Assembly (NCBI RefSeq): GCF_003002825.1
Contig: NZ_PVTE01000010.1
Span: 62,001-126,000, forward strand
Source: Spirosoma oryzae
GTDB lineage: Bacteria; Bacteroidota; Bacteroidia; Cytophagales; Spirosomataceae
Reading direction: 5' to 3'
DNA: 64,000 nt
Positions 1 to 64,000 of this stretch are shown in pieces; position 1 is the first letter of the stretch, and each line of letters starts with the position of its first letter. Position numbers and translations under genes: made by a program. The notes under the pieces were generated by a model, which saw only the letters and a list, made by a program, of their open reading frames with translations, made no database searches and was not told the origin of the DNA.

Positions 1-826
1 TGTAGCGGTACGCCTTCGGGCGATACAGCGGCTGGTAGTCCATGAGTCGGTGAAACTGATTGCTATCGAGTCGGTTCATCCAGCCTTCTTCCAGTGGGAC
101 ACCGCCGTCGAAGGCGGGGCCGAAGCAGGCCAGCCCCATCGAATAAGGGCCCATCAGCCATTTGTAGCCGGCGCAGATCAGCACGTCGGGCTGTACTTGC
201 TGCCAATCAAACGGCAACGCCCCGACCGACTGCGTACCGTCGACGGCCAGCCAGGCCCCGACTTCCCGCGCCCGTTGGCCAATCGCCACCAGGTCGAAGC
301 GGGTGCCGTACATCCAGTGGGCCGGTGGCGCTACGACCAGGGCCGTATCGGTTGTGATAGCATCGAGCAACTGCTCGTTCCAGCGTGACCCTTTAGGGAA
401 TCCCTGCGGCATCGGCACCGTGCGGATGGTCAGACCCAGCTCAGCCACGACCCGGTCCCAGGCATACACATCGCTTGGGAATTCATCACCCACCAGCAGA
501 ATGTGCTGCCCCGCCCGGATACCCGGCTTGTGGGGTAGGTTACGGGCAACGATCGCCATACCATACGAAACGGACGGAATCAGGGCCACCCGCTCCGGGT
601 CCGGCAGGTTGATTAGTTGCGCAAACTTCGTCCGGACAGCGTTGCTACCGTCAAAAAAGTCATCGGGTCGTAATCCGAACGGATTAGCATGCCGTGTCAG
701 CGCATCGTGCCCGGCCTGTTCAACCGATAGGCTGAATGGCGAACGCGTGGCGCAGTTTAAATAATGGACACCATCAGGCAGGCGGAAGAACTGTTTCTGG
801 CAGAAGAGGGGCGTGGACTGGGACAT
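1..826 (-). CDS. Class V aminotransferase (PLP-dependent), 5' part only
   Basis: The frame opens at the ATG at 824-826 and stays open to the left edge, so about 275 N-terminal residues are visible and the C-terminus is missing. The fold-type I PLP signature GYKWLMGP lies near residue 222 and carries the expected Schiff-base lysine. Upstream, a DGTQSVGA stretch supplies the usual Asp/Gln cofactor contacts, and HYLNCATRSP near the N-terminus is typical of this family. The class covers cysteine desulfurase-like, kynureninase-like and isopenicillin-N-epimerase-like enzymes, and the substrate cannot be told here. It is last of three co-directional minus-strand genes, 80 bp after the lipocalin-like gene. 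Confidence 0.85.
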   Translation of the reverse strand, partial: MSQSTPLFCQKQFFRLPDGVHYLNCATRSPFSLSVEQAGHDALTRHANPFGLRPDDFFDGSNAVRTKFAQLINLPDPERVALIPSVSYGMAIVARNLPHKPGIRAGQHILLVGDEFPSDVYAWDRVVAELGLTIRTVPMPQGFPKGSRWNEQLLDAITTDTALVVAPPAHWMYGTRFDLVAIGQRAREVGAWLAVDGTQSVGALPFDWQQVQPDVLICAGYKWLMGPYSMGLACFGPAFDGGVPLEEGWMNRLDSNQFHRLMDYQPLYRPKAYRY

Positions 827-906
827 ATAAGCAGGTTATAATGACTGGCTAAAACGATAGGATACCAGTTGGCGCTATGGTGTTGGAGACGTTTTGGGAA
901 CAACGA

Positions 907-1365
907 TTACTTTATCCGAACGTACCGTTCGCTATTCAGCCGGTCGATCCCGGCAGCCGGGATTTTCTCGACGCCCTGCTGAACGAGGGTATCGTTTTTG
1001 ATCGTGATGGTAAACGGAAAGGTATGTCCTTCCCACTGCCGATCCGTGCAGTATTCCAGTTGTTCGGTGTAGGTGCTGTCGGTCAGGGTATAACGCCCTC
1101 CGCCGGAATTGTAGCTGGGCGACGGGCCTTTGCCGTTGGTCAGGTCGTGGTTGAAAAAGGCGAAGTGGGTGTCGTTAATGATTTTGATGAACGACGCGCC
1201 TTTTGTGTAGTCGGTCACGGCCGTATCGCCTTTTTCGATAAGCGTCCCCGACAGCAGTTTCCAGGTCCCGACGATGGGTAGTTTGTCCTGACCCTGGTCA
1301 GCCGCCTGCTTCGGCTCCGTCTTACAGCCGATAAGCAGGGTAGTCAGTAGAAGTAGTTTTTTCAT
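907..1365 (-). CDS. Small lipocalin-like lipoprotein
   Basis: This 152-residue protein has an N-terminal signal ending in LLIGC (Cys at residue 14), a lipobox, so it should be a lipid-anchored envelope protein. The mature part has the GTWKLLSG opening and alternating beta strands seen in lipocalin-like or DUF4488-type Bacteroidota proteins (strands such as HFAFFNHD, GRYTLTDSTYTEQLEYC, FPFTITIKNDTLVQQG). A small ligand-binding barrel is an inference from this pattern, and no ligand can be named. It is separated from the upstream Ig-like gene by a perfect inverted repeat (1376-1454) that may end or insulate the upstream transcript. Confidence 0.7.
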   Translation of the reverse strand: MKKLLLLTTLLIGCKTEPKQAADQGQDKLPIVGTWKLLSGTLIEKGDTAVTDYTKGASFIKIINDTHFAFFNHDLTNGKGPSPSYNSGGGRYTLTDSTYTEQLEYCTDRQWEGHTFPFTITIKNDTLVQQGVEKIPAAGIDRLNSERYVRIK

Positions 1366-1375
1366 GGTAGTACTT

Positions 1376-1454
1376 GTAGAGACGCGACCCTTCGCGTCTC
1401 AGCATGCGTTAGCAAAACCATCCGGCGCTGAGACGCGAAGGGTCGCGTCTCTAC
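1376..1454. repeat. GAGACGC-type inverted repeat, copy 1
   Basis: Arms at 1376-1402 and 1428-1454 are perfect 27-bp reverse complements around a 25-bp spacer. Each arm is itself a small palindrome (GAGACGCGA, CCCT, TCGCGTCTC). The right arm supplies the TAG stop codon of the Ig-like gene (1451-1453). A second copy of the same family with G-to-A changes is at 10532-10628. Confidence 0.9.
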
Positions 1455-3166
1455 TGAAAATCGATATCAGTCAACTCGAAATTCTGTTTGAGGGGTATCA
1501 GGCCGCCCTCCTCGGCACCGGGGTGATAAATAATGGTTTCGGGTTGAATGCCCTTCTGCACATTACCGATGTCGCGTCGTCGGTTGCCGTTGGCGTCGAT
1601 GACCAGCCGAACCCGATAGCGACCGGGTTTCAGTCGGGCAAAGCTGTACGACTTCGTGCCATACGCTGTTCGAATAACGGTATACTTGTCGTCCAGCAAC
1701 TCGACAATAAACTTGTCGTCCGGGCGGTTGACGCGTCCGGCAATCAGGCCGAAGCTCTCGTCATCGGCCAGTCGGTACTTCGAGAAAAAGCGAGGCAAGG
1801 TGTCGCCCTGTACACTGATGAATGAGCCTTTTTCCAGCAACACGACCAGACTATCACGCAGGTTCGTTTTCTGCTTGATGTTCAGCCGGGAATAGCTGTT
1901 GCTCCAGCGCAGCATGCTGGTGTCCAGCTTGATGGGCTTGGTTGTGTCGGGGCCAATAATAATCGATGGGAGCGCGTACCGCAAGACGGGTTTGTTGAAC
2001 GTCAGCGTGAAGTCAAGGTCGTTGTCGATGGGGTCGCCACTCGTGGGCGTTATCTGCACCGCCAACGGTTTACGATCACGGGCGCGGGTCTTCAGCGGTG
2101 AGAAATACACGCGTTCCTTCAAATCCGTGGTATTACCGACGGAGTCGACGGCCGTTATGCCGACGTTGATCGTATCGCCGGCAGCCCGGTTAGCCGGTCG
2201 GTAGATACGAATGAGTTTGGGCGATTCCAGAAACGAAATCAGGCTGTCACTGGCCGTTGTCGATGCGGGTTTCGTCACGCGCAGGGTGTAGCTGGCAATA
2301 CCGCTGCTTAGTTCGAGACCAAGCGTTTCATCGGTACGCTCGCGCCGGCTGACGCGTGGCTTGCCATATCCCCGAAAAGCTACCAGGTCGATACCCGTAT
2401 AATCGCGGGTCAGATTGAGTACACTGTCGCGGAAGGCTACCCGCTCACCCGGCGTGTTGTTGACCAGATTCAGGTCTTTGTCGTCAAACCCGTATACTTT
2501 GTAGCGGCCGGCCCGGACGTTTTCGATGCGGAAGTTGCCGCTACTGTCGGTCCGGTCGAAATACTGCGGCCGTTTGCGATTGATGGGCAGCGTGTCGGTA
2601 GGCGCAAACAGGCCGACCACAAAACCCAGAATCGGCTGGCGGGTTTCATCGTCGATAACCGTTCCCGACAGGTAGAGCGAATCGATTGTCGGGCCGGTGC
2701 TGAACACGATTTTCGCGTCTTTGGCAATGTTGCCTTCCGAGATGTCCTTGATCCCATCCGAAAAATCGATGGTGTAGGTTGTGTTGGGCTGGAAAGGCCG
2801 GGCGAAGGTCAGCCGCACCCCTTCCGGCAGCGATTTGACGATGTACGTGTTGCTGTCCTGGGGGGTAACCGTAATCTTTTGCTGAATATTTTCCGTCTTG
2901 ACGTATTCGTCGAAGTACAACTCTACCGTCTTGCCTTCGTAATTCAACTGCCGCATGGTGGGAACGGTAGCGACGACTTTCGGGGCCAGCGAATCTTTCT
3001 TGCCACCCGGCGGCTGAGCAACCTGTGCGCAGTTCTGAAGCAGGAAAGGAAGCGTTGTCAGAAGAAAAAGAACCAGCCAGCGAAGCGCTCTATGTACGGA
3101 CCCAGCCGTAGAAAAGGGATATGGAATCAGACTTTCGCTCGTTCGCTCTTTCACTCTTTCGCACAT
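1451..3166 (-). CDS. Ig-like (SbsA-type) domain lipoprotein
   Basis: A 571-residue exported protein. A hydrophobic stretch (LVLFLLTTLPFLL) is followed by QNC-AQ, a lipoprotein cleavage site, and then PPGGKKDSLAPKVV, the hallmark start of Bacteroidota lipoproteins with an SbsA-like bacterial Ig domain. The Ig part (about residues 60-160, with VELYFDEYVK) is followed by a carboxypeptidase-regulatory-like segment (about 165-240, GNFRIENVRAGRYKVYGFDD) and further beta-rich modules. The first 15 residues are encoded by a single-armed copy of the GAAAGAG octamer repeat. The start at 3166 is kept because no other Met precedes the signal peptide, but it is uncertain. The role is unknown; a structural or biogenesis role in the outer membrane is inferred. 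Confidence 0.75.
   Translation of the reverse strand: MCERVKERTSESLIPYPFSTAGSVHRALRWLVLFLLTTLPFLLQNCAQVAQPPGGKKDSLAPKVVATVPTMRQLNYEGKTVELYFDEYVKTENIQQKITVTPQDSNTYIVKSLPEGVRLTFARPFQPNTTYTIDFSDGIKDISEGNIAKDAKIVFSTGPTIDSLYLSGTVIDDETRQPILGFVVGLFAPTDTLPINRKRPQYFDRTDSSGNFRIENVRAGRYKVYGFDDKDLNLVNNTPGERVAFRDSVLNLTRDYTGIDLVAFRGYGKPRVSRRERTDETLGLELSSGIASYTLRVTKPASTTASDSLISFLESPKLIRIYRPANRAAGDTINVGITAVDSVGNTTDLKERVYFSPLKTRARDRKPLAVQITPTSGDPIDNDLDFTLTFNKPVLRYALPSIIIGPDTTKPIKLDTSMLRWSNSYSRLNIKQKTNLRDSLVVLLEKGSFISVQGDTLPRFFSKYRLADDESFGLIAGRVNRPDDKFIVELLDDKYTVIRTAYGTKSYSFARLKPGRYRVRLVIDANGNRRRDIGNVQKGIQPETIIYHPGAEEGGLIPLKQNFELTDIDFQ
3131..3162. repeat. GAAAGAG-type octamer repeat, single arm
   Basis: Four degenerate 8-nt units (CTTTCGCT, CGTTCGCT, CTTTCACT, CTTTCGCA) of the same kind as the arms of the hairpin at 4855-4937. 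No complementary arm is seen nearby. It lies inside the annotated 5' end of the Ig-like lipoprotein gene. Confidence 0.7.
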
Positions 3167-3178
3167 TAGTTACGTCTA

Positions 3179-3186
3179 CAAAGGTA
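3179..3186 (-). promoter_or_regulatory. Bacteroidota -7 box TACCTTTG
   Basis: On the minus strand this reads TACCTTTG, an exact match to TAnnTTTG, ending 12 nt before the ATG at 3166. No clear -33 TTG is at the right distance. If used, the leader of the Ig-like gene would be very short. Confidence 0.45.
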
Positions 3187-3275
3187 AACGCCCGTTCATC
3201 GTTAAACCGTACCGGCCGACATAAAATGGGTACCTGCTTCGTTACGTTTACTAGAAATTTAAGAAAATTTAGGCA

Positions 3276-3310
3276 TTGTCGGTAGCCGTGCGGGTAAGCC
3301 GTTAGTTTTG
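3276..3310 (+). promoter_or_regulatory. Candidate promoter of the vWA/tubulin/actin cluster
   Basis: TAGTTTTG at 3303-3310 matches TAnnTTTG. A TTG at 3276-3278 lies 27 bp upstream, the spacing expected between the -33 and -7 elements of Bacteroidota. It would start transcription about 35 nt before the ATG at 3353. Confidence 0.55.
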
Positions 3311-3352
3311 CCAGTACGGAACCTAGTACCAATCCCACCTAATTAGCTACGA

Positions 3353-4864
3353 ATGACCCGTAATTCTGTTTACCTGTCGGCGCTGCTGCTGGCGTCGGTC
3401 TGCACATTGAGTGGCTGCTCCAGTCCCGCCGACGACCTCGATTCGCAGGTGTCCGACGCCCTCAGCGACAACGCCATCGACGTATCGGAAGCCGACGCCC
3501 TGCGCGTGTACATCGGCCGCGAGAACCGCGAACTCGGTAAAGACGACAAAACCAAAGCCATCATTCTACCCGATGGTAAGATCGACGAGTCGGCGCTGCT
3601 GGCGTTCGTCAAGCGCAACCGCACCTACCGAAAGCTGGCCAAAGAAGGGAAGACACCCAGCGTTGCGCTGTCGGGTGGAGCCACTGCCGCCACGAAGCCG
3701 ATCAGCCTGAACCTGTACCTGGAAGCCAGCGGTAGCATGTTTCCCTACGACGCGCCAAGCGGCAACGGAACGTTCAAGCGGACGCTCAACGACCTGCTCA
3801 CCGGCTTCGACGCGACCAACGCCGGGCAGGGGAAAATCTACGTCGTGAATACCGAGGTAAATCCGTTGGGCTTGTCGCTGTCGCAGTTTTTTAAAGAGCG
3901 CAATATTTTCACCGTTGCCAAAACGAAGGGAAAAACGACGAGTACCGACTTCGAGAAGATCTTCAAAACGATACTATCGGAAACGTCGGGGAATAACCTG
4001 AGCGTCCTGGTCTCGGACCTGATTTATTCCGACCCGGCCCTGACGGGCATGAGCGCGCAGAAAACACTCGATGCGGCTAGTTCGCTGCTGACGACGGTAT
4101 TCAATCCCTACGTCAACACCCACTCAATGCTGGTGCTCAAACTCGACGCTGACTTCGACGGTACGTACTACAGCTGGAACAATGTCAAGCGGACGTACAA
4201 GGGGGAGCGGCCCTACTACCTCTGCCTGATTGGTCGCAACGAGGTGATGCAGCAGTTGTACGCCAGCCCGACCTACGCGCAGATTCGGCGGTTCGAGCAA
4301 CTGCCGGGTTTCGCCGACTCGTGGTTCTTCGGGAGAACCGACGGGGCAGCCGCGCCCGCATTTACGGTCCTGGTAAACGACCCCACGAAGAAAGGCCGTT
4401 TCAAACGATCAGCTGACGAAGTACGGGAACGGGCTAAAGTTGTTCATGCCCTGACGGATGTACAGCCCGACGTTGCCGATAAAAACCTGACCATCCCCGT
4501 GGCGGTCGATCTGTCGGCGCTGCACCTGCCTACGTCCGTGCTGACCGATCCCAGCCAGTACGTTGTTGATGGGAAAGATAATTTCAAGGTGACGGCGGTA
4601 CAGCCGTATCAGGGGGCTAACGGCATGACGCACAAGCTGCTGCTGACGTCCGACCGGCCGGCGCGGGGCGACCGCACGGCCAGCATCCGGCTGCGTCGTC
4701 AGTTTCCGCCCCGCTGGATTGCCAACACGACCACGACCAACGATCAACAACCCGACGCGAACTCGACGTTCGGCCTGCAAAACCTGCTTCAGGGCGTCGA
4801 CCGTGCCTACAACCCCAACAACCAACCCGAGTATTTCACGCTAACAATTGAATTGAAAGAGTGA
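3353..4864 (+). CDS. Lipoprotein with a von Willebrand A-like domain (degenerate MIDAS)
   Basis: A 503-residue protein with signal peptide and lipobox LSGC (Cys22). After an acidic helical region, the segment from residue 117 (ISLNLYLEASGSMF) resembles the first strand and MIDAS loop of a vWA domain, with Glu124 where Asp is usual (xASGSM in place of DxSGSM). A second vWA-like strand follows (LSVLVSDLIYS, about residue 215). The C-terminal third is beta-rich. It opens a cluster with a membrane protein, a tubulin-like protein and an actin/Hsp70-like protein, so it is probably the envelope-side partner of that machine. vWA assignment is from pattern only; a profile search on residues 110-340 would decide it. 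Confidence 0.7.
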   Translation: MTRNSVYLSALLLASVCTLSGCSSPADDLDSQVSDALSDNAIDVSEADALRVYIGRENRELGKDDKTKAIILPDGKIDESALLAFVKRNRTYRKLAKEGKTPSVALSGGATAATKPISLNLYLEASGSMFPYDAPSGNGTFKRTLNDLLTGFDATNAGQGKIYVVNTEVNPLGLSLSQFFKERNIFTVAKTKGKTTSTDFEKIFKTILSETSGNNLSVLVSDLIYSDPALTGMSAQKTLDAASSLLTTVFNPYVNTHSMLVLKLDADFDGTYYSWNNVKRTYKGERPYYLCLIGRNEVMQQLYASPTYAQIRRFEQLPGFADSWFFGRTDGAAAPAFTVLVNDPTKKGRFKRSADEVRERAKVVHALTDVQPDVADKNLTIPVAVDLSALHLPTSVLTDPSQYVVDGKDNFKVTAVQPYQGANGMTHKLLLTSDRPARGDRTASIRLRRQFPPRWIANTTTTNDQQPDANSTFGLQNLLQGVDRAYNPNNQPEYFTLTIELKE

Positions 4865-4937
4865 AAGAGCGAATGAGCGAAAGAGTGGCTGCCGCCAGTA
4901 ACTTTCGCTCATTCACTCTTTCGCTCTTTCGCTCTTT
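4855..4937. repeat. Intergenic hairpin built of 8-nt units (GAAAGAGT type)
   Basis: The left arm has units GAAAGAGT, GAAAGAGC, GAATGAGC, GAAAGAGT. The right arm (4901-4937) is made of their reverse complements with two mismatches over about 30 bp. It overlaps the last codons of the vWA-like gene and ends 4 nt before the next start codon. Confidence 0.85.
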
Positions 4938-4941
4938 GACT

Positions 4942-5385
4942 ATGGAAGAATCACTCTATAATTTTTACAACCTGTTTGTTAACAGCAATTTGCTGGAAGA
5001 TCTGTATCAGGAAGAACTGCTGTCGCCGTTGACCTGGACAGCCATCGGGATCGCTTTCGTCGTGGCGTTCGCGTTTTACATCTGGCCATTGAACAAGGTC
5101 AGTTTTAGCGGGATGGGGCACTGGCTGCTCATGATGGGTATCAGCGCCCTGTCGATGTTTGTGATCTCGCTGGTAACGCTCTATCAGAAAGCTGGTCAGG
5201 AAATTCCGCGCGACGAATCGGATCTGGAGCAGGGGAATCTGTTCGACGAGGGCGTTAGTGTATTCCTGAGCTATTCCTTCACGATGGCGCTGCTGGCGGC
5301 CGTCATCTTCTTTATCATCTCACTCATTCTCAAAAATTTCAGCAAAAACGCCAAGCACCGCCCCATGCTCTGGCCTTCGAAATAA
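4942..5385 (+). CDS. Small membrane protein with three predicted spans
   Basis: A 147-residue protein with hydrophobic segments at about residues 28-47 (AIGIAFVVAFAFYIWPL), 52-75 (WLLMMGISALSMFVISLVTLY) and 111-133 (FTMALLAAVIFFIISLIL). The ATG at 4942 is chosen because the frame upstream, back to 4861, is made entirely of repeat arms. No family is recognised. Its place between the vWA-like lipoprotein and the tubulin-like protein suggests an inner-membrane anchor for the complex, which is inference only. Confidence 0.75.
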   Translation: MEESLYNFYNLFVNSNLLEDLYQEELLSPLTWTAIGIAFVVAFAFYIWPLNKVSFSGMGHWLLMMGISALSMFVISLVTLYQKAGQEIPRDESDLEQGNLFDEGVSVFLSYSFTMALLAAVIFFIISLILKNFSKNAKHRPMLWPSK

Positions 5386-5387
5386 GG

Positions 5388-5484
5388 GTATACGGCTTAC
5401 AGTTTTCGGTTTACGGTGCATTGCTTACCGATACTGGCGCTGACAGGAAACTGTAAACCGTATACTGAAAACTGAAAACCGAAC
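5388..5484. repeat. Intergenic hairpin built of 7-nt units (GTTTACG type)
   Basis: Left arm units: GTATACG, GCTTACA, GTTTTCG, GTTTACG. Right arm units: GAAACTG, TAAACCG, TATACTG, AAAACTG, AAAACCG. It begins 2 nt after the membrane-protein stop codon and ends 2 nt before the tubulin-like start. Confidence 0.9.
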
Positions 5485-5486
5485 TT

Positions 5487-6977
5487 ATGGCTAAACTATT
5501 TGTCTTTGCGATTGGCGGAACGGGGTCGCGGGTGCTGAAGTCGCTGACGATGCTGCTGGCGTCGGGCGTCACGCTCAGGAATACCGACGAGGTGATCCCG
5601 ATCGTACTCGACCCGCACGCGACGAACGATGATCTGCTGCGAACGAAAGAATTGCTGCGCGAATACGGCAACATTCGGGCAGGGTTGCAAACCAAGCCGT
5701 CGTCAGGCTTCTTTGGTACCGAAATCAAAACGCTGAACCGGTCGATCGGCGGTAACGCGACCATTGCCGACACCTACGTGTTCGAGTTGCAGGGTGTTCA
5801 GCAGGAGAAATTCCGCGACTATATCAACTACGAAGGACTCGATACGCCAAGTAAGGCTTTTGCCAGTCTGTTGTTTTCGGAGGAGAATCTGGAAACCAAG
5901 ATGGACATTGGCTTCGTCGGCAATCCGAATATTGGCAGCACGGTGCTCAATCAGTTCCGGTATTCCGACGTGTTCCAGGCGTTTGCGGAGAATTTCGGAG
6001 CCAACGACCGCATCTTCATCGTCAGTTCGATCTTCGGCGGGACGGGGGCGGCAGGCTTCCCGATTCTGCTGAAAAATATCCGGGGGGCGCAGGCCATCGG
6101 GCAGATTCCGAACCCGGCTTTCCTGCGCGATGCCAAAATCGGGGCCGTGACGGTGATGCCGTATTTCAGCCTGACAACGAACGATAACAAGCTGATCGAC
6201 CCGGCTTCGTTCATAGCTAAAACCAAGGCGGCACTCAACTACTACCAGAAAGGAGTCAACCCGTCGGTGAATGCGCTGTACTACATCGGCGACGATCAGA
6301 CGAAGGCATACACCTACGACCCCGGCGCGGGTGGGCAGAAAAATGAAGCCCACTTCGTTGAACTGGCGTCGGCGCTGGCGATTGTCGACTTCATGAACAT
6401 TGACGACAGTAGCCTGAGCGTGTCGAACGGTCGGCCGACGAGCCCGGTTTACAAGGAGTTTGGCGTGGAGCAGGACGGTACGACGCTGCAACTGGGTAAT
6501 CTGGCCAGTGCCACGAAGGAGCAGATCAATCTGCCCCTGACGAAAATGGCGCTGTTCAGTACGTACCTCAGTCAGCGAATCAAGGCAGCGGCCGGTACCG
6601 TGCAGTGGGCCAAGGCGAACCCGCCCATTTCGAGTTCGTTCCTGAATTCCGGTTTTTTCAACAGCGTCAAAAATTTCGACATCGGCTTCCGGCAGTGGTT
6701 GTCGGAGATGGGGGCCAACAAACGCGCCTTCGATCCGTTCGTGCTCGACGCGGGCAATCTGGGGCATACCGTCCGGGGTTTCGAACCCAAAAAGCGCGGC
6801 CTGTTCGGTGGAGAGTCCGACGTCAAGCTCGACATTGTCGACGACTTCGATCAGACGCTTAACAAGACAGCCGAGGGGAAAGCGTACCCCAGCGAACCCG
6901 ATAAATTCGTCCAACTGTTCTCGGAAGGTACCGAGCGTTTCGCCCGCGAACGACTCCCCAAGGTGCTGGATTACTAA
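5487..6977 (+). CDS. Tubulin/FtsZ-superfamily protein
   Basis: A 496-residue cytosolic protein. The N-terminus (VFAIGGTGSRV, residues 6-16) matches the first nucleotide-binding loop of tubulin/FtsZ proteins. Residues 177-195 (FIVSSIFGGTGAAGFPILL) match the tubulin signature loop GGTG(S/A)G, preceded by a hydrophobic strand as in FtsZ. I do not find a clear NxDxxD/E catalytic T7 motif, so GTP hydrolysis through polymer contacts is unproven. It is not FtsZ: it is longer, divergent and outside a division cluster. The next gene encodes an actin/Hsp70-type ATPase, a rare pairing. Related families are the Pfam tubulin-like groups; which one needs a profile search. Confidence 0.8.
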   Translation: MAKLFVFAIGGTGSRVLKSLTMLLASGVTLRNTDEVIPIVLDPHATNDDLLRTKELLREYGNIRAGLQTKPSSGFFGTEIKTLNRSIGGNATIADTYVFELQGVQQEKFRDYINYEGLDTPSKAFASLLFSEENLETKMDIGFVGNPNIGSTVLNQFRYSDVFQAFAENFGANDRIFIVSSIFGGTGAAGFPILLKNIRGAQAIGQIPNPAFLRDAKIGAVTVMPYFSLTTNDNKLIDPASFIAKTKAALNYYQKGVNPSVNALYYIGDDQTKAYTYDPGAGGQKNEAHFVELASALAIVDFMNIDDSSLSVSNGRPTSPVYKEFGVEQDGTTLQLGNLASATKEQINLPLTKMALFSTYLSQRIKAAAGTVQWAKANPPISSSFLNSGFFNSVKNFDIGFRQWLSEMGANKRAFDPFVLDAGNLGHTVRGFEPKKRGLFGGESDVKLDIVDDFDQTLNKTAEGKAYPSEPDKFVQLFSEGTERFARERLPKVLDY

Positions 6978-6981
6978 ATCA

Positions 6982-7088
6982 GTTTGTGGTTTACGGTATT
7001 CAGTTTACGGTTTGTAGCCTGCGCCAACTGACGTATGCCTCCCACCGCAAACCGAATACTAAAAACCGTATCCCGAAAACTGTACACC
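6982..7088. repeat. Intergenic hairpin built of 7-nt units (GTTTACG type)
   Basis: Left units: GTTTGTG, GTTTACG, GTATTCA, GTTTACG, GTTTGTA. Right units: CGCAAAC, CGAATAC, TAAAAAC, CGTATCC, CGAAAAC, TGTACAC. The right arm also encodes a false 20-residue extension ahead of the ATG at 7095. Confidence 0.9.
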
Positions 7089-7094
7089 GACATT

Positions 7095-10000
7095 ATGCCC
7101 ACAACATTCAGCTTACATAACCCGACGCCGGGGCTGCACTGGTACGTCAGCAAACCGCTCGGTACGGATCAGATTGCCGCCATCCGCGACCCGCAGGGCG
7201 GACAGACCGTCAAGCAGCCGACGTCGATACCGAGTCCGTTTGCGCGCATCGACCTGGTGCGGTCGGCCTTTCTGAACCTGGCCCTGCGTCCCGACCTTAA
7301 CGGCACAATCAACGATCAGCGTGTTGTCTCCGATGCGCTCGACGTAGGTGAACTGTTTTTCAACTACGACAAGCTCAAAACCTACGTCACGATTACGCCC
7401 TTCGACGTACGCACCGACCTCGACCGGCTGCGAAGCTCGATGAACACGGGGCACCGGCGGCTGGGCGATGCGCTTAAACTGTTTCTCGATCAGGACGCTG
7501 CCGAGTATAACTTCAACGAGATCAACCGGTTGTTTATCCTCAGCTATCGGGGCCGTGTGGTCGGTGGTACGTCGCCCAAGACGCTGTTTTTCAGTGGTGG
7601 AAATGATCTGAGCTGGGTCGATGTATCCATTGGTAACGACCGGTTGTTCGATCCGTCGACAACACCGCTGTACCAGCGTGATATCGAGTATCAGAAATTC
7701 TGGTACGCCATCAAACTGTTCATGCCCAACTTCCGGGAGCGGTTCCGGGAAGTGGACGATTACCTGAACCGGAGTCGGACGCTGCTGCAACAGCAGAATC
7801 CGACGCTGTTCTACCAGCACATTGAAGCGCAGAACGGGCAATCGCTGCTGACCCGCGAACAGTTCGATAACGAATTCGAAGAGCTGATGACCGGCCCCGG
7901 TGACATCGTCGAGGTGTTGGGCTTTCCGCTGCGCAAGAAAAAGTCGGACTCGCGGGCTATCAGTCAGGTCAGTGATTTTATCATCAAGTCTGACAAGTAC
8001 AACCGGATTTACGGCAGCAGTCTGCCGCGCCCGATGGTCTTGCAGAACCGCTTTTTTCGGCAGTTTACCTACGTGCCGCAGGCGCAGTGGAACCCCAACA
8101 CGCCCGTGCCGTACTATGTCCGGGAATCGTGGCGCGACAACCAGCGGTCATTACCCGGTCAGCCCGGCAACTACCCCTGGCTGACGGTCAGCGACTTTCT
8201 GGAGCCGTACCTGATTCGGTTGCCGTACCCCACCGACCGGGGGCGCTTCTACGACGGAAATCTGCAAACGCCCGCCACTGACAAAGGCTTTCTGATTCCG
8301 CTGAAACGCGACTTCTTCGATTTCTTCGATGTCGACGATCTGTTGACGGGACGCGTGCGATTGAAGATGGTCCCGCAGGGCAGCGGCATTCAGGTCTCGC
8401 TCGACATTCCTGTTACGGCACCCGGTCAGCCCGGCAACCAGTTTGTGACGTTCGAGCGTCAGTACAGCCCCGCCATTGGGCAGTCGGCCGCGCCAAACGA
8501 AACAACCAATGAGGGCATTATTCTCGAAAACTCGTTCACTGTCAATGTCTATCCATTCGTGCGGTCTGGCTCGGTTACTGTTCCGGCCGACTACCGCGTG
8601 CAGTTGATCGAATCGGGCTTCGACAGCCAGAATCAGTACAAGCTGACCTACTACAAGCAGCAGGATAACGCGGACGTGGTGCCCGAATCGACGCATCAGC
8701 GTACGGTCCGGCAGCAAAACACCGACGGGTCGAGCGTGTACGACGTGCTTCGGCAGGAGTTCGATTACATGCAGACCAACATCCGGGCCGACGGGCGGGA
8801 ACTGAACGGATTGCTCATTCCCCGCTGGCAACTCTACAACGGCGGCAGTAAGCAGTTCGCCTTCTCGGTCGATTTCGGTACGACCAACACGCACATCGAA
8901 TACAGTGTCGACGGTGGGACGCCCCGGCCGTTCGACGTTGCGGAGATTACGCCACAGGTCGCGACGCTGGTGGCCCCGGCGCAGTACAACCCGGCCCTGT
9001 TTGAGCTGTTTCTGCTGTACGATCTGGAGTTTGTGCCGCCCACGATTGGCCCCGGCAAACCCGATAGTTTCCCAACGCGTACGGCTATTGCCGAGCCGCT
9101 GAACCTGAGCTTTAACCAGCAGACGCAGGCCCTGGCCGACTTCAATATTCCGTTCTACGTCGAGCGGCAACCGGCCGGGTCGAACCGTATCACGACGAAC
9201 CTGAAATGGGCCAAGAACAACGATCAGACCGAACGGCGGGTCGAGGCTTTTCTGGAAGAACTGCTGATGCTGATCAAAAACAAGGTGCTGACCGAAGGGG
9301 GCAACCTGTCGCAGACGACTGTGTTCTGGTTTTTCCCGGCCAGTATGACGCCCGGCCGCGTCAGTCAGCTCCGGGCCGACTGGCAAACCCTCTATGACCG
9401 CTACATCGGCGGAGCACCGGGGCGACTACGCGAAGTATCGGAGTCGGTCGCACCGTTTTACTATTACAAGCAGAACCCTACGCTCAGCGCGTCGGCCCGG
9501 CCGGTTATTAACGTCGACATCGGCGGGGGAACGTCGGATGTGGTGGTCTACGAACGCAACGAACCGCGTCTGCTGACGTCGTTCCGCTTTGCCGGTAACG
9601 CCATCTACGGCGATGCCTTTAGCGAATACGGAGCTGCCAGTCATAACGGCTTCGTTCGCAAATACGCCGATCGGATACAGACGCTGCTCGATAGTCAAAG
9701 CCTGGGTAACCTAAGCGATAACAATCGCCGGATGCTTGACACCAACCGGTCGGAGGATATTCTGGCGTTCTGGTTCTCGATTGAGAAGAGCAATGACGTG
9801 AAGGCGAAGAACATGCTGTCGTTCAACGGCATGCTGGCCAAGGACGAGGACCTGAAGGTGGTGTTCGTGCTGTTCTACACCGCGCTGATTTACCACATCG
9901 CGCAGTTGATGAAGCATAAGGGAATCGGGTTGCCGGGGGCCATCACGTTCAGCGGTACCGGCTCGAAACTGCTCACCATCATCAGTACCGACGATCAGAT

Positions 10001-10532
10001 GCTGGGCAAACTGGCCCGGATCATTTTCGAGAAGGTGTACGAACAAACCTACGACGCCAGCGGCCTGACGCTTTTCTACGAACGGAAAGGGCCGAAGGAA
10101 GTGACTTGCAAAGGGGCGCTGATGCAGCCGACCAACAGCCGTCCGGTCGATACTGAAGCGATCAGCTATGTGTATCCGGCCACCTTCCAGGATGAGTATT
10201 CGGCGCTGACCTATGCTGATCTGCGGAAACCGGAGGTGACGAACTCGCTCCTGAAAGAAACCGCTGCGTTCATCGACTTTTTCTTTGCGCTAAATCAGGA
10301 GTTCAGTTTTGCCCGGAATCTGAACGTATCGGCCCGGTCACTGGCGATTGCGCAACAGGAACTACGGACGCATCTGGACACGTCGCTCATGGATGGTATT
10401 CAACGGAAAGAAAACGAAGTAGCGGCTGAATTCAGCGGTATGGCCGATGCGCTGTCGTCACCCATCGAGGAAACGCTGTTTTTCTACCCGCTGATCGGCG
10501 CGATCAATAAACTGGCTAATGCGCTGGCATAG
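7095..10532 (+). CDS. Large protein with an actin/Hsp70-type (ASKHA) ATPase core
   Basis: A 1145-residue protein. The first ~585 residues show no domain I recognise. Then come the landmarks of the actin/Hsp70/sugar-kinase fold in order: phosphate-1 loop SVDFGTTNTH (about 591-600), phosphate-2 loop NVDIGGGTSDVVVY (about 806-819) and the adenosine-type motif ITFSGTGSK (about 950-958). The last ~150 residues are helical. The ATG at 7095 is preferred to an upstream in-frame ATG at 7035, whose 20 codons lie within a repeat arm. No signal peptide, so cytosolic. Together with the tubulin-like gene this points to a nucleotide-driven assembly or chaperone module. Distant relation to SrfB-type Hsp70-like proteins is possible but not shown. 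Confidence 0.8.
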   Translation: MPTTFSLHNPTPGLHWYVSKPLGTDQIAAIRDPQGGQTVKQPTSIPSPFARIDLVRSAFLNLALRPDLNGTINDQRVVSDALDVGELFFNYDKLKTYVTITPFDVRTDLDRLRSSMNTGHRRLGDALKLFLDQDAAEYNFNEINRLFILSYRGRVVGGTSPKTLFFSGGNDLSWVDVSIGNDRLFDPSTTPLYQRDIEYQKFWYAIKLFMPNFRERFREVDDYLNRSRTLLQQQNPTLFYQHIEAQNGQSLLTREQFDNEFEELMTGPGDIVEVLGFPLRKKKSDSRAISQVSDFIIKSDKYNRIYGSSLPRPMVLQNRFFRQFTYVPQAQWNPNTPVPYYVRESWRDNQRSLPGQPGNYPWLTVSDFLEPYLIRLPYPTDRGRFYDGNLQTPATDKGFLIPLKRDFFDFFDVDDLLTGRVRLKMVPQGSGIQVSLDIPVTAPGQPGNQFVTFERQYSPAIGQSAAPNETTNEGIILENSFTVNVYPFVRSGSVTVPADYRVQLIESGFDSQNQYKLTYYKQQDNADVVPESTHQRTVRQQNTDGSSVYDVLRQEFDYMQTNIRADGRELNGLLIPRWQLYNGGSKQFAFSVDFGTTNTHIEYSVDGGTPRPFDVAEITPQVATLVAPAQYNPALFELFLLYDLEFVPPTIGPGKPDSFPTRTAIAEPLNLSFNQQTQALADFNIPFYVERQPAGSNRITTNLKWAKNNDQTERRVEAFLEELLMLIKNKVLTEGGNLSQTTVFWFFPASMTPGRVSQLRADWQTLYDRYIGGAPGRLREVSESVAPFYYYKQNPTLSASARPVINVDIGGGTSDVVVYERNEPRLLTSFRFAGNAIYGDAFSEYGAASHNGFVRKYADRIQTLLDSQSLGNLSDNNRRMLDTNRSEDILAFWFSIEKSNDVKAKNMLSFNGMLAKDEDLKVVFVLFYTALIYHIAQLMKHKGIGLPGAITFSGTGSKLLTIISTDDQMLGKLARIIFEKVYEQTYDASGLTLFYERKGPKEVTCKGALMQPTNSRPVDTEAISYVYPATFQDEYSALTYADLRKPEVTNSLLKETAAFIDFFFALNQEFSFARNLNVSARSLAIAQQELRTHLDTSLMDGIQRKENEVAAEFSGMADALSSPIEETLFFYPLIGAINKLANALA

Positions 10533-10628
10533 TAGAGACGCAACCCTTTGCGTCTCACTGACCGGATGGTGTCGCCTGCCGGATGGTGTTGCTGACGCGT
10601 GCTGAGACGCAAGGGGTTGCGTCTCTAC
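10532..10628. repeat. GAGACGC-type inverted repeat, copy 2
   Basis: Arms at 10532-10557 and 10603-10628 pair over 26 bp with one mismatch, each arm again being a small palindrome (GAGACGCAA, CCCT, TTGCGTCTC). It starts on the last base of the stop codon of the ATPase gene. Same family as 1376-1454. Confidence 0.9.
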
Positions 10629-10647
10629 ATAAAAAAACAATGGCTGT

Positions 10648-12039
10648 ATGCGAACAAACATTCTTTTCCTGACCCTGCTGGTCGGGGTTGGGACAGTACC
10701 AGCGATAGGCCAAACCGCCAACGATAACCAGGCGGCTGTCGATACGCTGACGAAGGAAGTGGCTAAAGCTGTCTTCAGGACGATCGATCAGCCAAAAGCA
10801 CAGGCCATCTACGCCCAGTTGTTGACCTGTGACGACGGCTGTGATGCCCGCGATATCATCCGAACGGTGGGCAGCTGGGATCAGGTAGGGCAGCGCATCG
10901 AAGAACTGGCTACGCTGAAGAATACGAAGAATTTCGTGAGCATGAGTCCCGCCGATGCCAATGTGGCCATTCGGCAGCAACTGGCGCAGTTCTACCAGAA
11001 GAACCGGGCCTACGCCAGTTATGCCAAGGCGCTGCCACCCGCAGTGCAACAGGGCATTTTGGCCAAGATCGACGCGATGCTGCCGCCCAACGCAACGGCG
11101 TCGACGGACGACGTACCACCCAGTGATGATCCGGCGGTAGAAGATGCCGACGCCCAGTCACCAGGTATTACAGGCGGTGCTGCTGAAGGCGACAACATCT
11201 CAGGGTCGGCGCTGCAACTAAGCAAACTGGAACGGGGTCTTAACGACGCAAAAGACAAACAGATGTGGCTATTGCTTGGGGGCTTACTGGCAGGTTTGAT
11301 CGTTGGCGCTGGCGGCATGTGGGCATTAGCCAGAAAGCAGCGAAACAACGATGCTGACGATTACCAGCGGCAGATTGAGCGGCTAGCTGCTCAACTGGAT
11401 AGCGAAAGCCGAAAAGCGAAGGCGGCAACGAGCACTCCGGCCAAGCCGACACCCGTCCAGGCAACGGAGACCGAGCGCGTAACGCCCAAACCTGCACCAG
11501 CTCCAACGCCAGCTACTGCACCGCCGGTTTCTACCGACTCCACGACGGTCGCGGAGTCGGCTACGGTTGAGCCAGCCGTTGGGCCGTCGAAACCAATACG
11601 AACGGGCGATATCAGCACGAGCAGCGAACCAGCACCTGTGACTGTCGTACCGGAATCGTCCGGGCAGGTGCAGTCGCAGGGGAGTGGGCCGATTGCTACG
11701 CCTACACCACCCCGTAGTCAGGTGTTTTACTGTCCGCCCCCCGATCCGAGTGGTCAGTTCGACCCCAGTCAGCAGACCGACATGCTATCACCCGAATCCG
11801 CTTATCGCTTCAGTGTCGATGCGACCCAGCCCACTACGGCAACCTTCCGGTTTGAAGCCGAGCCGGGTCGGCTAGCCCGCCTGTTGACTTATCGTAATTA
11901 CATGATCGAGCCGGCCTGCGAGAGCGAGAACACTTACGCGAACGGACACACGCGTGTGGCCATGCGTCGCGATGGCGTAGCCGTACAGGAAAATGGCGTC
12001 TGGCGAGTCAAGACAAAGGCGCTGATCCGCTATGAATAA
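10648..12039 (+). CDS. Exported single-span protein with coiled coil and Pro/Thr-rich linker
   Basis: A 463-residue protein with signal peptide (MRTNILFLTLLVGVG, probable cleavage after AIGQ), a helical domain (about 25-150), a transmembrane segment (about 205-226, LLLGGLLAGLIVGAGGMWAL), a short charged coiled coil (about 232-255), a Pro/Thr/Ala-rich linker (about 260-350) and a compact C-terminal domain (about 350-463, starting VFYCPPPDPSG). The topology puts the helical domain in the periplasm and the C-terminal domain in the cytosol. The linker and domain style matches the WG-repeat protein at 13382, which suggests the two are built to the same plan. Family unknown. Confidence 0.75.
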   Translation: MRTNILFLTLLVGVGTVPAIGQTANDNQAAVDTLTKEVAKAVFRTIDQPKAQAIYAQLLTCDDGCDARDIIRTVGSWDQVGQRIEELATLKNTKNFVSMSPADANVAIRQQLAQFYQKNRAYASYAKALPPAVQQGILAKIDAMLPPNATASTDDVPPSDDPAVEDADAQSPGITGGAAEGDNISGSALQLSKLERGLNDAKDKQMWLLLGGLLAGLIVGAGGMWALARKQRNNDADDYQRQIERLAAQLDSESRKAKAATSTPAKPTPVQATETERVTPKPAPAPTPATAPPVSTDSTTVAESATVEPAVGPSKPIRTGDISTSSEPAPVTVVPESSGQVQSQGSGPIATPTPPRSQVFYCPPPDPSGQFDPSQQTDMLSPESAYRFSVDATQPTTATFRFEAEPGRLARLLTYRNYMIEPACESENTYANGHTRVAMRRDGVAVQENGVWRVKTKALIRYE

Positions 12040-12040
12040 C

Positions 12041-12120
12041 GGTTTATGGTATTCAGTCTACGGTTGACGGTCGTCAGCATGCGATAGCCGCCGTCAACCG
12101 TCAACCGAATACCGTAAACC
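12041..12120. repeat. Intergenic hairpin built of 7-nt units (GTTTACG type)
   Basis: Left units: GTTTATG, GTATTCA, GTCTACG, GTTGACG, GTCGTCA. Right units: CGTCAAC, CGTCAAC, CGAATAC, CGTAAAC. It sits between two converging genes, starting 1 nt after one stop codon and abutting the other. Confidence 0.9.
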
Positions 12121-12678
12121 CTAATTGATTAAACAGCCGACTGGCGTTGTGCGGGGTATGGCGACGGGCTGATTCGTCAGCGTTGCATCGATCGCATCAC
12201 GGAGATAGAAAGCCGTGGGAGCCGGTCGGGCGCGGCCAAGGCGGTAGAACTGATCGTCGACACTGCCCTGATAAAGAACCTTTCCATCGGCCGACAACAG
12301 AACCACCTCGGGCGTTGTCGTGACGCGGTATCGCTTGACCAGCTTATGGCGTGGGTCGAGCTGGTAGGGCAGGCGTAGCGAGTAGGCTGTTGCGAACGCC
12401 TGTGCTTCTGCCTGCGTTACCGTTTCGGCTGGAAACACGGCCTCGAAGCGTACCTGACCCGCATACGTGTCTGCTAACTGCTGCGTCCGTCCCGTCGTTT
12501 TCTGGCAAATCGGACATTCCGTTTCCAGAAAAATAAGCACTCGCAGTGGGGCTGCATCCGGCTTTGGTCGGGCCGATACAAACAGAAGACTAAGTGCAAT
12601 CAGATTCAGCCAGGTGGCCCAGGGTCGTTTAAACGTCAGCCGCCTTTTTCGATCTACGGTACAGGTCGATGGAAGCAT
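12121..12678 (-). CDS. Thioredoxin-fold protein with a CPIC motif
   Basis: About 185 residues: an N-terminal hydrophobic segment (LNLIALSLLFVSA), then a thioredoxin-like domain beginning PLRVLIFLETECPICQKT. CPIC has the spacing of a redox-active CxxC, and VTTTPEVVLLSADGKVLYQG supplies the cis-Pro strand and the following beta hairpin. It resembles AhpC/TSA- or TlpA-like envelope redoxins. The first in-frame ATG is at 12694-12696; the one at 12676-12678 is preferred only slightly. It is the sole minus-strand gene among the plus-strand cluster and may be an unrelated insertion. Confidence 0.75.
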   Translation of the reverse strand: MLPSTCTVDRKRRLTFKRPWATWLNLIALSLLFVSARPKPDAAPLRVLIFLETECPICQKTTGRTQQLADTYAGQVRFEAVFPAETVTQAEAQAFATAYSLRLPYQLDPRHKLVKRYRVTTTPEVVLLSADGKVLYQGSVDDQFYRLGRARPAPTAFYLRDAIDATLTNQPVAIPRTTPVGCLIN

Positions 12679-12725
12679 GTGTAACGGGTAATCCATTTAC
12701 CAAACTACGAACAACGAACGAAATT

Positions 12726-13292
12726 ATGCCAACAGGAACGCGATACATCGTCTGGTTTTGCCTGCTCGTACTGAGTCAGCTGGCGGGCTGCTCCGGCTGT
12801 TCGCGTTCGGGTAGCCATCAGCCACGACGGACAAAACGAAAGCCAGCTCCGGATACGGTCAGCACCCGGACGACGGCTCCGCCGGTATTGAAACAGATCG
12901 GCGATGGCCCCACGGAAGTGGCGATGGAAAAGCGAAACGGCGTCTACGTTGTCCCCGTCACGATCAACGGGCAACCGATGCACTTCATTCTCGATACGGG
13001 GGCCAGCCTGATTTCCATGTCGACGACGGAAGCTGAAACCTTATTCAAACAGGGAACGATCACGAGCCGTGATATTATCGGGCAGTCACGATTTCAGGAT
13101 GCCAACGGCGATATTTCCCCCGGTTCTATCGTTCGGCTGCGTTCCGTTCAGATCGGTGACCGGGTGCTGGAGAATGTCAGCGCCAATGTGGTTGGCAATA
13201 CGAAAGCCCCACTACTGCTGGGGCAGTCGGCGCTGTCGAAGTTCGGACGGATTTCGCTCGATTATCGGCGGAACATCGTGACGTTTGACTGA
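12726..13292 (+). CDS. Retropepsin-like aspartic protease, lipoprotein
   Basis: A 188-residue protein with signal peptide and lipobox LAGC (Cys22), a basic/Pro-rich linker, then a single aspartyl-protease lobe. FILDTGAS (catalytic Asp90) and the downstream LLLGQSALSKFGRISLD strand are the usual pattern of bacterial retropepsin-like (gag-asp) enzymes, which work as dimers. The ATG at 12726 is chosen since it directly precedes the signal peptide; the frame extends 19 codons further without a plausible leader. It should act at the envelope. A substrate among neighbouring envelope proteins is possible but not shown. Confidence 0.85.
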   Translation: MPTGTRYIVWFCLLVLSQLAGCSGCSRSGSHQPRRTKRKPAPDTVSTRTTAPPVLKQIGDGPTEVAMEKRNGVYVVPVTINGQPMHFILDTGASLISMSTTEAETLFKQGTITSRDIIGQSRFQDANGDISPGSIVRLRSVQIGDRVLENVSANVVGNTKAPLLLGQSALSKFGRISLDYRRNIVTFD

Positions 13293-13381
13293 CGTTGGGT
13301 GTTTTGCTGGTATAGGCCGAACTTTGCCGTCATCACTAGTGCAAATTACCCAACGGGTCGGCTCGTTGGCCCCACTCAATC

Positions 13382-14776
13382 ATGACCGAAACGGAACTCA
13401 CCGACCGACTGCGTGAACAGCTTATACTGAACGGACCCGATGCGTGGCAGACGGGCGATTACCCATACCAGGCCGCTCAACTGGGCCTGTCGGATGAAGA
13501 CGCCCGGAAGCGGGCAATGGTTGTGCGCGACGAGGTGCTGGCCAACAGCCTGCTGCTGGATCAGATTCGGGCCCGTATCGCGCGGCTGATCGAACCGTCG
13601 CGGGTACACCTCTACGAGCAGGATCTGAGCAAGATCATCAATGCCGCCGGCTCGCTGGGTCTCTCCCCCGATTTTGTCCGTTCGCGCTGGATTCCGGCCG
13701 AGAAGGCGCGTCTGATGCCAACCCCGCCGGTTCAGCCACCTATGGACATGGTGCAACCGACACCTGAACCGCGCGTTGTCGACGAACCGGTCAAGCCCGT
13801 TGTCGTACCGCCCGTGGTAGTTCTCCCTCCCGTTGAGGAGCCGCCAGCGCCCGTCGTTGTTCCCGAGCCAGTTATCACGCGGTCCGAGCCGGTTTTGCCG
13901 CCGGAGCCAGCGCCGATATCCCGTCGGGAACCCGAACCCACTGTCGGCCCCCCGCCGGTCGTTCGTTCGTTCACGGCTACGCCGGCCCGCGTGAAGCGGG
14001 GGCAACCGGTAACGCTCGACTGGGATGTTGTCAATGTGCTGGCCGTCACGATCGATGACCTGGGCGAAGGACTTTCACCGAAAAATCGCGGCTGGGTGAA
14101 ACCGTCCAAATCGACTGATTATACCTTGTTCGATGCCAACAACAATCCGCTCAGCACGGTGCGTGTCGAGGTGATAAAGCCGGATAGAAGTGGCCTCTAC
14201 GGTGTGCTGTTCGCCCTGGCACTACTGGTGATTATCTACTGGTTTGTCCGATCGAGCAACACGCGGCAACCGCCCAAACGGGAAGAAACGCGGCAGGAAG
14301 AAACCCTGAACCGGCAACTGCCCTACACCGAGCGTGAACCGGTGACATCCGCTGCTGATGAGCCGGTACCCGCCAGTACGGATACGGTGGCCACGTCTGT
14401 TGCGGAAGCACCTGTAGCAACCGAAGCCAGCCCGGAAAAAACGACGAAGGAGTCGGAACCCGCCGTCGAGCAGACTACCGATACGCGGACAGCCTCGACT
14501 GATAACACACCGACTACCCCCAGCGACGCCCGGCAGGGACGCTACGAAGAATCGTTTGGTAACAGCCCGTACGACAAAGTGGAGTTGGGTGTCGACGATC
14601 ACGGCTGGCGTCGGGCCCGCAAAAATGGCCGGTGGGGGTACATCGATCAGCACGACAACTGGGTTATCGAGCCCCGCTTCGAAGCCATCACGCCCTTCCG
14701 CAACGACATCGCATCGGCTTTCCTCGACGGTCAACTGCTAAAAATCGACCGCTCGGGCGAGCCTGTTCGTCCCTGA
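13382..14776 (+). CDS. Single-span protein with Ig-like domain and WG repeat
   Basis: A 464-residue protein without a signal peptide. Order: helical N-terminal domain (1-115), Pro/Val-rich linker (120-195), Ig-like domain (200-268, FTATPARVKRGQPVTLDWDV), transmembrane span (about 272-292, GVLFALALLVIIYWFV), Thr/Glu-rich linker, and one WG-type repeat near residues 416-440 (GRWGYIDQHDNWVIEPRF). It ends 7 bp before the convergent gene at 14784. It shares layout with the protein at 10648, so I treat it as the distal part of the tubulin/actin cluster. Confidence 0.75.
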   Translation: MTETELTDRLREQLILNGPDAWQTGDYPYQAAQLGLSDEDARKRAMVVRDEVLANSLLLDQIRARIARLIEPSRVHLYEQDLSKIINAAGSLGLSPDFVRSRWIPAEKARLMPTPPVQPPMDMVQPTPEPRVVDEPVKPVVVPPVVVLPPVEEPPAPVVVPEPVITRSEPVLPPEPAPISRREPEPTVGPPPVVRSFTATPARVKRGQPVTLDWDVVNVLAVTIDDLGEGLSPKNRGWVKPSKSTDYTLFDANNNPLSTVRVEVIKPDRSGLYGVLFALALLVIIYWFVRSSNTRQPPKREETRQEETLNRQLPYTEREPVTSAADEPVPASTDTVATSVAEAPVATEASPEKTTKESEPAVEQTTDTRTASTDNTPTTPSDARQGRYEESFGNSPYDKVELGVDDHGWRRARKNGRWGYIDQHDNWVIEPRFEAITPFRNDIASAFLDGQLLKIDRSGEPVRP

Positions 14777-14783
14777 AAATCCC

Positions 14784-15689
14784 TCACCGATCGATCCAGT
14801 CGTCGGGGCCGAGTGTGACAAGTAACTTCTGGAAGGATGTCCAGTCGCCCGAACTTGTCACGCCAATGCGATTGCCGGGCAAGGGCTCGAACACGAATGG
14901 ACTGCCCCGCACCTCCCGCTGATTGATGTACACATGCAACGCTTTCTCGACGCGCCGGATTACCAGCTGATTCCGGTTTGGCTCGACAGGTACGCCCGGT
15001 CGAAAGAAATCGTCGGTCATTACCGAATCGGTAGCCTGCCCGTCAATCAGTCGGGTGAGCGCCATCGTGCCGTCGCTGCGCAGGCGGAAGGCGCACAGAT
15101 TCAGCGAGTCACGAACCCCGAATAGTAGCCCACCCGACGGTACCCGGCCCGAATCCGCCACCACGTCGATTCGGATCGTGAAATAGGGGGCCAGGTTGAG
15201 GTTCATCTCCGTGGGTAGCGGCACGACGCTGTAGGCTACTTCGCCGGGTGCCGGGCTTAGTCGCCGGATGTTGTACTTGCCGAAGCCAATCTGATAGTGG
15301 TAACCGCCCTTCCGGCCACCGCGCCAGCCACTGCGGTTCGTGGCAAAGTCGCCCGAGAAGGCAGGGCGGTAGCTCTGGGGCCGTGCTGGCACGCGCCCGA
15401 TTGCCGGTGCCGGACGGGTTGGCAGCGTCGATGCGGTAGGCGCGGAAGCGGGTACTGTAACTGTAGCAACAGCCGTAGTGGGTGCTGGTGTTGGCCGGGT
15501 TGGGTTAGGAACGTTGGTCGGGGCGGGGGAGGCATGCGTCGCATGTCGGGACAGCGATACCTGTTGCCACTCGCTGCTGGTCGATTCGGTTTCTTCTACG
15601 GTTTGCGTGGAGTCCGGCTGCGTTTGCGCGTAGCTTACCACCGAACCAACTAGTCCGGATAAAAGCACGAAAACAGCCAGATAGCGCAT
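14784..15689 (-). CDS. Exported protein with a laminin G/concanavalin-like domain
   Basis: A 301-residue protein with a signal peptide (MRYLAVFVLLSGLVGSVVSYAQ), a Thr/Pro/Ala-rich linker (about 30-105) and a beta-sandwich-like domain (about 108-301). Elements such as YFTIRIDVVADSG, GGLLFGVRDSLN, RNQLVIRRVEKALHVYIN and GNRIGVTSSG are typical of LamG or DUF1080-type jelly rolls that bind glycans or stand as structural modules. No catalytic residues are evident. It is third in a tight minus-strand operon (12-bp gap). Confidence 0.65.
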   Translation of the reverse strand: MRYLAVFVLLSGLVGSVVSYAQTQPDSTQTVEETESTSSEWQQVSLSRHATHASPAPTNVPNPTRPTPAPTTAVATVTVPASAPTASTLPTRPAPAIGRVPARPQSYRPAFSGDFATNRSGWRGGRKGGYHYQIGFGKYNIRRLSPAPGEVAYSVVPLPTEMNLNLAPYFTIRIDVVADSGRVPSGGLLFGVRDSLNLCAFRLRSDGTMALTRLIDGQATDSVMTDDFFRPGVPVEPNRNQLVIRRVEKALHVYINQREVRGSPFVFEPLPGNRIGVTSSGDWTSFQKLLVTLGPDDWIDR

Positions 15690-15701
15690 AGACGAATTAG
15701 G

Positions 15702-16658
15702 TTAGAATGTATACCGAAGTTGCGCCGTCGGTTGCCCGGCCTGCAAACCGGGCCGGAGCGTAACACCCTCTACCCGTAGCGACCGCTTTTGCCGATTGTT
15801 GTTAAGGCCGCGCAGAAACGTTAGCACGACATCGGCCGCTGCAATGGCAATCGCGCCCCGTGTCGCCACATAATAACGATGGTAATGGGTATTTGCTGTC
15901 TGATAGTAGGGTTCGGCAACCGTACTATTTCGTTGTTGCTCATAAAGCGCATAGGCTGCATCAGCATCACGCTTTTCCTTTAACCCGTAGAGAATCAGGC
16001 TGTACGTCGTAGCAAACACGATCGGACGAAAGCCAACGCGCGGACGGGGTGTCTGGACGAAAATATTTCCGATGCCCGGTGCCACAGCCGATAACAACGC
16101 CCAGGCCGGCCCCACATACCGGTTCGAAGACCGCGTACTAGCGGGAACAGTCTCCGTATCGGCCAAATCAGGTGACGTTGCTGGTGCTGCCGCGATCGCT
16201 GTTGTAGGGGTGGGGGGCGTCTGTACGGCTTCCGTCGGTACAGGTGTAGCCGCCGGTTTAGGCGTTACTGACGGTTCAGGCGCTGTCGGCTGGCTGGGGC
16301 GGGACGTTCGGCGCGCAGCCGCAATCGGCACGTGCGTGCGAATCAGCACCGATACTTTGATTTCTTCGTTCAGTGTGTAGCCGTTGGCGCGGGCATTCCA
16401 GACTACGCGCCGGTCTGATCCGGCGGGGACGTTCATCCCGATGTCGCCCTGAATCAGCTCGGGTCGAATGCGGAGTAGTCCCCGAATCCGACTACGAATC
16501 TGAACATAAACGGAATCGCCGGGACGGGTATTGAGCAGGTCGTACTGGATTTCCAGCCGTGCCGAATCGATACTGCGAAAGCGGATGTTGCTGACCCGGT
16601 TTTGCGCTGTTGCCGACAGGTAGAAACAGCAAAAAATGAGCAGGTAAAAAAAACGCAT
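15702..16658 (-). CDS. Exported protein with N-terminal beta domain and C-terminal hydrophobic segments
   Basis: A 318-residue protein: signal peptide (FFYLLIFCCFYLSATAQ), an Ig-like beta domain (about 20-110; ARLEIQYDLLNTRPGDSVYVQ, VVWNARANGYTLNEEIKV), a Pro/Thr/Ala-rich linker (115-180) and a C-terminal part with hydrophobic helices (GPAWALLSAVAPGIGNIFV, RPIVFATTYSLILYGL, ATRGAIAIAAADVVLTFLRGL). Similar proteins occur in Bacteroidota beside other envelope proteins, without assigned function. Gaps of 9 and 12 bp tie it to its neighbours. Confidence 0.65.
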   Translation of the reverse strand: MRFFYLLIFCCFYLSATAQNRVSNIRFRSIDSARLEIQYDLLNTRPGDSVYVQIRSRIRGLLRIRPELIQGDIGMNVPAGSDRRVVWNARANGYTLNEEIKVSVLIRTHVPIAAARRTSRPSQPTAPEPSVTPKPAATPVPTEAVQTPPTPTTAIAAAPATSPDLADTETVPASTRSSNRYVGPAWALLSAVAPGIGNIFVQTPRPRVGFRPIVFATTYSLILYGLKEKRDADAAYALYEQQRNSTVAEPYYQTANTHYHRYYVATRGAIAIAAADVVLTFLRGLNNNRQKRSLRVEGVTLRPGLQAGQPTAQLRYTF

Positions 16659-16667
16659 GGTCGGTGG

Positions 16668-17000
16668 TTAGCGGACGGTAATCTGGCGAGTAGTGGTAAA
16701 CGTATCGTCGCAGGTATTGACAAGGGTGAGCCGGACGGTATACGTACCCGCCTTTGCGTAATTGTAAATCACCCGCAGGCCGACCCGGTTGACGCCGGAA
16801 TCATCGCCAAAGTCCCAGCCTGCCAGTCCGATGTCGCCTTGTGGGTTGTCGACGAAAAAAGCGAGGTCGAGGCCGGTACCGGATACGCCGATCGTAGCCG
16901 CAGGACTGGCACAGCTAGGAAACGACTTCCGTTCTAGGTTGTATGGTTCGCAGCCGGTTAGCAGCAGCATAGCGAGAAATAACACGTAACAGTTGCGCAT
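16668..17000 (-). CDS. Small PKD-domain lipoprotein
   Basis: A 110-residue lipoprotein (lipobox LLTGC, Cys17) whose mature part is a single PKD-like domain. GWDFGDDSGVN followed by YNYAKAGTYTVRLTLVN is the classic PKD core. It is first in the three-gene minus-strand operon that converges on the tubulin/actin cluster. PKD domains usually mediate protein or glycan contacts outside the cell; a structural role is inferred. Confidence 0.8.
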   Translation of the reverse strand: MRNCYVLFLAMLLLTGCEPYNLERKSFPSCASPAATIGVSGTGLDLAFFVDNPQGDIGLAGWDFGDDSGVNRVGLRVIYNYAKAGTYTVRLTLVNTCDDTFTTTRQITVR

Positions 17001-17143
17001 TGGGGAGGATCGGATCGTTATGTAGGCGATGCCAGCGCGAGGTGCGGCCCGAATACGACCCCGTTACCCGCTGATTTTGCCCGAAAGCAGTAATTTTTTG
17101 TAAATTTAATGGTTTGACGGTCACACCTCCGTGCCACCCCACT

Positions 17144-20100
17144 ATGCAAAGGTCTGTAAAAACCAAACGTGAACCGATTTCGGATAGTAAACCCGCTACT
17201 GCACAGCCCGACGCCGGACTGATGGCCGACGAGGCCATGCGGCAGCATACCCGGCAAACGGTCGACCAATTAAACCTGATCGGTATCACCATTGATCGCG
17301 ACGGAACGCTCAGCTACGCCAACCCCTACACGGTACGGGTGACGGCCTGGCAGGCGGACGAAATCGTGGGCAAAAACTTCTTCGATATATTTGTTCCGGC
17401 CACCGACCGCGCCCGGCTTGAACTGGATTTCGACGACCTGCTGTTGCGCGGTAAGCTGCCTGAGAACCGGGAAATCGCCCTGCTGACCCGGAGCGGCTCA
17501 CTGCGAAACGTGCAGCTTAACTCGCTGCTCGTTGATCGTGACGAACACGCCAGCGAAGTCATTACGGCGATCACGCTGATCGGTGAGGATATTACCAACA
17601 AACGCCGGGTCGCGTCGGCGCTGTCGAATACCAACGCGCAATTGCAGGATCTGGTCGACAACACCTCCGATCTGATTCAACTGCTGACGCTCGACGGTAA
17701 GTTTATCTTCGTTAACCGGGCGTGGCGCGAAGTGCTGGGCTACGCGTCGAGTGAGATTGCGTCGCTCAACCTGCGCGACGTGCTGCACCCCGACTACGCC
17801 GACAGTACGATTGCCCTGCTGAAACGTATCGAGTCGGGGTCGATGCTGCCGTATTTCGAAACGGTATTCCGCGACAAATCCGGCAAAACGATCTTTCTGT
17901 CGGGAAGCGTCAACTGCCGGTTCGACAACGGACGGCCAACGGCGTTCCGCTGTATTCTGCACGATACGACCAGCCGGATACGGGCGGAAAAGTCGCAGAA
18001 ACTGTACTACAGCATCGCCAACTGGACCATCAACACGCCCAATCTGGATGATCTGTACCAGAAAATTCACCACGAACTGGGCAACATCATCGACGCGCGC
18101 AATTTCTTTATCGCGCTCTACGATTCAAGCAAGACGTACCTGTCGTTTCCCTACTACGTCGATGAATATTTCGGCAACAGCATGCGGTTTACGAAGCGCC
18201 GGCTGGGAAACGGCCTGACGGAATACACGATCCGGGCCAACAAACCGCTGTTTCTGTACGAAAAAGATATTCGCCAACTGGCCGAGCAGCACAAAATTGA
18301 CCTGTACAATCAGCGGCAACCGCAGGTGATGCTGACGGCTCCGCTGCGCATTGGCGACGAGATTACGGGGATTATCGGGGTGAAGTCGTACAACGATGCC
18401 CGCACCTATGGCCCCCGCGACCTCGAACTGCTTGAATTTATTTCGGGGCAGGTGGCGCTGGCGATTGCCCGCAAGCAGTCGGAACTGGTACTCGATAAGC
18501 AGAACGCCCGACTCAACGCCATCTTCGACAGCAGCACGTACCTGATCTGGTCGGTCAACAAGGGGCTGCTACTGACGTCGTTTAATAAAAACTACCTGCG
18601 GCTGATCGAAAACCAAACCGGCGATCAGCCACGGCTGCATACCAGTGTGCTCCAGAATGGCTGGCGCATGCTCAACGCCGATAGCCGCCGGATGATGGAA
18701 GATCATTACCGGCTGGCTTTCAAGGGGGCTGCCCAAAGTTTTGAACTCCATTTTACGACTGGTAAAGGCGAAACCTACCTGGAAATTCACCTCAACCCGA
18801 TTCTGCTGACAGGGGGCGTTATCGAAGAGGTGTCGGGCATTGCGCGGGACATCACTAACCGGAAACGGGCCGAAATTGCGACGCTGCGCAGTGAGGAAAA
18901 ATTCCGGGGAATCTTCGAAAACCTACAGGACATCTACGCCCGTGTCGACCGGAAGGGGAAGATTACGATGGTCAGTCCGTCGGTGTTTAAACGGCTGGGC
19001 TACACGCCCGACGAGGTGCTGGGGCAGGACGTTACCCAGTATTTTGTCGACAAGAGCGTGATTCACCGGGCCATGATCAAACTCGGCCGGACGCACAGCC
19101 TGCGCAACTTCGAGGTGAGCATGCGCCGAAAAGACGGTACGGAGCGGCAGTTTATGTTCAACATGCTGCTGCTTCAGGACGATGCCGGCCATTACTCGGT
19201 TGTTGCCGTATTGGCCCGCGATATTACCGAGTTGAAGCGGCAGTCGGCCGAACTGGTGAAAGCCCGCGATGAAGCCGAACGGTCGCTGAAAGTGAAAGAG
19301 CAGTTCCTGGCCAATATGAGCCACGAAATCCGGACGCCGATGAACGGGGTAATTGGCATGATCGACCTGCTCAACGACACCCAACTCGACGACGAACAGC
19401 GCAGTTACGTCAAGACGATCAAGCGGTCGTCGGAAACGCTGCTCAATATTCTCAACGATATTCTCGACCTGTCGAAGATCGAAGCGGGCAAGATGGTGCT
19501 GCACGAAGCCCCGATTGCCTTCCGCGAAATTTTCGAGAAGCTTATCGCCCTGTTCGGGCAGCAGGCGCATTCGAAAAACAACGATCTGACCTATCACCTC
19601 GCACCCGATCTGCCTACGTTCGTGATCGCCGATCAGACGCGATTGCTTCAGATTCTGTCGAACCTGACGTCCAACGCCATCAAGTTTACGGAGAATGGTA
19701 CGGTGCAGGTCAAGGCGTCGCTTGTCAGCAAACGGGGTAAGTTCAACCGGATTCGGGTAGCTGTCGAAGATTCGGGTATTGGCATTTCTCCCCAGAACAT
19801 CAATCTGCTGTTCAACTCGTTCAGTCAGGTCGATACCTCGTCGCGCAAGTCGTTTGGTGGTACGGGGCTTGGGCTGTCCATCTCGAAAGAACTGGCGCAC
19901 CTGATGAAAGGCGAGGTTGGCGTCGAGTCAGTGGTAGGGAAGGGGAGCACGTTCTGGTTTATCATCGAACTAAAGGAAACGGCTATCAGTCCGTCGCAGC
20001 AAACCACTGAAGCCGCCGAGATTACGCTGGCCAACTTCTTCAGCACCTACCACCCGCAGGTGTTGCTGGTCGACGATAATGCTGTCAACCGGAAAGTCGC

Positions 20101-20851
20101 CAGCGAAATTCTGCGGAAAGCGGGCTGCGTGGTGACGACGGCCGATAGTGGACCGGCGGCTATCGCGCAGGTAAGCGAGCGATTCCAGGCGATCGAGAAG
20201 GGTGAATCGGACTCGTTTGACGTAATCTTCATGGACATTCAGATGCCCGACATGGACGGTGTTGAAACGACCCGGAATCTGCGCGAGCAGTTCGGTAAGC
20301 GCCTGCCGACGATCGTGGCCATGACGGCGTACTCGATGCGCGAAGACCGCGAACGCTTCATTCAGCAGGGACTGGACGATTACATTGCCAAGCCGATTCG
20401 GGCGCAGAGCCTGATAGCGAAAGTCAAGGAATTATCGGATGCGAACCGGGCCCGGCAGAAAACCGACGCGCCCGTGGCGGCTCCGATACCGGTAGTAGTG
20501 CAAAGTGACCCAGCGCTCCCCATCATCGACCCGGAAATCATCGGGCAACTGCGCGACATCGGCGGGCAGGAACTGGTCGACAGTATTCTGGACGAATTTG
20601 TCACGGAAGCGGCCGAGCTGGTCAACGGCGCGATCGACGCGTACAAACTGGGCGATATTCCGACCGTAAAGAGCCACCTGCACACGCTGAAAGGCTCTGC
20701 CGGTACGATTGGTGTCTCCCGCGTGGCCGACATTGCCCGTACGGCCGAGGGGAAGCTGAAAGTGGCCGATACCAGTGGGTTATCCGATGCGCTCGACGCA
20801 CTTAGCGCAGCCTTCAACGACTTTCTGGCAGAACGCGAAAAACCGGCGTAA
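17144..20851 (+). CDS. Hybrid sensor histidine kinase (PAS-PAS-GAF-PAS-PAS-HisKA-HATPase-REC-HPt)
   Basis: About 1235 residues and no membrane span, so a cytosolic sensor. Two PAS domains (about 40-290), a GAF domain (about 295-450), two more PAS domains (about 455-700), HisKA with SHEIRTP (His near 725), HATPase_c with GGTGLGLSISKEL (about 905-917), a receiver with FMDIQMPDMDG (Asp near 1029) and an HPt domain with LHTLKGSAGTIG (His near 1179). All phosphorelay residues are present. The frame can begin at a TTG at 17114, but the ATG at 17144 is preferred. The neighbouring ScfR-type regulator may be its regulatory target or just adjacent. Confidence 0.9.
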   Translation: MQRSVKTKREPISDSKPATAQPDAGLMADEAMRQHTRQTVDQLNLIGITIDRDGTLSYANPYTVRVTAWQADEIVGKNFFDIFVPATDRARLELDFDDLLLRGKLPENREIALLTRSGSLRNVQLNSLLVDRDEHASEVITAITLIGEDITNKRRVASALSNTNAQLQDLVDNTSDLIQLLTLDGKFIFVNRAWREVLGYASSEIASLNLRDVLHPDYADSTIALLKRIESGSMLPYFETVFRDKSGKTIFLSGSVNCRFDNGRPTAFRCILHDTTSRIRAEKSQKLYYSIANWTINTPNLDDLYQKIHHELGNIIDARNFFIALYDSSKTYLSFPYYVDEYFGNSMRFTKRRLGNGLTEYTIRANKPLFLYEKDIRQLAEQHKIDLYNQRQPQVMLTAPLRIGDEITGIIGVKSYNDARTYGPRDLELLEFISGQVALAIARKQSELVLDKQNARLNAIFDSSTYLIWSVNKGLLLTSFNKNYLRLIENQTGDQPRLHTSVLQNGWRMLNADSRRMMEDHYRLAFKGAAQSFELHFTTGKGETYLEIHLNPILLTGGVIEEVSGIARDITNRKRAEIATLRSEEKFRGIFENLQDIYARVDRKGKITMVSPSVFKRLGYTPDEVLGQDVTQYFVDKSVIHRAMIKLGRTHSLRNFEVSMRRKDGTERQFMFNMLLLQDDAGHYSVVAVLARDITELKRQSAELVKARDEAERSLKVKEQFLANMSHEIRTPMNGVIGMIDLLNDTQLDDEQRSYVKTIKRSSETLLNILNDILDLSKIEAGKMVLHEAPIAFREIFEKLIALFGQQAHSKNNDLTYHLAPDLPTFVIADQTRLLQILSNLTSNAIKFTENGTVQVKASLVSKRGKFNRIRVAVEDSGIGISPQNINLLFNSFSQVDTSSRKSFGGTGLGLSISKELAHLMKGEVGVESVVGKGSTFWFIIELKETAISPSQQTTEAAEITLANFFSTYHPQVLLVDDNAVNRKVASEILRKAGCVVTTADSGPAAIAQVSERFQAIEKGESDSFDVIFMDIQMPDMDGVETTRNLREQFGKRLPTIVAMTAYSMREDRERFIQQGLDDYIAKPIRAQSLIAKVKELSDANRARQKTDAPVAAPIPVVVQSDPALPIIDPEIIGQLRDIGGQELVDSILDEFVTEAAELVNGAIDAYKLGDIPTVKSHLHTLKGSAGTIGVSRVADIARTAEGKLKVADTSGLSDALDALSAAFNDFLAEREKPA

Positions 20852-20863
20852 CTTTGTGAAGTC

Positions 20864-20958
20864 AGTTTACGGTATACAGTATACAGTTTTCGGTGGCTAT
20901 CGCACGATCGGTCCCGGCGGCCGTAAACTGCATACCGTAAACCGTATACTGTAAACCG
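20864..20958. repeat. Intergenic hairpin built of 7-nt units (GTTTACG type)
   Basis: Left units: GTTTACG, GTATACA, GTATACA, GTTTTCG. Right units: CGTAAAC, TGCATAC, CGTAAAC, CGTATAC, TGTAAAC. It fills the gap between the hybrid kinase and the XRE regulator, ending 9 nt before the TTG start of the latter and supplying an in-frame TAA just upstream. Confidence 0.9.
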
Positions 20959-20966
20959 ATCCAATT

Positions 20967-22463
20967 TTGACCCTTCCTGCTGATCATATTCGCCTGCTGT
21001 TTGGCTTGAAATTAAGGCAGCTTCGACTCGACAAGGGGCTGTCGGCCAGCGATCTGGCGCAGCAGTCTGGTATGTCGGTGTCGTACATCACCGAAATCGA
21101 AAAGGGGCGGAAGTACCCGAAAGCCGACAAGATTGCGGCCCTCGCCAACGCCATGCAGGTCGACTACGACTCGCTGGTGTCGCTGAAACTGAGCAAGAAG
21201 CTGGAACCCATATCCGATCTGCTCCGGTCCAAATTCCTGACCGAGATTCCACTCGAACTGTTCGGCATCGACCCGTCGGATCTGCTGGAACTGCTGGCCG
21301 AAGCACCCGCCAAGGTCAGCGCCATGATCCGCACGTTCATGGATATTGCTCTGACGTACAACATGAGCGTCGAACGGTTGTACATGACCATGCTGCGGTC
21401 GTATCAGGAGATGCACGACAACTATTTCCCGGAGATCGAAGCCGACGCCGACCGATTTCTGGCGGAGTACACGGCGTCGGGGCAGGCCGTGTCGGAGAAT
21501 CTGCTGGTCAATCTACTCAAGATAAAATACGACGTGCAGATCGTGCCGTTCGATCCGGCCGAGCAGCCCGAACTGACGGCGCTGCGCTCGGTGTACCGTC
21601 CCGAACGGCGTACGTTGCACCTGAACGCCAGCCTGAATACGGCCCAGCGGACGTTTATTCTGGCGCGGGAAGTCGCGTTTCAGTACATGGGACTGAAAAT
21701 TCGGCCTTATACCTATTCGTGGGTCGAAGCCGAATCGTTTGAGCAGATTCTGAACAACTACCGGGCTTCGTATTTCGCCGGTGCTATCCTGATCCGTCGC
21801 GACGTACTCGTCGCCCGGTTGACGGAACTATTCGACCGCGATACCTGGAGCAACGACGCTTTCCTCGACCTGATCCGGGATTTCAACTCAACGCCCGAAC
21901 GTTTCTTCTACCGGCTCAGCAATGTGTTGCCCAGTCAGTTCGGCATCGATCAGCTGTTTTTTTACCGGTTCAACCATACGGCTGGCGAAACGGATTTTCA
22001 CCTGTCGAAAGAAATGCACCTGTCGCGATTACAGGGTAGTCAGGGTGGGCCACGCGGTATCATCGACGAACACTACTGCCGTCGCTGGATTGCGCTGACG
22101 ATCTTGCAGGAACTGCATTTCCTCCAGCAGAACAAAGGCGTCGACAGTACCCTGTGCCGGGCGCAGCTATCGGAATACGCCGATTCGGGCGTGCAATACC
22201 TGATCGTCTCGGTAGCCCATTCGCACCGGCCCGACGTGCAGCAGAACATGAGTGTGTCGATGTGTTTTGCCGTCAACGATGCGCTGCGGAGCCGGATGAA
22301 GTTCATGCAGAAGCCCACCCCCGACATTCCGGCCCGGCTGGTCAACGAAGCCTGCGAGCGCTGCGGTATTTTCGACTGCCGCGAACGGGTGGCCGCGCCT
22401 ACCGTACTCCAGAAGAAGCGGCAGTTTGCCGGTATGAAGCAGGCGCTGGAGAAATTGGCTTGA
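20967..22463 (+). CDS. XRE regulator of the ScfR (short-chain fatty acyl) type with degenerate peptidase motif
   Basis: 498 residues: an HTH_3 domain (residues 12-70; LSASDLAQQSGMSVSYITEIEKG), an ImmA/IrrE-like middle region (about 150-270) and a C-terminal ScfR domain ending in CERCGIFDCRERVAAP. Family members sense metabolites and control carbon-catabolic genes. The metallopeptidase HExxH is replaced by REVAF (234-238), so proteolysis is unlikely. The start appears to be TTG at 20967: an in-frame TAA lies 15 nt upstream and the first Met is inside the HTH. It ends near an 18-bp perfect inverted repeat before glnS. Confidence 0.85.
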   Translation: MTLPADHIRLLFGLKLRQLRLDKGLSASDLAQQSGMSVSYITEIEKGRKYPKADKIAALANAMQVDYDSLVSLKLSKKLEPISDLLRSKFLTEIPLELFGIDPSDLLELLAEAPAKVSAMIRTFMDIALTYNMSVERLYMTMLRSYQEMHDNYFPEIEADADRFLAEYTASGQAVSENLLVNLLKIKYDVQIVPFDPAEQPELTALRSVYRPERRTLHLNASLNTAQRTFILAREVAFQYMGLKIRPYTYSWVEAESFEQILNNYRASYFAGAILIRRDVLVARLTELFDRDTWSNDAFLDLIRDFNSTPERFFYRLSNVLPSQFGIDQLFFYRFNHTAGETDFHLSKEMHLSRLQGSQGGPRGIIDEHYCRRWIALTILQELHFLQQNKGVDSTLCRAQLSEYADSGVQYLIVSVAHSHRPDVQQNMSVSMCFAVNDALRSRMKFMQKPTPDIPARLVNEACERCGIFDCRERVAAPTVLQKKRQFAGMKQALEKLA

Positions 22464-22469
22464 GTCTGA

Positions 22470-22564
22470 TTGTCTTGAACTGTGATTCTTGTGATTACGC
22501 TGATAGACTGTGATTATTTAAATCAACGAAATCAGTAAATCAAACGAATCACAGTTCAAGACAA
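22470..22564. repeat. Intergenic inverted repeat, 18-bp perfect arm ends
   Basis: TTGTCTTGAACTGTGATT at 22470-22487 pairs perfectly with 22547-22564. The inner arms repeat TGTGATT-type units (GTGATTCTTGTGATTACG, then ATCAGTAAATCAAACGAATC). It lies between two converging genes and could serve as a two-way terminator, though no T-run follows. Confidence 0.8.
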
Positions 22565-22572
22565 TTCGAACG

Positions 22573-24279
22573 TCATCCCTTCTTTTGCTCTTTCGCCCAG
22601 CCGTCTTTGAGGGTGGCGGTGCGGTTGAAGACGGGCAGCGCGTCGGTGGAGTCGGCGTCGAGGATGAAATAGCCTTTACGCATGAACTGTACGTTGGTCA
22701 GTGAGCCAGACCGGGTGGCCGCAACCAGGGCGGGTTCGACAAAGGCGCGGACCGTTTCGAGCGAGTTGGGATTGATAAGCTCTTTAAAATCCCGTTCGTC
22801 GGCGGCTGGGTTCTCGACGGAGAACAGCCGATCGTACAGGCGCACTTCGGCTTCGACCGCATGCGGGACCGATACCCAGTGAATCGTGCCTTTGACGTTG
22901 ATGCCCGACGTATCGGAACCGCTCCGGCTTTCAGGAATGTACGTACAGCGCAATTCGATGATCTCGCCGGCATTGTCTTTCACGACTTCCTCACACTTGA
23001 TGATGTAAGCCCCTTTCAGGCGAACCATTCCCCCCGGAAATAAGCGGAAGAATTTCTTCGGCGGGTTTTCCATGAAGTCGTCGCGCTCGATGTACACTTC
23101 CCGGCTAAACGGCACGTCGCGTACGCCCGCCGACGGATCTTCGGGGTTGTTTTCGATGTGCATGATCTCCTCCCGACCGAGGTCGTAGTTGGTAATGACC
23201 AGCTTGAGCGGTTTCTCGTCAAGCACAGCCATCAGGCGGGGGGCCGTCCGGTTTAGCTCTTCGCGAATGCAGAACTCTAGCAAACCTACGTCGATCAGGT
23301 TGTCGCGTTTGGCAATGCCGATCCGGTCGCAGAACTCACGTATACTGGCAGGCGTGTAGCCGCGCCGACGAATACCGGCGATGGTCGGCATACGCGGATC
23401 GTCCCAGCCGCTGACGTGCTTCTCTTCGACCAGCTGTTTGAGTTTCCGCTTGCTCATGACCGTATAAGTCAGGTTGAGCCGCGCAAACTCAATTTGCCGC
23501 GACGGGAACAGCTCCAGTTGCTGAATGAACCACTCGTAGAGCGGGCGGTGTACTTCAAATTCCAGCGTACAGAGCGAATGCGTGATGTGCTCGATGGCGT
23601 CCGACTGGCCGTGGGCGAAGTCGTACATCGGGTAGATGCACCAGGCGTCGCCCGTGCGGTGGTGATGCGCGTGTTTGATGCGGTAGATGATCGGGTCGCG
23701 CAACTGCATGTTCGGCGACGCCATATCGACCTTCGCCCGCAGTACTTTAGCGCTGTCGGGGTAGTCGCCGGCACGCATCCGTCGGAACAGGTCGAGGTTT
23801 TCGGCAACGCTTCGATCGCGGTACTGATTCAGCCGACCCGGCTCGGTTGGCGTGCCTTTCTGCGCCGAAATTTCTTCCGCCGTCGAATCGTCGACGTAGG
23901 CCAGTCCTTTCTGAATCAGGGTTTCGGCGAACTGGTAAATCTGCTCGAAATAATCCGACGCGTAGAACTCGTTTTCCCAGTCGAAGCCCAGCCAGCGTAC
24001 GTCGTTCTTGATCGAATCAACATACTCGGTATCTTCCGTTACGGGGTTGGTATCGTCGAAGCGGAGGTTCGTTTGTCCGCCGTATTCGTCAGCCAGTCCG
24101 AAGTTCAGGCAGATCGATTTGGCATGACCGATATGGAGGTAGCCGTTCGGTTCGGGTGGAAAACGCGTATGCACGCGCCCACCGTTTTTGCCGGCGGCAA
24201 TGTCTTCGTCAACAATCTGTTCGATAAAATTCAGGGAACGTTCAGTGCGTTCGTCTGAGTCGCGGGGCGCTTCCGTCAT
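22573..24279 (-). CDS. glnS: Glutaminyl-tRNA synthetase
   Basis: About 568 residues from the ATG at 24279, the usual size of class I GlnRS. HIGH is present in [15 protein letters not shown] (residues 41-55) and the KMSKS-type loop in TVMSKRKL (near 277). NLRFDDTNP and the C-terminal beta-barrel anticodon-binding region ([38 protein letters not shown]) fit the family. The frame is open 19 codons further upstream, but that stretch lacks family similarity. It charges tRNA-Gln for translation. Confidence 0.97.
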
Positions 24280-24475
24280 GAGGCAGGATAACTGGTAAAT
24301 AGTCCGAAATGTACGGCGATCGGGTGGTTTTGGCAAATTGGCTCCGCGCCGATAGCCTGGGCAATTCGCTAGAATTTAGTCCTTGGCTGAACAAAAAGCA
24401 GCGGTCTGGTAGTTGATGGATAGTACACAAGATTGACTATTTGGGTCAATGACTGGTACCGCCATTCACAATGTT

Positions 24476-25816
24476 ATGAAAAAAGGGGTTATTGGCCTTC
24501 TCTGCGTTCTTTTGAGCAGCTTGGGAAGCCCACTACTGGCACAAAAGCCAGCGGATTCATTAACCAGGCAAGCGTACCTGAATGACTGCCTGGTGTACGC
24601 GCTGAACAATTATCCGGTCGTTCGTCAGTCGCTGATTGATCAGGAAATCACAGACCGGAACATTAAAGTTGCGCAATCGACCTGGTACCCACAGCTTACG
24701 GGCGGGTACTCGCTGATTCATTACCTGAAACTTCCTGTCACGCAGATCCCTGACGTGAATACCGGGGAACGGCGGAACGTGACGCTGGGCGCACAGAACA
24801 CGTCGGTCGCGTCGTTTTCCCTGTCGCAGAATATCCTGAACCGCGATCTGCTGCTGGCTAACCGAACCGCTGATGCTTACCGGGTACAGGCCGCACAAAC
24901 GACGACGCTGAACAAAATCGACGTGGTTGTCAACGTCAGCAAGGCCTACTATGACGTGGTGCTGACGCAGCGGCAGGCCGACATCCTTACCGAAGACATC
25001 GTTCGCTTACAACGCAGCTTGCAGGATGCGTCGAATCAGTACCAGAGTGGGGTCGTCGACAAAACCGACCCGCAGCGGGCGCAGGTAGCGCTCAACAATG
25101 CACTGGCGCAGCGAAAACAATACACCGATCTGGTGGGCGCGAAGATTCAGGTGCTCAAGCAGTATATGGGCTATCCGCCAACGACCCGGCTGGGGGTGGC
25201 GTACGACACGCTGCAACTTGTCCGCGACACGGCCCTGGATACCCTGCAACTAGCCAATCCGGCCAGCCGGGTCGAGTACCAGCAACTGCGAACGCAGCGT
25301 GAACTGCTTGATGCGAATGTACGCTACGCCCGCTGGGCTTACCTGCCGTCGGTCTCGGCCATTGCCAACTACAACTTTCAGTATCAAAACAACACCTTCA
25401 CACAACTCTACTCGCAGGTATTTCCCAACTCGCTGATCGGTTTGTCGGTGGCGCTGCCCATTTTTCAGGGTGGCCGACGGGTGCAGCAGTTGCGTATTGC
25501 TGAGTTGCAGGTGAAACGACTCGACTGGGACTTCGTCTCGCTAACCAACAGCGTCGATGCGGAATACGCGCAGGCGCTGTCGGTCTACAAGGGTAACCTG
25601 GCCAACTATTACGCGCTGGTGGCGAATCAGCAGCTGGCGCAGGATAACTACCGCATCATCAACCTGCAATACCGCTCCGGCGTCCGGGCTTATCTGGACG
25701 TGACGGTTGCCGAAGCAGACCTGCGTACGGCCCGGCTCAACGTGTTCAATGCCTTGTATCAGGTGCTGGTGAGTCGTGTCGATGTGCTCCGCGCGCTGGG
25801 CGAGTATAGATTTTAA
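24476..25816 (+). CDS. TolC-family outer membrane efflux protein
   Basis: About 446 residues with a signal peptide (MKKGVIGLLCVLLSSLGSPLLAQ) and the TolC repeat architecture of long helical hairpins: DCLVYALNNYPVVRQSLIDQEI near the start, and two halves each with an LxxA/Q-rich coiled coil (RSLQDASNQYQSGVVDKTD; DNYRIINLQYRSGVRAYLD). The ATG at 24476 is preferred over 24449 because it directly starts the signal peptide. It is first of three efflux genes and should form the outer-membrane channel of the RND pump. Confidence 0.93.
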   Translation: MKKGVIGLLCVLLSSLGSPLLAQKPADSLTRQAYLNDCLVYALNNYPVVRQSLIDQEITDRNIKVAQSTWYPQLTGGYSLIHYLKLPVTQIPDVNTGERRNVTLGAQNTSVASFSLSQNILNRDLLLANRTADAYRVQAAQTTTLNKIDVVVNVSKAYYDVVLTQRQADILTEDIVRLQRSLQDASNQYQSGVVDKTDPQRAQVALNNALAQRKQYTDLVGAKIQVLKQYMGYPPTTRLGVAYDTLQLVRDTALDTLQLANPASRVEYQQLRTQRELLDANVRYARWAYLPSVSAIANYNFQYQNNTFTQLYSQVFPNSLIGLSVALPIFQGGRRVQQLRIAELQVKRLDWDFVSLTNSVDAEYAQALSVYKGNLANYYALVANQQLAQDNYRIINLQYRSGVRAYLDVTVAEADLRTARLNVFNALYQVLVSRVDVLRALGEYRF

Positions 25817-25820
25817 GTGC

Positions 25821-25940
25821 GGTATTCGGTTTACTGTATACGGTTTACAGTTCTCCGTCATGCATGGTCTGTCGATTGATAGCTAACAGATCAGGTAATC
25901 ACCGTAAACCGTAAACCGAGAACTGTATACCAAGAACTAC
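25821..25940. repeat. Intergenic hairpin built of 7-nt units (GTTTACG type)
   Basis: Left units: GTATTCG, GTTTACT, GTATACG, GTTTACA, GTTCTCC. Right arm reverse-complements to GTTCTTG, GTATACA, GTTCTCG, GTTTACG, GTTTACG. The arms share the unit set but in a different order, so pairing is imperfect. It separates the TolC and adaptor genes. Confidence 0.9.
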
Positions 25941-25956
25941 AAACACGAGTGACGTT

Positions 25957-27078
25957 ATGACAACGGTAAACTATCGACTGCTGCTGCTGGGTGGGCTGGT
26001 AACGCTGGCCGGCTGCGGGGGTAGTAAAGACGATAAAAAGCAGCAGGCCCCTCCGCCGACGGCGGTATCTGCCGTGCGGGCGGAGAAAGGTAGTGCGACC
26101 TATTACGACGAGTTTCCCGCCACGATCACGGCGTTCCGCGAGGTGGAAATTCAGCCGCAGGTGTCGGGAAACATTACCGGTATTTTCTTCGAAGACGGGC
26201 AGCACGTAACGCGTGGGCAGAAGCTGTACACGATCGATCCGCAGCAATACCGGGCTTCCTACGATCAGGCCGTCGCTAACCTGAACGTGCAGAAAGCCAA
26301 CCTCAACCGGGCGCAGAAAGATGCCGACCGGTACACAACGCTGGAAAAGCAGGATGCTATTGCCCGGCAGGTTGTCGACAATGCCAATGCAACCCTGGAG
26401 GCTACCCGCATGCAGGTGGCCGCAGCCCAGGCCAACATTCAGCAGGTGGCTACCAACCTGAAATACACGATGATCTACGCGCCCCTCGACGGCACGATTG
26501 GTATTTCGCAGGTGCGACTAGGGGCAGCCGTGGCACCCGGTGGCGGTGTTCCGCTTAACACCATTTCAGCCGATAATCCGCTGTCGGCCGATGTGCAGAT
26601 CGATGAGTCGCAGATCCCGCGCTTCACAGCTTTACAGAACAGCGCCGGAAAAGGAAACGATTCGACATTCCTGCTCATGCTGCCGAACGGCGCTCAGTAT
26701 CCGTACCCCGGCTCGATTCGCATCGTCGATCGGGCTGTCGATCCACAAACGGGTACGCTGCGTGTCCGGGTTGCATTCCCGAATCCGAAAAATCAGTTGA
26801 AAGTCGGGCAGAATGGTAACCTGCGCGTCCGCAATCAGACGCCCGGTGCGCAACTGCTGATTCCGTATAAGGCCATAACAGAACAGATGAGCGAATACTT
26901 CGTCTACGTCGTGGGCGATAGCAGCAAGGTAACCCAGAAGAAGGTGACGCTCGGCGCTCGTATCAACGACAAGGTTGTTGTGAAGAATGGCTTGAGCGAA
27001 GGCGAACTGGTAGTGACAGAGGGTACGCAGAAAGTGAAGGAAGGCGCGAAGGTAAAGGTCACGAACCAAGCGAAATAG
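25957..27078 (+). CDS. RND efflux periplasmic adaptor (membrane fusion protein), lipoprotein
   Basis: 373 residues with lipobox LAGC (Cys21). The lipoyl half-motif VEIQPQVSGNITGIFFEDGQ, the helical hairpin (about 85-160) and the second half-motif TMIYAPLDGTIG are in the expected order, followed by the beta-barrel and membrane-proximal domains (VVTEGTQKVKEG). It links the inner-membrane RND pump to the TolC channel, as in AcrA. It sits between repeat hairpins at 25821-25940 and 27079-27160. Confidence 0.95.
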   Translation: MTTVNYRLLLLGGLVTLAGCGGSKDDKKQQAPPPTAVSAVRAEKGSATYYDEFPATITAFREVEIQPQVSGNITGIFFEDGQHVTRGQKLYTIDPQQYRASYDQAVANLNVQKANLNRAQKDADRYTTLEKQDAIARQVVDNANATLEATRMQVAAAQANIQQVATNLKYTMIYAPLDGTIGISQVRLGAAVAPGGGVPLNTISADNPLSADVQIDESQIPRFTALQNSAGKGNDSTFLLMLPNGAQYPYPGSIRIVDRAVDPQTGTLRVRVAFPNPKNQLKVGQNGNLRVRNQTPGAQLLIPYKAITEQMSEYFVYVVGDSSKVTQKKVTLGARINDKVVVKNGLSEGELVVTEGTQKVKEGAKVKVTNQAK

Positions 27079-27160
27079 TAGAATGATTGACTGATTGAGT
27101 GATTGAATAGGCTCACATGTCACTTACTCGATCATTCAATCATTCTACTACTCAATCATT
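27079..27160. repeat. Intergenic hairpin built of 8-nt units (GATTGAGT type)
   Basis: Left units: AATGATTG, ACTGATTG, AGTGATTG. Right units: CACTTACT, CGATCATT, CAATCATT, CTACTACT, CAATCATT. It starts directly after the adaptor stop codon and ends 9 nt before the RND pump start. Confidence 0.9.
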
Positions 27161-27169
27161 AGATAAACC

Positions 27170-30100
27170 ATGTTTGAAGTATTCATCAACCGACCCGTTA
27201 CGGCCATTGTGACGTCGATCGTCATCGTAGCCCTGGGCATACTGGCGCTGCTGACATTGCCCGTCAGTCAGTACCCGGACATTACGCCACCGGTGGTGCA
27301 GGTGTCGAGTAGCTATACCGGGGCCGATGCGCAGACGGTAGAGCAAACGGTGGCGACGCCCATCGAAACGCAGGTCAACGGTACGCCCGGTATGGACTAC
27401 CTGCAAACCAATGCGACCAACGACGGCCGGATGACGATGAACGTCACGTTCAAAGTTGGTACCGACGTCAACATTGCCGCTCTCGATGTGCAGAACCGGG
27501 TTGGTATCGCGACGCCCCAGATTCCGGAAGAAGTGACCCGGCTGGGGGTAACCGTTCGGAAGCGGAACCCATCGCTGTTTATGCTGGTGGCCTTGTACTC
27601 GCCCAACGGTACGCACAACGTCTCGTTTCTTGACAACTACGTCAACATCTATATCCGCGACGCCCTGCTGCGGGTGCCGGGGGTAGGGGATATTTTCAGC
27701 CGGGCCGACGATTTCAGTATGCGAATCTGGCTGCAACCCGACAAGCTGGCGCAGCTGGGTATGACGCCGACTGATGTGACAAACGCCCTACAGGAGCAAA
27801 ACCTACAGGTCGCGGGTGGCTCGGTCGGTGGGCCGCCACAACCGACGTCGCAGGCTTTTGAATACACCGTCTTCACGAACAGCCGACTGAGCAAGGAAGA
27901 CGAATTCCGGAAAATCATCGTGCGGAGCGACCCGACGAAAGGGGCACTGGTTCGACTAAGCGACGTGGCCCGCGTACAACTCGGTAAGTTCTCATACGCC
28001 AGCAACTCGTTTGTCGACGGGAAGCGCGCATCGTACCTACTGGTGTATCAGCTGCCGGGCAGTAATGCGCTCCAAACGGCCGAAGGCGTTTACGCAGCGA
28101 TGAACGAGCTGAAAAAGACCTTCCCCAAAGACATTGATTACGTAGTGCCGTTTGAATCGGTATCGGTTATTCAGGTATCGATCAGCGAGGTGGTCGAAAC
28201 GCTGCTTGAAGCACTCGTACTGGTCGTACTGGTGGTATTCCTGTTCCTGCAAAGCTGGCGAGCTACGCTGATTACCCTGCTCGCGGTTCCGGTGTCGATC
28301 ATCGGTACGTTCGCGCTGTTTGTGCCGCTCGGCTTTACGATCAATACGCTGACACTCTTTGCGTTCGTACTCGCCATCGGTATTGTGGTCGATGATGCCA
28401 TCGTGGTGGTAGAGGCCGTGCAGGCCAACATCGACAAGGGGAAGTCGCCGAAGGAAGCTACTGTGGAGGCCATGCGCGAGATTTCGGCCCCGGTTATTGC
28501 CATCGCGCTGATTCTGGCGGCCGTGTTCGTGCCGGTTGGTTTTATTCCCGGTATCGTCGGCCGTTTATACCAGCAGTTTGCCATCACGATTGCCGTATCC
28601 GTGTTGATTTCGGCTTTTGTGGCGCTCTCGCTGACGCCCGCGCTCTGTACATTGCTGTTGCGCGAAGAACACATCGACGAGAACGCGAAAGGGCTGAACA
28701 AGTTCTTTTACAAATTCAACCAATGGTTCGAGCGGGTTACGAACTCGTACTCCGGCATAGTCAAACGCCTGATCAAGTCAACGCCACTGGTTATCATCGG
28801 CCTGGTGGTACTGTATATCGGTACCGGGCTTTTGTTCCGCGCCAAACCGACGGGCTTTATTCCGACGGAAGATGAAGGCCGGCTAATCGTTACCTACGAG
28901 ATTCCGGAAGCGGCTTCGACAACGCGTAGCTTGCAGGTGCTCAACGAGATGATGACCACGCTGAAAAAGCAGCCCTTCGTCAATCACTTTGCCGCACTGG
29001 GTGGCCTGAACGCCATCACGTTCGCGTCGAAGTCGAACAGCGGTACAGTGTTTATGCAGCTGAAGCCGTGGGAAGACCGGAAGGAGCGAAATATGCAGGC
29101 TGACTCGCTGGTGGTGAAGTTGCAGAAGATCTTTGCCGGTATCAACGACGCCCGTGTGCAGGTGCTGCAACCCCCGGCTATTCCGGGTCTGGGACAATCG
29201 TCCGGGTTTACGTTCGAGATTCAGCAACGGCAGACCAACGACGATGTGCAGGCGTTCGACGGCGTGGTGCAGAACTTCCTGGCTGCGGCCAGCAAGCGAC
29301 CCGAAATAGGCCGGGCCTACTCGTACTTCACGGCTAAATCACCCGCCTATCGTGTCAACGTCGACCGGGAGAAAGCAAAGAAATTAGGGGTTAGCGTGTC
29401 CGACGTGTACCGAACGTTGCAGACCTATCTGGGTAGTCAGTATGTCAACGACTTCATCATTTACGGGCGTAAGTTTCGGGTTGTCGCGCAGGCGGACACC
29501 TCGTTCCGTACCGACGTGCGGGACATCAGTCAGTTCTACGTTCGGAATCAGGCGGGCCGGTTGCTGCCGATGACGGCGGTCGCATCGACGTCCGTGATCG
29601 AAAACGCTCCGCTGATCTCGCACTTTAACCTGTTCCGGTCGGTCGAAGTTAACGGGCAGGCGGCACCGGGCTACAGTAGTTCGCAGGCTAACGATGCCCT
29701 GCGTGAAGTGGCGGCTCAGGTATTGCCCGAGGGGTATTCGTACGACTTCTCAGGCCTGAGCCGGGAAGAGATTAGTGCTGGTAACAGTTCTGTCTACATT
29801 TTCGCGCTTAGTGTTGGCTTCGTATTTCTGTTCCTGGCGGCTCTATACGAAAGCTGGTCGGTACCGTTCTCCGTCCTGCTCTCCGTGCCGATCGGTGCGT
29901 TCGGGGCCATCCTGGCGCTGGTGCTGTTTCCCTACCTGACCAACAACGTCTACGCGCAGATCGGTCTGATTACGCTGATTGGTCTGGCGGCCAAAAACGC
30001 CATTCTGATCGTGGAATTTGCCAAGGAACGGGTCGACAAGGGCGAAGACCTGCTGGAGTCGACACTAGAAGCCGTCCGCCTGCGCCTGCGCCCAATTCTG

Positions 30101-30367
30101 ATGACGTCGCTTGCGTTCATCCTTGGTGTGGTACCGCTGGCTATTGCCAGTGGTGCTGGTGGCGTGGCCCGTGCAACTATCGGCCGGACCGTGCTGGGTG
30201 GTATGTTGGCGGCAACGTCGCTGGCGATCTTCGTTGTACCAGTGCTCTACGTAGCCATTACGCGACTGGCCTACGGTAAGAAAGGACTGGAAGAGCTGAA
30301 GAAGAACGCGGAGAAAAAGAAACAGGAAGAAAAACCGGAAGAGCAACCACAGATGGTTGACAAGTAG
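27170..30367 (+). CDS. RND multidrug efflux permease (AcrB/HAE1 type)
   Basis: 1065 residues, standard length. The proton-relay pair is present in GIVVDDAIVVVEAV (Asp near 407-408) and the partner Lys in LAAKNAILIVEFA (near 941), matching AcrB positions. N-terminal FINRPVTAIVTSIVIVALGILALL is the typical first span, and two large periplasmic loops follow spans 1 and 7. It should export hydrophobic or amphiphilic compounds with the adaptor and TolC protein upstream. A strong terminator follows the stop codon. Confidence 0.97.
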   Translation: MFEVFINRPVTAIVTSIVIVALGILALLTLPVSQYPDITPPVVQVSSSYTGADAQTVEQTVATPIETQVNGTPGMDYLQTNATNDGRMTMNVTFKVGTDVNIAALDVQNRVGIATPQIPEEVTRLGVTVRKRNPSLFMLVALYSPNGTHNVSFLDNYVNIYIRDALLRVPGVGDIFSRADDFSMRIWLQPDKLAQLGMTPTDVTNALQEQNLQVAGGSVGGPPQPTSQAFEYTVFTNSRLSKEDEFRKIIVRSDPTKGALVRLSDVARVQLGKFSYASNSFVDGKRASYLLVYQLPGSNALQTAEGVYAAMNELKKTFPKDIDYVVPFESVSVIQVSISEVVETLLEALVLVVLVVFLFLQSWRATLITLLAVPVSIIGTFALFVPLGFTINTLTLFAFVLAIGIVVDDAIVVVEAVQANIDKGKSPKEATVEAMREISAPVIAIALILAAVFVPVGFIPGIVGRLYQQFAITIAVSVLISAFVALSLTPALCTLLLREEHIDENAKGLNKFFYKFNQWFERVTNSYSGIVKRLIKSTPLVIIGLVVLYIGTGLLFRAKPTGFIPTEDEGRLIVTYEIPEAASTTRSLQVLNEMMTTLKKQPFVNHFAALGGLNAITFASKSNSGTVFMQLKPWEDRKERNMQADSLVVKLQKIFAGINDARVQVLQPPAIPGLGQSSGFTFEIQQRQTNDDVQAFDGVVQNFLAAASKRPEIGRAYSYFTAKSPAYRVNVDREKAKKLGVSVSDVYRTLQTYLGSQYVNDFIIYGRKFRVVAQADTSFRTDVRDISQFYVRNQAGRLLPMTAVASTSVIENAPLISHFNLFRSVEVNGQAAPGYSSSQANDALREVAAQVLPEGYSYDFSGLSREEISAGNSSVYIFALSVGFVFLFLAALYESWSVPFSVLLSVPIGAFGAILALVLFPYLTNNVYAQIGLITLIGLAAKNAILIVEFAKERVDKGEDLLESTLEAVRLRLRPILMTSLAFILGVVPLAIASGAGGVARATIGRTVLGGMLAATSLAIFVVPVLYVAITRLAYGKKGLEELKKNAEKKKQEEKPEEQPQMVDK

Positions 30368-30384
30368 CGGTTCGTGCGCCAACT

Positions 30385-30424
30385 AAAACGCCCTGACTAG
30401 TCCAACTGGTCAGGGCGTTTTTTG
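30385..30424 (+). terminator. Rho-independent terminator of the efflux operon
   Basis: A stem of AAAACGCCCTGAC and GTCAGGGCGTTTT (13 bp) with a 11-nt loop, followed by more T, starting 17 nt after the RND stop codon. Confidence 0.9.
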
Positions 30425-30429
30425 TAGTA

Positions 30430-30598
30430 TGTAGCCTGGACGTCCACGTCCGGGTGGACGTCAGGCCAACTATGTAAGGCGGCAGCAATACCTCAGATGG
30501 TACTAACGAGAATCTACTAACTGTATCAGGCCAACCAAGCAAGGTGGAAGCTTTATTGGTCGCTTCGCGCCCATCCAGACCGGGAGGTCTGGGCTACA
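30430..30598. repeat. MITE-like TGTAGCC element A
   Basis: About 169 bp bounded by TGTAGCCTGGACGTCC and its imperfect inverted counterpart (GGTCTGGGCTACA). Internal segments (GGCCAACTATGTAAGGCGGC near the left, TTGGTCGCTTCGCGCCC near the right) recur in element B at 31919-32023 in the opposite orientation. No open frame inside. Confidence 0.8.
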
Positions 30599-30687
30599 TA
30601 AACTATTAACAGTCAATTAAATCAACAACGCCGGGTAAACTACCGTTGCCATTGTTCGTCTTACAGAGCAAACAACGCCTTACAATC

Positions 30688-31122
30688 ATGTTTACTAAAC
30701 TTGCCTATACCGGGCTGCTTTGCTCGCTGCTTTCACTGCCGCTACTGGCTCAGCAGGCTCCTATGTCGACCGTGCCGCATCAGCAGGGGACAAAGCAGGG
30801 TCAGAAAATGGCCGATCCCACGATCCGTGCCCAGCGCATGGCCGACCGGCTGACAAAGGAATTAGGGCTGGATCAGGCCACGTCGCAGAAGGTATATACG
30901 GCAGCGCTAGCCCGCGCGCAGAAGATTGACAATATTCAGGCTAGCCCCGACGATAATCGGACAAAGGCGAAAGCACTCAAAGCTAATGCTGACGATTTCA
31001 AAGCGCAGCTGAAAAGCATGTTGACGCCCGACCAGTTTACGAAGTTTGAGAGCATGCGCGGCCGGATGCGGGGAGGCCGGGGCGGTATGGGTCGACCGGA
31101 TAGCGATACTGATCAGCCGTAA
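30688..31122 (+). CDS. Small periplasmic Spy/CpxP-like protein
   Basis: 144 residues: signal peptide (MFTKLAYTGLLCSLLSLPLLAQQ), then a highly charged helical region with MADRLTKELGLDQATSQKVY and a second segment ending MLTPDQFTKFESMRGRMRG, followed by an Arg/Gly-rich tail. Helix-turn-helix pairs with this LTxEQxxK pattern are typical of Spy/CpxP or DUF4890-type proteins, which act as periplasmic chaperones or metal-response factors. The ATG at 30688 directly starts the signal peptide; an upstream in-frame TTG at 30646 is not supported. Confidence 0.75.
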   Translation: MFTKLAYTGLLCSLLSLPLLAQQAPMSTVPHQQGTKQGQKMADPTIRAQRMADRLTKELGLDQATSQKVYTAALARAQKIDNIQASPDDNRTKAKALKANADDFKAQLKSMLTPDQFTKFESMRGRMRGGRGGMGRPDSDTDQP

Positions 31123-31155
31123 CGACGCGCTGCGATTTTTCCGCAGTGATTGTCG

Positions 31156-31192
31156 AACACCCTAATCAGCATGAGCTGGTCAGGGTGTTTTG
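31156..31192 (+). terminator. Rho-independent terminator after the Spy-like gene
   Basis: AACACCCT-A-ATCAGC pairs with GCTGGT-C-AGGGTGTT (one internal mismatch) around ATGA, followed by TT. It lies 33 nt after the stop codon and, being symmetric, may also end the convergent gene at 31206. Confidence 0.75.
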
Positions 31193-31205
31193 CTTGTATA
31201 GGTCA

Positions 31206-31796
31206 TTAGTTGTCGACTGTCAACGTCAGATCGTCAAAATACACGTGGCCTGTCGTTCTGGGCAGGTACACCATGAATACGAGCAGATTGTCGATGTTGC
31301 CGGGGTAATTATCCAGCGTGACCGAATACTGTTTAAACTCGCTGGTACCCGTAATTGACGTTGTTCCTTGTGTTGTCTGGAAAAACATAACCTGGCTTCC
31401 CTTGTCGCCCCGAATCGCAATTGCCACGCCCTGTCCGGTCAGGTTAACCGGCTTTATTTTCGCCGTCAGCGTGAGTTTGGCACCAACTGGAATAGCGCTA
31501 ACGGGTATGTTGTTCTGTCCGTAGAAGCAGAAAGCCGAATCGTTTTTGACCGTATTACAATTGATTTTTAGCGAATACCGGGGCGACGATGCGGCTTCGT
31601 CGGTGTGGCCGAACGCAAATCCGTTGGGGTTGGCTGTATGCGATGCGTCGTAATTGAAAAACCAGTTCTGCGACTGTTGTTCAACGCTCCCGTTCCTGAG
31701 CAGGTTATTCTCCTGCGGCTGCGCATCATTGGACGTACAGGCTGAGAGGACAGATAATACGGCTAGCAGAGCGCAGAATGGCAGAAATCGGTTCAT
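31206..31796 (-). CDS. Lipoprotein with a carbohydrate-binding-like (jelly-roll) domain
   Basis: 196 residues with lipobox LSAC (Cys20). The mature protein begins ENNLLRNGSVEQQSQNWFF and ends GHVYFDDLTLTVDN; the 'N-GS-E...W' opening and 'V-FDDL-L' closing strands are classic for CBM4/9/22-like modules and related galactose-binding folds. No catalytic domain is attached. It may bind polysaccharide at the surface. It converges on the Spy-like gene. Confidence 0.7.
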   Translation of the reverse strand: MNRFLPFCALLAVLSVLSACTSNDAQPQENNLLRNGSVEQQSQNWFFNYDASHTANPNGFAFGHTDEAASSPRYSLKINCNTVKNDSAFCFYGQNNIPVSAIPVGAKLTLTAKIKPVNLTGQGVAIAIRGDKGSQVMFFQTTQGTTSITGTSEFKQYSVTLDNYPGNIDNLLVFMVYLPRTTGHVYFDDLTLTVDN

Positions 31797-31918
31797 GGCA
31801 GATGTGATATGTATAGGTCCGAAAAGGTAACGAGATTGTCATCTTTTTGTATTAATTGGTGATTTAATTTATTTATTGGGGGTAGAATTGGTGTTTTTGG
31901 TCTGTAGCCTGTTGCATA

Positions 31919-32023
31919 TGTAGCCTGGACCTCCAGGTCCGGGTGGGCGCGATAGCGACCAACAACGCTGCCGCCTTACATAGTTGGCCTGACGGCCACC
32001 CGGACCTGGAGGTCCAGGCTACA
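31919..32023. repeat. MITE-like TGTAGCC element B (inverted, shorter)
   Basis: About 105 bp with near-perfect ends (TGTAGCCTGGACCTCCAGG and its reverse complement). Compared with element A at 30430-30598 it is inverted and lacks the middle part: its left half carries GGGCGCGATAGCGACCAA, its right half GCTGCCGCCTTACATAG. It creates a false 41-codon extension in front of the MFS gene. Confidence 0.85.
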
Positions 32024-32054
32024 ACTAAAACGCCATGGTCGATACCGTATTTCT

Positions 32055-32062
32055 TATCTTTG
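32055..32062 (+). promoter_or_regulatory. Bacteroidota -7 box TATCTTTG
   Basis: Exact TAnnTTTG match ending 3 nt before the MFS start codon at 32066. With normal geometry transcription would start at or inside the ATG, so the message could be leaderless. No -33 TTG at the right distance. Confidence 0.45.
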
Positions 32063-32065
32063 GTC

Positions 32066-33247
32066 ATGCCCGATTCGTTGCTTGGTCGTGTTCGTCTGCC
32101 GGTGATTGTGCTGGCGCAGTTTGCGGGCACGTCGCTGTGGTTTGCCGGAAACGCGATTTTACCTGACATACAGCCGCTATTGAATAACCCGGCTCTGAAC
32201 GGCTGGATTACGTCGGCGGTACAGCTTGGCTTCATCGGCGGTACGCTGCTTTACGCGTTGCTGGCTATTCCCGACCGCTTTCCGACAACCAGGGTGTTTC
32301 TGGTATCGGTACTACTGGCGGCTGCGGCCAATGTGGGCTGGCTGTTTCTGCCGCTTCAGGCATCGACGGTGTTGGTAAGCCGGGCACTGACGGGTTTTTT
32401 TCTGGCGGGTGTCTACCCCGTCGGTATGAAGCTGGCTGCCGACTGGTTTCGGCCGGTGTTGGGCCGGGCAATGGGTTTTCTGGTGGGGGCACTAGTGCTC
32501 GGAACCGCCTTCCCGCATCTACTGCGTGGACTAGGGACAAGCCTGCCGTACCGGAATCTGATGCTGGCGGTGAGCGGACTGGCCATTGGCGGAGGCATAC
32601 TCCTGTATCTGGTTGTGCCATCGAAACCACTGCCAACGCAACGTACTCGTTTCCAGTTGGATGCCCTGCGCACGCTCGTTCAACCGTCGGCATTTCGGCC
32701 GGCCATGCTCGGCTATTTTGGGCATATGTGGGAGCTGTACACCGTCTGGGCGTTTCTACCGTTGCTGATCGGTTCGTACAATACGCTTCACCTAGCCGAA
32801 CCGCTGAATGTGTCGCTCACGTCGTTTCTAACCATTGCCGCCGGTATGCTGGGTTGTGTGCTGGGCGGGTACGGCGCGTTACAGATTGGTAGCCGTCGGG
32901 TTGCCCGCTACCTGCTGATTACCTCGGGGCTTTGCTTACTGCTACTGCCGTTGCTGATGGGTTTACCCCCGCTGTGGTTCGCCCTGTTTTTAGCCATCTG
33001 GGGTGCTGCTGCCTCCGGTGATTCGCCCCAGTTTTCGACGCTCGTGGCCAGTTATGCACCAGCCGAAAGCCGGGGCAGTACGCTGACGCTCGTGACCAGT
33101 ATCGGCTTTCTGATTACCGTCATTTCCATTCAGACTATGGCTGGGCTGGTAGCGCAGTTTGGTGCATCGGTCTGGCTGTTCTGGCTGCTGCTGCCGGGCC
33201 CCCTGCTGGGCGTGCTGGCTGTATCGACCAACGACGAACGGTCATAA
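32066..33247 (+). CDS. MFS transporter
   Basis: 393 residues with about 12 hydrophobic spans. The N-terminal half (LPVIVLAQFAGTSLWFAGNAILPDI, GFIGGTLLYALLAIPDRFPTTRVFL) and the GMKLAADWFRPVLGRAMGFLVGALVLGTAFPHLL stretch follow the MFS pattern seen in nitrate/cyanate-type members; the substrate is unknown. The ATG at 32066 is chosen because everything upstream in frame belongs to repeat element B. Its end overlaps the convergent cheB-like gene by 6 bp. Confidence 0.88.
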   Translation: MPDSLLGRVRLPVIVLAQFAGTSLWFAGNAILPDIQPLLNNPALNGWITSAVQLGFIGGTLLYALLAIPDRFPTTRVFLVSVLLAAAANVGWLFLPLQASTVLVSRALTGFFLAGVYPVGMKLAADWFRPVLGRAMGFLVGALVLGTAFPHLLRGLGTSLPYRNLMLAVSGLAIGGGILLYLVVPSKPLPTQRTRFQLDALRTLVQPSAFRPAMLGYFGHMWELYTVWAFLPLLIGSYNTLHLAEPLNVSLTSFLTIAAGMLGCVLGGYGALQIGSRRVARYLLITSGLCLLLLPLLMGLPPLWFALFLAIWGAAASGDSPQFSTLVASYAPAESRGSTLTLVTSIGFLITVISIQTMAGLVAQFGASVWLFWLLLPGPLLGVLAVSTNDERS

Positions 33248-33820
33248 ACTGTTGATGTAGGCAATCATGTCGTCAACGTCAACCAACTGATCGAACGCCT
33301 GCTGCTGAACAGCCTGCTGCGGCATAAAATCGACAAGGGCCGTTTCGGGTTTCTGGACCAGTGCCCGCCCACCCGCCTGTCGAATAGCCAGCAATCCGTT
33401 GACACCGTCGGCGTTGGCACCCGATACCAGAATGCCCGTCAGCCACGGACCGTAGACGGCGGCTGCCGACTCGAAGGTGACGTCGATGGCTGGGCGGGTA
33501 TAGTTTATTTTTTCGGAATCGTCGAGTGAGAACGTAAAGTCGGTTTCGATCAATAAGTGGTAATCAGCCGGAGCGAGGTAGATGACGCCCGCTTCAACCG
33601 GTTCCTTTTCATCGACTTCTTTCAGCGGGATACGGGTGCGCAGAGCGAGCAGTTCACTCAGCGTGGAGTCGGCGGTGTTCCGGCGATGTACGACAACGAT
33701 CAGTGCCGACCGTAGCGGACTGCGCAGGCCGGGCAGTAGTGTCAACAGGACCTCGATACTACCGCTCGAACCGCCAATCACCACAACGGGATGGGGTTGC
33801 GTCAGCCAATCTTGCGCCAT
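33242..33820 (-). CDS. cheB: CheB-type methylesterase domain protein (no receiver)
   Basis: 192 residues that cover only the catalytic domain. The Ser-His-Asp triad is visible: GGSSGS (Ser near 19), VVVHRRN (His near 45) and GANADGVNG (Asp near 139). The usual N-terminal receiver is absent. It overlaps the upstream CheR gene by 19 bp, so the two are probably translationally coupled. There is no chemoreceptor, CheW or CheA nearby, which points to a non-chemotaxis CheR/CheB pair tied to the adjacent kinases. Confidence 0.9.
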   Translation of the reverse strand: MAQDWLTQPHPVVVIGGSSGSIEVLLTLLPGLRSPLRSALIVVVHRRNTADSTLSELLALRTRIPLKEVDEKEPVEAGVIYLAPADYHLLIETDFTFSLDDSEKINYTRPAIDVTFESAAAVYGPWLTGILVSGANADGVNGLLAIRQAGGRALVQKPETALVDFMPQQAVQQQAFDQLVDVDDMIAYINSL

Positions 33821-34611
33821 ATTTTTTCGTTGTTCAGTTGTTTGTAGCGTGGCTGTAACGACGAGAATTTCAACGTCTCTTTGGAGCCGAGGGCCAGATA
33901 GCCGAGCGGTCCCACACTCCGGTCGAAAAGCGTAAGCACGTGTTCCTGCAACAGCTTATCGAAGTAGATCAGTACGTTCCGGCACAGGATCAGGTCGAAC
34001 TCGTTGAACGAACTGTCGGAGACGAGATTATGGGTCGAAAAAACCATTTTTTCGCCGAGGTCTTCGCTGAATTTGGCGTAGCCGTAGTGGGCCGTATAGT
34101 AATCGGAAAAGTCCCGCGTACCACCCGCAAGCCGGTAGCTTTCGGCGTATTGCCGCAAGGGGGCCATGGGAAAAATGCCGCTGCGGGCCCGGTCCAGTAC
34201 CTCCGGGTTGAGGTCCGTTGCGTACAGCAGCGATTTATACAGCAGGCCCGTTTCGCGCAGCAGGATCGCCATCGAGTACACTTCTTCACCCGTCGAGCAG
34301 CCCGCGTGCCAGATACGAATAAAGGGTTTAGCCGTTAATGTTGGCAGCACGTCGTTGCGCAGCGCCAGATAGAACGACGGATCACGAAACATCTCCGTGA
34401 CATTTACTGTGATGCCCTCGACAAATCGCTGCGCGTAAGTAGCATCGGATCGGACCCGGTAGCGTAGTTCGGCGAAGCTGGGGAATTTCTCCAGATTCCA
34501 CAGCCGATCGACCCGGCGTGTTAGCGATGCACGCGAATAGTGGGTGAAATCGTAGCCATACCAGTCCAGCAAGTCGGTGAGCAGCAAATTCAGTTCCTCA
34601 GTGCTAATCAT
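33802..34611 (-). CDS. cheR: CheR-type protein methyltransferase
   Basis: 269 residues: an N-terminal helical domain (YGYDFTHYSRASLTRRVDR) and a SAM-binding methyltransferase domain with IWHAGCSTGEEVYSMAILL (about 98-117) and DLILCRNVLIYFD (about 208-220), both CheR hallmarks. It methylates glutamates on receptor-like partners in the family. It lies 9 bp after the response-regulator gene and overlaps cheB, within a five-gene signalling block. Confidence 0.93.
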   Translation of the reverse strand: MISTEELNLLLTDLLDWYGYDFTHYSRASLTRRVDRLWNLEKFPSFAELRYRVRSDATYAQRFVEGITVNVTEMFRDPSFYLALRNDVLPTLTAKPFIRIWHAGCSTGEEVYSMAILLRETGLLYKSLLYATDLNPEVLDRARSGIFPMAPLRQYAESYRLAGGTRDFSDYYTAHYGYAKFSEDLGEKMVFSTHNLVSDSSFNEFDLILCRNVLIYFDKLLQEHVLTLFDRSVGPLGYLALGSKETLKFSSLQPRYKQLNNEKIWRKIG

Positions 34612-34620
34612 AAGTAGCTG

Positions 34621-34986
34621 TCAAAGCGTCGACAGTAAGGTAATCAGGCGATCGACATCGATCGGTTTGGCAATGTAGTCGGTCGCGCCGGCACGTAGGC
34701 ATTTCTCCCGGTCGCCAACCATGGCCTGCGCCGTGACGGCGAAAATAGGGGCATCGGCATAGGCGGGAATGGCGCGCATGCGGGGAATGGCTTCGTAGCC
34801 GTCCATGTCGGGCATCATCATGTCGAGCAGAATAGCGTCGATACCGGCGTCGGCCTGCAATAGCGTAAGCGCATCCGGCGCACTCGTACACGACACGCAG
34901 TCGAACGAACGACTTTTCAGCAGTGCCGTCAGCGCAAAGATATTGCGGGAGTCGTCGTCGACGAGTAGCAGGCGTTTCTTAACCAT
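34621..34986 (-). CDS. Single-domain response regulator
   Basis: 121 residues, one receiver domain only: acidic pair LLLVDDDSRN, phospho-acceptor Asp in ILLDMMMPDMDGYE (near 55), Thr/Ala in AVTAQAM and Lys in YIAKPID. The ATG at 34986 is chosen because the further 31 codons upstream are encoded by the A/G-rich repeat hairpin. It closely resembles the third receiver of the neighbouring hybrid kinase (DDDVRNIFSLTKAL versus DDDSRNIFALTALL), so one may derive from the other. Confidence 0.92.
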   Translation of the reverse strand: MVKKRLLLVDDDSRNIFALTALLKSRSFDCVSCTSAPDALTLLQADAGIDAILLDMMMPDMDGYEAIPRMRAIPAYADAPIFAVTAQAMVGDREKCLRAGATDYIAKPIDVDRLITLLSTL

Positions 34987-34996
34987 GGGTTTGTTG

Positions 34997-35112
34997 GAGA
35001 AAAGAAGAAAGAGGTGAGATGTGAGAAGAAAGAAGCGAGATGTGAGAAGAAAGACGAAAGAAGAAAGACAGGTTCTCATCTCTTTTTTCTTTCTTCTTAC
35101 CTCTTTCGTCTA
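34997..35112. repeat. Intergenic hairpin with purine-rich left arm (GAAGAAA-type 7-nt units)
   Basis: The left arm has units GAAGAAA, GAAGCGA, GATGTGA, GAAGAAA, GACGAAA, GAAGAAA. The right arm is pyrimidine-rich (TCTCATCTC, TTTCTTTCTTCTTACC, TCTTTCG). It fills the gap between the hybrid kinase and the lone response regulator, and touches the end of the hybrid kinase gene's 3' flank. Confidence 0.8.
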
Positions 35113-35119
35113 AAGACGC

Positions 35120-38100
35120 CTACCGCTCGTACAACCATACGCGCAGCAGCGAAATAAGCTGATCGATGTCGACCGGTTTGGTGATGTAATCGGACGCACC
35201 CGCCTGAATGCACTTGTCGCGGTCGCCGGTCATGGCTTTGGCCGTCACGGCGATGACGGGTAGCTTACGCCACTGCGGATTGTCCCGAATGCGGGTAGCC
35301 GTTTCATACCCGTCCATCTGCGGCATCATCATATCCAGCAACACGATGTCGATAGCCGGATTTTCGGTCAGCTTTTGCAGGGCTTCCTTGCCGTCGAGCG
35401 CCGGAATGATCGTCATGTTGTACTGCTCCAGTGCTTTGGTGAGCGAGAAAATATTCCGCACGTCGTCGTCGGCAACCAGTACGGTTTTGCCAGACAGTAT
35501 CTGACTTAATTCGCCCAGTCGCCGGTTGGTCGATGCGTTATTGGCTGGCTGCTTCTGCTCCTCGACCAGGTGGAGAAACAGCGACACCTCATCGAGCATT
35601 CGTTGATAGGAGTGGGCCGTCTTGACGATGATCGAATCGGCATACTGGCGAATCCGCATTTCTTCCGTCATCGACAGGCTTTTGCCGGTGAAAATGATGA
35701 TGGGCAGCTTCTCCAGATTCGGGTCTTTGCGGGCTTCATCGAGCAGGCTATATGCGTTGTGGTCGGGAATGCCCATGTCCAGAATGACGCAGTCGATCTC
35801 CTCACGTTTCAGCGCGTTCAAGCCCGCCGATATATCGCTTTTCAGCTCCGAATGGATGTCGAATGTCGATAGATAGTAAGCCAGCGCCTTGGCGTGTTTA
35901 GGGTTGTCCTCAATGATCAGCACTTTCCGGCTGTCGCGACTCAGGACATATTCGATCTTACTGAAGACCTCGCTAAGCTGTTCGAAAGCGACGGGTTTGT
36001 CGACAAAATCGATCGCGCCTTTCAGCAGGCTTTCCTTCTTCACCTGCATCGACGACATGATATGGACCGGGATAGGGCGCGTCTGCGGATTCGCTTTCAA
36101 CGCGTCCATCACGTCCCAGCCGCTCATAACGGGCAGTTGAACGTCGAGCAGAATGCCAGTTGGCTGAAACTCCGTGGCCAGCCGGATACCTTCGTCACCC
36201 CGAACCGCCACGATGCCTTTGTACCCTTTCTGCCGGGTGTAGTCGAGCAGCGACCGGGCGAAATACGGGTCGTCTTCCACGATCAGCATGACTTTGTCGC
36301 CGGTCCCGACGCTGTGCCGGTCGTCAGGAATATCGTCGGGAATGACCGTGCTGATTAGCGGATCGGCACGCCGGGGGGCGACCGGGGGCGTAGCTGCCGG
36401 TGGATCGGCTACAGGTTGCGTTACCGGTTGAACGACGGATCTGGTAACCGGTATCGATGACCGATTGGCAGTGGCGGGTATGCAGAGCGTAAACGTGCTG
36501 CCCTGCCCGACCTGACTGCTAAGGGTAATGTCGCCCCCCAGAAGCCGGGCCAGTTCGCGACTGATCGAAAGACCAAGTCCCGTGCCACCGTATTTACGTT
36601 TGGTCGACCCGTCGGCTTGCTGGAAGGCTTCGAAGACGAGGGCCTGCTTCTCGGGCGCGATACCGATACCAGTGTCTTTCACGCTGAAACAAAGCCCCCC
36701 GACCGGGTCTGTCGCCCGGCTGATGGCCAGCGTAATGTTGCCCTGTTGCGTAAATTTGAGCGCGTTGGAAATCAGGTTTTTCAGGATCTGCCCCAGCCGG
36801 ACGCGGTCGGTTTCGAACGTCAGCGGAACGTCGGGCGCGACGTCGACGATGAAGGCCAGGCCTTTCTCCCGGGCCAGCAGACCGAACAGGCTTTGCAACT
36901 CGGCGGTAATGTCCTGCACCGATACCGTCAGGTATTCGAGCGTCATCTGACCAGCTTCGATCTTCGACAGATCCAGAATTTCGTCGATCAGCCCCAACAG
37001 TCCATTCCCCGATGCCTGGATGACGCGGGCGTATTCGACCTGATCGGTGTTGAGCGTTTCTTCCGCGTTTTCGGCCAGCAGTCGACTCAGTAGCAGGATC
37101 GAATTGAGCGGGGTGCGTAGTTCGTGCGACATATTGGCCAGAAACTCCGACTTGTAGCGCGTACTCAGCTCCAGTTCGTCGGCTTTCTTCCGAATCTCGT
37201 CGTTCCGTTCCTCCAGCAGCATGCCCCGTTCTTCCAGCTCAGTGTTGGCCTGCTGTAATTCTTCCTGCTGCACGCGCAATTCTTCCTCCGACGCCTGTAG
37301 TTTCTGCGTCTGCATTTCCAGTTCGGCGTTCAGGTTTTCCAGTTCGCCCTGCTGCGCCTGTAGCTCGGTGGCCTGCGCCTGCGACTCTTCCAGTAGCTGC
37401 TGTAACCGGTTGAACGACAGGGCCGCATTCAGCCCAATGGCCACCGACTCCCGGCTGGATTCCAGTAGTTCCAGAACCCGATCGTCGGGCTTTCTGAAAA
37501 AAGCCAGTTCGATAACACCCACGCTGGTTTCGCCCACCAGCAGTGGAACGACCAGCAGTGCCCCCGGTATGGTTTCGCCCAGCGACGAGCTGATGCGGAG
37601 GAAGTCGGGGGGGAGGTTGTCGACGAGCAGCGTTTTCTGCTGCTGCATGGCTTGCCCGACCAGGCCATCGCCCAAAGCGAGTGCGGGCGGGGCCTGCTTT
37701 GTAGCATATTGGGCCAGCAACTCATGGCTACCACCCGGCTGGGTCAGGTAGATCGTTGCCAGCGGAGCCTGCACGTATTCGGCCAGTGTTGTGAGCAGGC
37801 GATTCGCCAGGGTGGGCAGGTTGCGTTGCCCCCGGAGCGCGTCGCCGATTACCGCCCGACCTGTGCGAAGCCAGTTCATCTGGTTGAGGTCGGTGAACGT
37901 ATGCTCCAGCGAATCGGTCATGTCGTTCATCGCCCGGGCAATACGGCCCAGATTGTCGTCGGTCGTGTCGGGGTTGCGTTTCGTGTAGTCGCCGGCTGAA
38001 ATCAGGCGGGTGATGCCTTCCATAACACCGATGCGGTGGGTCGTCTGCGCGTATTCGGCTTCGTCGTGCTGTTGTTTCAGGATGCGGGCGTCGATGTCTC

Positions 38101-38725
38101 GTTTGATACGTACGTAGGCAAACGCCGTAATGAGTATCGACAGTATACCGGTTATCAGGAGTAGGAAAGGTGTGTAGCCGATGTAGACCTGCTGCTGCGA
38201 AATCTGCTCGTTTAGCAACGCATTCTCCTGCCGCTTGATCCGGTCGAGTACGATCCGGGCCCGGTCCATGACCTGCTTGCCCCGCTGCATTTCCTGCTCA
38301 AGCGTTTCCAGCGACATACTCCCCCCGCGCTGGAACAGCCGGATGATGCGCTGCATCTGCTGAAACTTGGCTTCGTACAACTGCTTCAGCTCGATCATAT
38401 TCTGCCGTTGATTGGGGTTGTCGACGGTCAGCTGACTGATTTGATCGTAGAAGTAGTCGGTTTTCTCGTAAGCGCCGTTGTACGGTTGCAGGAAAACCGG
38501 ATTGCGCGTGACCAGGTAGCCACGGTGGCCCGTTTCGGCATCTTTCATAGCCGCCAGGATATTGTCGGCCTGGGTCAGTACGAGGTTGGTGTGATTGATG
38601 CGCTGCGAGTTCTCGATCAGTTGCTGAATGCTATAATACGAGGCTACCAGACTGATGAGCAGCAGGATGGTAGAGGCAATGAAGATGAGCCGAAGCTGCT
38701 TTATGACGGCGGTAGATCGGGACAT
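35120..38725 (-). CDS. Hybrid histidine kinase (CHASE3-HAMP-GAF-HisKA-HATPase-REC-REC-REC)
   Basis: 1201 residues. Two spans (about 12-34 and 185-207) flank a CHASE3-type sensor with NILAAMKDAETGHRGYL. HAMP (about 210-280), GAF (about 285-440) and a long Gln/Glu coiled coil (about 445-530) follow. HisKA has FLANMSHELRTPLNS (His near 532); HATPase_c has GGTGLGLSISREL (near 720). Three receivers carry Asp near 859, 982 and 1127; the second (LDMGIPDHNAYS) is more divergent. Many kinases of this layout occur beside CheR/CheB. It senses an extracytoplasmic signal and passes phosphate to several receivers. Confidence 0.93.
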   Translation of the reverse strand: MSRSTAVIKQLRLIFIASTILLLISLVASYYSIQQLIENSQRINHTNLVLTQADNILAAMKDAETGHRGYLVTRNPVFLQPYNGAYEKTDYFYDQISQLTVDNPNQRQNMIELKQLYEAKFQQMQRIIRLFQRGGSMSLETLEQEMQRGKQVMDRARIVLDRIKRQENALLNEQISQQQVYIGYTPFLLLITGILSILITAFAYVRIKRDIDARILKQQHDEAEYAQTTHRIGVMEGITRLISAGDYTKRNPDTTDDNLGRIARAMNDMTDSLEHTFTDLNQMNWLRTGRAVIGDALRGQRNLPTLANRLLTTLAEYVQAPLATIYLTQPGGSHELLAQYATKQAPPALALGDGLVGQAMQQQKTLLVDNLPPDFLRISSSLGETIPGALLVVPLLVGETSVGVIELAFFRKPDDRVLELLESSRESVAIGLNAALSFNRLQQLLEESQAQATELQAQQGELENLNAELEMQTQKLQASEEELRVQQEELQQANTELEERGMLLEERNDEIRKKADELELSTRYKSEFLANMSHELRTPLNSILLLSRLLAENAEETLNTDQVEYARVIQASGNGLLGLIDEILDLSKIEAGQMTLEYLTVSVQDITAELQSLFGLLAREKGLAFIVDVAPDVPLTFETDRVRLGQILKNLISNALKFTQQGNITLAISRATDPVGGLCFSVKDTGIGIAPEKQALVFEAFQQADGSTKRKYGGTGLGLSISRELARLLGGDITLSSQVGQGSTFTLCIPATANRSSIPVTRSVVQPVTQPVADPPAATPPVAPRRADPLISTVIPDDIPDDRHSVGTGDKVMLIVEDDPYFARSLLDYTRQKGYKGIVAVRGDEGIRLATEFQPTGILLDVQLPVMSGWDVMDALKANPQTRPIPVHIMSSMQVKKESLLKGAIDFVDKPVAFEQLSEVFSKIEYVLSRDSRKVLIIEDNPKHAKALAYYLSTFDIHSELKSDISAGLNALKREEIDCVILDMGIPDHNAYSLLDEARKDPNLEKLPIIIFTGKSLSMTEEMRIRQYADSIIVKTAHSYQRMLDEVSLFLHLVEEQKQPANNASTNRRLGELSQILSGKTVLVADDDVRNIFSLTKALEQYNMTIIPALDGKEALQKLTENPAIDIVLLDMMMPQMDGYETATRIRDNPQWRKLPVIAVTAKAMTGDRDKCIQAGASDYITKPVDIDQLISLLRVWLYER

Positions 38726-38810
38726 GAGTAAATGAGTGATTGAATGATTGAGTGAATGAGTGAAACCTATCCGGTCAGATCACTCAATCACTCAATCATT
38801 CAATCACTCG
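38726..38810. repeat. Intergenic hairpin built of 8-nt units (GAGTGATT type)
   Basis: Left units: GAGTAAAT, GAGTGATT, GAATGATT, GAGTGAAT, GAGTGAAA. Right units: TCACTCAA, TCACTCAA, TCATTCAA, TCACTCGT. The right arm encodes the last residues and the TGA stop (38796-38798) of the REC-PAS-kinase gene; the left arm abuts the ATG of the next kinase. Confidence 0.9.
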
Positions 38811-40373
38811 TTGGGTGATTGGTAGTACGAATGTGAAACAACTGCCTTCATTGGCCTTACTGCGAACCGAAAACAAACCGTGATGGGCGCTTACGTTCTT
38901 GTGGGCAATGGCCAGGCCAATGCCGGTGCCTTCGTAGCTGTCGCGGTTGTTGAGTCGCTGGAAAATGACGAAAATACGATTCGAGAACTTTTCGTCGAAA
39001 CCAATGCCGTTGTCGCTGACCGTGAACCGGTAGAAATCGCCGGTTGGGTCGAGTGGTGCATCGGTGGCGCATTCGCTGATTCGCTCGGCACGGATGGCGA
39101 TACGGGGCGGAACGCCGGGTCGGACAAACTTCAGCGCATTGGACAGCAGGTTCTGGAACACCTGCCTGATACGGGTTGGCATGGCCTCGATCACCGGCAT
39201 TGGCTCAATCGTGACGATGGCTTCTTTCTGCCGGATAATCACTTCATAATCAATCCGAAGGGTTGTCAGTAAGTCGTTCAGGTCTGTCTGCTGGAACGTT
39301 TCGGGGGCCGATAGCTGCGAGTAGGCCAGCAGGTCGTTAATCATCGTCGATAGTCGGGCCGACGACTGAATGGATCGGTCGAGGTACGCCGTCGCTTCGG
39401 GATTGTCGGCGAGGTATTTCTGTTTGACCAGATCGCTCATCAGCTGAATTTTGCGGAGCGGCTCTTTCAGATCGTGCGAAACGACCCAGGTAAACTGCTG
39501 CATTTCCTGGTTGCTGCGTTCCAGCGCGCTGTTCTTGCGCTGTAGCTCACTCGTGCGCAGGGCCACTTCTTTTTCAAGCGATTCGGCGGTCTGCTTTTGG
39601 TCCTGAATGTTGGTAAACGTACCAATCCAGCGAATCAGCTGGCCCTGTTGCCGAACGGGCATAACGTGCAGCAGGTGACAGACGTAGGTGTCGGCTTCCC
39701 GATCGTGGAGTAGCACCTCCCGACTGTAGCCCGTGTCGGGGGCCTGTAGGGCCTCGCGCCAGATCACGGCCATATCGTCGTCGGGGTGCGTATCGGGAAG
39801 AGCTACCGGGCTGCGGGCGAAGCGAAACCAGTGCTGATTGACGTATTCCAGCCGTCCGTCGGGGCCCGCCGTAAACGCCAGCTGCGGCAAGGTGGCCAGT
39901 ACAGTCTGCAACTCCTGCATGCGCATGGTCAGCGCCTGTTCGGCCTGTTTTCGCACTTCGATTTCCTGCTGTAGCGATGCCTGCGTTGCCCGTAATGCCT
40001 GCTGCTGCTCGTAGAGTTTATGCAGCATCTTGACTTTCAGTACCAGAATATCGGGGTCAACGGGCTTTGTCAGGTAGTCGACGCCCCCCGAGGTGTAGCC
40101 CTGGGTGATAAATTTCTTGTCGGTGTTGACCGCCGACAGGAACATGATCGAGGTGTGTTTGGCCCGACCAAACCCGGCAATGGCATTGGCTACCTCGAAG
40201 CCGTCCATATCGGGCATCTGTACATCGAGGATGATGACAGAATAGTCCGTTTTTAGTACTTTTTTCAGCGCTTCTTCACCCGAATAGGCCGTGTCGACGG
40301 TGAAGTGATGCAGATCAAGGATCTTCTTCAGCGGAAGAATATTTTCCGATCTATCATCGACAAGTAGAATCAT
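38796..40373 (-). CDS. REC-PAS-histidine kinase
   Basis: 525 residues, cytosolic. Receiver (1-120) with ILDVQMPDMDGFE (Asp near 51), a coiled coil, a PAS domain (about 155-275; FTAGPDGRLEYVNQHWFRF), HisKA with WVVSHDLKEPLRKIQ (His near 300) and HATPase_c with NDRF-like DNGIGFDEKF and GTGIGLAIAHK (near 482). The kinase core is of the HWE-unrelated bacteriophytochrome-like type with a DLKEPLR H-box. It is first in the five-gene signalling block and its receiver may take input from the hybrid kinase. Its stop codon lies inside a repeat arm. Confidence 0.92.
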   Translation of the reverse strand: MILLVDDRSENILPLKKILDLHHFTVDTAYSGEEALKKVLKTDYSVIILDVQMPDMDGFEVANAIAGFGRAKHTSIMFLSAVNTDKKFITQGYTSGGVDYLTKPVDPDILVLKVKMLHKLYEQQQALRATQASLQQEIEVRKQAEQALTMRMQELQTVLATLPQLAFTAGPDGRLEYVNQHWFRFARSPVALPDTHPDDDMAVIWREALQAPDTGYSREVLLHDREADTYVCHLLHVMPVRQQGQLIRWIGTFTNIQDQKQTAESLEKEVALRTSELQRKNSALERSNQEMQQFTWVVSHDLKEPLRKIQLMSDLVKQKYLADNPEATAYLDRSIQSSARLSTMINDLLAYSQLSAPETFQQTDLNDLLTTLRIDYEVIIRQKEAIVTIEPMPVIEAMPTRIRQVFQNLLSNALKFVRPGVPPRIAIRAERISECATDAPLDPTGDFYRFTVSDNGIGFDEKFSNRIFVIFQRLNNRDSYEGTGIGLAIAHKNVSAHHGLFSVRSKANEGSCFTFVLPITQRVIE

Positions 40374-40544
40374 TCAGCAGTCAAATTAACAATAGGGAGT
40401 AGGCACAAAAACGGCCTTTCGGTGTCGGTATAACAAGCCAACGGCCCGAAAAACCAGAAATTATGTGAAGATACGCGGTTTGGCCGGGTACCGCTAAAAA
40501 CACGCCCGAACGGTCTCGGTACTACCTGGTTGATGCCGGTCCAA

Positions 40545-40586
40545 ACAAAAAAGCCGACCACTATGCACAGGCATACCAGTCGGCTT
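40545..40586 (-). terminator. Rho-independent terminator of the paoABC-type operon
   Basis: On the minus strand AAGCCGAC pairs with GTCGGCTT across a 20-nt loop and is followed by a T-run (TTTTTTG). It lies 21 nt after the paoC-type stop codon. Confidence 0.85.
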
Positions 40587-40606
40587 GTGGAGACAACAGC
40601 CTGTCG

Positions 40607-42841
40607 TCAGGCGGTAAACGATAGAATCTTGTCGGGGGTAATGGGCAGTTCCCGGATACGTTTGCCCGTGGCGTGGTAAATGGCATTGGCGATAGCCGCT
40701 ACCGAACCCGTAATGCCGATTTCGCCGATTCCTTTGACCCCCGCCGGGTTGACGATCTCGTCTTTCTCATCGATGAAAAACGCGTCGATGTCGGGAATGT
40801 CGGCGTTCACCGGCACGTGGTATTCAGCCAGGTTGGCGTTCATGATTCGGTTGGTGCGCGGGTCGTGAATGGCATGTTCCAGCAACGCCATGCTTACGCC
40901 CCAGACGATGCCGCCGACGAGTTGGCTGTGGGCCGTTTTCGCATTGACGATTCGGCCGGCTGCGTACGCCCCCGTTAGTTTCGACACCCGAATTTCCCCC
41001 AGCGCTTCATCGATACGCACTTCGGCAAACTGCGCGCCGTGGGCATACATCGAATACTTTTCCTTTTCCTCACCCGATTTCGAACTGGTCGACGCTTCCA
41101 GCGCGTTACCGCCGTTGCGCTTGAGCAGTGCCGTCAACGCTTCTCCTTTTTTGGGATCACTTTTCAGGAAAAGCCGGCCTTTTTCAACGGCCATGTCGCT
41201 TTCTTTCTGCCCGTTCAGTGGCGATTTGAGATCATTGAGGGCGAGTTGTTTGGCTTTGAGAATGACAGCTTCCGCTGCCTGCACGACCGCCGAGCCCGCA
41301 CTGGCGGTCGTACGCGAACCGCCCGACACGGGGGTTTTGGGCTGACGGGTGTCGCCCGCTCGTAGCGTTACCCGGTCTGGCGAAATGCCGAACGCATCGG
41401 CCGCCAGTTGCGTCATGGCCGTGTACGAACCGGTACCGATGTCCTGCGTACCAATGCTAAGCAGCACCGTCCCGTCGGCGTTGAGTTTGATTTTGGCCGA
41501 TGCTTCGTCGCGGATGGTTGGGTAGATGGCCGATGCCATGCCCATACCGATCAGGATGTTGCCGTCGCGCATGGAACGGGGAGCGGCCAACCGTTTCGAC
41601 CAGCCAAAACGGTCGGCCGCCTGCTGGTAGCATTCCCGCAGCGATTTGCTGGAAAACGGCAGCTCTTTCTGCTGATCGGTTTCCGCGTAGTTTTTCAACC
41701 GCAGCGCAATTGGGTCCATGTTGAGCTGGTACGCCAGTTCGTCGATGGCCGATTCGAGGGCAAACATACCCGGTGCTTCCCCCGGCGCGCGCATCGGCGA
41801 CGGCGAACCGATATTGGCCCGGATCGACCGGTGGGTCACTTCCTGGTTCGGGCACTTGTACAGCACCCGGGTCAGGATACCGGCAGGCTCGGAAAAATCG
41901 TCGAATACTGATGTCTGATTCAGTGACCGGTGAGCCATACCCAGGAAGTCGCCACTGCGCGACGCCCCGATGTCAAGCTGCTGGCTGGTTGCTGACCGGG
42001 AGCCGACCATACCAAACATATCGCTGCGCCGAAGTTCGAGCTTCACGGGGCGTTTGACATATTGAGCGGCCATCGCGGCCAGGACGCCATCGGCCCAGAC
42101 GGGGCCTTTGCTGCCAAACCCGCCACCGACGAACTGAGCAATGACCCGTACGTTTTCGGGGGGCAGAGCAAAGTACTCGGCGATGCGTTCCCGCGACGGG
42201 AAGATACCCTGCGTCGCCTGGTAAATTGTCAGTTGTTTCCCCTCCCATATCGCTACCGATGTGTGGGGTTCGAGCGCGTTGTGGACCTGCGTCGGCGTGT
42301 GATACGTCTGCTTAAACGAAACTTCGGCCGCTGCCATCGCTTTGTTTAGGTCGCCCCGTTGCGTATCGACCGGATCGTCGGGGCGGGGTAGCTTCTGCGG
42401 TCGGAATGGTTCGGCTTTGCTGGTCGGCAGGCCCGGTGCGGGTGTTTTCGCCTGGTAGGTAACCCGTACGTGGTTGGCCGCATCGACCGCGTGCTCGAAC
42501 GAATCGGCGATGGCCATGGCAATGGGCTGATTGCTGTAATCGACCCGGTCGTCGTGCAGCAAATGCAACACTCGTCCGAGAGCCGTCGCGCCGGGTTTGT
42601 TGGCGTCGTAGCCCGGTAGCCTGGGCGTGTTTTTGTGCGTCATGATGGCCAGCACACCGGGTAGCTTCTCGGCGTCGGCGGTGTCGATGTCTCGGATGGT
42701 ACCGTTGGCGATGGTGCTCATCACCAGCACGGCATAGGCCATTTCCGGCTGTTTTATATCCCCGGCGTAATGCGCCCCACCGGTTACTTTTTGCTTCCCG
42801 TCGATACGATCGACGGGGTCGCCAATGAGTTTTGGTTCCAT
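40607..42841 (-). CDS. paoC: Aldehyde oxidoreductase, molybdenum-binding subunit (PaoC/YagR type)
   Basis: 744 residues, typical of the xanthine dehydrogenase family. GDPVDRIDGKQKVTGGAHYAGDI opens the first lobe; QFVGGGFGSKG and RAPGEAPGMFALESAIDELA are Moco-binding loops, and GVKGIGEIGITGS near the C-terminus holds the expected catalytic Glu. Closest remembered relative is E. coli YagR/PaoC, a periplasmic enzyme that oxidises aromatic aldehydes. Third gene of the operon, 26 bp after paoB. No XdhC/PaoD maturation gene is in the window. Confidence 0.88.
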   Translation of the reverse strand: MEPKLIGDPVDRIDGKQKVTGGAHYAGDIKQPEMAYAVLVMSTIANGTIRDIDTADAEKLPGVLAIMTHKNTPRLPGYDANKPGATALGRVLHLLHDDRVDYSNQPIAMAIADSFEHAVDAANHVRVTYQAKTPAPGLPTSKAEPFRPQKLPRPDDPVDTQRGDLNKAMAAAEVSFKQTYHTPTQVHNALEPHTSVAIWEGKQLTIYQATQGIFPSRERIAEYFALPPENVRVIAQFVGGGFGSKGPVWADGVLAAMAAQYVKRPVKLELRRSDMFGMVGSRSATSQQLDIGASRSGDFLGMAHRSLNQTSVFDDFSEPAGILTRVLYKCPNQEVTHRSIRANIGSPSPMRAPGEAPGMFALESAIDELAYQLNMDPIALRLKNYAETDQQKELPFSSKSLRECYQQAADRFGWSKRLAAPRSMRDGNILIGMGMASAIYPTIRDEASAKIKLNADGTVLLSIGTQDIGTGSYTAMTQLAADAFGISPDRVTLRAGDTRQPKTPVSGGSRTTASAGSAVVQAAEAVILKAKQLALNDLKSPLNGQKESDMAVEKGRLFLKSDPKKGEALTALLKRNGGNALEASTSSKSGEEKEKYSMYAHGAQFAEVRIDEALGEIRVSKLTGAYAAGRIVNAKTAHSQLVGGIVWGVSMALLEHAIHDPRTNRIMNANLAEYHVPVNADIPDIDAFFIDEKDEIVNPAGVKGIGEIGITGSVAAIANAIYHATGKRIRELPITPDKILSFTA

Positions 42842-42867
42842 GAGTAGCTTGTTGGATGGATTACCGG

Positions 42868-43869
42868 CTAGGCGGCTACCGTTTGCAGGGCCCGGACGAT
42901 CGCTGACTGAGCCAGCTCTATTTTAAACGCATTGTGTTCGAAGCCTTTCGCCCCGGCCACCAACTGGCGAGCGGCTTCGCGGAACGAGGCTTCTGTCGCG
43001 GGTTTGCCGATCAACTGCTGTTCGACGCTGGTCAGCCGCCAGGGCTTGTGGGCCACGCCACCCAGGGCCAGTCGTACGTCCTGAATTCGGCCGCTCTCGA
43101 CAACCAGCCGGGCTGCCACCGATACCAGCGCAAACGCATACGACGCCCGGTCGCGTACTTTCAGGTAGTGAGACTTACCTGCCCGTTGGGGAGTCGTGAG
43201 ATCAATCGACGTAATCAGTTCGTTGGGGGCCAGTGTCGTATCCTGCTGCGGTTTTTTGCCTGCCAACCGGTGAAAATCCCGGATTGGAATCGCGCGCTGA
43301 CCGGCTGGTCCACTTACGTTCACCACCGCGTCGAGGGCAGCCAGCGCCACGTTCATGTCGCTGGGATTGGTCGCAATACACGACTGATTCAGATCGCCCG
43401 ATTCAAGCCCCAGAATGGCATGAATACGATTGTAACCCTCCAGTGCCCCGCATCCGGCCTGCGCGGTTGGCCCCTGTCGTTTGTTGCAGGGCTGGCTGAT
43501 GTCGTAGAAGTAGTTACAACGGGTACGCTGCATCAGGTTGCCGCCCAGCGTTGCCATGTTCCGCAACTGGGGCGATGCACCCGCCAGCAGTGCTTCCGCC
43601 AGTAGGGGAAACTGACTGGTGACGAGCGGATGTTCCGCCATGTCGCTGTTGCGGGCCAGCGCACCAATGCGTATGCCCGTGGCTGTCTTCTCGATTTTAG
43701 CCAGTTCCAGCCGACTAATGTCAATTAGCGTGTCGGGCTGCTCAATGCCGTATTTCATCAGGTCGACCAGGTTGGTACCGCCCGCGACGAATTTCGTGTC
43801 CCGGCCCGCGCCGATCTGCTGCACAGCCTGTGCGGGTTGACTGGCTTCGGTATACTGAAAGTTTTTCAT
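42868..43869 (-). CDS. paoB: Aldehyde oxidoreductase, FAD-binding subunit (PaoB/YagS type)
   Basis: 333 residues. FVAGGTNLVDLMKYG is the FAD-binding PCMH loop. RTRCNYFYDISQPCNKR and AGCGALEGYNR supply the extra cysteines that bind a 4Fe-4S cluster in PaoB, a feature absent from ordinary xanthine dehydrogenases. The ATG at 43867-43869 overlaps the TGA of paoA by 4 bp (ATGA), indicating coupled translation; the longer frame upstream is out-of-frame paoA sequence. Confidence 0.9.
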   Translation of the reverse strand: MKNFQYTEASQPAQAVQQIGAGRDTKFVAGGTNLVDLMKYGIEQPDTLIDISRLELAKIEKTATGIRIGALARNSDMAEHPLVTSQFPLLAEALLAGASPQLRNMATLGGNLMQRTRCNYFYDISQPCNKRQGPTAQAGCGALEGYNRIHAILGLESGDLNQSCIATNPSDMNVALAALDAVVNVSGPAGQRAIPIRDFHRLAGKKPQQDTTLAPNELITSIDLTTPQRAGKSHYLKVRDRASYAFALVSVAARLVVESGRIQDVRLALGGVAHKPWRLTSVEQQLIGKPATEASFREAARQLVAGAKGFEHNAFKIELAQSAIVRALQTVAA

Positions 43870-44486
43870 CCCGGCGTACCTCCTTTCTTCACCGATTGAA
43901 TAGCGGCTACAATGCCTGGATAAGCTCCGCACCGACAGATGTTGCCACTCATCCACTCGCGAATCTCGTCGGCCGAGCCGGTATGTCCTTCCCTGAGCAG
44001 CGCAGCACCCGCCATCAGCTGACCGGGGGTGCAGAAGCCGCACTGGAAGCCATCGTGCTCGATGAACGCAGCCTGTAGCGGATGCAACGCCGATTCCGTG
44101 CCCAGCCCTTCGATGGTCGTGATGTCGCGGCCCTGTTGCATAACCGCCAGCGTCAGGCACGAGTACGCCCGTCGCCCGTCGATATGTACCGTACAGGCAC
44201 CGCACTGACCGTGGTCGCAACCTTTCTTGGAGCCGGTCAGATTGAGTCGATTCCGCATCAGATCGAGGAGTGTCTCACGTGGTTCGGCCGTCAGTTTGTA
44301 CGTCTTTCGGTTGACGCGCAGGGTAATCGGTCGGGCAGTTGAGCTTGCGGCTGGTACGGTCCCCGGAAGCGCCGACGATGGGGTAGCGAGTGGGGGTAAC
44401 AGCAGGGTGCCGGCCAAGGCCGTGGATTGCTTTAAAAACCACCGTCGTCCGGCACCGTCAACCATATAGTTGTCGTTGTCAGTCAT
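43866..44486 (-). CDS. paoA: Aldehyde oxidoreductase, 2Fe-2S subunit with Tat signal (PaoA/YagT type)
   Basis: 206 residues. The N-terminus has a twin-arginine motif (GRRWFLKQS, Arg14-Arg15) and a hydrophobic stretch, so the folded complex is exported by Tat. Plant-type ferredoxin cysteines are in KKGCDHGQCGACTV plus a later Cys, and the second cluster is held by CGFC and CRC in the C-terminal half (GNICRCGAYPGIVAAI). This matches YagT closely in order and motif. It opens the paoABC-type operon; a 214-bp AT-rich gap divides it from the divergent radical SAM gene. Confidence 0.93.
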   Translation of the reverse strand: MTDNDNYMVDGAGRRWFLKQSTALAGTLLLPPLATPSSALPGTVPAASSTARPITLRVNRKTYKLTAEPRETLLDLMRNRLNLTGSKKGCDHGQCGACTVHIDGRRAYSCLTLAVMQQGRDITTIEGLGTESALHPLQAAFIEHDGFQCGFCTPGQLMAGAALLREGHTGSADEIREWMSGNICRCGAYPGIVAAIQSVKKGGTPG

Positions 44487-44700
44487 AAGTAACGTCGAGT
44501 ATTAAGTTGTTCTACTAAACTAATCGGGTAAAAAAGTGATTTAAAATCCCGTTTAGTGGCACAATCAGTCGGGGCATTAGTATCCTGATTAGTCGGTAAA
44601 AAATGATTCTTAACTATCTGTAATACAGGATTTTGTATATAAATAATGGCGAACGATTACAGGTGATAAGACGTTCTATAAACAGACCATCGCTGCTTCT

Positions 44701-45738
44701 ATGCCCGACTTCAATCCCAGTCTGATTCTGTACACGGCCGATGCCATTAACCAGCATGGTGCCAACGTACTGACGCGTTTTCCCGAAGCCGAAACGATGG
44801 TCGTCCGGCAGCACAACCGTCTACCGGAACTGGGGATGAACCATTTCAAGATCAAGTCGGACGTGCTGGTGCTGGGAACGCTCAAATCGAAGGAGATTCG
44901 CTGGAGCGGGCGCAGCTCGGACTATATCGCGCCGAGTCTGGCCAACGGTTGTTTCGGGGGCTGTGCTTATTGTTACGTCGATCGGCACAAGAAAGTCAAC
45001 CCGATTACGCTCTTCACCAATACCGACGAGATACTAACTGCCGTCGATCAGCATGTGATGAGCCAACCGTGGCCCAAGCCCGCGAACCAGACCGATCCGC
45101 AGTTTTACACCTACGACATCGGCTGTAACTCCGACATTTCGGTCGATTATGACCTAAGCGATGGGATTCAGCAGGCCTTTGCGTTCTACCGCGATCATCC
45201 GCGTGCCAAAGCGACGTTCGCCACCAAGTTTGTCAATCCGGCTATGCTATCGTTTGATCCGCAGCGTAAAGTACGAATTCGATTCAGCCTGATGCCCGCC
45301 GAGATCAGCAAGCTGGTCGACGTGCGGACCGATAGTATCGAGAAGCGTATCGCGGCTATCAATGATTTCTACGAAGCGGGCTACGAAGTACACGTCAACT
45401 TTTCGCCGGTAATCGTCTACGGGGGTAAGCAATGGCGAACCGACTACCGACGACTGTTTCAGCAACTCGATGTGGCCCTGCATCCTGCCGTAAAGGCGCA
45501 ACTTAAGTGCGAGATCATCTTTCTAACGCACAATCAACAACAGCATCAGGCGAATCTGGCGATTAATCCGAAAGCGGAAGAATTACTGTGGGTACCCGAA
45601 TTGCAGGAAAACAAAGTCAGTCAGTTTGGCGGTTGGAACATCCGGTACCAGCACCAGCTGAAAAGCAAGATGATCGCCGTATTTGAACGATTGCTGGCGG
45701 AAGAAATCCCCTGGTGTCAGGTACGGTACAGTTTCTAA
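44701..45738 (+). CDS. SPL-family radical SAM protein (spore photoproduct lyase-like)
   Basis: 345 residues. The radical SAM cluster motif is NGCFGGCAYCYV (Cys84, Cys88, Cys91, i.e. CX3CX2C), followed by DIGCNSDISVDYD and SLMPAEISKLVD, as in SplB-like enzymes. True SPL repairs the 5-thyminyl-dihydrothymine lesion of spores; this organism is not expected to sporulate, so a different DNA or RNA lesion is likely. The 3' end overlaps the convergent DoxX gene by 4 bp. Confidence 0.85.
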   Translation: MPDFNPSLILYTADAINQHGANVLTRFPEAETMVVRQHNRLPELGMNHFKIKSDVLVLGTLKSKEIRWSGRSSDYIAPSLANGCFGGCAYCYVDRHKKVNPITLFTNTDEILTAVDQHVMSQPWPKPANQTDPQFYTYDIGCNSDISVDYDLSDGIQQAFAFYRDHPRAKATFATKFVNPAMLSFDPQRKVRIRFSLMPAEISKLVDVRTDSIEKRIAAINDFYEAGYEVHVNFSPVIVYGGKQWRTDYRRLFQQLDVALHPAVKAQLKCEIIFLTHNQQQHQANLAINPKAEELLWVPELQENKVSQFGGWNIRYQHQLKSKMIAVFERLLAEEIPWCQVRYSF

Positions 45739-46151
45739 AAACGACGCTTACCCAGCCGGGCGTCCAGACTGTATTCACCCGGCCCCAGGATAAGCAGCAC
45801 CAGAAGCATCGTAATGAACAAGCCGTTTTTCTCCCCATCGCCGAAAAGCGCACCCTGATGGGCCACGAACAAGGCTGTCAGCATCGTGATGATTAGCGGA
45901 ACGGTGGCGAATCGCGTGAATAAACCGACCAGCAACAGGAGAGAACAGCCCAGTTCGGCCGACATGGCCAGTACCAGCGACAGTTTTGGGCTAAGTCCCA
46001 GGAAACTGACGAACTCGTTCTGCATCTTGTCGAATCCGTTGAGCTTCTGCAAACCGTGGGGAATCATGAGCACGGCAGTGCCGATACGCAACAGTAGTAA
46101 GGCCCCGTCGACCATGGCAGTGGTATAGCGGGTGGAGATGAGGGAGTTCAT
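45735..46151 (-). CDS. DoxX-family membrane protein
   Basis: About 138 residues with four hydrophobic segments. RIGTAVLMIPHGLQKLNGFDKM and LGCSLLLLVGLFTRFATVPLII fit the DoxX/DoxD family of small inner-membrane proteins, often linked to quinone or thiol redox. The ATG at 46149-46151 is favoured: the longer frame from 46202 would begin inside a perfect terminator stem. Confidence 0.85.
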   Translation of the reverse strand: MNSLISTRYTTAMVDGALLLLRIGTAVLMIPHGLQKLNGFDKMQNEFVSFLGLSPKLSLVLAMSAELGCSLLLLVGLFTRFATVPLIITMLTALFVAHQGALFGDGEKNGLFITMLLVLLILGPGEYSLDARLGKRRF

Positions 46152-46182
46152 GGCAGGAGCGGATTGGAAAGCGGTAATAAAA

Positions 46183-46221
46183 ACAAAAACGACTACCTCC
46201 AACGGAGGTAGTCGTTTTTGT
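46183..46221 (-). terminator. Strong bidirectional terminator
   Basis: An 18-bp perfect stem (ACAAAAACGACTACCTCC with its complement) around a 3-nt loop, with T-rich flanks on both sides. It ends the Gly-rich gene at 46231. Confidence 0.92.
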
Positions 46222-46230
46222 CAATCGAAT

Positions 46231-46425
46231 TTAGTTGCTGTGGCCACCTTTAGAGCCGCCCGTCGAGCCACCGGCACTGCTGCCGCCTTTCGACTTCTTG
46301 CTACTCTTGTGCGAGGTCGAGCTGCCGCCCGTTCCCGTGCTACCATGTCCGGTGCCGTTGTCGCCACCACCGACCTTCTGGTCTTTGTATTCTTCCTCTA
46401 CTTTTTCGAGTGTTTTGTCTGCCAT
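46231..46425 (-). CDS. Small Gly/Ser/Lys-rich protein
   Basis: 64 residues: a charged N-terminus (MADKTLEKVEEEYKDQK) and a low-complexity Gly/Ser/Thr/Lys tail (residues 18-64). It has its own strong terminator, supporting a real transcript. It resembles small stress- or desiccation-type low-complexity proteins only in composition; function unknown. Confidence 0.65.
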   Translation of the reverse strand: MADKTLEKVEEEYKDQKVGGGDNGTGHGSTGTGGSSTSHKSSKKSKGGSSAGGSTGGSKGGHSN

Positions 46426-46535
46426 GACGTTGAGTGATTATTGACTGGTTGTTAGTCCACTCATAACCGGCGAGTCGTGGCTGGTGTTTAAAAAAGCTGT
46501 TGACGGATAGTGTCGACCGAGCCGTTCGGAAGTGT

Positions 46536-46543
46536 TATCTTTG
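46536..46543 (+). promoter_or_regulatory. Bacteroidota -7 box TATCTTTG
   Basis: Same octamer as at 32055, ending 5 nt before the ATG at 46549 of the DUF2461 gene; the message would be leaderless or nearly so. Confidence 0.45.
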
Positions 46544-46548
46544 AGTGT

Positions 46549-47259
46549 ATGCCAACTAAGAAAGAACCTAATGCAACATTGACGACTGACACGCTCCGTT
46601 TCATGAGCGACCTCGTCGAAAACAACAACCGGGAATGGTTTCAGGTGAATCGCAGTCGGTACGATGCGGCCAAAACCGAACTGATCCGCCTGGTCGATCA
46701 GGTGCTGCTGCGGATGAGTGCTTTTGAACCACTGGCGAACACGAGTTCGAAGGATTGTATCTTCCGCATCAACCGCGACATCCGGTTTTCGAAAGACAAG
46801 AAACCGTATAAATCAAACCTGGCGTTTGCCATTGGCCCCGGTGGGCGGCATTCCGGCCGGATCGACTACTACGTACACATTCAGCCTGGCAATCAATCAT
46901 TTCTGGGGGCGGGTATGTGGCAGCCTACGCCCGCCAACCTCGCCAAATTCCGGCAGGAGGTCGATTACAATGCGCAGGAATTGAAAGACATCATCGAAGC
47001 TGATGCGTTCAAGGCGTATTTCCCCGAAGCTGCGGGCGAGGTGATGAAAACAACGCCGAAAGGCTATCCCGCCGATCACCCTGAAATCGAACTGCTACGT
47101 CGGAAGGAATTGTTTTTCATGCATCGCTACACGGACAAAGAAGTCCTCAAGGCCAACTTCGTCGACGAACTGGTGCGGGGCTGTCAGATTGTGAAGCCCT
47201 ACTGCGATTTTCTGAATTATCTGTTCTACGACGAAAAAGAAGAATCCGTCGAACTTTAA
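46549..47259 (+). CDS. DUF2461 / TIGR02453 family protein
   Basis: 236 residues from the ATG at 46549. TLRFMSDLVENNNREWFQVNRSRYD, RINRDIRFSKDKKPYKSN and GRIDYYVHIQPGNQSFLGAGMW are the defining blocks of this widespread family, whose function is unknown. A further in-frame start at 46510 would place the -7 box inside the coding region, so the shorter form is preferred. Confidence 0.88.
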   Translation: MPTKKEPNATLTTDTLRFMSDLVENNNREWFQVNRSRYDAAKTELIRLVDQVLLRMSAFEPLANTSSKDCIFRINRDIRFSKDKKPYKSNLAFAIGPGGRHSGRIDYYVHIQPGNQSFLGAGMWQPTPANLAKFRQEVDYNAQELKDIIEADAFKAYFPEAAGEVMKTTPKGYPADHPEIELLRRKELFFMHRYTDKEVLKANFVDELVRGCQIVKPYCDFLNYLFYDEKEESVEL

Positions 47260-47314
47260 CGCTGGCCCGATTTTTTCGGGCTATCTGACAACGAACGTTA
47301 TCCGGTAATCGATT

Positions 47315-47773
47315 ATGAACCGACGTCTTTATTTACTGGCTTTGCTGCTGGCGGGTGGCCTGGCGCATGCGCAGACGACTACAACCCCGCCCTACAAGCC
47401 GGGCTATACCTACAAAGTAGAAACGGCTGTCCCCGGTCAGACGGTCTACATCAGTGGGCAGCGCCCGTTCAACGCCAATGGGCAACTGGTTGGTCCGGGG
47501 AATCTGGCGCGGCAGACAACGCAGGTGTTTGAGAACCTCAAAGTTGCCCTCGCTGAATTCGGTATGACGCTCGCCAACGTAAAGCAGATCACCTACCACG
47601 TGAAAGGCGAAACGGGGCAGATCGACCCGGCAACAACGCAACTGCTCGACGCGGCAACAAACGATTACGTTGCGCAGGCTAGTAACGATACGCCGATTCA
47701 GTCGCAAAAGTCGATTCCCAAGATTGTAAATGATGACATACTGATTGAGATCGAAGTGATCGCTGCGAAATAA
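47315..47773 (+). CDS. Exported Rid-family (YjgF/RidA-like) protein
   Basis: 152 residues with a clear signal peptide (MNRRLYLLALLLAGGLAHAQ) followed by a Rid domain (VYISGQRPFNANGQLVGPGNLARQTTQVFENLKVAL, then ILIEIEVIAA). Cytosolic RidA removes reactive enamine/imine intermediates through a conserved Arg just before the final strand; here that region reads SQKSIPKIVNDDILIEIEV with no Arg, so deaminase activity is doubtful. Export of a Rid protein is unusual in the classic members but known among Rid-like proteins. Confidence 0.85.
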   Translation: MNRRLYLLALLLAGGLAHAQTTTTPPYKPGYTYKVETAVPGQTVYISGQRPFNANGQLVGPGNLARQTTQVFENLKVALAEFGMTLANVKQITYHVKGETGQIDPATTQLLDAATNDYVAQASNDTPIQSQKSIPKIVNDDILIEIEVIAAK

Positions 47774-47815
47774 CGAAAGCGGGTATCCTCCGTGGAGAAT
47801 GCCCGCTTTCGTTTA
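47774..47815 (+). terminator. Terminator between Rid gene and gltD
   Basis: CGAAAGCGGG (47774-47783) pairs with CCCGCTTTCG (47802-47811), with a smaller inner stem and a TTT tail. It serves the Rid gene and probably the convergent gltD. Confidence 0.8.
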
Positions 47816-47830
47816 TACGAATTCAGCCGT

Positions 47831-49318
47831 CTAGGCTACTTCAATCATCGAGACCGCTTTCGCTTCCAGGATGGTTTCACCCATCAGGTAGCAGTCGGCG
47901 GCACGGGCGGCCTCACGACCTTCCGAGATTGCCCAGACCACCAGCGACTGGCCCCGGCGCATGTCGCCGGCAACAAATACTTTCGGGTTATTGGTCTGGT
48001 ACTTCGTCGCTTTGACATTGCCGCGCTCGTCGTATTCCAGCCCCAGATCGTCCAGCAGGCCTTCATGCTGCGGGTTCAGGAAGCCGGCAGCCAGCAGGGC
48101 CAGTTCGCAGGGAACGTCGCGCTCGGTACCCGGCATTTCAACCATCTGCATCCGACCGTTTTCGTTCTTCCATGTCAGATCGACCAGCCGCAGTGCTTTC
48201 AGATTGCCGTTTTCGTCGCCGATAAACGCTTTCGTGTTGATCGACCATTGCCGCTCGCAACCTTCCTCGTGTGAGGTCGAGGTGCGCAGCATCATCGGCC
48301 AGTTGGGCCAGGGTGTGTTAGCGGCCCGATCCTTGGGTGGCATCGGCATCAGCTCGATTTGCGTGATGCTGTTCGCGCCGTGCCGGTTCGACGTACCAAC
48401 GCAGTCAGATCCGGTGTCACCGCCACCAATGACGACGACGTTTTTACCCGTAGCCAGCAACTCCCCATCGCCGTAGGCTACCCCCCGGTGATCGACTTCG
48501 ACGGCCAGGCCTGCATTCCGTTTGTTTTGCTGACTCAGGAATTCCATGGCCGGGTAAATGCCTTTCAGCTCACGACCGGGGATGGGCAGATCGCGCGGAA
48601 CGGTCGAGCCACCCGTCAGCATGACCAGATCGAACTGATCGAGCAGGTCGGCCGCTTTTACGTCGACGCCTACATTGACACTCGTTTTGAATTGAACGCC
48701 TTCGGCTTCCATAACGGCAATCCGCCGGTCGATCGTCCATTTTTCCAGCTTGAAATCGGGGATACCGTAGCGCAACAGGCCACCAATCTGATCGGCCCGT
48801 TCGAATACCGTTACGGTATGTCCGGCTTTGTTCAGCTGGGCGGCTGCTGCCAGACCCGCCGGTCCTGATCCGACAATGGCAATCTGCTTGCCCGTGCGGG
48901 TTTTCGGTGGCTTCGGTACGACGTAGCCCTTCTCAAACGCTACTTCGGCGATCGATTTTTCGATGAACTCGATGGCTACCGGCGGCTTGTTGATACCCAG
49001 TACGCAGGAGGCTTCGCAGGGTGCCGGGCAGATACGACCCGTAAATTCCGGGAAGTTGTTGGTGCTCGCCAGAATCTCGTATGCGTACGCCCAGTTTTGC
49101 TCGTATACCGCATCGTTGAACTCCGGGATAATGTTTCCCAGTGGACAGCCGCTATGGCAGAACGGTGTACCGCAGTCCATGCAGCGGGCGGCCTGCCGTT
49201 GGGAGTCCTGCTCCGAGAACGGCATTTCGATTTCTTTATAATCGTGAATCCGCTGTTGCGGGTCGCGCTTCTTCGGCAGTTCGCGCGTAAATTCTAAAAA
49301 TCCGGTAGGTTTTCCCAT
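47831..49318 (-). CDS. gltD: Glutamate synthase (NADPH) small subunit
   Basis: 495 residues. N-terminal cluster-binding region CMDCGTPFCHSGCPLGN, then FAD-binding IVGSGPAGLAAAAQLNKAGH and NAD(P)-binding VVIGGGDTGSDCVG, ending with the second FAD motif VFVAGDMRRGQSLVVWAI. It passes electrons from NADPH to GltB for conversion of 2-oxoglutarate and glutamine to two glutamates. In most genomes it follows gltB directly; here two small genes intervene (10 bp to DUF4926). Confidence 0.97.
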   Translation of the reverse strand: MGKPTGFLEFTRELPKKRDPQQRIHDYKEIEMPFSEQDSQRQAARCMDCGTPFCHSGCPLGNIIPEFNDAVYEQNWAYAYEILASTNNFPEFTGRICPAPCEASCVLGINKPPVAIEFIEKSIAEVAFEKGYVVPKPPKTRTGKQIAIVGSGPAGLAAAAQLNKAGHTVTVFERADQIGGLLRYGIPDFKLEKWTIDRRIAVMEAEGVQFKTSVNVGVDVKAADLLDQFDLVMLTGGSTVPRDLPIPGRELKGIYPAMEFLSQQNKRNAGLAVEVDHRGVAYGDGELLATGKNVVVIGGGDTGSDCVGTSNRHGANSITQIELMPMPPKDRAANTPWPNWPMMLRTSTSHEEGCERQWSINTKAFIGDENGNLKALRLVDLTWKNENGRMQMVEMPGTERDVPCELALLAAGFLNPQHEGLLDDLGLEYDERGNVKATKYQTNNPKVFVAGDMRRGQSLVVWAISEGREAARAADCYLMGETILEAKAVSMIEVA

Positions 49319-49328
49319 TGTATGCTGA

Positions 49329-49577
49329 TTACGCTGCTTCCAGCGTTCGTCTGCTTAGTACATCATGTTCGGTCAATAACTCAATGTCGTGCTCGTACAC
49401 AACAAATACGGCAATCGTATTTCCCAGCGCGTTGAACGCTTCTACACAATACCCGTTCGGAACGCCTGCCTTCGGTGACTGTAAAAATTCAACTGTCGTT
49501 ACTACATCACCAGCTTTGAGCCCCTTCTCGGGGAAATCGCTTAGTAACGCAACTTGCTGATACAGGGGAATTGTCAT
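49329..49577 (-). CDS. DUF4926 small protein
   Basis: 82 residues. YQQVALLSDFPEKGLKAGDVVTTVEFL and AFNALGNTIAVFVV fit DUF4926, a small beta-barrel-like family. It starts 3 bp after the DUF6883 stop codon and ends 10 bp before gltD, so it is cotranscribed with the glt genes. I recall this family next to DUF6883 genes elsewhere; a two-gene module is inferred. Function unknown. Confidence 0.82.
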   Translation of the reverse strand: MTIPLYQQVALLSDFPEKGLKAGDVVTTVEFLQSPKAGVPNGYCVEAFNALGNTIAVFVVYEHDIELLTEHDVLSRRTLEAA

Positions 49578-49580
49578 GAT

Positions 49581-49907
49581 TCATCGAGGAGGATATAACG
49601 TGATGAATTTAGTCAAACCGGTGCTAATTTCCCGCATCCAGATTGTTTTTACCCGTAGCTGTCGTTCGTTCGGGCCTGTCAATGTGCTTACGATACTAAA
49701 CGAGTCACCATATTCGGTTACGTCCTCGAGCGTTGCCGGTTCTGTCTCAGCTAATAGTAGCAAATCCCGCGCTAAAACTGGCCAGTTATCAAGTGTATAA
49801 CCAGCCAGTTTTAGGTACGTAGACTTGTCATTAGTAGGGAGCGGAGTTAATAGATAGCGAGTCAGTTTTTCTTCCGCAATGTGAATTGGTGGCTTCAGTC
49901 TCACCAC
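49581..49907 (-). CDS. DUF6883 small protein
   Basis: 108 residues. EEKLTRYLLTPLPTNDKSTYL, AGYTLDNWPVLARDL and LTGPNERQLRVKTIWM followed by TKFITLYP match DUF6883 as I remember it. It begins 3 bp after the gltB stop codon. The tight spacing on both sides and the lack of any link to nitrogen metabolism suggest an inserted toxin-antitoxin-like or other selfish pair, unproven. Confidence 0.8.
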   Translation of the reverse strand: MVRLKPPIHIAEEKLTRYLLTPLPTNDKSTYLKLAGYTLDNWPVLARDLLLLAETEPATLEDVTEYGDSFSIVSTLTGPNERQLRVKTIWMREISTGLTKFITLYPPR

Positions 49908-49910
49908 CCC

Positions 49911-52900
49911 TTACCCCTGCGTCACGTCAACGGTGATGTCCTGATAGACCACGTTTTTGTCGCGAATCTGCTCCGCCAGCGAAATACCCCGGCCGGCCAG
50001 TGCCTTGCGGAAGTCGCTTGGCATCACCTTCACGAACTGGCCGATCTGGGCGTCCCAGTTTTCCAGCAGGTTCAGCGCCACGTTGCTCGTCGTGTATTGG
50101 AAATGCTTCTCGACATATTCGCGCAGGATACCCTGATCTTCGTCCGTCAGTGATTCCAGGCTAACCATCTCTGCGTTTACCTTCGACGCGAACGAACCGT
50201 CCTGATCGTAAACGTACGCCACCCCGCCCGACATACCGGCGGCAAAGTTGCGCCCCGTCTGTCCCAGGATGATGGCCAATCCACCGGTCATGTATTCCAG
50301 CCCGTGATCGCCGATGCCCTCCACTACGACTTTCGCGCCGGAGTTCCGTACGCAGAACCGTTCACCGGCCATACCCCGGATAAAGGCTTCGCCCGCCGTT
50401 GCTCCGTAGAACGAGACGTTACCGACAATGCTGTTCGCTTCCGGCTTGAACGTAGCCGCCCGGTCGGGGTACACGATCAGTTGCGCACCGCAAAGTCCCT
50501 TGCCGAAGTAGTCGTTGGCGTCGCCTTCGAGTTCGAGTTTGAGACCACTCGTAGCAAAGGCACCGAAGCTTTGTCCGGCCGTACCGCGCAGTTTGACGTG
50601 GATCGAGCCAGCTGGCAGACCCGGTCCGCCGTAGACTTTCGAAATTTCGTTCGACAGCATCGTACCGATACTCCGATCGATGTTGCGTACGGGGAACTCC
50701 GCGTAGATCGACTCACCCGAACCCAGCGAGTTGCCCGTCAGGGCAGGCTGCGCGACTTCGATCAGGCTGCGGTCGAGCACCTCGTCGAGGTAGTGATTCT
50801 GCTCTTCCTGCTTGTAAAGGGCTACGTCCAGGTTAGTTGGCTCCTTGTACAGCAGCGCGTCGAGTTTGAGGTTTTTATATTTCCAGTGCGGTAGGTTCTG
50901 ACGCATCTCCAGCATCTGCGACTGCCCGACCATCTCGTTGATCGTACGGAAGCCCAGCTCGGCCATGATTTCGCGCAGTTCCATTGCCAAGAACGTGAAC
51001 ATGTTGACCACATGCTCCGGCTTACCGGTGAACAGCGCACGCAGCTCCTTGTTCTGCGTCGCTACACCAACCGGGCAGGTGTTCAGGTGACACTTCCGCA
51101 TCATGATACAACCCGTAGCGACCAGTGCCGCCGTCGCAACACCGAATTCTTCGGCACCCAGCAGCGCGGCAATCGCCAGGTCGCGACCCGTCCGCATCTG
51201 CCCGTCGGTTTGCACCGTCACGCGGCCACGGAGTTTGTTACGAACCAGGGTCTGATGCGCTTCGGCCAGCCCCAGTTCCCACGGCAGACCCGCGTGACGA
51301 ATCGAGGAAAGGGGAGACGCGCCCGTACCGCCGTCGTGACCCGACACCAGAATATGGTCGGCATGGGCTTTGGCAACACCGGCAGCAATCGTACCAACAC
51401 CCGCTTCCGATACCAGCTTCACGCTGATGCGGGCATCCCGGTTGGCGTTTTTAAGGTCGGAAATCAGCTGCGCCAGATCCTCAATCGAATAGATGTCGTG
51501 GTGAGGAGGGGGCGAAATCAGCCCTACACCGGGCGTCGAGTGCCGGGTCCGGCCGATCCAGTCGTCGACTTTAAAGCCGGGTAGCTGACCGCCTTCGCCG
51601 GGCTTGGCACCCTGCGCCATCTTGATTTGTAGTTCGCGGGCGTTGGTCAGGTAGTAGCTCGTCACGCCAAAACGGCCCGAGGCTACCTGCTTGATGGCCG
51701 AGTTCAGACTGTCGCCGTTAGGCCGCTCCTTATAACGCAGTTCGTCTTCGCCACCTTCACCAGAGTTACTTTTACCACCAATGCGGTTCATGGCAATAGC
51801 CAGCGTCGTGTGGGCTTCCCACGAAATCGACCCGAACGACATAGCACCCGTCGCAAACCGTTTGAAGATGGCTTCGATGGGTTCGACTTCATCGAGCGGC
51901 ACGGGCGTGCCTTTCTTGAACTTAAGCAGCCCCCGCAGCGTGATTGCTTTGGCGGTCTGATCGTCGATCAGCTTCGAGTATTTCTTGAAGATGCTGTAGT
52001 CGTTCTTTTGCGTCGACTGTTGCAGCAGGTGGATGGTGTCGGGGTTGAAAATGTGCTTTTCGCCCCGCTGCTTCCACTGATAGATACCACCCACTTCCAG
52101 GCGCGGTGCCGTAACTGGCTTGTCGGGGAAGGCAATGCAGTGGCGCACTAGAATTTCGCGGGCGATTTCGTCCAGACCCATACCACCGATACGCGATACG
52201 GTGCCGGTGAAATAACGGCTTACGACGTCGGCGTTGAGTCCCAGACACTCGAAGATCATCGCACCCTGGTACGATTGCAGGGTCGATATACCCATCTTCG
52301 AGAAGATCTTCAGCAGTTCGCCATTGACCGCCTTGACGTAGTTTTTGTACAGCTTGTCGAGGTCGTAATCGACCTGGAGCAGGCTTTTTTCTTTCATGCT
52401 GGCGATGGTCTCGAACGCCATGTATGGGTTAACGCCCGACGCGCCGTAGCCGATTAGCGTAGCGACATGGTGCGTTTCCCAGACGTCGCCCGCTTCGACA
52501 ACGATACCCACCTTACCGCGCAGCCCCTGCCGGATCAGGTAGTGGTGAATCGCTGCGGTAGACAGCAGTGACGGAATCGGCGCGTGGCTCGAATCGATAG
52601 CCCGATCCGACAGGACCAAAATCGAGTACCCGTCCTGAATCGCGTCTTCGGCGTACCGGCAGATCCGGTCGAGTGCGCGTTCCAGCGACTTACCGTTGCC
52701 GTCGGCCGTGAACAGACAGTTGATTGTTTTGGCCTGGAACTTCGGCTTGTCGATGAATCGCAGCTTATCGAACTCCTGCGTCGTCAGCACCGGCTGTTCC
52801 AGCTCAACCTGCCGGCAGTGTTCGGGCGACTCGCTCAACAGGTTGTAGGTAGCCCCTACGAACGAGATGAGCGACATGATGGACCGTTCCCGAATCGAAT

Positions 52901-54512
52901 CGATTGGGGGATTGGTCACCTGCGCAAAGAGCTGCTTGAAGTAGTGGCTCATGTGCTGACTCTGCTCCGACAGAATCGCGAGCGGTACGTCGGTGCCCAT
53001 CGAGCCGAGCGCTTCTTTCCCCGTCTCGACCATCGGTGCCAGAATCATCCGCAGATCTTCCGACGTGAAGCCGAACGCCTGCTGCATCCGCAGCAGTTTC
53101 GCCGGATCGTAGTGGTTGTACGACCGAATCGGTGCTTCGAGGTCCTGAATTTTTATCTTGTTCTCTACCAGCCAGTCGCCGTAGGGCTGCCGGCTGCTGA
53201 TCTGTTGCTTGATCTCTTCGTCGGCGACGATGCGGCCCTGCTCCATATCGACCAGGAACATCTTACCCGGTTGCAGACGGCCTTTCGACACCACTTTCGC
53301 CGGGTCGATGTCCAGTACGCCCACTTCCGACGCCATGATGACGATGTCTTCGTTGGTTACCCAGAAGCGCGACGGACGCAGGCCGTTCCGGTCGAGCGTC
53401 GCACCAACGATACGGCCGTCGGTGAACGAAATCGAGGCCGGACCGTCCCAGGGCTCAATCAGGGCCGCATGGAATTCGTAGAATGCTTTGCGTGTCGGGT
53501 CCATGTGCTCGTTGCCGTCCCAGGCTTCGGGCACCAGCATCATCATAACGTGCGGCAACGACCGACCGCTCATCACGAGTAGCTCGATGGCATTGTCGAG
53601 GTTGGCCGAGTCCGACTGCTTCGGATCGCAGATCGGCAGCAGCATGTCCATCTCGTCTTTCGTGAACTTGCTCGACTCCAGCAGCCCTTCGGCGGCTTTC
53701 ATCCAGTTCACGTTGCCGCGTACCGTATTGATCTCGCCATTGTGGGCGATATAGCGGAACGGCTGCGCCAGCTTCCACGATGGAAAGGTGTTGGTCGAGA
53801 AACGCGAGTGAACCACGCCCAGCGCCGACACGACGTCTTCGTTTTGCAGGTCGGGGAAATAAGGCTCCAACTGCAAGGTTGTCAGCTGACCTTTGTAGGT
53901 AATGGTGCGGCACGACAGCGACGAAAAATAGAAGTGATCGACGCCCTTCACGCTTTCGTTGATGATGCGTGTACTGACGTTCCGCAGAATGTACAGTTTC
54001 CGCTCAAAATCGTCGGGGTCGGTGATGCTGGCTGGCCGTTTGATGAACACCTGTTCCATCTGCGGTTCAGCCGAGCGAGACCCGGTACCCAGATCGCTGT
54101 TGTTGACCGGCACAACCCGGTAGCATAGCAACTCCAGCCCCAGCTTTTTCATTTTCCGGTTCAGGATGGCGCGGCACTCTTCGCGCAGCCACACATCCTT
54201 TGGAAAATACACCATCCCGACGCCGTATTCCAGCGCAGGAGGCAGGTGGACGCCCAACTTGCGGGTTTCGTCTACGAAAAACTCGTGGGGGATTTGAATG
54301 AGCAGCCCGGCTCCATCGCCGGAATTGGCTTCTGCACCAACCGCCCCCCGGTGTTCCATCCGCCGAAGCATTTGGAGGGCATCCGAGACAATCTGGTGTG
54401 ATTTCCGCCCTTTGATGTGGGCGACGAAGCCGATACCGCAGTTATCGTGCTCAAATTCCGGGCGATATAGGCCCGCAGGTACCTGCGCGTGTTGGTCAAC
54501 CTGGTCAGACAT
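49911..54512 (-). CDS. gltB: Glutamate synthase large subunit
   Basis: 1533 residues. NCGIGFVAH supplies the N-terminal nucleophile: Cys25 becomes residue 1 after removal of a 24-residue propeptide. The glutamine amidotransferase domain (about 25-430), central domain, FMN-binding synthase domain (about 830-1250) with cluster cysteines in GCIMMRKCHLNTCPVGV, and the C-terminal GXGXG beta-helix domain are in order. Ammonia made at Cys25 is channelled to the synthase site. A perfect 11-bp dyad sits 26 bp upstream of the start. Confidence 0.97.
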   Translation of the reverse strand: MSDQVDQHAQVPAGLYRPEFEHDNCGIGFVAHIKGRKSHQIVSDALQMLRRMEHRGAVGAEANSGDGAGLLIQIPHEFFVDETRKLGVHLPPALEYGVGMVYFPKDVWLREECRAILNRKMKKLGLELLCYRVVPVNNSDLGTGSRSAEPQMEQVFIKRPASITDPDDFERKLYILRNVSTRIINESVKGVDHFYFSSLSCRTITYKGQLTTLQLEPYFPDLQNEDVVSALGVVHSRFSTNTFPSWKLAQPFRYIAHNGEINTVRGNVNWMKAAEGLLESSKFTKDEMDMLLPICDPKQSDSANLDNAIELLVMSGRSLPHVMMMLVPEAWDGNEHMDPTRKAFYEFHAALIEPWDGPASISFTDGRIVGATLDRNGLRPSRFWVTNEDIVIMASEVGVLDIDPAKVVSKGRLQPGKMFLVDMEQGRIVADEEIKQQISSRQPYGDWLVENKIKIQDLEAPIRSYNHYDPAKLLRMQQAFGFTSEDLRMILAPMVETGKEALGSMGTDVPLAILSEQSQHMSHYFKQLFAQVTNPPIDSIRERSIMSLISFVGATYNLLSESPEHCRQVELEQPVLTTQEFDKLRFIDKPKFQAKTINCLFTADGNGKSLERALDRICRYAEDAIQDGYSILVLSDRAIDSSHAPIPSLLSTAAIHHYLIRQGLRGKVGIVVEAGDVWETHHVATLIGYGASGVNPYMAFETIASMKEKSLLQVDYDLDKLYKNYVKAVNGELLKIFSKMGISTLQSYQGAMIFECLGLNADVVSRYFTGTVSRIGGMGLDEIAREILVRHCIAFPDKPVTAPRLEVGGIYQWKQRGEKHIFNPDTIHLLQQSTQKNDYSIFKKYSKLIDDQTAKAITLRGLLKFKKGTPVPLDEVEPIEAIFKRFATGAMSFGSISWEAHTTLAIAMNRIGGKSNSGEGGEDELRYKERPNGDSLNSAIKQVASGRFGVTSYYLTNARELQIKMAQGAKPGEGGQLPGFKVDDWIGRTRHSTPGVGLISPPPHHDIYSIEDLAQLISDLKNANRDARISVKLVSEAGVGTIAAGVAKAHADHILVSGHDGGTGASPLSSIRHAGLPWELGLAEAHQTLVRNKLRGRVTVQTDGQMRTGRDLAIAALLGAEEFGVATAALVATGCIMMRKCHLNTCPVGVATQNKELRALFTGKPEHVVNMFTFLAMELREIMAELGFRTINEMVGQSQMLEMRQNLPHWKYKNLKLDALLYKEPTNLDVALYKQEEQNHYLDEVLDRSLIEVAQPALTGNSLGSGESIYAEFPVRNIDRSIGTMLSNEISKVYGGPGLPAGSIHVKLRGTAGQSFGAFATSGLKLELEGDANDYFGKGLCGAQLIVYPDRAATFKPEANSIVGNVSFYGATAGEAFIRGMAGERFCVRNSGAKVVVEGIGDHGLEYMTGGLAIILGQTGRNFAAGMSGGVAYVYDQDGSFASKVNAEMVSLESLTDEDQGILREYVEKHFQYTTSNVALNLLENWDAQIGQFVKVMPSDFRKALAGRGISLAEQIRDKNVVYQDITVDVTQG

Positions 54513-54537
54513 GGCCGTACAGTGTTGGGTTGAGCCG

Positions 54538-54577
54538 TCATTATTTGCTGTTCGATTATCAGAATGGCAAATAATGA
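54538..54577. promoter_or_regulatory. Perfect 11-bp dyad upstream of gltB
   Basis: TCATTATTTGC (54538-54548) and GCAAATAATGA (54567-54577) are perfect inverted repeats with an 18-bp spacer, placed just before the gltB start codon. It is unlike the tandem-unit hairpins of the window and has the look of an operator for a dimeric regulator, or of a leader hairpin. Confidence 0.55.
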
Positions 54578-55034
54578 TCGAATTTTTTAAGAAATACTAA
54601 ATTACGGTCGGTTCGAGGAAACAATGTATCTGGCGATCAGAACCGAACTATCGAGTGTTTGCGACAAAGTCTTGCAATATACTACATAGAAAAATTTGGT
54701 AAAAATAGTCTTTACCGGAATTTCTTAGCAGAAGGGGACTATTATGACTTTGATTATAGATGTTCTTGGTAAATGCCAATTTATATTAATTTGTCTGCCT
54801 GACTACCCTAGAAAAAATACTTACTTACAGAAAGAGCAGGCGAGGTAGCCACTCAGTCAGGCTTTGTCGGTCGAGCATAATAGCTTTAGCATAGTTTCCC
54901 CAGGTGTGGATATTAACAAGCTTACTATCGGCAAGCGTCGATGCGACAATAAGCGCGGTTAACGAAGCATCGTAATCGTTACGGTACTTCGTTAGCCGCG
55001 CTCCGGTGAATAGCCCTTCTCCGCGCCCAGCGAA
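54578..55034. other. Intergenic stretch upstream of gltB without a gene
   Basis: No convincing frame on either strand. It is AT-rich from 54600 to 54840, as expected for the gltB promoter region, but no exact TAnnTTTG box is seen on the minus strand. At its right end a 16-bp stem with one mismatch (54952-54967 with 54987-55002) lies beyond the ArsB-like stop codon and may end that transcript, though without a T-run. Confidence 0.5.
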
Positions 55035-56291
55035 TCAGTGCAACTGATACTGAACCCATACCGTAGCCAGACTGGCCAGCAGGGCAATCAGCATAACCGG
55101 TATGCCCAGTTTCAGGAAGGCTCCGGCACTGACGCGGATGCCTTCCCGGCGCAGGGCTACCAGCCACAGGATTGTCGCCAGCGAACCGGTGACCGATAGG
55201 TTGGGCCCTAGATCAATACCAATCAGCAGAAAGCTTTTGATCATATCCGGTACTGAGCCCGCCTGAATAACCGATCCTACGATCAGTCCAGCTGGCAGGT
55301 TGTTCATCAGGTTGCAGGCCAGTGCCAGACCGGTACCGCTGATCCAGGCTGTTTGCGAGATGGAGTGAGCCGTCCCTTCTTTCAATAACGTTGTCAGGTA
55401 GCCGACCAGTCCCGTTTTGTCGAGTCCTTCCACCAGTACGAACAGACCGGCAACCAGCGGCAAAACTGACCACGATACCTGTTTGACGACAACCCACGGG
55501 TTGGTGCGGGTCTTTATCAACACAGCGACGGAGGTAAGTATCCCGGCAACGGCCGTGGGCAGGCCTAGCTCGGCATCCAGTGCCGACGCCCCCAACAGTA
55601 CCAGTGCCGTCAGGATGATGCCGATCAGGGCCATCCGCCCGCCCGCCGATAAAGTCGGTACTGGAATAGACGTAGCCACGGAACCTTGCAGGTCGGCGCG
55701 CTGGGTGAACCGCAAAACAGCGTAGGTAACGGCGATCGACACCAGAGAAGGGAGACCATACTGGGCCAGCCATTGCAACAGCGACGGCATGTGGGTACCG
55801 TAAATGACCAGATTCGCCGGGTTGGAGATGGGCAACACAAACGACGCAGCGTTGGCGATGAACGCGCAGATAAAGAGATAGGGCAGCGGCCGGTCGACAT
55901 TGGCGGTCTTGACAGCGGCTGCGACGGCTGGGGTCAACACAACGGCCGTCGCATCGTTCGACAGAAAAGCGGTAACGACCACGCCGACCAGATAAACAAG
56001 CCCGAACAGCCGACCAGCCGACCCATCGGCCCGGTTGGTCGCCAGCACGGCCAGCCAATCGAACAGGCCCTGATCGCGGGCTGTCTCGGCCAGCAACATC
56101 ATACCCGTCAGGAACAGGTACACGTCGAGTCCCTTCCGGACGCCGTTCAGTGCGTCGACGGGCGTAATCAGCCCCAGCAGGAGCAACAAAACAGCGCCTG
56201 CCACCGCCCAGACAAATTCGGGAATATTGAACGGGCGGATGATGATGCCGGCGATGGCGATAAAGGCGATAATCCAGATACTACTAACCAT
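55035..56291 (-). CDS. ArsB/SLC13-like anion permease
   Basis: 418 residues with about 11-12 hydrophobic spans. TAFLSNDATAVVLTPAVAAAV and IDLGPNLSVTGSLATILWLVAL correspond to the two conserved half-motifs of ArsB-type (ion transporter superfamily) permeases. Arsenite/antimonite export is the best guess, but no arsR, arsC or arsA lies nearby, so another anion is possible. It follows a metallophosphoesterase gene after 26 bp, forming a three-gene operon. Confidence 0.85.
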   Translation of the reverse strand: MVSSIWIIAFIAIAGIIIRPFNIPEFVWAVAGAVLLLLLGLITPVDALNGVRKGLDVYLFLTGMMLLAETARDQGLFDWLAVLATNRADGSAGRLFGLVYLVGVVVTAFLSNDATAVVLTPAVAAAVKTANVDRPLPYLFICAFIANAASFVLPISNPANLVIYGTHMPSLLQWLAQYGLPSLVSIAVTYAVLRFTQRADLQGSVATSIPVPTLSAGGRMALIGIILTALVLLGASALDAELGLPTAVAGILTSVAVLIKTRTNPWVVVKQVSWSVLPLVAGLFVLVEGLDKTGLVGYLTTLLKEGTAHSISQTAWISGTGLALACNLMNNLPAGLIVGSVIQAGSVPDMIKSFLLIGIDLGPNLSVTGSLATILWLVALRREGIRVSAGAFLKLGIPVMLIALLASLATVWVQYQLH

Positions 56292-56317
56292 GTAAACAAG
56301 TAAGAAAATAAATAGCG

Positions 56318-57439
56318 TTACGAGGGGCCACCGTTGCGGTTTGGGCCGAGCTGTGTACCCGGAATGCCGTTCTGCGGCCAGGCACCAACCGAATCCGCAT
56401 CGCTGCCCGCCTTGTGCCGGTGTGTTCCTGCCGTGAAAGGCGCAGCCAGGTCGATGGTATGTCGGCCCGGTCGGCCCCGGTCATCGACGGCTTCGACGGT
56501 AAGCGACAGAAAATCATCGCTGGGAATGCGCAGTTCGACCGCCCAGAACGTACCATCGGCCGACGCGACCATTGGAACCGGACTGTTCTGATTCAACTGA
56601 CAGGTAACGCGGCTGACTGGTTGCCTTCCGAATACGACGGCGCGGATCTGCGTCAGGCCAACCGGTCGGCTCTGGTCATCCTCGCGTACTAGTCGATAGT
56701 CGGCTGGCGTGGTGATGAGCACGAACGGAAAGGCTTCCTGCAACGCCTTAAACCGCCAGCTTACCGTACCCTGATCGATACTGACCAAGGAATACCCAAC
56801 AGGCCCTTCTTCAATCTGTCCGGTCGACCGTGTGGCGGCAAAGATAGTGTGCCCGTCATTGGCCAGCTCGTTATAGTGCGTGTGCCCCATGTCGACCAAC
56901 ACCACCGAATGGTCCGCAATAAGTTGATTGAGCCGTTGGGTTTCCTGCGCGTCGGTGCAATCGACGGGATAGGTGTGTATGAACAGCGCTACCGTTTCTC
57001 GCTGCTCCGCCGACTGAGCCAGCTCATTGGCCAGCCAGTCCAGTTGTTCGTCGCCAAGCCTGAAGTCAGGGCCTCCGGTACCCGTACCACACATGTCGAG
57101 AAACAGGCACCGCACCCCCTTCACCGTTACCGCCATCGGTAATGGTTGAGTCGCTGGCATTGAATAGAACGCAGCCAAACTCCCCGATGCCATATCGTGA
57201 TCGCCAGTGATGACATAAACGGGCTTCGTGACCAGCCTGAGTGCCGTCGATACCAGTGCGTACTGGTCCGGACGGCCATCGTCAGCATTGTCGCCGGGCA
57301 GTACCAGAAAGTCAACCTGACTGCATTCGCTGTCAAGTTGAATCAGAATAGACAGAAAGTCGAGGTAATTCTGACTGGCAGCGTTGGTAATGTGCAGGTC
57401 GCCGATGTGCGCGAAGAGCAGCGGGGGGGAGGTAGTCAT
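56318..57439 (-). CDS. Calcineurin-like metallophosphoesterase with C-terminal beta domain
   Basis: 373 residues from the ATG at 57439; the frame upstream runs into the next gene. Metal ligands appear in order: HIGDLH (10-15), LPGDNADD, ITGDHD (a GNHD variant), ALFIHTYP and MGHTHYNE. About residues 250-340 form an Ig-like beta domain (FWAVELRIPSDDFLSLTVEAVDD). No signal peptide. Substrate unknown; cyclic nucleotide or phosphoester hydrolases have this layout. Confidence 0.85.
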   Translation of the reverse strand: MTTSPPLLFAHIGDLHITNAASQNYLDFLSILIQLDSECSQVDFLVLPGDNADDGRPDQYALVSTALRLVTKPVYVITGDHDMASGSLAAFYSMPATQPLPMAVTVKGVRCLFLDMCGTGTGGPDFRLGDEQLDWLANELAQSAEQRETVALFIHTYPVDCTDAQETQRLNQLIADHSVVLVDMGHTHYNELANDGHTIFAATRSTGQIEEGPVGYSLVSIDQGTVSWRFKALQEAFPFVLITTPADYRLVREDDQSRPVGLTQIRAVVFGRQPVSRVTCQLNQNSPVPMVASADGTFWAVELRIPSDDFLSLTVEAVDDRGRPGRHTIDLAAPFTAGTHRHKAGSDADSVGAWPQNGIPGTQLGPNRNGGPS

Positions 57440-57458
57440 GTACGCTGGGCTGACTTGG

Positions 57459-57905
57459 TCAATATTTAGATACCAGGTAGATACCAACAACCAACAGCAC
57501 GGCCCCGGCAATCCGGCCCAGACTGAGCGGGTGCTGTTCCATGCCAAACCAGCCGTACTTATCGATCAGAATCGACATTAGAATGTTGGCGGTAATCGTC
57601 AGACCGGCTAATGTACCCGCACCGACCTTATTGACGAACATTAGCCCAACGACAACGGCCCCGGCCCCGACGAGTCCGCCGAGGGGTGCCCACCAGGGCA
57701 TACTCGCCAGGCTTTCGCCCGAGGGCATCGGCTTGGGTATGCACAGAAAGACACAAATGAGGAAAGCCAGCACGGGCAAAAATGAAATCGCGCTGGCCAG
57801 CCAGGGATTGTTGATCGATTTTAGTAGCGCACCGTTCATGGGCGGCCCCCAGGCTTGCAGGGCACCAGCGGCAATGATGAGTGGGTAAAGCCAGGCTTGG
57901 TTCAT
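57459..57905 (-). CDS. DMT transporter of the YdcZ (DUF606) type
   Basis: 148 residues with five hydrophobic segments. YPLIIAAGALQAWGPPMNGALLK and GWFGMEQHPLSLGRIAGAVLLVVGIYLV match this half-size DMT family, which likely works as a homo- or heterodimer. First gene of the operon with the phosphoesterase (19-bp gap) and the ArsB-like permease. Confidence 0.85.
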   Translation of the reverse strand: MNQAWLYPLIIAAGALQAWGPPMNGALLKSINNPWLASAISFLPVLAFLICVFLCIPKPMPSGESLASMPWWAPLGGLVGAGAVVVGLMFVNKVGAGTLAGLTITANILMSILIDKYGWFGMEQHPLSLGRIAGAVLLVVGIYLVSKY

Positions 57906-57974
57906 AACGAAGTAATGTTAAGTGTGCAATAAATCCGTGAAAAAGCGATCTGATTAGTTGGCTCCCGACATGGG

Positions 57975-58014
57975 TAATCGACAGTCAGCATCTGGTGATA
58001 CCGACTGTCGATTA
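57975..58014. terminator. Perfect 12-bp inverted repeat, possible terminator
   Basis: TAATCGACAGTC (57975-57986) and GACTGTCGATTA (58003-58014) enclose 16 bp, 32 bp beyond the stop codon of the gene at 58046. There is no T-run, so a factor-assisted terminator or processing hairpin is as likely. Confidence 0.5.
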
Positions 58015-58045
58015 TGATTAATTTATAGAATCCGACGGATGCGAC

Positions 58046-58615
58046 TTAGTCATTGGCAGGAAATGACTCACCGTTTATGCTGATGCTTTTGAGGTGATAC
58101 ACCGTCAAACCGTGCTCCTGAACGAAGCCCGAGTCGGTGCGTGGTTCGGCTTCAATGACCAGTGTCGAATCGGGGCGAATAGTATCGCTGATCTGTTTAT
58201 TCTTTGGCAGATGGATGTATTTGTCGGCCACGCGAATGGCGATCGGCTTTTCTTTTTTGTCGAGAACCAGCGTAAACTGATCGGGTGTAATCGTTTCAGT
58301 CGTGTCGTTCTTCGCTGGCTTTTCGGGTTTCTTGTCACCGATAAACATCGATTCGCCGTGTTGTTCTTTCCGGACGGCTTTCAGTACAGCCTTTGGTTTC
58401 TTGTCTGGCTTGGCTTCTTCAGCATAATCGACGTAAACTGTCTCGCCGGCGGCAACCTGCGCCATGACCGACTTGGCGGTATGCGGTGGAAAGTGAAGCG
58501 TTAAAGGCCCGTTGTCGGTGGTAATGACAAGGCCATCAACGTCACCGTGTTTGTTGCTTTTGAATGCCTTGAGTACACCATTCGCTTGTGTCAGTGTTTT
58601 TTCTGTCGTGTTCAT
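58046..58615 (-). CDS. Unknown Lys-rich cytosolic protein
   Basis: 189 residues, no signal peptide or spans. Two beta-type halves: residues 8-85 (GVLKAFKSNKHGDVDGLVITTDNGPLTLHFPPH) and 105-185 (FTLVLDKKEKPIAIRVADKYIHLPKNKQI), joined by a Lys/Glu/Pro linker (88-110). The halves look like two OB- or SH3-like barrels, possibly a duplication. I do not recognise the family. A 9-bp dyad lies 6 bp upstream of its start codon. Confidence 0.65.
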   Translation of the reverse strand: MNTTEKTLTQANGVLKAFKSNKHGDVDGLVITTDNGPLTLHFPPHTAKSVMAQVAAGETVYVDYAEEAKPDKKPKAVLKAVRKEQHGESMFIGDKKPEKPAKNDTTETITPDQFTLVLDKKEKPIAIRVADKYIHLPKNKQISDTIRPDSTLVIEAEPRTDSGFVQEHGLTVYHLKSISINGESFPAND

Positions 58616-58620
58616 AACGT

Positions 58621-58660
58621 TTACTCAGTTTTGTTGCAGTTCAGTACATATACTGAGTAA
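58621..58660. promoter_or_regulatory. Perfect 9-bp dyad upstream of the unknown gene
   Basis: TTACTCAGT (58621-58629) and ACTGAGTAA (58652-58660), 22-bp spacer, begins 5 nt before the ATG at 58615. Possible operator or leader hairpin. Confidence 0.45.
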
Positions 58661-59078
58661 GACTTGAATGGTTTCCGGCTTAAATGGGCCGGGTGGCGTT
58701 ACGCGTCAGCTTTTTAATGACGACTGTTTCTATTGAAAATCAGGTAGTTGATTGCTAATTTGGGCGGTGCGATTGCACAAAGTCTTTGCTTTTCGATAGC
58801 TGGTTAGTCGGAAAGATTAACGGCTATTTAATGGTTTTTACTCAGATGATTCTTGCTTAAGAATCCCCATAAGTCTGTTTAGGTCGACTGGATTTGATTG
58901 CGTCGTCGATACCCCCAATGCATATGATAGACGGGGCGGTATCTCCCAATGACTGAAGGTCTCTCAGAACTACGCTGGAAGTGGTGGGCTACAGGCCTTA
59001 ACGATGCCAGGTATGGACGCTTGCTGACGCGGGGGGAAGCAGAAGGAGAGGAAGGCCCTGGGGCTTGTCGATACAATG
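58661..59078. other. Intergenic stretch between the unknown gene and tRNA-Lys
   Basis: No frame with family similarity on either strand; base composition drifts between AT-rich (58700-58870) and GC-rich (58880-59060) parts. A frame on the minus strand running through the tRNA is a chance product. It may hold decayed sequence, since tRNA 3' flanks are common integration sites, but I see no integrase remnant or att repeat. Confidence 0.4.
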
Positions 59079-59111
59079 AAAAAGCCCCTACAGTGACTGT
59101 AGAGGCTTTTT
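59079..59111 (-). terminator. Terminator of tRNA-Lys
   Basis: AAAAAGCCCCTACAG pairs with CTGTAGAGGCTTTTT (one mismatch) around a 3-nt loop, giving T-runs on both strands, 9 nt beyond the tRNA CCA end. Confidence 0.92.
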
Positions 59112-59119
59112 GCTACTGG

Positions 59120-59195
59120 TGGTGATCCGGCTGGGATTCGAACCCAGGACCCATACATTAAAAGTGTATTGCTCTACCAGCTGAGCTACCAGATC
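59120..59195 (-). tRNA. tRNA-Lys (anticodon TTT), CCA encoded
   Basis: The minus strand folds as a standard tRNA: acceptor GATCTGG/CCGGATC, D arm GCTCAGCTGGTAGAGC, anticodon loop CTTTTAA (TTT, Lys), T arm with GGTTCGAATCC, discriminator A at 59123 and encoded CCA at 59120-59122. Confidence 0.98.
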
Positions 59196-59216
59196 GTTTT
59201 TCCCGATTTGGGACTG

Positions 59217-59224
59217 CAAAAGTA
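59217..59224 (-). promoter_or_regulatory. -7 box TACTTTTG of tRNA-Lys
   Basis: Exact TAnnTTTG on the minus strand, 21 nt upstream of the mature tRNA 5' end. A TTG at 59245-59247 lies 23 bp further up, slightly short for a -33 element. Confidence 0.6.
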
Positions 59225-59255
59225 GGGGTTGGAATTATTGAACGCAAGTAATCAC

Positions 59256-60128
59256 CTAAAAAAATTTTAATTCTTTCGTCAATTTAATGGCTTCAACGGC
59301 TTCCCGTACGTCATGAACGCGCAAAATCGATGCGCCCTTTTGTAGGGCGACCGTATTCAGTACCGTTGTACCGTTCAGGGCTTCGTCGGCGGTTATGCCC
59401 AGTGTTTTCCAGATCGTTGTCTTACGGGACAAGCCAACGAGCAGTGGCTCGTCAAACAAACCAAATGCATCGAGATGGCTGAGTAGATCAAAGTTTTGCG
59501 CGGGTGTTTTTGCAAACCCAAAACCAGGGTCTAATACAATGTCGACTGCACCTAAACTGCGTAATCTGGCAAGCTGAACCGCCATTTCGTCGATGACTTC
59601 GGTCGTCACGTTCGTGTAAGTTGCCAGCGACTGCATGGTCTGCGGAGTGCCGCGCGTGTGCATCAGCACGTAGGGTACCTTTAGTTCGGCGACGGTAGCG
59701 AACATCGCCGGGTCGAGCGTACCGCCCCCAACGTCATTGATTAGCTGCGCACCAGCATTTACCGCCTGCCGGGCGACCGACGCCCGAAAAGTATCGACCG
59801 AGAGTAAGGCGTCGGGATAATCACGAAGGATGGCGTCAATGGCCGGTAATACGCGGTCTGCTTCTTCGTCGGGGCTGATGTCGGCGGCACCGGGGCGGGT
59901 CGAGTAGCCGCCAATGTCGAGGAAGGTCGCCCCGTCGGCAAGCATCTGCCCGGCGCGTTCCAGTAACCGGTCAAGGGTCTCACCGGTATCCAGCACCCGG
60001 CTACCCGCGAAGAAGGAATCCGGCGTGACGTTGAGGATGCCCATAACCACCGGCGTATCGAGTCTGACCAGTCGTCCACGGCAGTTCAGGCAATGCCGCG
60101 CTGCTGTTTTTTTCGTACCTTTCGGCAT
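59256..60128 (-). CDS. folP: Dihydropteroate synthase
   Basis: 290 residues. GILNVTPDSFFAGSR, FLDIGGYSTRPGA, SVDTFRASVARQAVNAGAQLINDVGG, VLMHTRGTP, LDPGFGFAKT, LVGLSRKT and LRVHDV are the family's pterin- and pABA-binding blocks in order. It makes dihydropteroate in folate synthesis and is the sulfonamide target. It diverges from the DUF1599 gene across a heptamer-unit hairpin, the order commonly seen in Bacteroidota. Confidence 0.97.
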   Translation of the reverse strand: MPKGTKKTAARHCLNCRGRLVRLDTPVVMGILNVTPDSFFAGSRVLDTGETLDRLLERAGQMLADGATFLDIGGYSTRPGAADISPDEEADRVLPAIDAILRDYPDALLSVDTFRASVARQAVNAGAQLINDVGGGTLDPAMFATVAELKVPYVLMHTRGTPQTMQSLATYTNVTTEVIDEMAVQLARLRSLGAVDIVLDPGFGFAKTPAQNFDLLSHLDAFGLFDEPLLVGLSRKTTIWKTLGITADEALNGTTVLNTVALQKGASILRVHDVREAVEAIKLTKELKFF

Positions 60129-60136
60129 TCATTTCA

Positions 60137-60215
60137 GGTTTTCGGTTTTCGGTTTACTGTGTTCGGTAGCCGTGGATTTTATGCCGAAAACCGAAAACTG
60201 TGAACCGAAAACCAG
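60137..60215. repeat. Intergenic hairpin built of 7-nt units (GTTTTCG type)
   Basis: Left units: GTTTTCG, GTTTTCG, GTTTACT, GTGTTCG. Right units: CGAAAAC, CGAAAAC, TGTGAAC, CGAAAAC. Here it sits between divergent genes (folP and DUF1599), so it cannot simply be a terminator. Confidence 0.9.
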
Positions 60216-60219
60216 TTTC

Positions 60220-60774
60220 ATGTCCAAGACAGAGGCCGAATATCGGCAGGTGATTGAGCGCTGCAAAAGTTTGTTCCTGAAAAAAAATCAGGACTACGGC
60301 ACCGCTTGGCGAATTTTACGCTTACCCAGCATTACCGATCAGATTTTTATCAAAGCCCAGCGCATCCGTACGTTACAGGAAACGGGCGTCAGCAAAGTAG
60401 GCGAGGGTATTGAACCCGAATTCGTCGGCATCATCAACTACTGCGTGATGGCGCTGATTCAGCTTGATTTTCAGGCTACTATTGGCTCGGAACCCGCCCG
60501 CATGGATATCCCGACGGACGAGCTGGAAACGCTGTACGACGCGCAGATTAACCGGGTAATGAACCTGCTGTTTGCCAAGAACCATGACTACGGCGAAGCC
60601 TGGCGCGACATGCGGGTTAGCTCGATGACTGATATTGTGCTGATGAAGCTGCTGCGTACGAAGCAGATCGAGGACAATCAGGGGGCAACGCTGGTATCGG
60701 AGGGCGTCGAAGCCAACTATATGGATATGATCAACTACGCCGTTTTCTGTCTGATTAAACTGACAAATAATTGA
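60220..60774 (+). CDS. DUF1599 protein with two repeats
   Basis: 184 residues from the ATG at 60220. The domain occurs twice: LFLKKNQDYGTAWRILRLPSIT (about 17-38) and LFAKNHDYGEAWRDMRVSSMT (about 115-135), each followed by a helix ending in a GVE(P/A)-type turn and a hydrophobic helix. The family resembles all-alpha NTP pyrophosphohydrolase-like folds in its spacing of acidic and Lys residues, but activity is not established. The frame extends far upstream over folP without plausible coding. Confidence 0.88.
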   Translation: MSKTEAEYRQVIERCKSLFLKKNQDYGTAWRILRLPSITDQIFIKAQRIRTLQETGVSKVGEGIEPEFVGIINYCVMALIQLDFQATIGSEPARMDIPTDELETLYDAQINRVMNLLFAKNHDYGEAWRDMRVSSMTDIVLMKLLRTKQIEDNQGATLVSEGVEANYMDMINYAVFCLIKLTNN

Positions 60775-60858
60775 CAGGATTACAGGATTGACAGGATGAA
60801 TAGTGTGTAGTCAACAAATTGGCTAAACGAAGAATCCTGTCAATCCTGTAATCCTGTC
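60773..60858. repeat. Intergenic hairpin of ACAGGATT units
   Basis: Left arm GACAGGATT, ACAGGATT, GACAGGATG; right arm CCTGTCAATCCTGTAATC, CTGTC. The first base pairs overlap the DUF1599 stop codon, and it ends 22 nt before the DoxX start. Confidence 0.85.
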
Positions 60859-60880
60859 GATTCACCTATCAACATACTAC

Positions 60881-62026
60881 ATGAACCCTGCAACGACGCA
60901 GCCTAAAATCAAAACCGGCACGCCCCCCATGCTGTGGGCTGCCCGGATCGCGCGGTTTCTGGTCGGAATCGTGTTTATCTTCTCGGGTCTGATCAAACTG
61001 AACGACCCGGTCGGTACGCAGATCAAATTCGAGGAATATTTCGAAGTGTTCGCGCAGGACGTACCGTTTCTGCACGATTTCTTCATGGCGCTGGTACCGT
61101 TCACGCTGACGATGTCGGTGCTGTTCTGTGCAGCCGAAATCATTCTGGGGGTCGCCTTGCTGGTATCGTATAAACCCAAGCTGACGGTTTGGCTGCTGTT
61201 TTTCCTGATCGCTTTTTTCACGTTTCTAACCTTCTATTCGGCGTATTTCAACCGTGTTACCGACTGCGGCTGCTTTGGCGACGCTATCAAGCTAAAGCCG
61301 TGGACATCGTTCGGGAAAGACGTCGTGCTGACCGTACTGATTCTGTTTATCATCGGGCACCGAAACCGGATAACGCCCCGCAAAACCGGCTGGGTCGTGT
61401 TTCTGACGACGCTGCTGACGCTGGGGCTGGGTGTCTACGCCATCTCGTTCCTGCCGCCCCTCGATCTGTTGCCGTATGCGGTTGGCAAGAGCGTTCCGGC
61501 GCAGATGAAACCATCGGAGCCGCTGCGCTATCGGTACGTCATGGAAAAGAACGGGAAGACCGAAACGTTCGAGCAGTACCCAACCGACACGACCTACAAG
61601 TTCAAGGAGATGCAACTCGTCAACGAAAGCGCGAAGCCCAAGATTACGGACTACCGCGTCTGGAACGATGAAGGCGATTTCACCCAACAGACTTTCGACG
61701 GCAAGAAACTGTTCATTATCGTTAAGAAAACGACCGATGTCGACGCCGGAAGCCTGCCTGCTATCCGGGCGCTGGTCGATGGCCTGAAAGGGTCGGACGT
61801 CAAACCGTACATCCTGACGTCGGTCAGTGACAAAGAAATCAACGCCTTTCAAAACGAGTTTCAGCTAACGAACGTGCCGTACTACAAAGTCGACGCGACG
61901 GTGCTGAAAACGATTATGCGCTCGAATCCCGGTACCTGGCTCATGCAGGACGGCGTCGTGCGCGGCAAATGGCATTATAACACCACGCCCAGCGCGGAGG
62001 AGGTCAAAAAATTGGTGAATGATTGA
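60881..62026 (+). CDS. BT_3928-type DoxX membrane protein with thioredoxin-like C-terminus
   Basis: 381 residues. N-terminal DoxX-like half with four spans (ARFLVGIVFIFSGLIKLND; CAAEIILGVALLV; LLFFLIAFFTFLTFYSAYF; VVLTVLILFIIG) carrying DCGCFGD, then a fifth span and a periplasmic C-terminal half (about 200-381) of thioredoxin-like strands (KLFIIVKKTTDVDAGSLPAIRALVDGL) without an obvious CxxC. It accompanies folP and DUF1599 in many Bacteroidota. A thiol-redox or electron-transfer role is inferred. Its TGA stop lies within the next repeat. Confidence 0.88.
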   Translation: MNPATTQPKIKTGTPPMLWAARIARFLVGIVFIFSGLIKLNDPVGTQIKFEEYFEVFAQDVPFLHDFFMALVPFTLTMSVLFCAAEIILGVALLVSYKPKLTVWLLFFLIAFFTFLTFYSAYFNRVTDCGCFGDAIKLKPWTSFGKDVVLTVLILFIIGHRNRITPRKTGWVVFLTTLLTLGLGVYAISFLPPLDLLPYAVGKSVPAQMKPSEPLRYRYVMEKNGKTETFEQYPTDTTYKFKEMQLVNESAKPKITDYRVWNDEGDFTQQTFDGKKLFIIVKKTTDVDAGSLPAIRALVDGLKGSDVKPYILTSVSDKEINAFQNEFQLTNVPYYKVDATVLKTIMRSNPGTWLMQDGVVRGKWHYNTTPSAEEVKKLVND

Positions 62027-62115
62027 GTGGTTGAATGATTGAGTGACTGAATGGTTGGCTACGAATCATTCAATCACTCAATCATTCAACCACTCAATCA
62101 TTCGCGCATTCGCGC
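62015..62115. repeat. Intergenic hairpin built of 8-nt units (GATTGAGT type)
   Basis: Left units: GATTGAGT, GGTTGAAT, GATTGAGT, GACTGAAT. The right arm is their complement and runs on into two TTCGCGCA units that end in the ATG of the shikimate kinase gene. The upstream TGA stop (62024-62026) is inside the left arm. Confidence 0.92.
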
Positions 62116-62622
62116 ATGAAGAACGTTTTTCTAGTCGGGATGCCGTCGTCGGGCAAGAGTACGCTGGGGAAGCGTATCGCCGAAGCCCTACACTACCATT
62201 TCCTGGATACCGATCGAATGATCGTGCGGGAGGAGGGTCGGTCGGTGCCGGAGATCTTTACCCAGTCGGGCGAAGCGTATTTCCGGGAGGCTGAGCGCCG
62301 AATACTGCGAACGATTCAGCCGGGTCGTAGCCTGGTTGTGTCGACGGGTGGGGGGATGCCCTGCTACCACGGCAATATGGCATACATCAACGAGACGGGT
62401 ATTTCCGTATTTCTCGACGTGCCGCCCGAGATTCTCCACCGACGTATGGTGGCACACGGACAGGCCGATCGGCCGTTGTTCGATGCCTCAGATCCGCAGC
62501 TGCTGGCCGATCTGCAAAAGCGATGTACCGACCGAGCGCCCTTCTACACACAAGCCAATATCGTCGTATCAGGCGAAACCGACGCGGAACACGTCCTGCG
62601 CCAATTGGGGCGGTGGCTGTAA
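62116..62622 (+). CDS. aroK: Shikimate kinase
   Basis: 168 residues, normal size. P-loop GMPSSGKST (9-17), shikimate-binding DTDRMI (35-40) and GGG (near 79), RPLFD lid region and the AxxxV(S) end block (QANIVVSGETDAEHV) are present. It phosphorylates shikimate in aromatic amino acid synthesis. Confidence 0.96.
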   Translation: MKNVFLVGMPSSGKSTLGKRIAEALHYHFLDTDRMIVREEGRSVPEIFTQSGEAYFREAERRILRTIQPGRSLVVSTGGGMPCYHGNMAYINETGISVFLDVPPEILHRRMVAHGQADRPLFDASDPQLLADLQKRCTDRAPFYTQANIVVSGETDAEHVLRQLGRWL

Positions 62623-62705
62623 TAGAATGATGGAGTGATAGAATGATTGATTAAGGGGGAACAGCCGGTTATTCAATCAGTCTATCACTCCATCACTCAA
62701 GCATT
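62623..62705. repeat. Intergenic hairpin built of 8-nt units (AATGATTG type)
   Basis: Left units: AATGATGG, AGTGATAG, AATGATTG. Right units: TATTCAAT, CAGTCTAT, CACTCCAT, CACTCAAG. It lies between two convergent genes, directly after the aroK stop and abutting the outer-membrane-protein stop. Confidence 0.9.
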
Positions 62706-62706
62706 G

Positions 62707-64000
62707 TTAAAAGAACGTTCCGACCGATAGCGTCACGTTCGTGCCCCGGTTGCTGGTCAGGACGGTTGGCGTGTTGGCATCGCTGGGTAGCGAGTAGGGG
62801 GTAAAACCTGACGAATAGGTTAGGTAAGAACCCGACAGGTCGGCGAAGAAGCGGTCGTTACGAACCCCCAGTCCGGCTGATACCAACAGCTTAGACCGGT
62901 CGGCGCGCGGTACCCGATCCAGATCGAATACGTACGCGCTGGGTAAGTAACCGACACCGGCCCGAACACGCGCGATCCCCGCCCGGAATTCGGCCCCTGC
63001 CCGCAGGTTTACGACGCTTTTGTACGTTGCCTGCACTTCGCGTGTTACATCCGAGCGAAACTGATTGTTTGTCTGAACGTCGTTGAAAGCTGTCGTGCGC
63101 GCCCGCATGCCACCGTAGCCCACGTATTCAGCGGTTGCCGTTAGAAAACCGGCTTTTCCGAGGAATACCGTAGCACCACCCGTTGCCCGGAAAGGCGTCT
63201 GCATCGAGTACGGAAAGTTATCGTTGCCGGTGACAACGGCTACGCTGCCCGGAGGAGTTGGGCCGTTCGGCGGGTTGATGATGTTCGGGTCTCTGGGGCT
63301 TGCCGACAGACTTTGCTGGAACTGCTCGCGCACGCTACTGAACGTCGGACTGACAATCGTTGCACCAACCTGCACTTCCGGCACCAGCTTATAAATAATC
63401 CCCAGCGTGGCATTGATACCCGTACCGGTTACTGTTAGCGTGTTGGTTTGAACGTAGTTGTTAAACGCCGTGCCATTGATAGGCGTTTCGGTAAACGCGT
63501 AGGTCGAATTGAAGCGCAGGCGCGTGATACCCAGCGAACCGCCGATGTAGAATTTGTCGTCGAAGTTACCCGCATACGCCAGCGTCCACTGCGAACTCGC
63601 ACCCGACCGACTGATCGTAGCCTGTTGCTGCTTTGCCGTGTTGGCATCCGCCCGCGCATACGGTGGACCAAATATCTGCCCACTCGCGTTCTGACCTACG
63701 ACGCCGGTTGGGTCAATCAGGTACAGCTGGTAAGCCGCAGCGGCCGAGTTAGCTGCCTGATTTGAGTTGAAATCGTACAGGTTGTTTATGGCTGCTCCCG
63801 TATAGCCATTTGGGTTGTTGTTGTCACCCGCGTTGGCCTCATTGACATACGTTTGCAGAATGGACGAGTTCCGGTTCTGATTGATGCCAACGGCGTTGAT
63901 ATAGTTTTGAAAATTCAGCGCCTGCGAATACGAGATACCGAAGTTCGACCGGCGGACACGCCGATTTTCGGGACCGTTGTCGCGACCGGAGAAGACGACG
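62707..64000 (-). CDS. FadL/OmpP1-like outer membrane protein, C-terminal part
   Basis: The frame is open from the right edge to a TAA at 62707-62709, giving over 430 residues of a beta-barrel. Alternating strands (FYIGGSLGITRLRFNSTYAF, GATIVSPTFSS, YLPSAYVFD, RFFADLSGSYLTYSSGFTPYS) and the final Phe-ending strand NVTLSVGTFF fit an outer membrane barrel of the OmpP1/FadL/TodX group, which import hydrophobic compounds. The N-terminal hatch lies outside the window. Confidence 0.85.
   Translation of the reverse strand, partial: VVFSGRDNGPENRRVRRSNFGISYSQALNFQNYINAVGINQNRNSSILQTYVNEANAGDNNNPNGYTGAAINNLYDFNSNQAANSAAAAYQLYLIDPTGVVGQNASGQIFGPPYARADANTAKQQQATISRSGASSQWTLAYAGNFDDKFYIGGSLGITRLRFNSTYAFTETPINGTAFNNYVQTNTLTVTGTGINATLGIIYKLVPEVQVGATIVSPTFSSVREQFQQSLSASPRDPNIINPPNGPTPPGSVAVVTGNDNFPYSMQTPFRATGGATVFLGKAGFLTATAEYVGYGGMRARTTAFNDVQTNNQFRSDVTREVQATYKSVVNLRAGAEFRAGIARVRAGVGYLPSAYVFDLDRVPRADRSKLLVSAGLGVRNDRFFADLSGSYLTYSSGFTPYSLPSDANTPTVLTSNRGTNVTLSVGTFF

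Follow-up and report, generated by a model that had tools for sequence, protein, structure and literature searches.

A Recurrent Gene Cassette Joining a Tubulin-fold and a Giant Actin-fold Protein to Envelope Proteins in Spirosoma

Spirosoma oryzae carries a compact gene cassette that is also found in distantly related bacteria, often with a proton-driven motor next to it. The cassette lies in a 64,000-nucleotide stretch of contig NZ_PVTE01000010.1 (here called the window) and brings together a tubulin-fold protein (TUB), a giant actin-fold protein (ASK) and three envelope proteins (VWA, MEM and SPT). We found no described system that matches such a set of tubulin-type, giant actin-type and envelope-protein genes, and searches of an open-access library listed no paper on the cassette. 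On balance, we lean towards the view that the five genes (3353-12039) encode one trans-envelope NTPase machine. Proteins of the tubulin and actin folds make up the two great families of cytoskeletal NTPases; a cassette in which they co-vary, diverge or are exchanged as a block, and are joined to a proton motor of a type known from phage defence, would be a link between the cytoskeleton, the mechanics of the envelope and immunity.

Layout of the Cassette

The seven genes VWA, MEM, TUB, ASK, SPT, ASP and WG are all open frames on the plus strand in the list of open reading frames for 3353-14776 (Table 1). This bears out an earlier note on this DNA, which had described adjacent tubulin-like and ASKHA (actin/MreB/Hsp70) genes in an operon-like run, followed by two single-span proteins (SPT and WG) and a lipoprotein protease. 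Among the seven window proteins, ASP and WG alone pass a Pfam cut-off. None of the five core genes matched a curated family in Pfam, NCBIfam or PADLOC, and TUB and ASK, when queried against PHROGs, had no match there.

Table 1. Genes of the cassette and its downstream neighbours, in window positions
Gene	Description	Position	Strand	Basis or remark
VWA	vWA-like lipoprotein, core gene 1	3353..4864	+	open frame
MEM	three-TM membrane protein, core gene 2	4942..5385	+	ORF opens 4861
TUB	tubulin/FtsZ-fold, GTPase-like, 496 aa, core gene 3	5487..6977	+	predicted structure
ASK	giant actin/MreB/Hsp70-fold, ATPase-like, 1145 aa, core gene 4	7095..10532	+	ORF opens 7035
SPT	signal peptide, one TM, low-complexity linker, C-terminal domain, core gene 5	10648..12039	+	
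Thioredoxin-like ORF	within the run	12121..12696	-	Thioredoxin_8 E 1.7e-7
ASP	retropepsin-like (gag-asp) lipoprotein protease, recurrent accessory gene	12726..13292	+	PF13975 E 1.9e-18
WG	WG-repeat single-span protein, neighbour	13382..14776	+	WG_beta_rep E 2.6e-9

The Tubulin- and Actin-fold Proteins

The predicted structure of TUB has a tubulin/FtsZ-type fold, most of the structural matches spanning residues 1-358 and bearing little on a C-terminal (FtsZ_C/tubulin_C) domain. Both signature loops are retained: in T1 (GGxG), G10, G11 and G13 are found in 37/37 alignment rows and T12 in 36/37, and in T4 (GGTG), G184, G185, T186 and G187 are found in all 37. Fold and loops together uphold the earlier assignment to the tubulin/FtsZ superfamily. 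The Pfam matches to Tubulin (E 0.0058) and Tubulin_2 (E 0.0067) are sub-threshold. Against the Tubulin_2 model (PF13809, cut-off 27 bits) the window protein scores 16.2; among its relatives, L225 (cyanobacterial, 40.8) and L042 (Cytophagales, 28.1) pass, and L217 (19.8) and L218 (21.7) do not. Because a PDB search with the profile of the TUB family returned noise, neither tubulin nor FtsZ appearing at E up to 1, and the match between the TUB and FtsZ profiles is weak (E 0.053, probability 1%), the likely homology to tubulin/FtsZ is argued from the model, the loops and the sub-threshold Pfam matches. TUB as the division FtsZ was ruled out, since the canonical FtsZ is encoded by a separate gene (G000 contig C6).

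ASK is predicted to have an ASKHA fold at residues 586-1017, preceded by an N-terminal part of about 585 residues. With the start used in relatives (about 7095; the window ORF runs from 7035), the length of 1145 residues given in the earlier note holds, as do the three loops that it had recognized. Phosphate 1 (DFGT, D593-T596), phosphate 2 (D808, G810, G811 and D815 of DIGGGTSD) and the adenosine loop (S953 and G954) are each kept in 37/37 rows. The nucleotide loops of TUB and ASK thus show a conservation well beyond chance. The Pfam match of ASK to FtsA is sub-threshold (E 0.0033) and SrfB (PF07520) gives none at E up to 1; a SrfB search of 99 genomes also matched none, the control genomes being likewise without a match.

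Envelope Partners

The upstream lipoprotein fared unevenly as a vWA-like protein. The lipoprotein part is strengthened by a lipobox (LSGC) whose Cys22 is kept in at least 90% of 48 rows, the strict lipobox pattern being present in 49 of 77 family members. The vWA part is suggested by a variant MIDAS motif, ExSxS (E124 and S126 in 47/48 rows, S128 in 48/48), with a later Asp, D222, in 48/48. The profile match to VWA_2 is in register at the MIDAS with E 0.0013, yet its probability is 18% and the match is weak; VWA had no match in Pfam and a PDB profile search found nothing. From the motif variant and the weak profile match we call the protein vWA-like.

MEM has three hydrophobic segments, in agreement with the three-span protein noted before, and its relatives are 147 aa long, starting at the equivalent of about 4942. 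SPT has hydrophobic segments at residues 3 and 206, and its C-terminal domain would lie on the cytoplasmic side.

Conservation and Exchange of the Cassette

In a phylum sample of 395 genomes, TUB was found in 13 and ASK in 11, and all 11 ASK genomes also have TUB. Within the genus TUB is universal (36/36 genomes, the window's own included). Hence the rarity claimed earlier holds for the phylum, not for the genus. Related loci were collected via TUB and the best 80 of 561 were used, so the sample leans towards the query. Among these 80, ASK lies at most 1.5 kb downstream of TUB in 73/75 loci, VWA and MEM are upstream in 65/67 and 61/67, respectively, and SPT is downstream in 60/64. The genes thus do keep company in related genomes, as the earlier note's reading implied. 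The same genes in the same order are found on cyanobacterial plasmids, where MEM is recognized by place and TM count only and VWA is reversed in one instance (in Gloeothece, it lies on the other strand). One genome (G040) has TUB, ASK and a ZorB-like gene at three separate places, all kept.

TUB and ASK co-vary with rho 0.85, and the 14 other pairs with 0.26-0.50. In Spirosoma, all five core genes diverge together and the flanks do not: identity of the core genes is 26-38% between types and 58-91% within them, whereas the flanking genes are as alike between types as within (big5lp 76%, f15 54% and f16 57% between types). The tree of the big5lp flank is compatible with one or two replacement events. 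As the site is common to the genus, a 'defence island' reading in Spirosoma is not favoured.

Motor Genes Beside Related Cassettes

ZorA/ZorB-like pairs accompany the cassette in 27/64 related loci, and the complete pair is missing in 37/64 (both from the best 80 of 561). In three motor loci tested, the likeness to ZorB is clear (E 1.8e-27 in L217, 1.1e-13 and 4.6e-12). The likeness to ZorA, seen in two of the three (E 1.2e-8 in L217, and 1.8e-4), is weaker, its best matches falling for the most part within the coiled-coil tail, a region that unrelated coiled-coil models match about equally well. Against the PDB, the MotB-like family matches 8vvn_B (E 1.9e-11) and 8qyd_F (E 1.5e-8); the MotA-like profile matches mostly coiled coils and, weakly, ZorA (E 0.15). 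The motor proteins have a median of 300 residues beyond the last TM, and in many related loci the ZorB-like protein has an OmpA-type domain. A profile search for the ZorB-like family found no match in the window's own genome; the ZorB-like profile matches 3/59 relatives.

A Possible Mechanism and Its Alternatives

In the trans-envelope machine that we favour, TUB and ASK would be obligate partners in a cytoplasmic complex at the inner membrane, acting as a filament, ring or switch under the control of GTP and ATP. The three-TM protein MEM and the cytoplasmic tail of SPT would tether it, and the vWA-like lipoprotein, at the periplasmic or outer-membrane end, would act as the sensor or bind a ligand. 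Since many relatives have in the same gene run a ZorA/ZorB-like proton stator with an OmpA-like domain, the wider system is probably proton-coupled, with TUB and ASK as an engine on which the proton force acts across the envelope. In Spirosoma, whose version in the window has no such motor, the machine would depend on nucleotide turnover only or on a different motor. The envelope-spanning structure suggested in the earlier note thus gains from the motor genes, while its filament or chaperone component stays hypothetical. More tentatively, and with the chances on the whole against it, the cassette could represent a kind of envelope machine not described before. In it, a GTPase of tubulin fold and a giant ATPase of actin fold, as obligate partners, would make a mixed cytoskeletal engine linked to a vWA lipoprotein across the envelope; the fuller form would be driven or gated by a ZorAB-type proton motor, and whole versions would be swapped between lineages as under an arms race.

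A Zorya-like conflict system, directed against phages or envelope attack, we consider unlikely. Here the ZorAB-like motor, or VWA in Spirosoma, would sense perturbation of the envelope and trigger an assembly of TUB and ASK which, instead of a nuclease effector, would seal, remodel or arrest the cell. The motor pairs, the patchy spread in the phylum and block replacement at a single Spirosoma site are all in its favour, as is carriage of the cassette on cyanobacterial plasmids (one mobilizable) and on three IMG/VR contigs, of which one has tail-fibre-type genes at a distance of about 1 kb. Kaur et al. (2020; PMC7159879) also class tubulin/vWA operons with the conflict systems. Against it, TUB is present in all 36 genomes of the genus, unlike a typical defence gene, and a search for it at E up to 1e-5 found no match among 50,697 phage records. 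For the seven window proteins, PADLOC gave nothing below E 0.001 (the best match was RexB, E 0.0082, to MEM), with ZorC/ZorD, ZorE and type III effector genes not among them, and Pfam found neither nuclease nor TIR domain in ten window proteins (1451-15689). The earlier note was therefore right that no effector is in sight, but it dismissed defence too firmly: the motor, plasmid carriage and block exchange make such a role possible.

It is less likely still that the cassette is a biogenesis or chaperone machine, in which an Hsp70-like ASK and a scaffold GTPase, TUB, would aid assembly or export of VWA and envelope proteins without any filament. The substrate-binding domain of Hsp70 follows its ATPase domain, but in ASK the large extra part comes before it; moreover, DnaJ and GrpE were not found among the ten window proteins with Pfam. 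That TUB and ASK are unlinked neighbours with separate roles is very improbable given the gene order kept across phyla, the TUB-ASK co-variation, the presence of TUB in every ASK genome of the phylum sample and divergence of the core as a block, even though big5lp, f15, f16 and largely WG do not travel with it.

Relation to Described Systems

Among the closest known counterparts of the proposed machine are the FtsZl1 (Tubulin_2, PF13809)-vWA-OmpA operons, for which membrane remodelling was predicted (Makarova and Koonin, 2010; PMC2875224). They also link a divergent FtsZ-superfamily protein to a vWA-type protein (in the window, a vWA-like candidate), to TM proteins and to an OmpA-type domain, the latter being here on the ZorB-like protein of many loci. 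Unlike FtsZl1, the window TUB falls below the Tubulin_2 cut-off and has only about half the length of the 1051-aa type protein; by its length and model (longest helix at most 23 residues), it lacks the extended coiled coil and alpha-helical C-terminal domain. A giant actin-fold partner adjoins TUB, and Pfam found no P-loop GTPase among the ten window proteins. Hsp70, MotA and ExbB are absent from the main text of PMC2875224, whose supplementary families A1-A2 and B1-B9 might include ASK. With the present cassette, the predicted FtsZl1-vWA operons gain a clear relative among Bacteroidota from the environment that can be cultured (Spirosoma, Pedobacter).

The GAP1-N2 GTPase-centric conflict systems (Kaur et al., 2020; PMC7159879) likewise bring proteins of the tubulin fold, the HSP70 fold and the vWA type together in membrane-proximal operons. 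The authors mention in one passage GTPases combined with homologs of tubulin and with HSP70; elsewhere in the paper, the tubulin and HSP70 themes are non-overlapping, each with a GTPase and GAP1 at its centre, and the tubulin theme is restricted to Firmicutes and Actinobacteria. In the present case, by contrast, the tubulin-fold and actin/Hsp70-fold genes are adjacent and occur in Bacteroidota and cyanobacteria, and the combination of a TRAFAC-type GTPase with GAP1 is missing, as Pfam found no such GTPase among the ten window proteins (1451-15689).

The motor proteins beside related cassettes resemble those of the Zorya ZorAB motor (PDB 8qyd/8qyh), ZorB better than ZorA, but no Zor gene is among the seven window proteins by PADLOC and the genome has no ZorB-like match. 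Finally, vWA envelope proteins beside TolQ-like proton motors have been described as motor-coupled force transducers (PMC12204202). In the main text of that paper, where the word 'tubulin' has no occurrence, the vWA proteins are inner-membrane-tethered and thought to bind the motor, whereas the vWA-like protein of the window is a lipoprotein and the cytoplasmic partners here are tubulin- and actin-fold proteins.

Neighbouring Genes

A thioredoxin-like ORF, missing from the earlier note, sits between SPT and ASP on the opposite strand. In L044, SPT adjoins the protease without it, and the ORF is probably outside the system. The ORF of ASP opens at 12669, its true start probably being at about 12726. 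ASP is within 9.5 kb of TUB in 20/64 loci (from the best 80 of 561, collected via TUB); without a distance limit, it is found in 12 loci with a MotA-like gene and 9 without (same best 80). It was not found in the seven Spirosoma type B loci. WG, and partly ASP too, lie outside the block-exchanged unit; the identity of WG in Spirosoma is 62% and 65% within types and 47% between them.

The cassette as a unit

In the window, a vWA-like lipoprotein (VWA), a three-span membrane protein (MEM), a tubulin/FtsZ-fold protein (TUB), a giant actin/MreB/Hsp70-fold protein (ASK) and a bitopic protein with a signal peptide and one transmembrane segment (SPT) are followed by a retropepsin-like lipoprotein protease (ASP) and a WG-repeat single-span protein (WG). 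Among the seven plus-strand genes, only ASP and WG passed the Pfam cut-off; TUB and ASK gave sub-threshold matches to Tubulin, Tubulin_2 and FtsA. The thioredoxin-like ORF opposes the operon direction and is absent from that spot in a related locus, L044.

Features of the locus, in window coordinates
Feature	Position	Strand	Remarks
VWA	3353-4864	+	ORF
MEM	4861-5385	+	ORF; start in relatives ~4942
TUB	5487-6977	+	ORF
ASK	7035-10532	+	ORF; start in relatives ~7095
SPT	10648-12039	+	ORF
Thioredoxin-like	12121-12696	-	ORF; between SPT and ASP
ASP	12669-13292	+	PF13975, E 1.9e-18
WG	13382-14776	+	Pfam E 2.6e-9; one TM; Ig-like middle part by eye
Sensor hybrid histidine kinase	17114-20851		large; judged by eye from translation

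The genes from VWA to SPT are one unit. TUB is present in 40 of 59 relatives, comprising all 36 genomes of the genus (its own included) and 4 of the 23 others. Across a sample of 395 Bacteroidota genomes (E up to 1e-6), TUB occurs in 13 and ASK in 11, all of them within the 13. As to TUB genomes outside the 11, G339 has an ASK-like gene immediately 3′ of TUB (E 3e-17 within the locus); in G445 no ASK was found in the stretch examined around TUB, and a faint trace lies elsewhere in the genome (E 3.4e-4).

Gene order is also kept. It was scored in the best 80 of at least 561 TUB relatives that a pattern scan picked out of the species-genome collection, counting loci with enough sequence. Downstream of TUB, ASK is found within 1.5 kb in 73 of 75 loci (farther along in the two exceptions, L065 and L066) and SPT in 60 of 64; upstream, VWA is found in 65 of 67 and MEM in 61 of 67. 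For TUB and ASK, pairwise distances correlate with rho 0.85, against 0.26-0.50 for the other 14 pairs among VWA, MEM, TUB, ASK and the MotA-like and MotB-like families described below (SPT left out); since the points are non-independent and faster genes saturate, these values are a comparison, not a test. In G040 (locus L032), TUB, ASK and a ZorB-like gene are kept at three chromosomal sites spread over ~1.9 Mb.

L218 (G240:C4, 2172-11172) has a divergent TUB-ASK pair in otherwise different surroundings, close to TerD-type stress genes (TerD E 1.4e-70 for the one scanned; another two called by eye). In Spirosoma telluris (L059/L043), VWA, TUB and ASK are each broken into two or three ORFs, likely assembly errors.

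Two versions in Spirosoma

TUB is 87-100% identical to that of the window in 29 of the 36 genus genomes (type A; split in one of the 29) and 39-40% identical in the other 7 (type B). We compared the neighbourhoods of 16 type A stretches (two genomes represented twice) and 7 type B stretches. The flanking gene big5lp lies upstream in 16/16 and 7/7, respectively, and f15 downstream in 10/16 and 7/7, so that the downstream side differs in part of the type A loci. A search for ASP found none in the 7 type B stretches.

Mean identities (%) from 6 loci of type A and 5 of type B
Gene	Within A	Within B	Between types
big5lp	76	83	76
VWA	75	75	28
MEM	84	80	27
TUB	91	85	38
ASK	90	81	32
SPT	58	62	26
WG	62	65	47
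f15	55	62	54
f16	56	65	57

Core identities are low between types but those of the flanks are not, and thus the block that differs runs from VWA to SPT. The simplest reading of these sequences is that this block was replaced as a whole; the big5lp tree is compatible with one or two such events. WG is intermediate, and given its moderate conservation across both types it may be a site-specific partner. G024 has a second cassette elsewhere in its genome, 52% identical and followed by motor genes.

Motor genes and plasmid-borne forms

Of the best 80 of at least 561 loci, 64 had enough sequence to show what follows the cassette: a MotA-like and MotB-like pair in 27 and a MotA-like protein alone in 4; a zinc-ribbon protein occurs in 15. 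In many of the Prevotella and Hoylesella loci (L093-L126), SPT is followed by a zinc-ribbon protein with a single TM, and the motor pair is absent.

An Asp at the beginning of the TM segment is invariant in the MotB-like family. The family matches 8vvn_B, a MotB-related protein (E 1.9e-11), as well as 8qyd_F (E 1.5e-8). The latter is named only 'membrane protein' and recurs in 8qyh, where chain A carries the name ZorA. Three members match PADLOC ZorB models (E 1.8e-27, 1.1e-13 and 4.6e-12). The MotA-like assignment is looser: two of three members match PADLOC ZorA models (E 1.2e-8 and 1.8e-4) and one matches none, and for the best member other coiled-coil models score almost as high as ZorA, and its MotA_ExbB score falls just under the Pfam cut-off (22.3 vs. 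22.9 bits). MotA-like proteins extend a median of 300 residues past the last TM (33 proteins, range 6-370). A profile search of the window's genome gave no match to the ZorB-like family; 3 of 59 relatives have one, all with TUB and ASK. We infer that Spirosoma lost the motor.

The order VWA-3TM-TUB-ASK-SPT-type recurs on cyanobacterial plasmids of Picosynechococcus PCC 8807 and Synechococcus NIES-970; a mobilizable plasmid of Gloeothece PCC 7822 has VWA reversed and a small protein with four predicted TM. Computed against the six or seven proteins at each locus, TUB gives E-values of 5e-45 to 2e-48, ASK of 1e-23 to 2e-32, VWA of 4e-7 to 8e-13 and the first SPT-type protein of 4e-6 to 2e-9; the identity given to the small TM protein comes from its position only. 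Three IMG/VR contigs have VWA-MEM-TUB-ASK, followed by SPT in one and by the motor pair in two. In L230, an IMG/VR contig, the cassette (815-10040) and a tail-fibre-type gene are ~1 kb apart, separated by a fragment of a DNA methyltransferase; phage cargo and host flank are indistinguishable here.

What the cassette may do

Our preferred reading is a machine that spans the envelope and has its TUB-ASK engine at the cytoplasmic side, based on the model folds, linkage and block divergence shown computationally. TUB and ASK would form a complex tethered by MEM and SPT, VWA would be the sensing component, and the whole could be coupled to the putative proton motor. The main rival, a Zorya-like conflict role, is consistent with the motor genes, plasmid carriage and block exchange, but fits poorly with the presence of TUB throughout the genus and comes without a recognised effector. 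The cassette may also have a chaperone role, since the modelled ASK is almost as near to DnaK as to MreB.

An open-access literature search found no description of the five-gene cassette or its ZorAB-like extension. Among GTPase-centred conflict systems, a tubulin theme and an HSP70 theme are described, mostly separately (PMC7159879). For Tubulin_2/FtsZl1-vWA operons, membrane remodelling was predicted in 2010 (PMC2875224). As TUB is a distant Tubulin_2 relative and its neighbour is vWA-type, we group the cassette with these operons.
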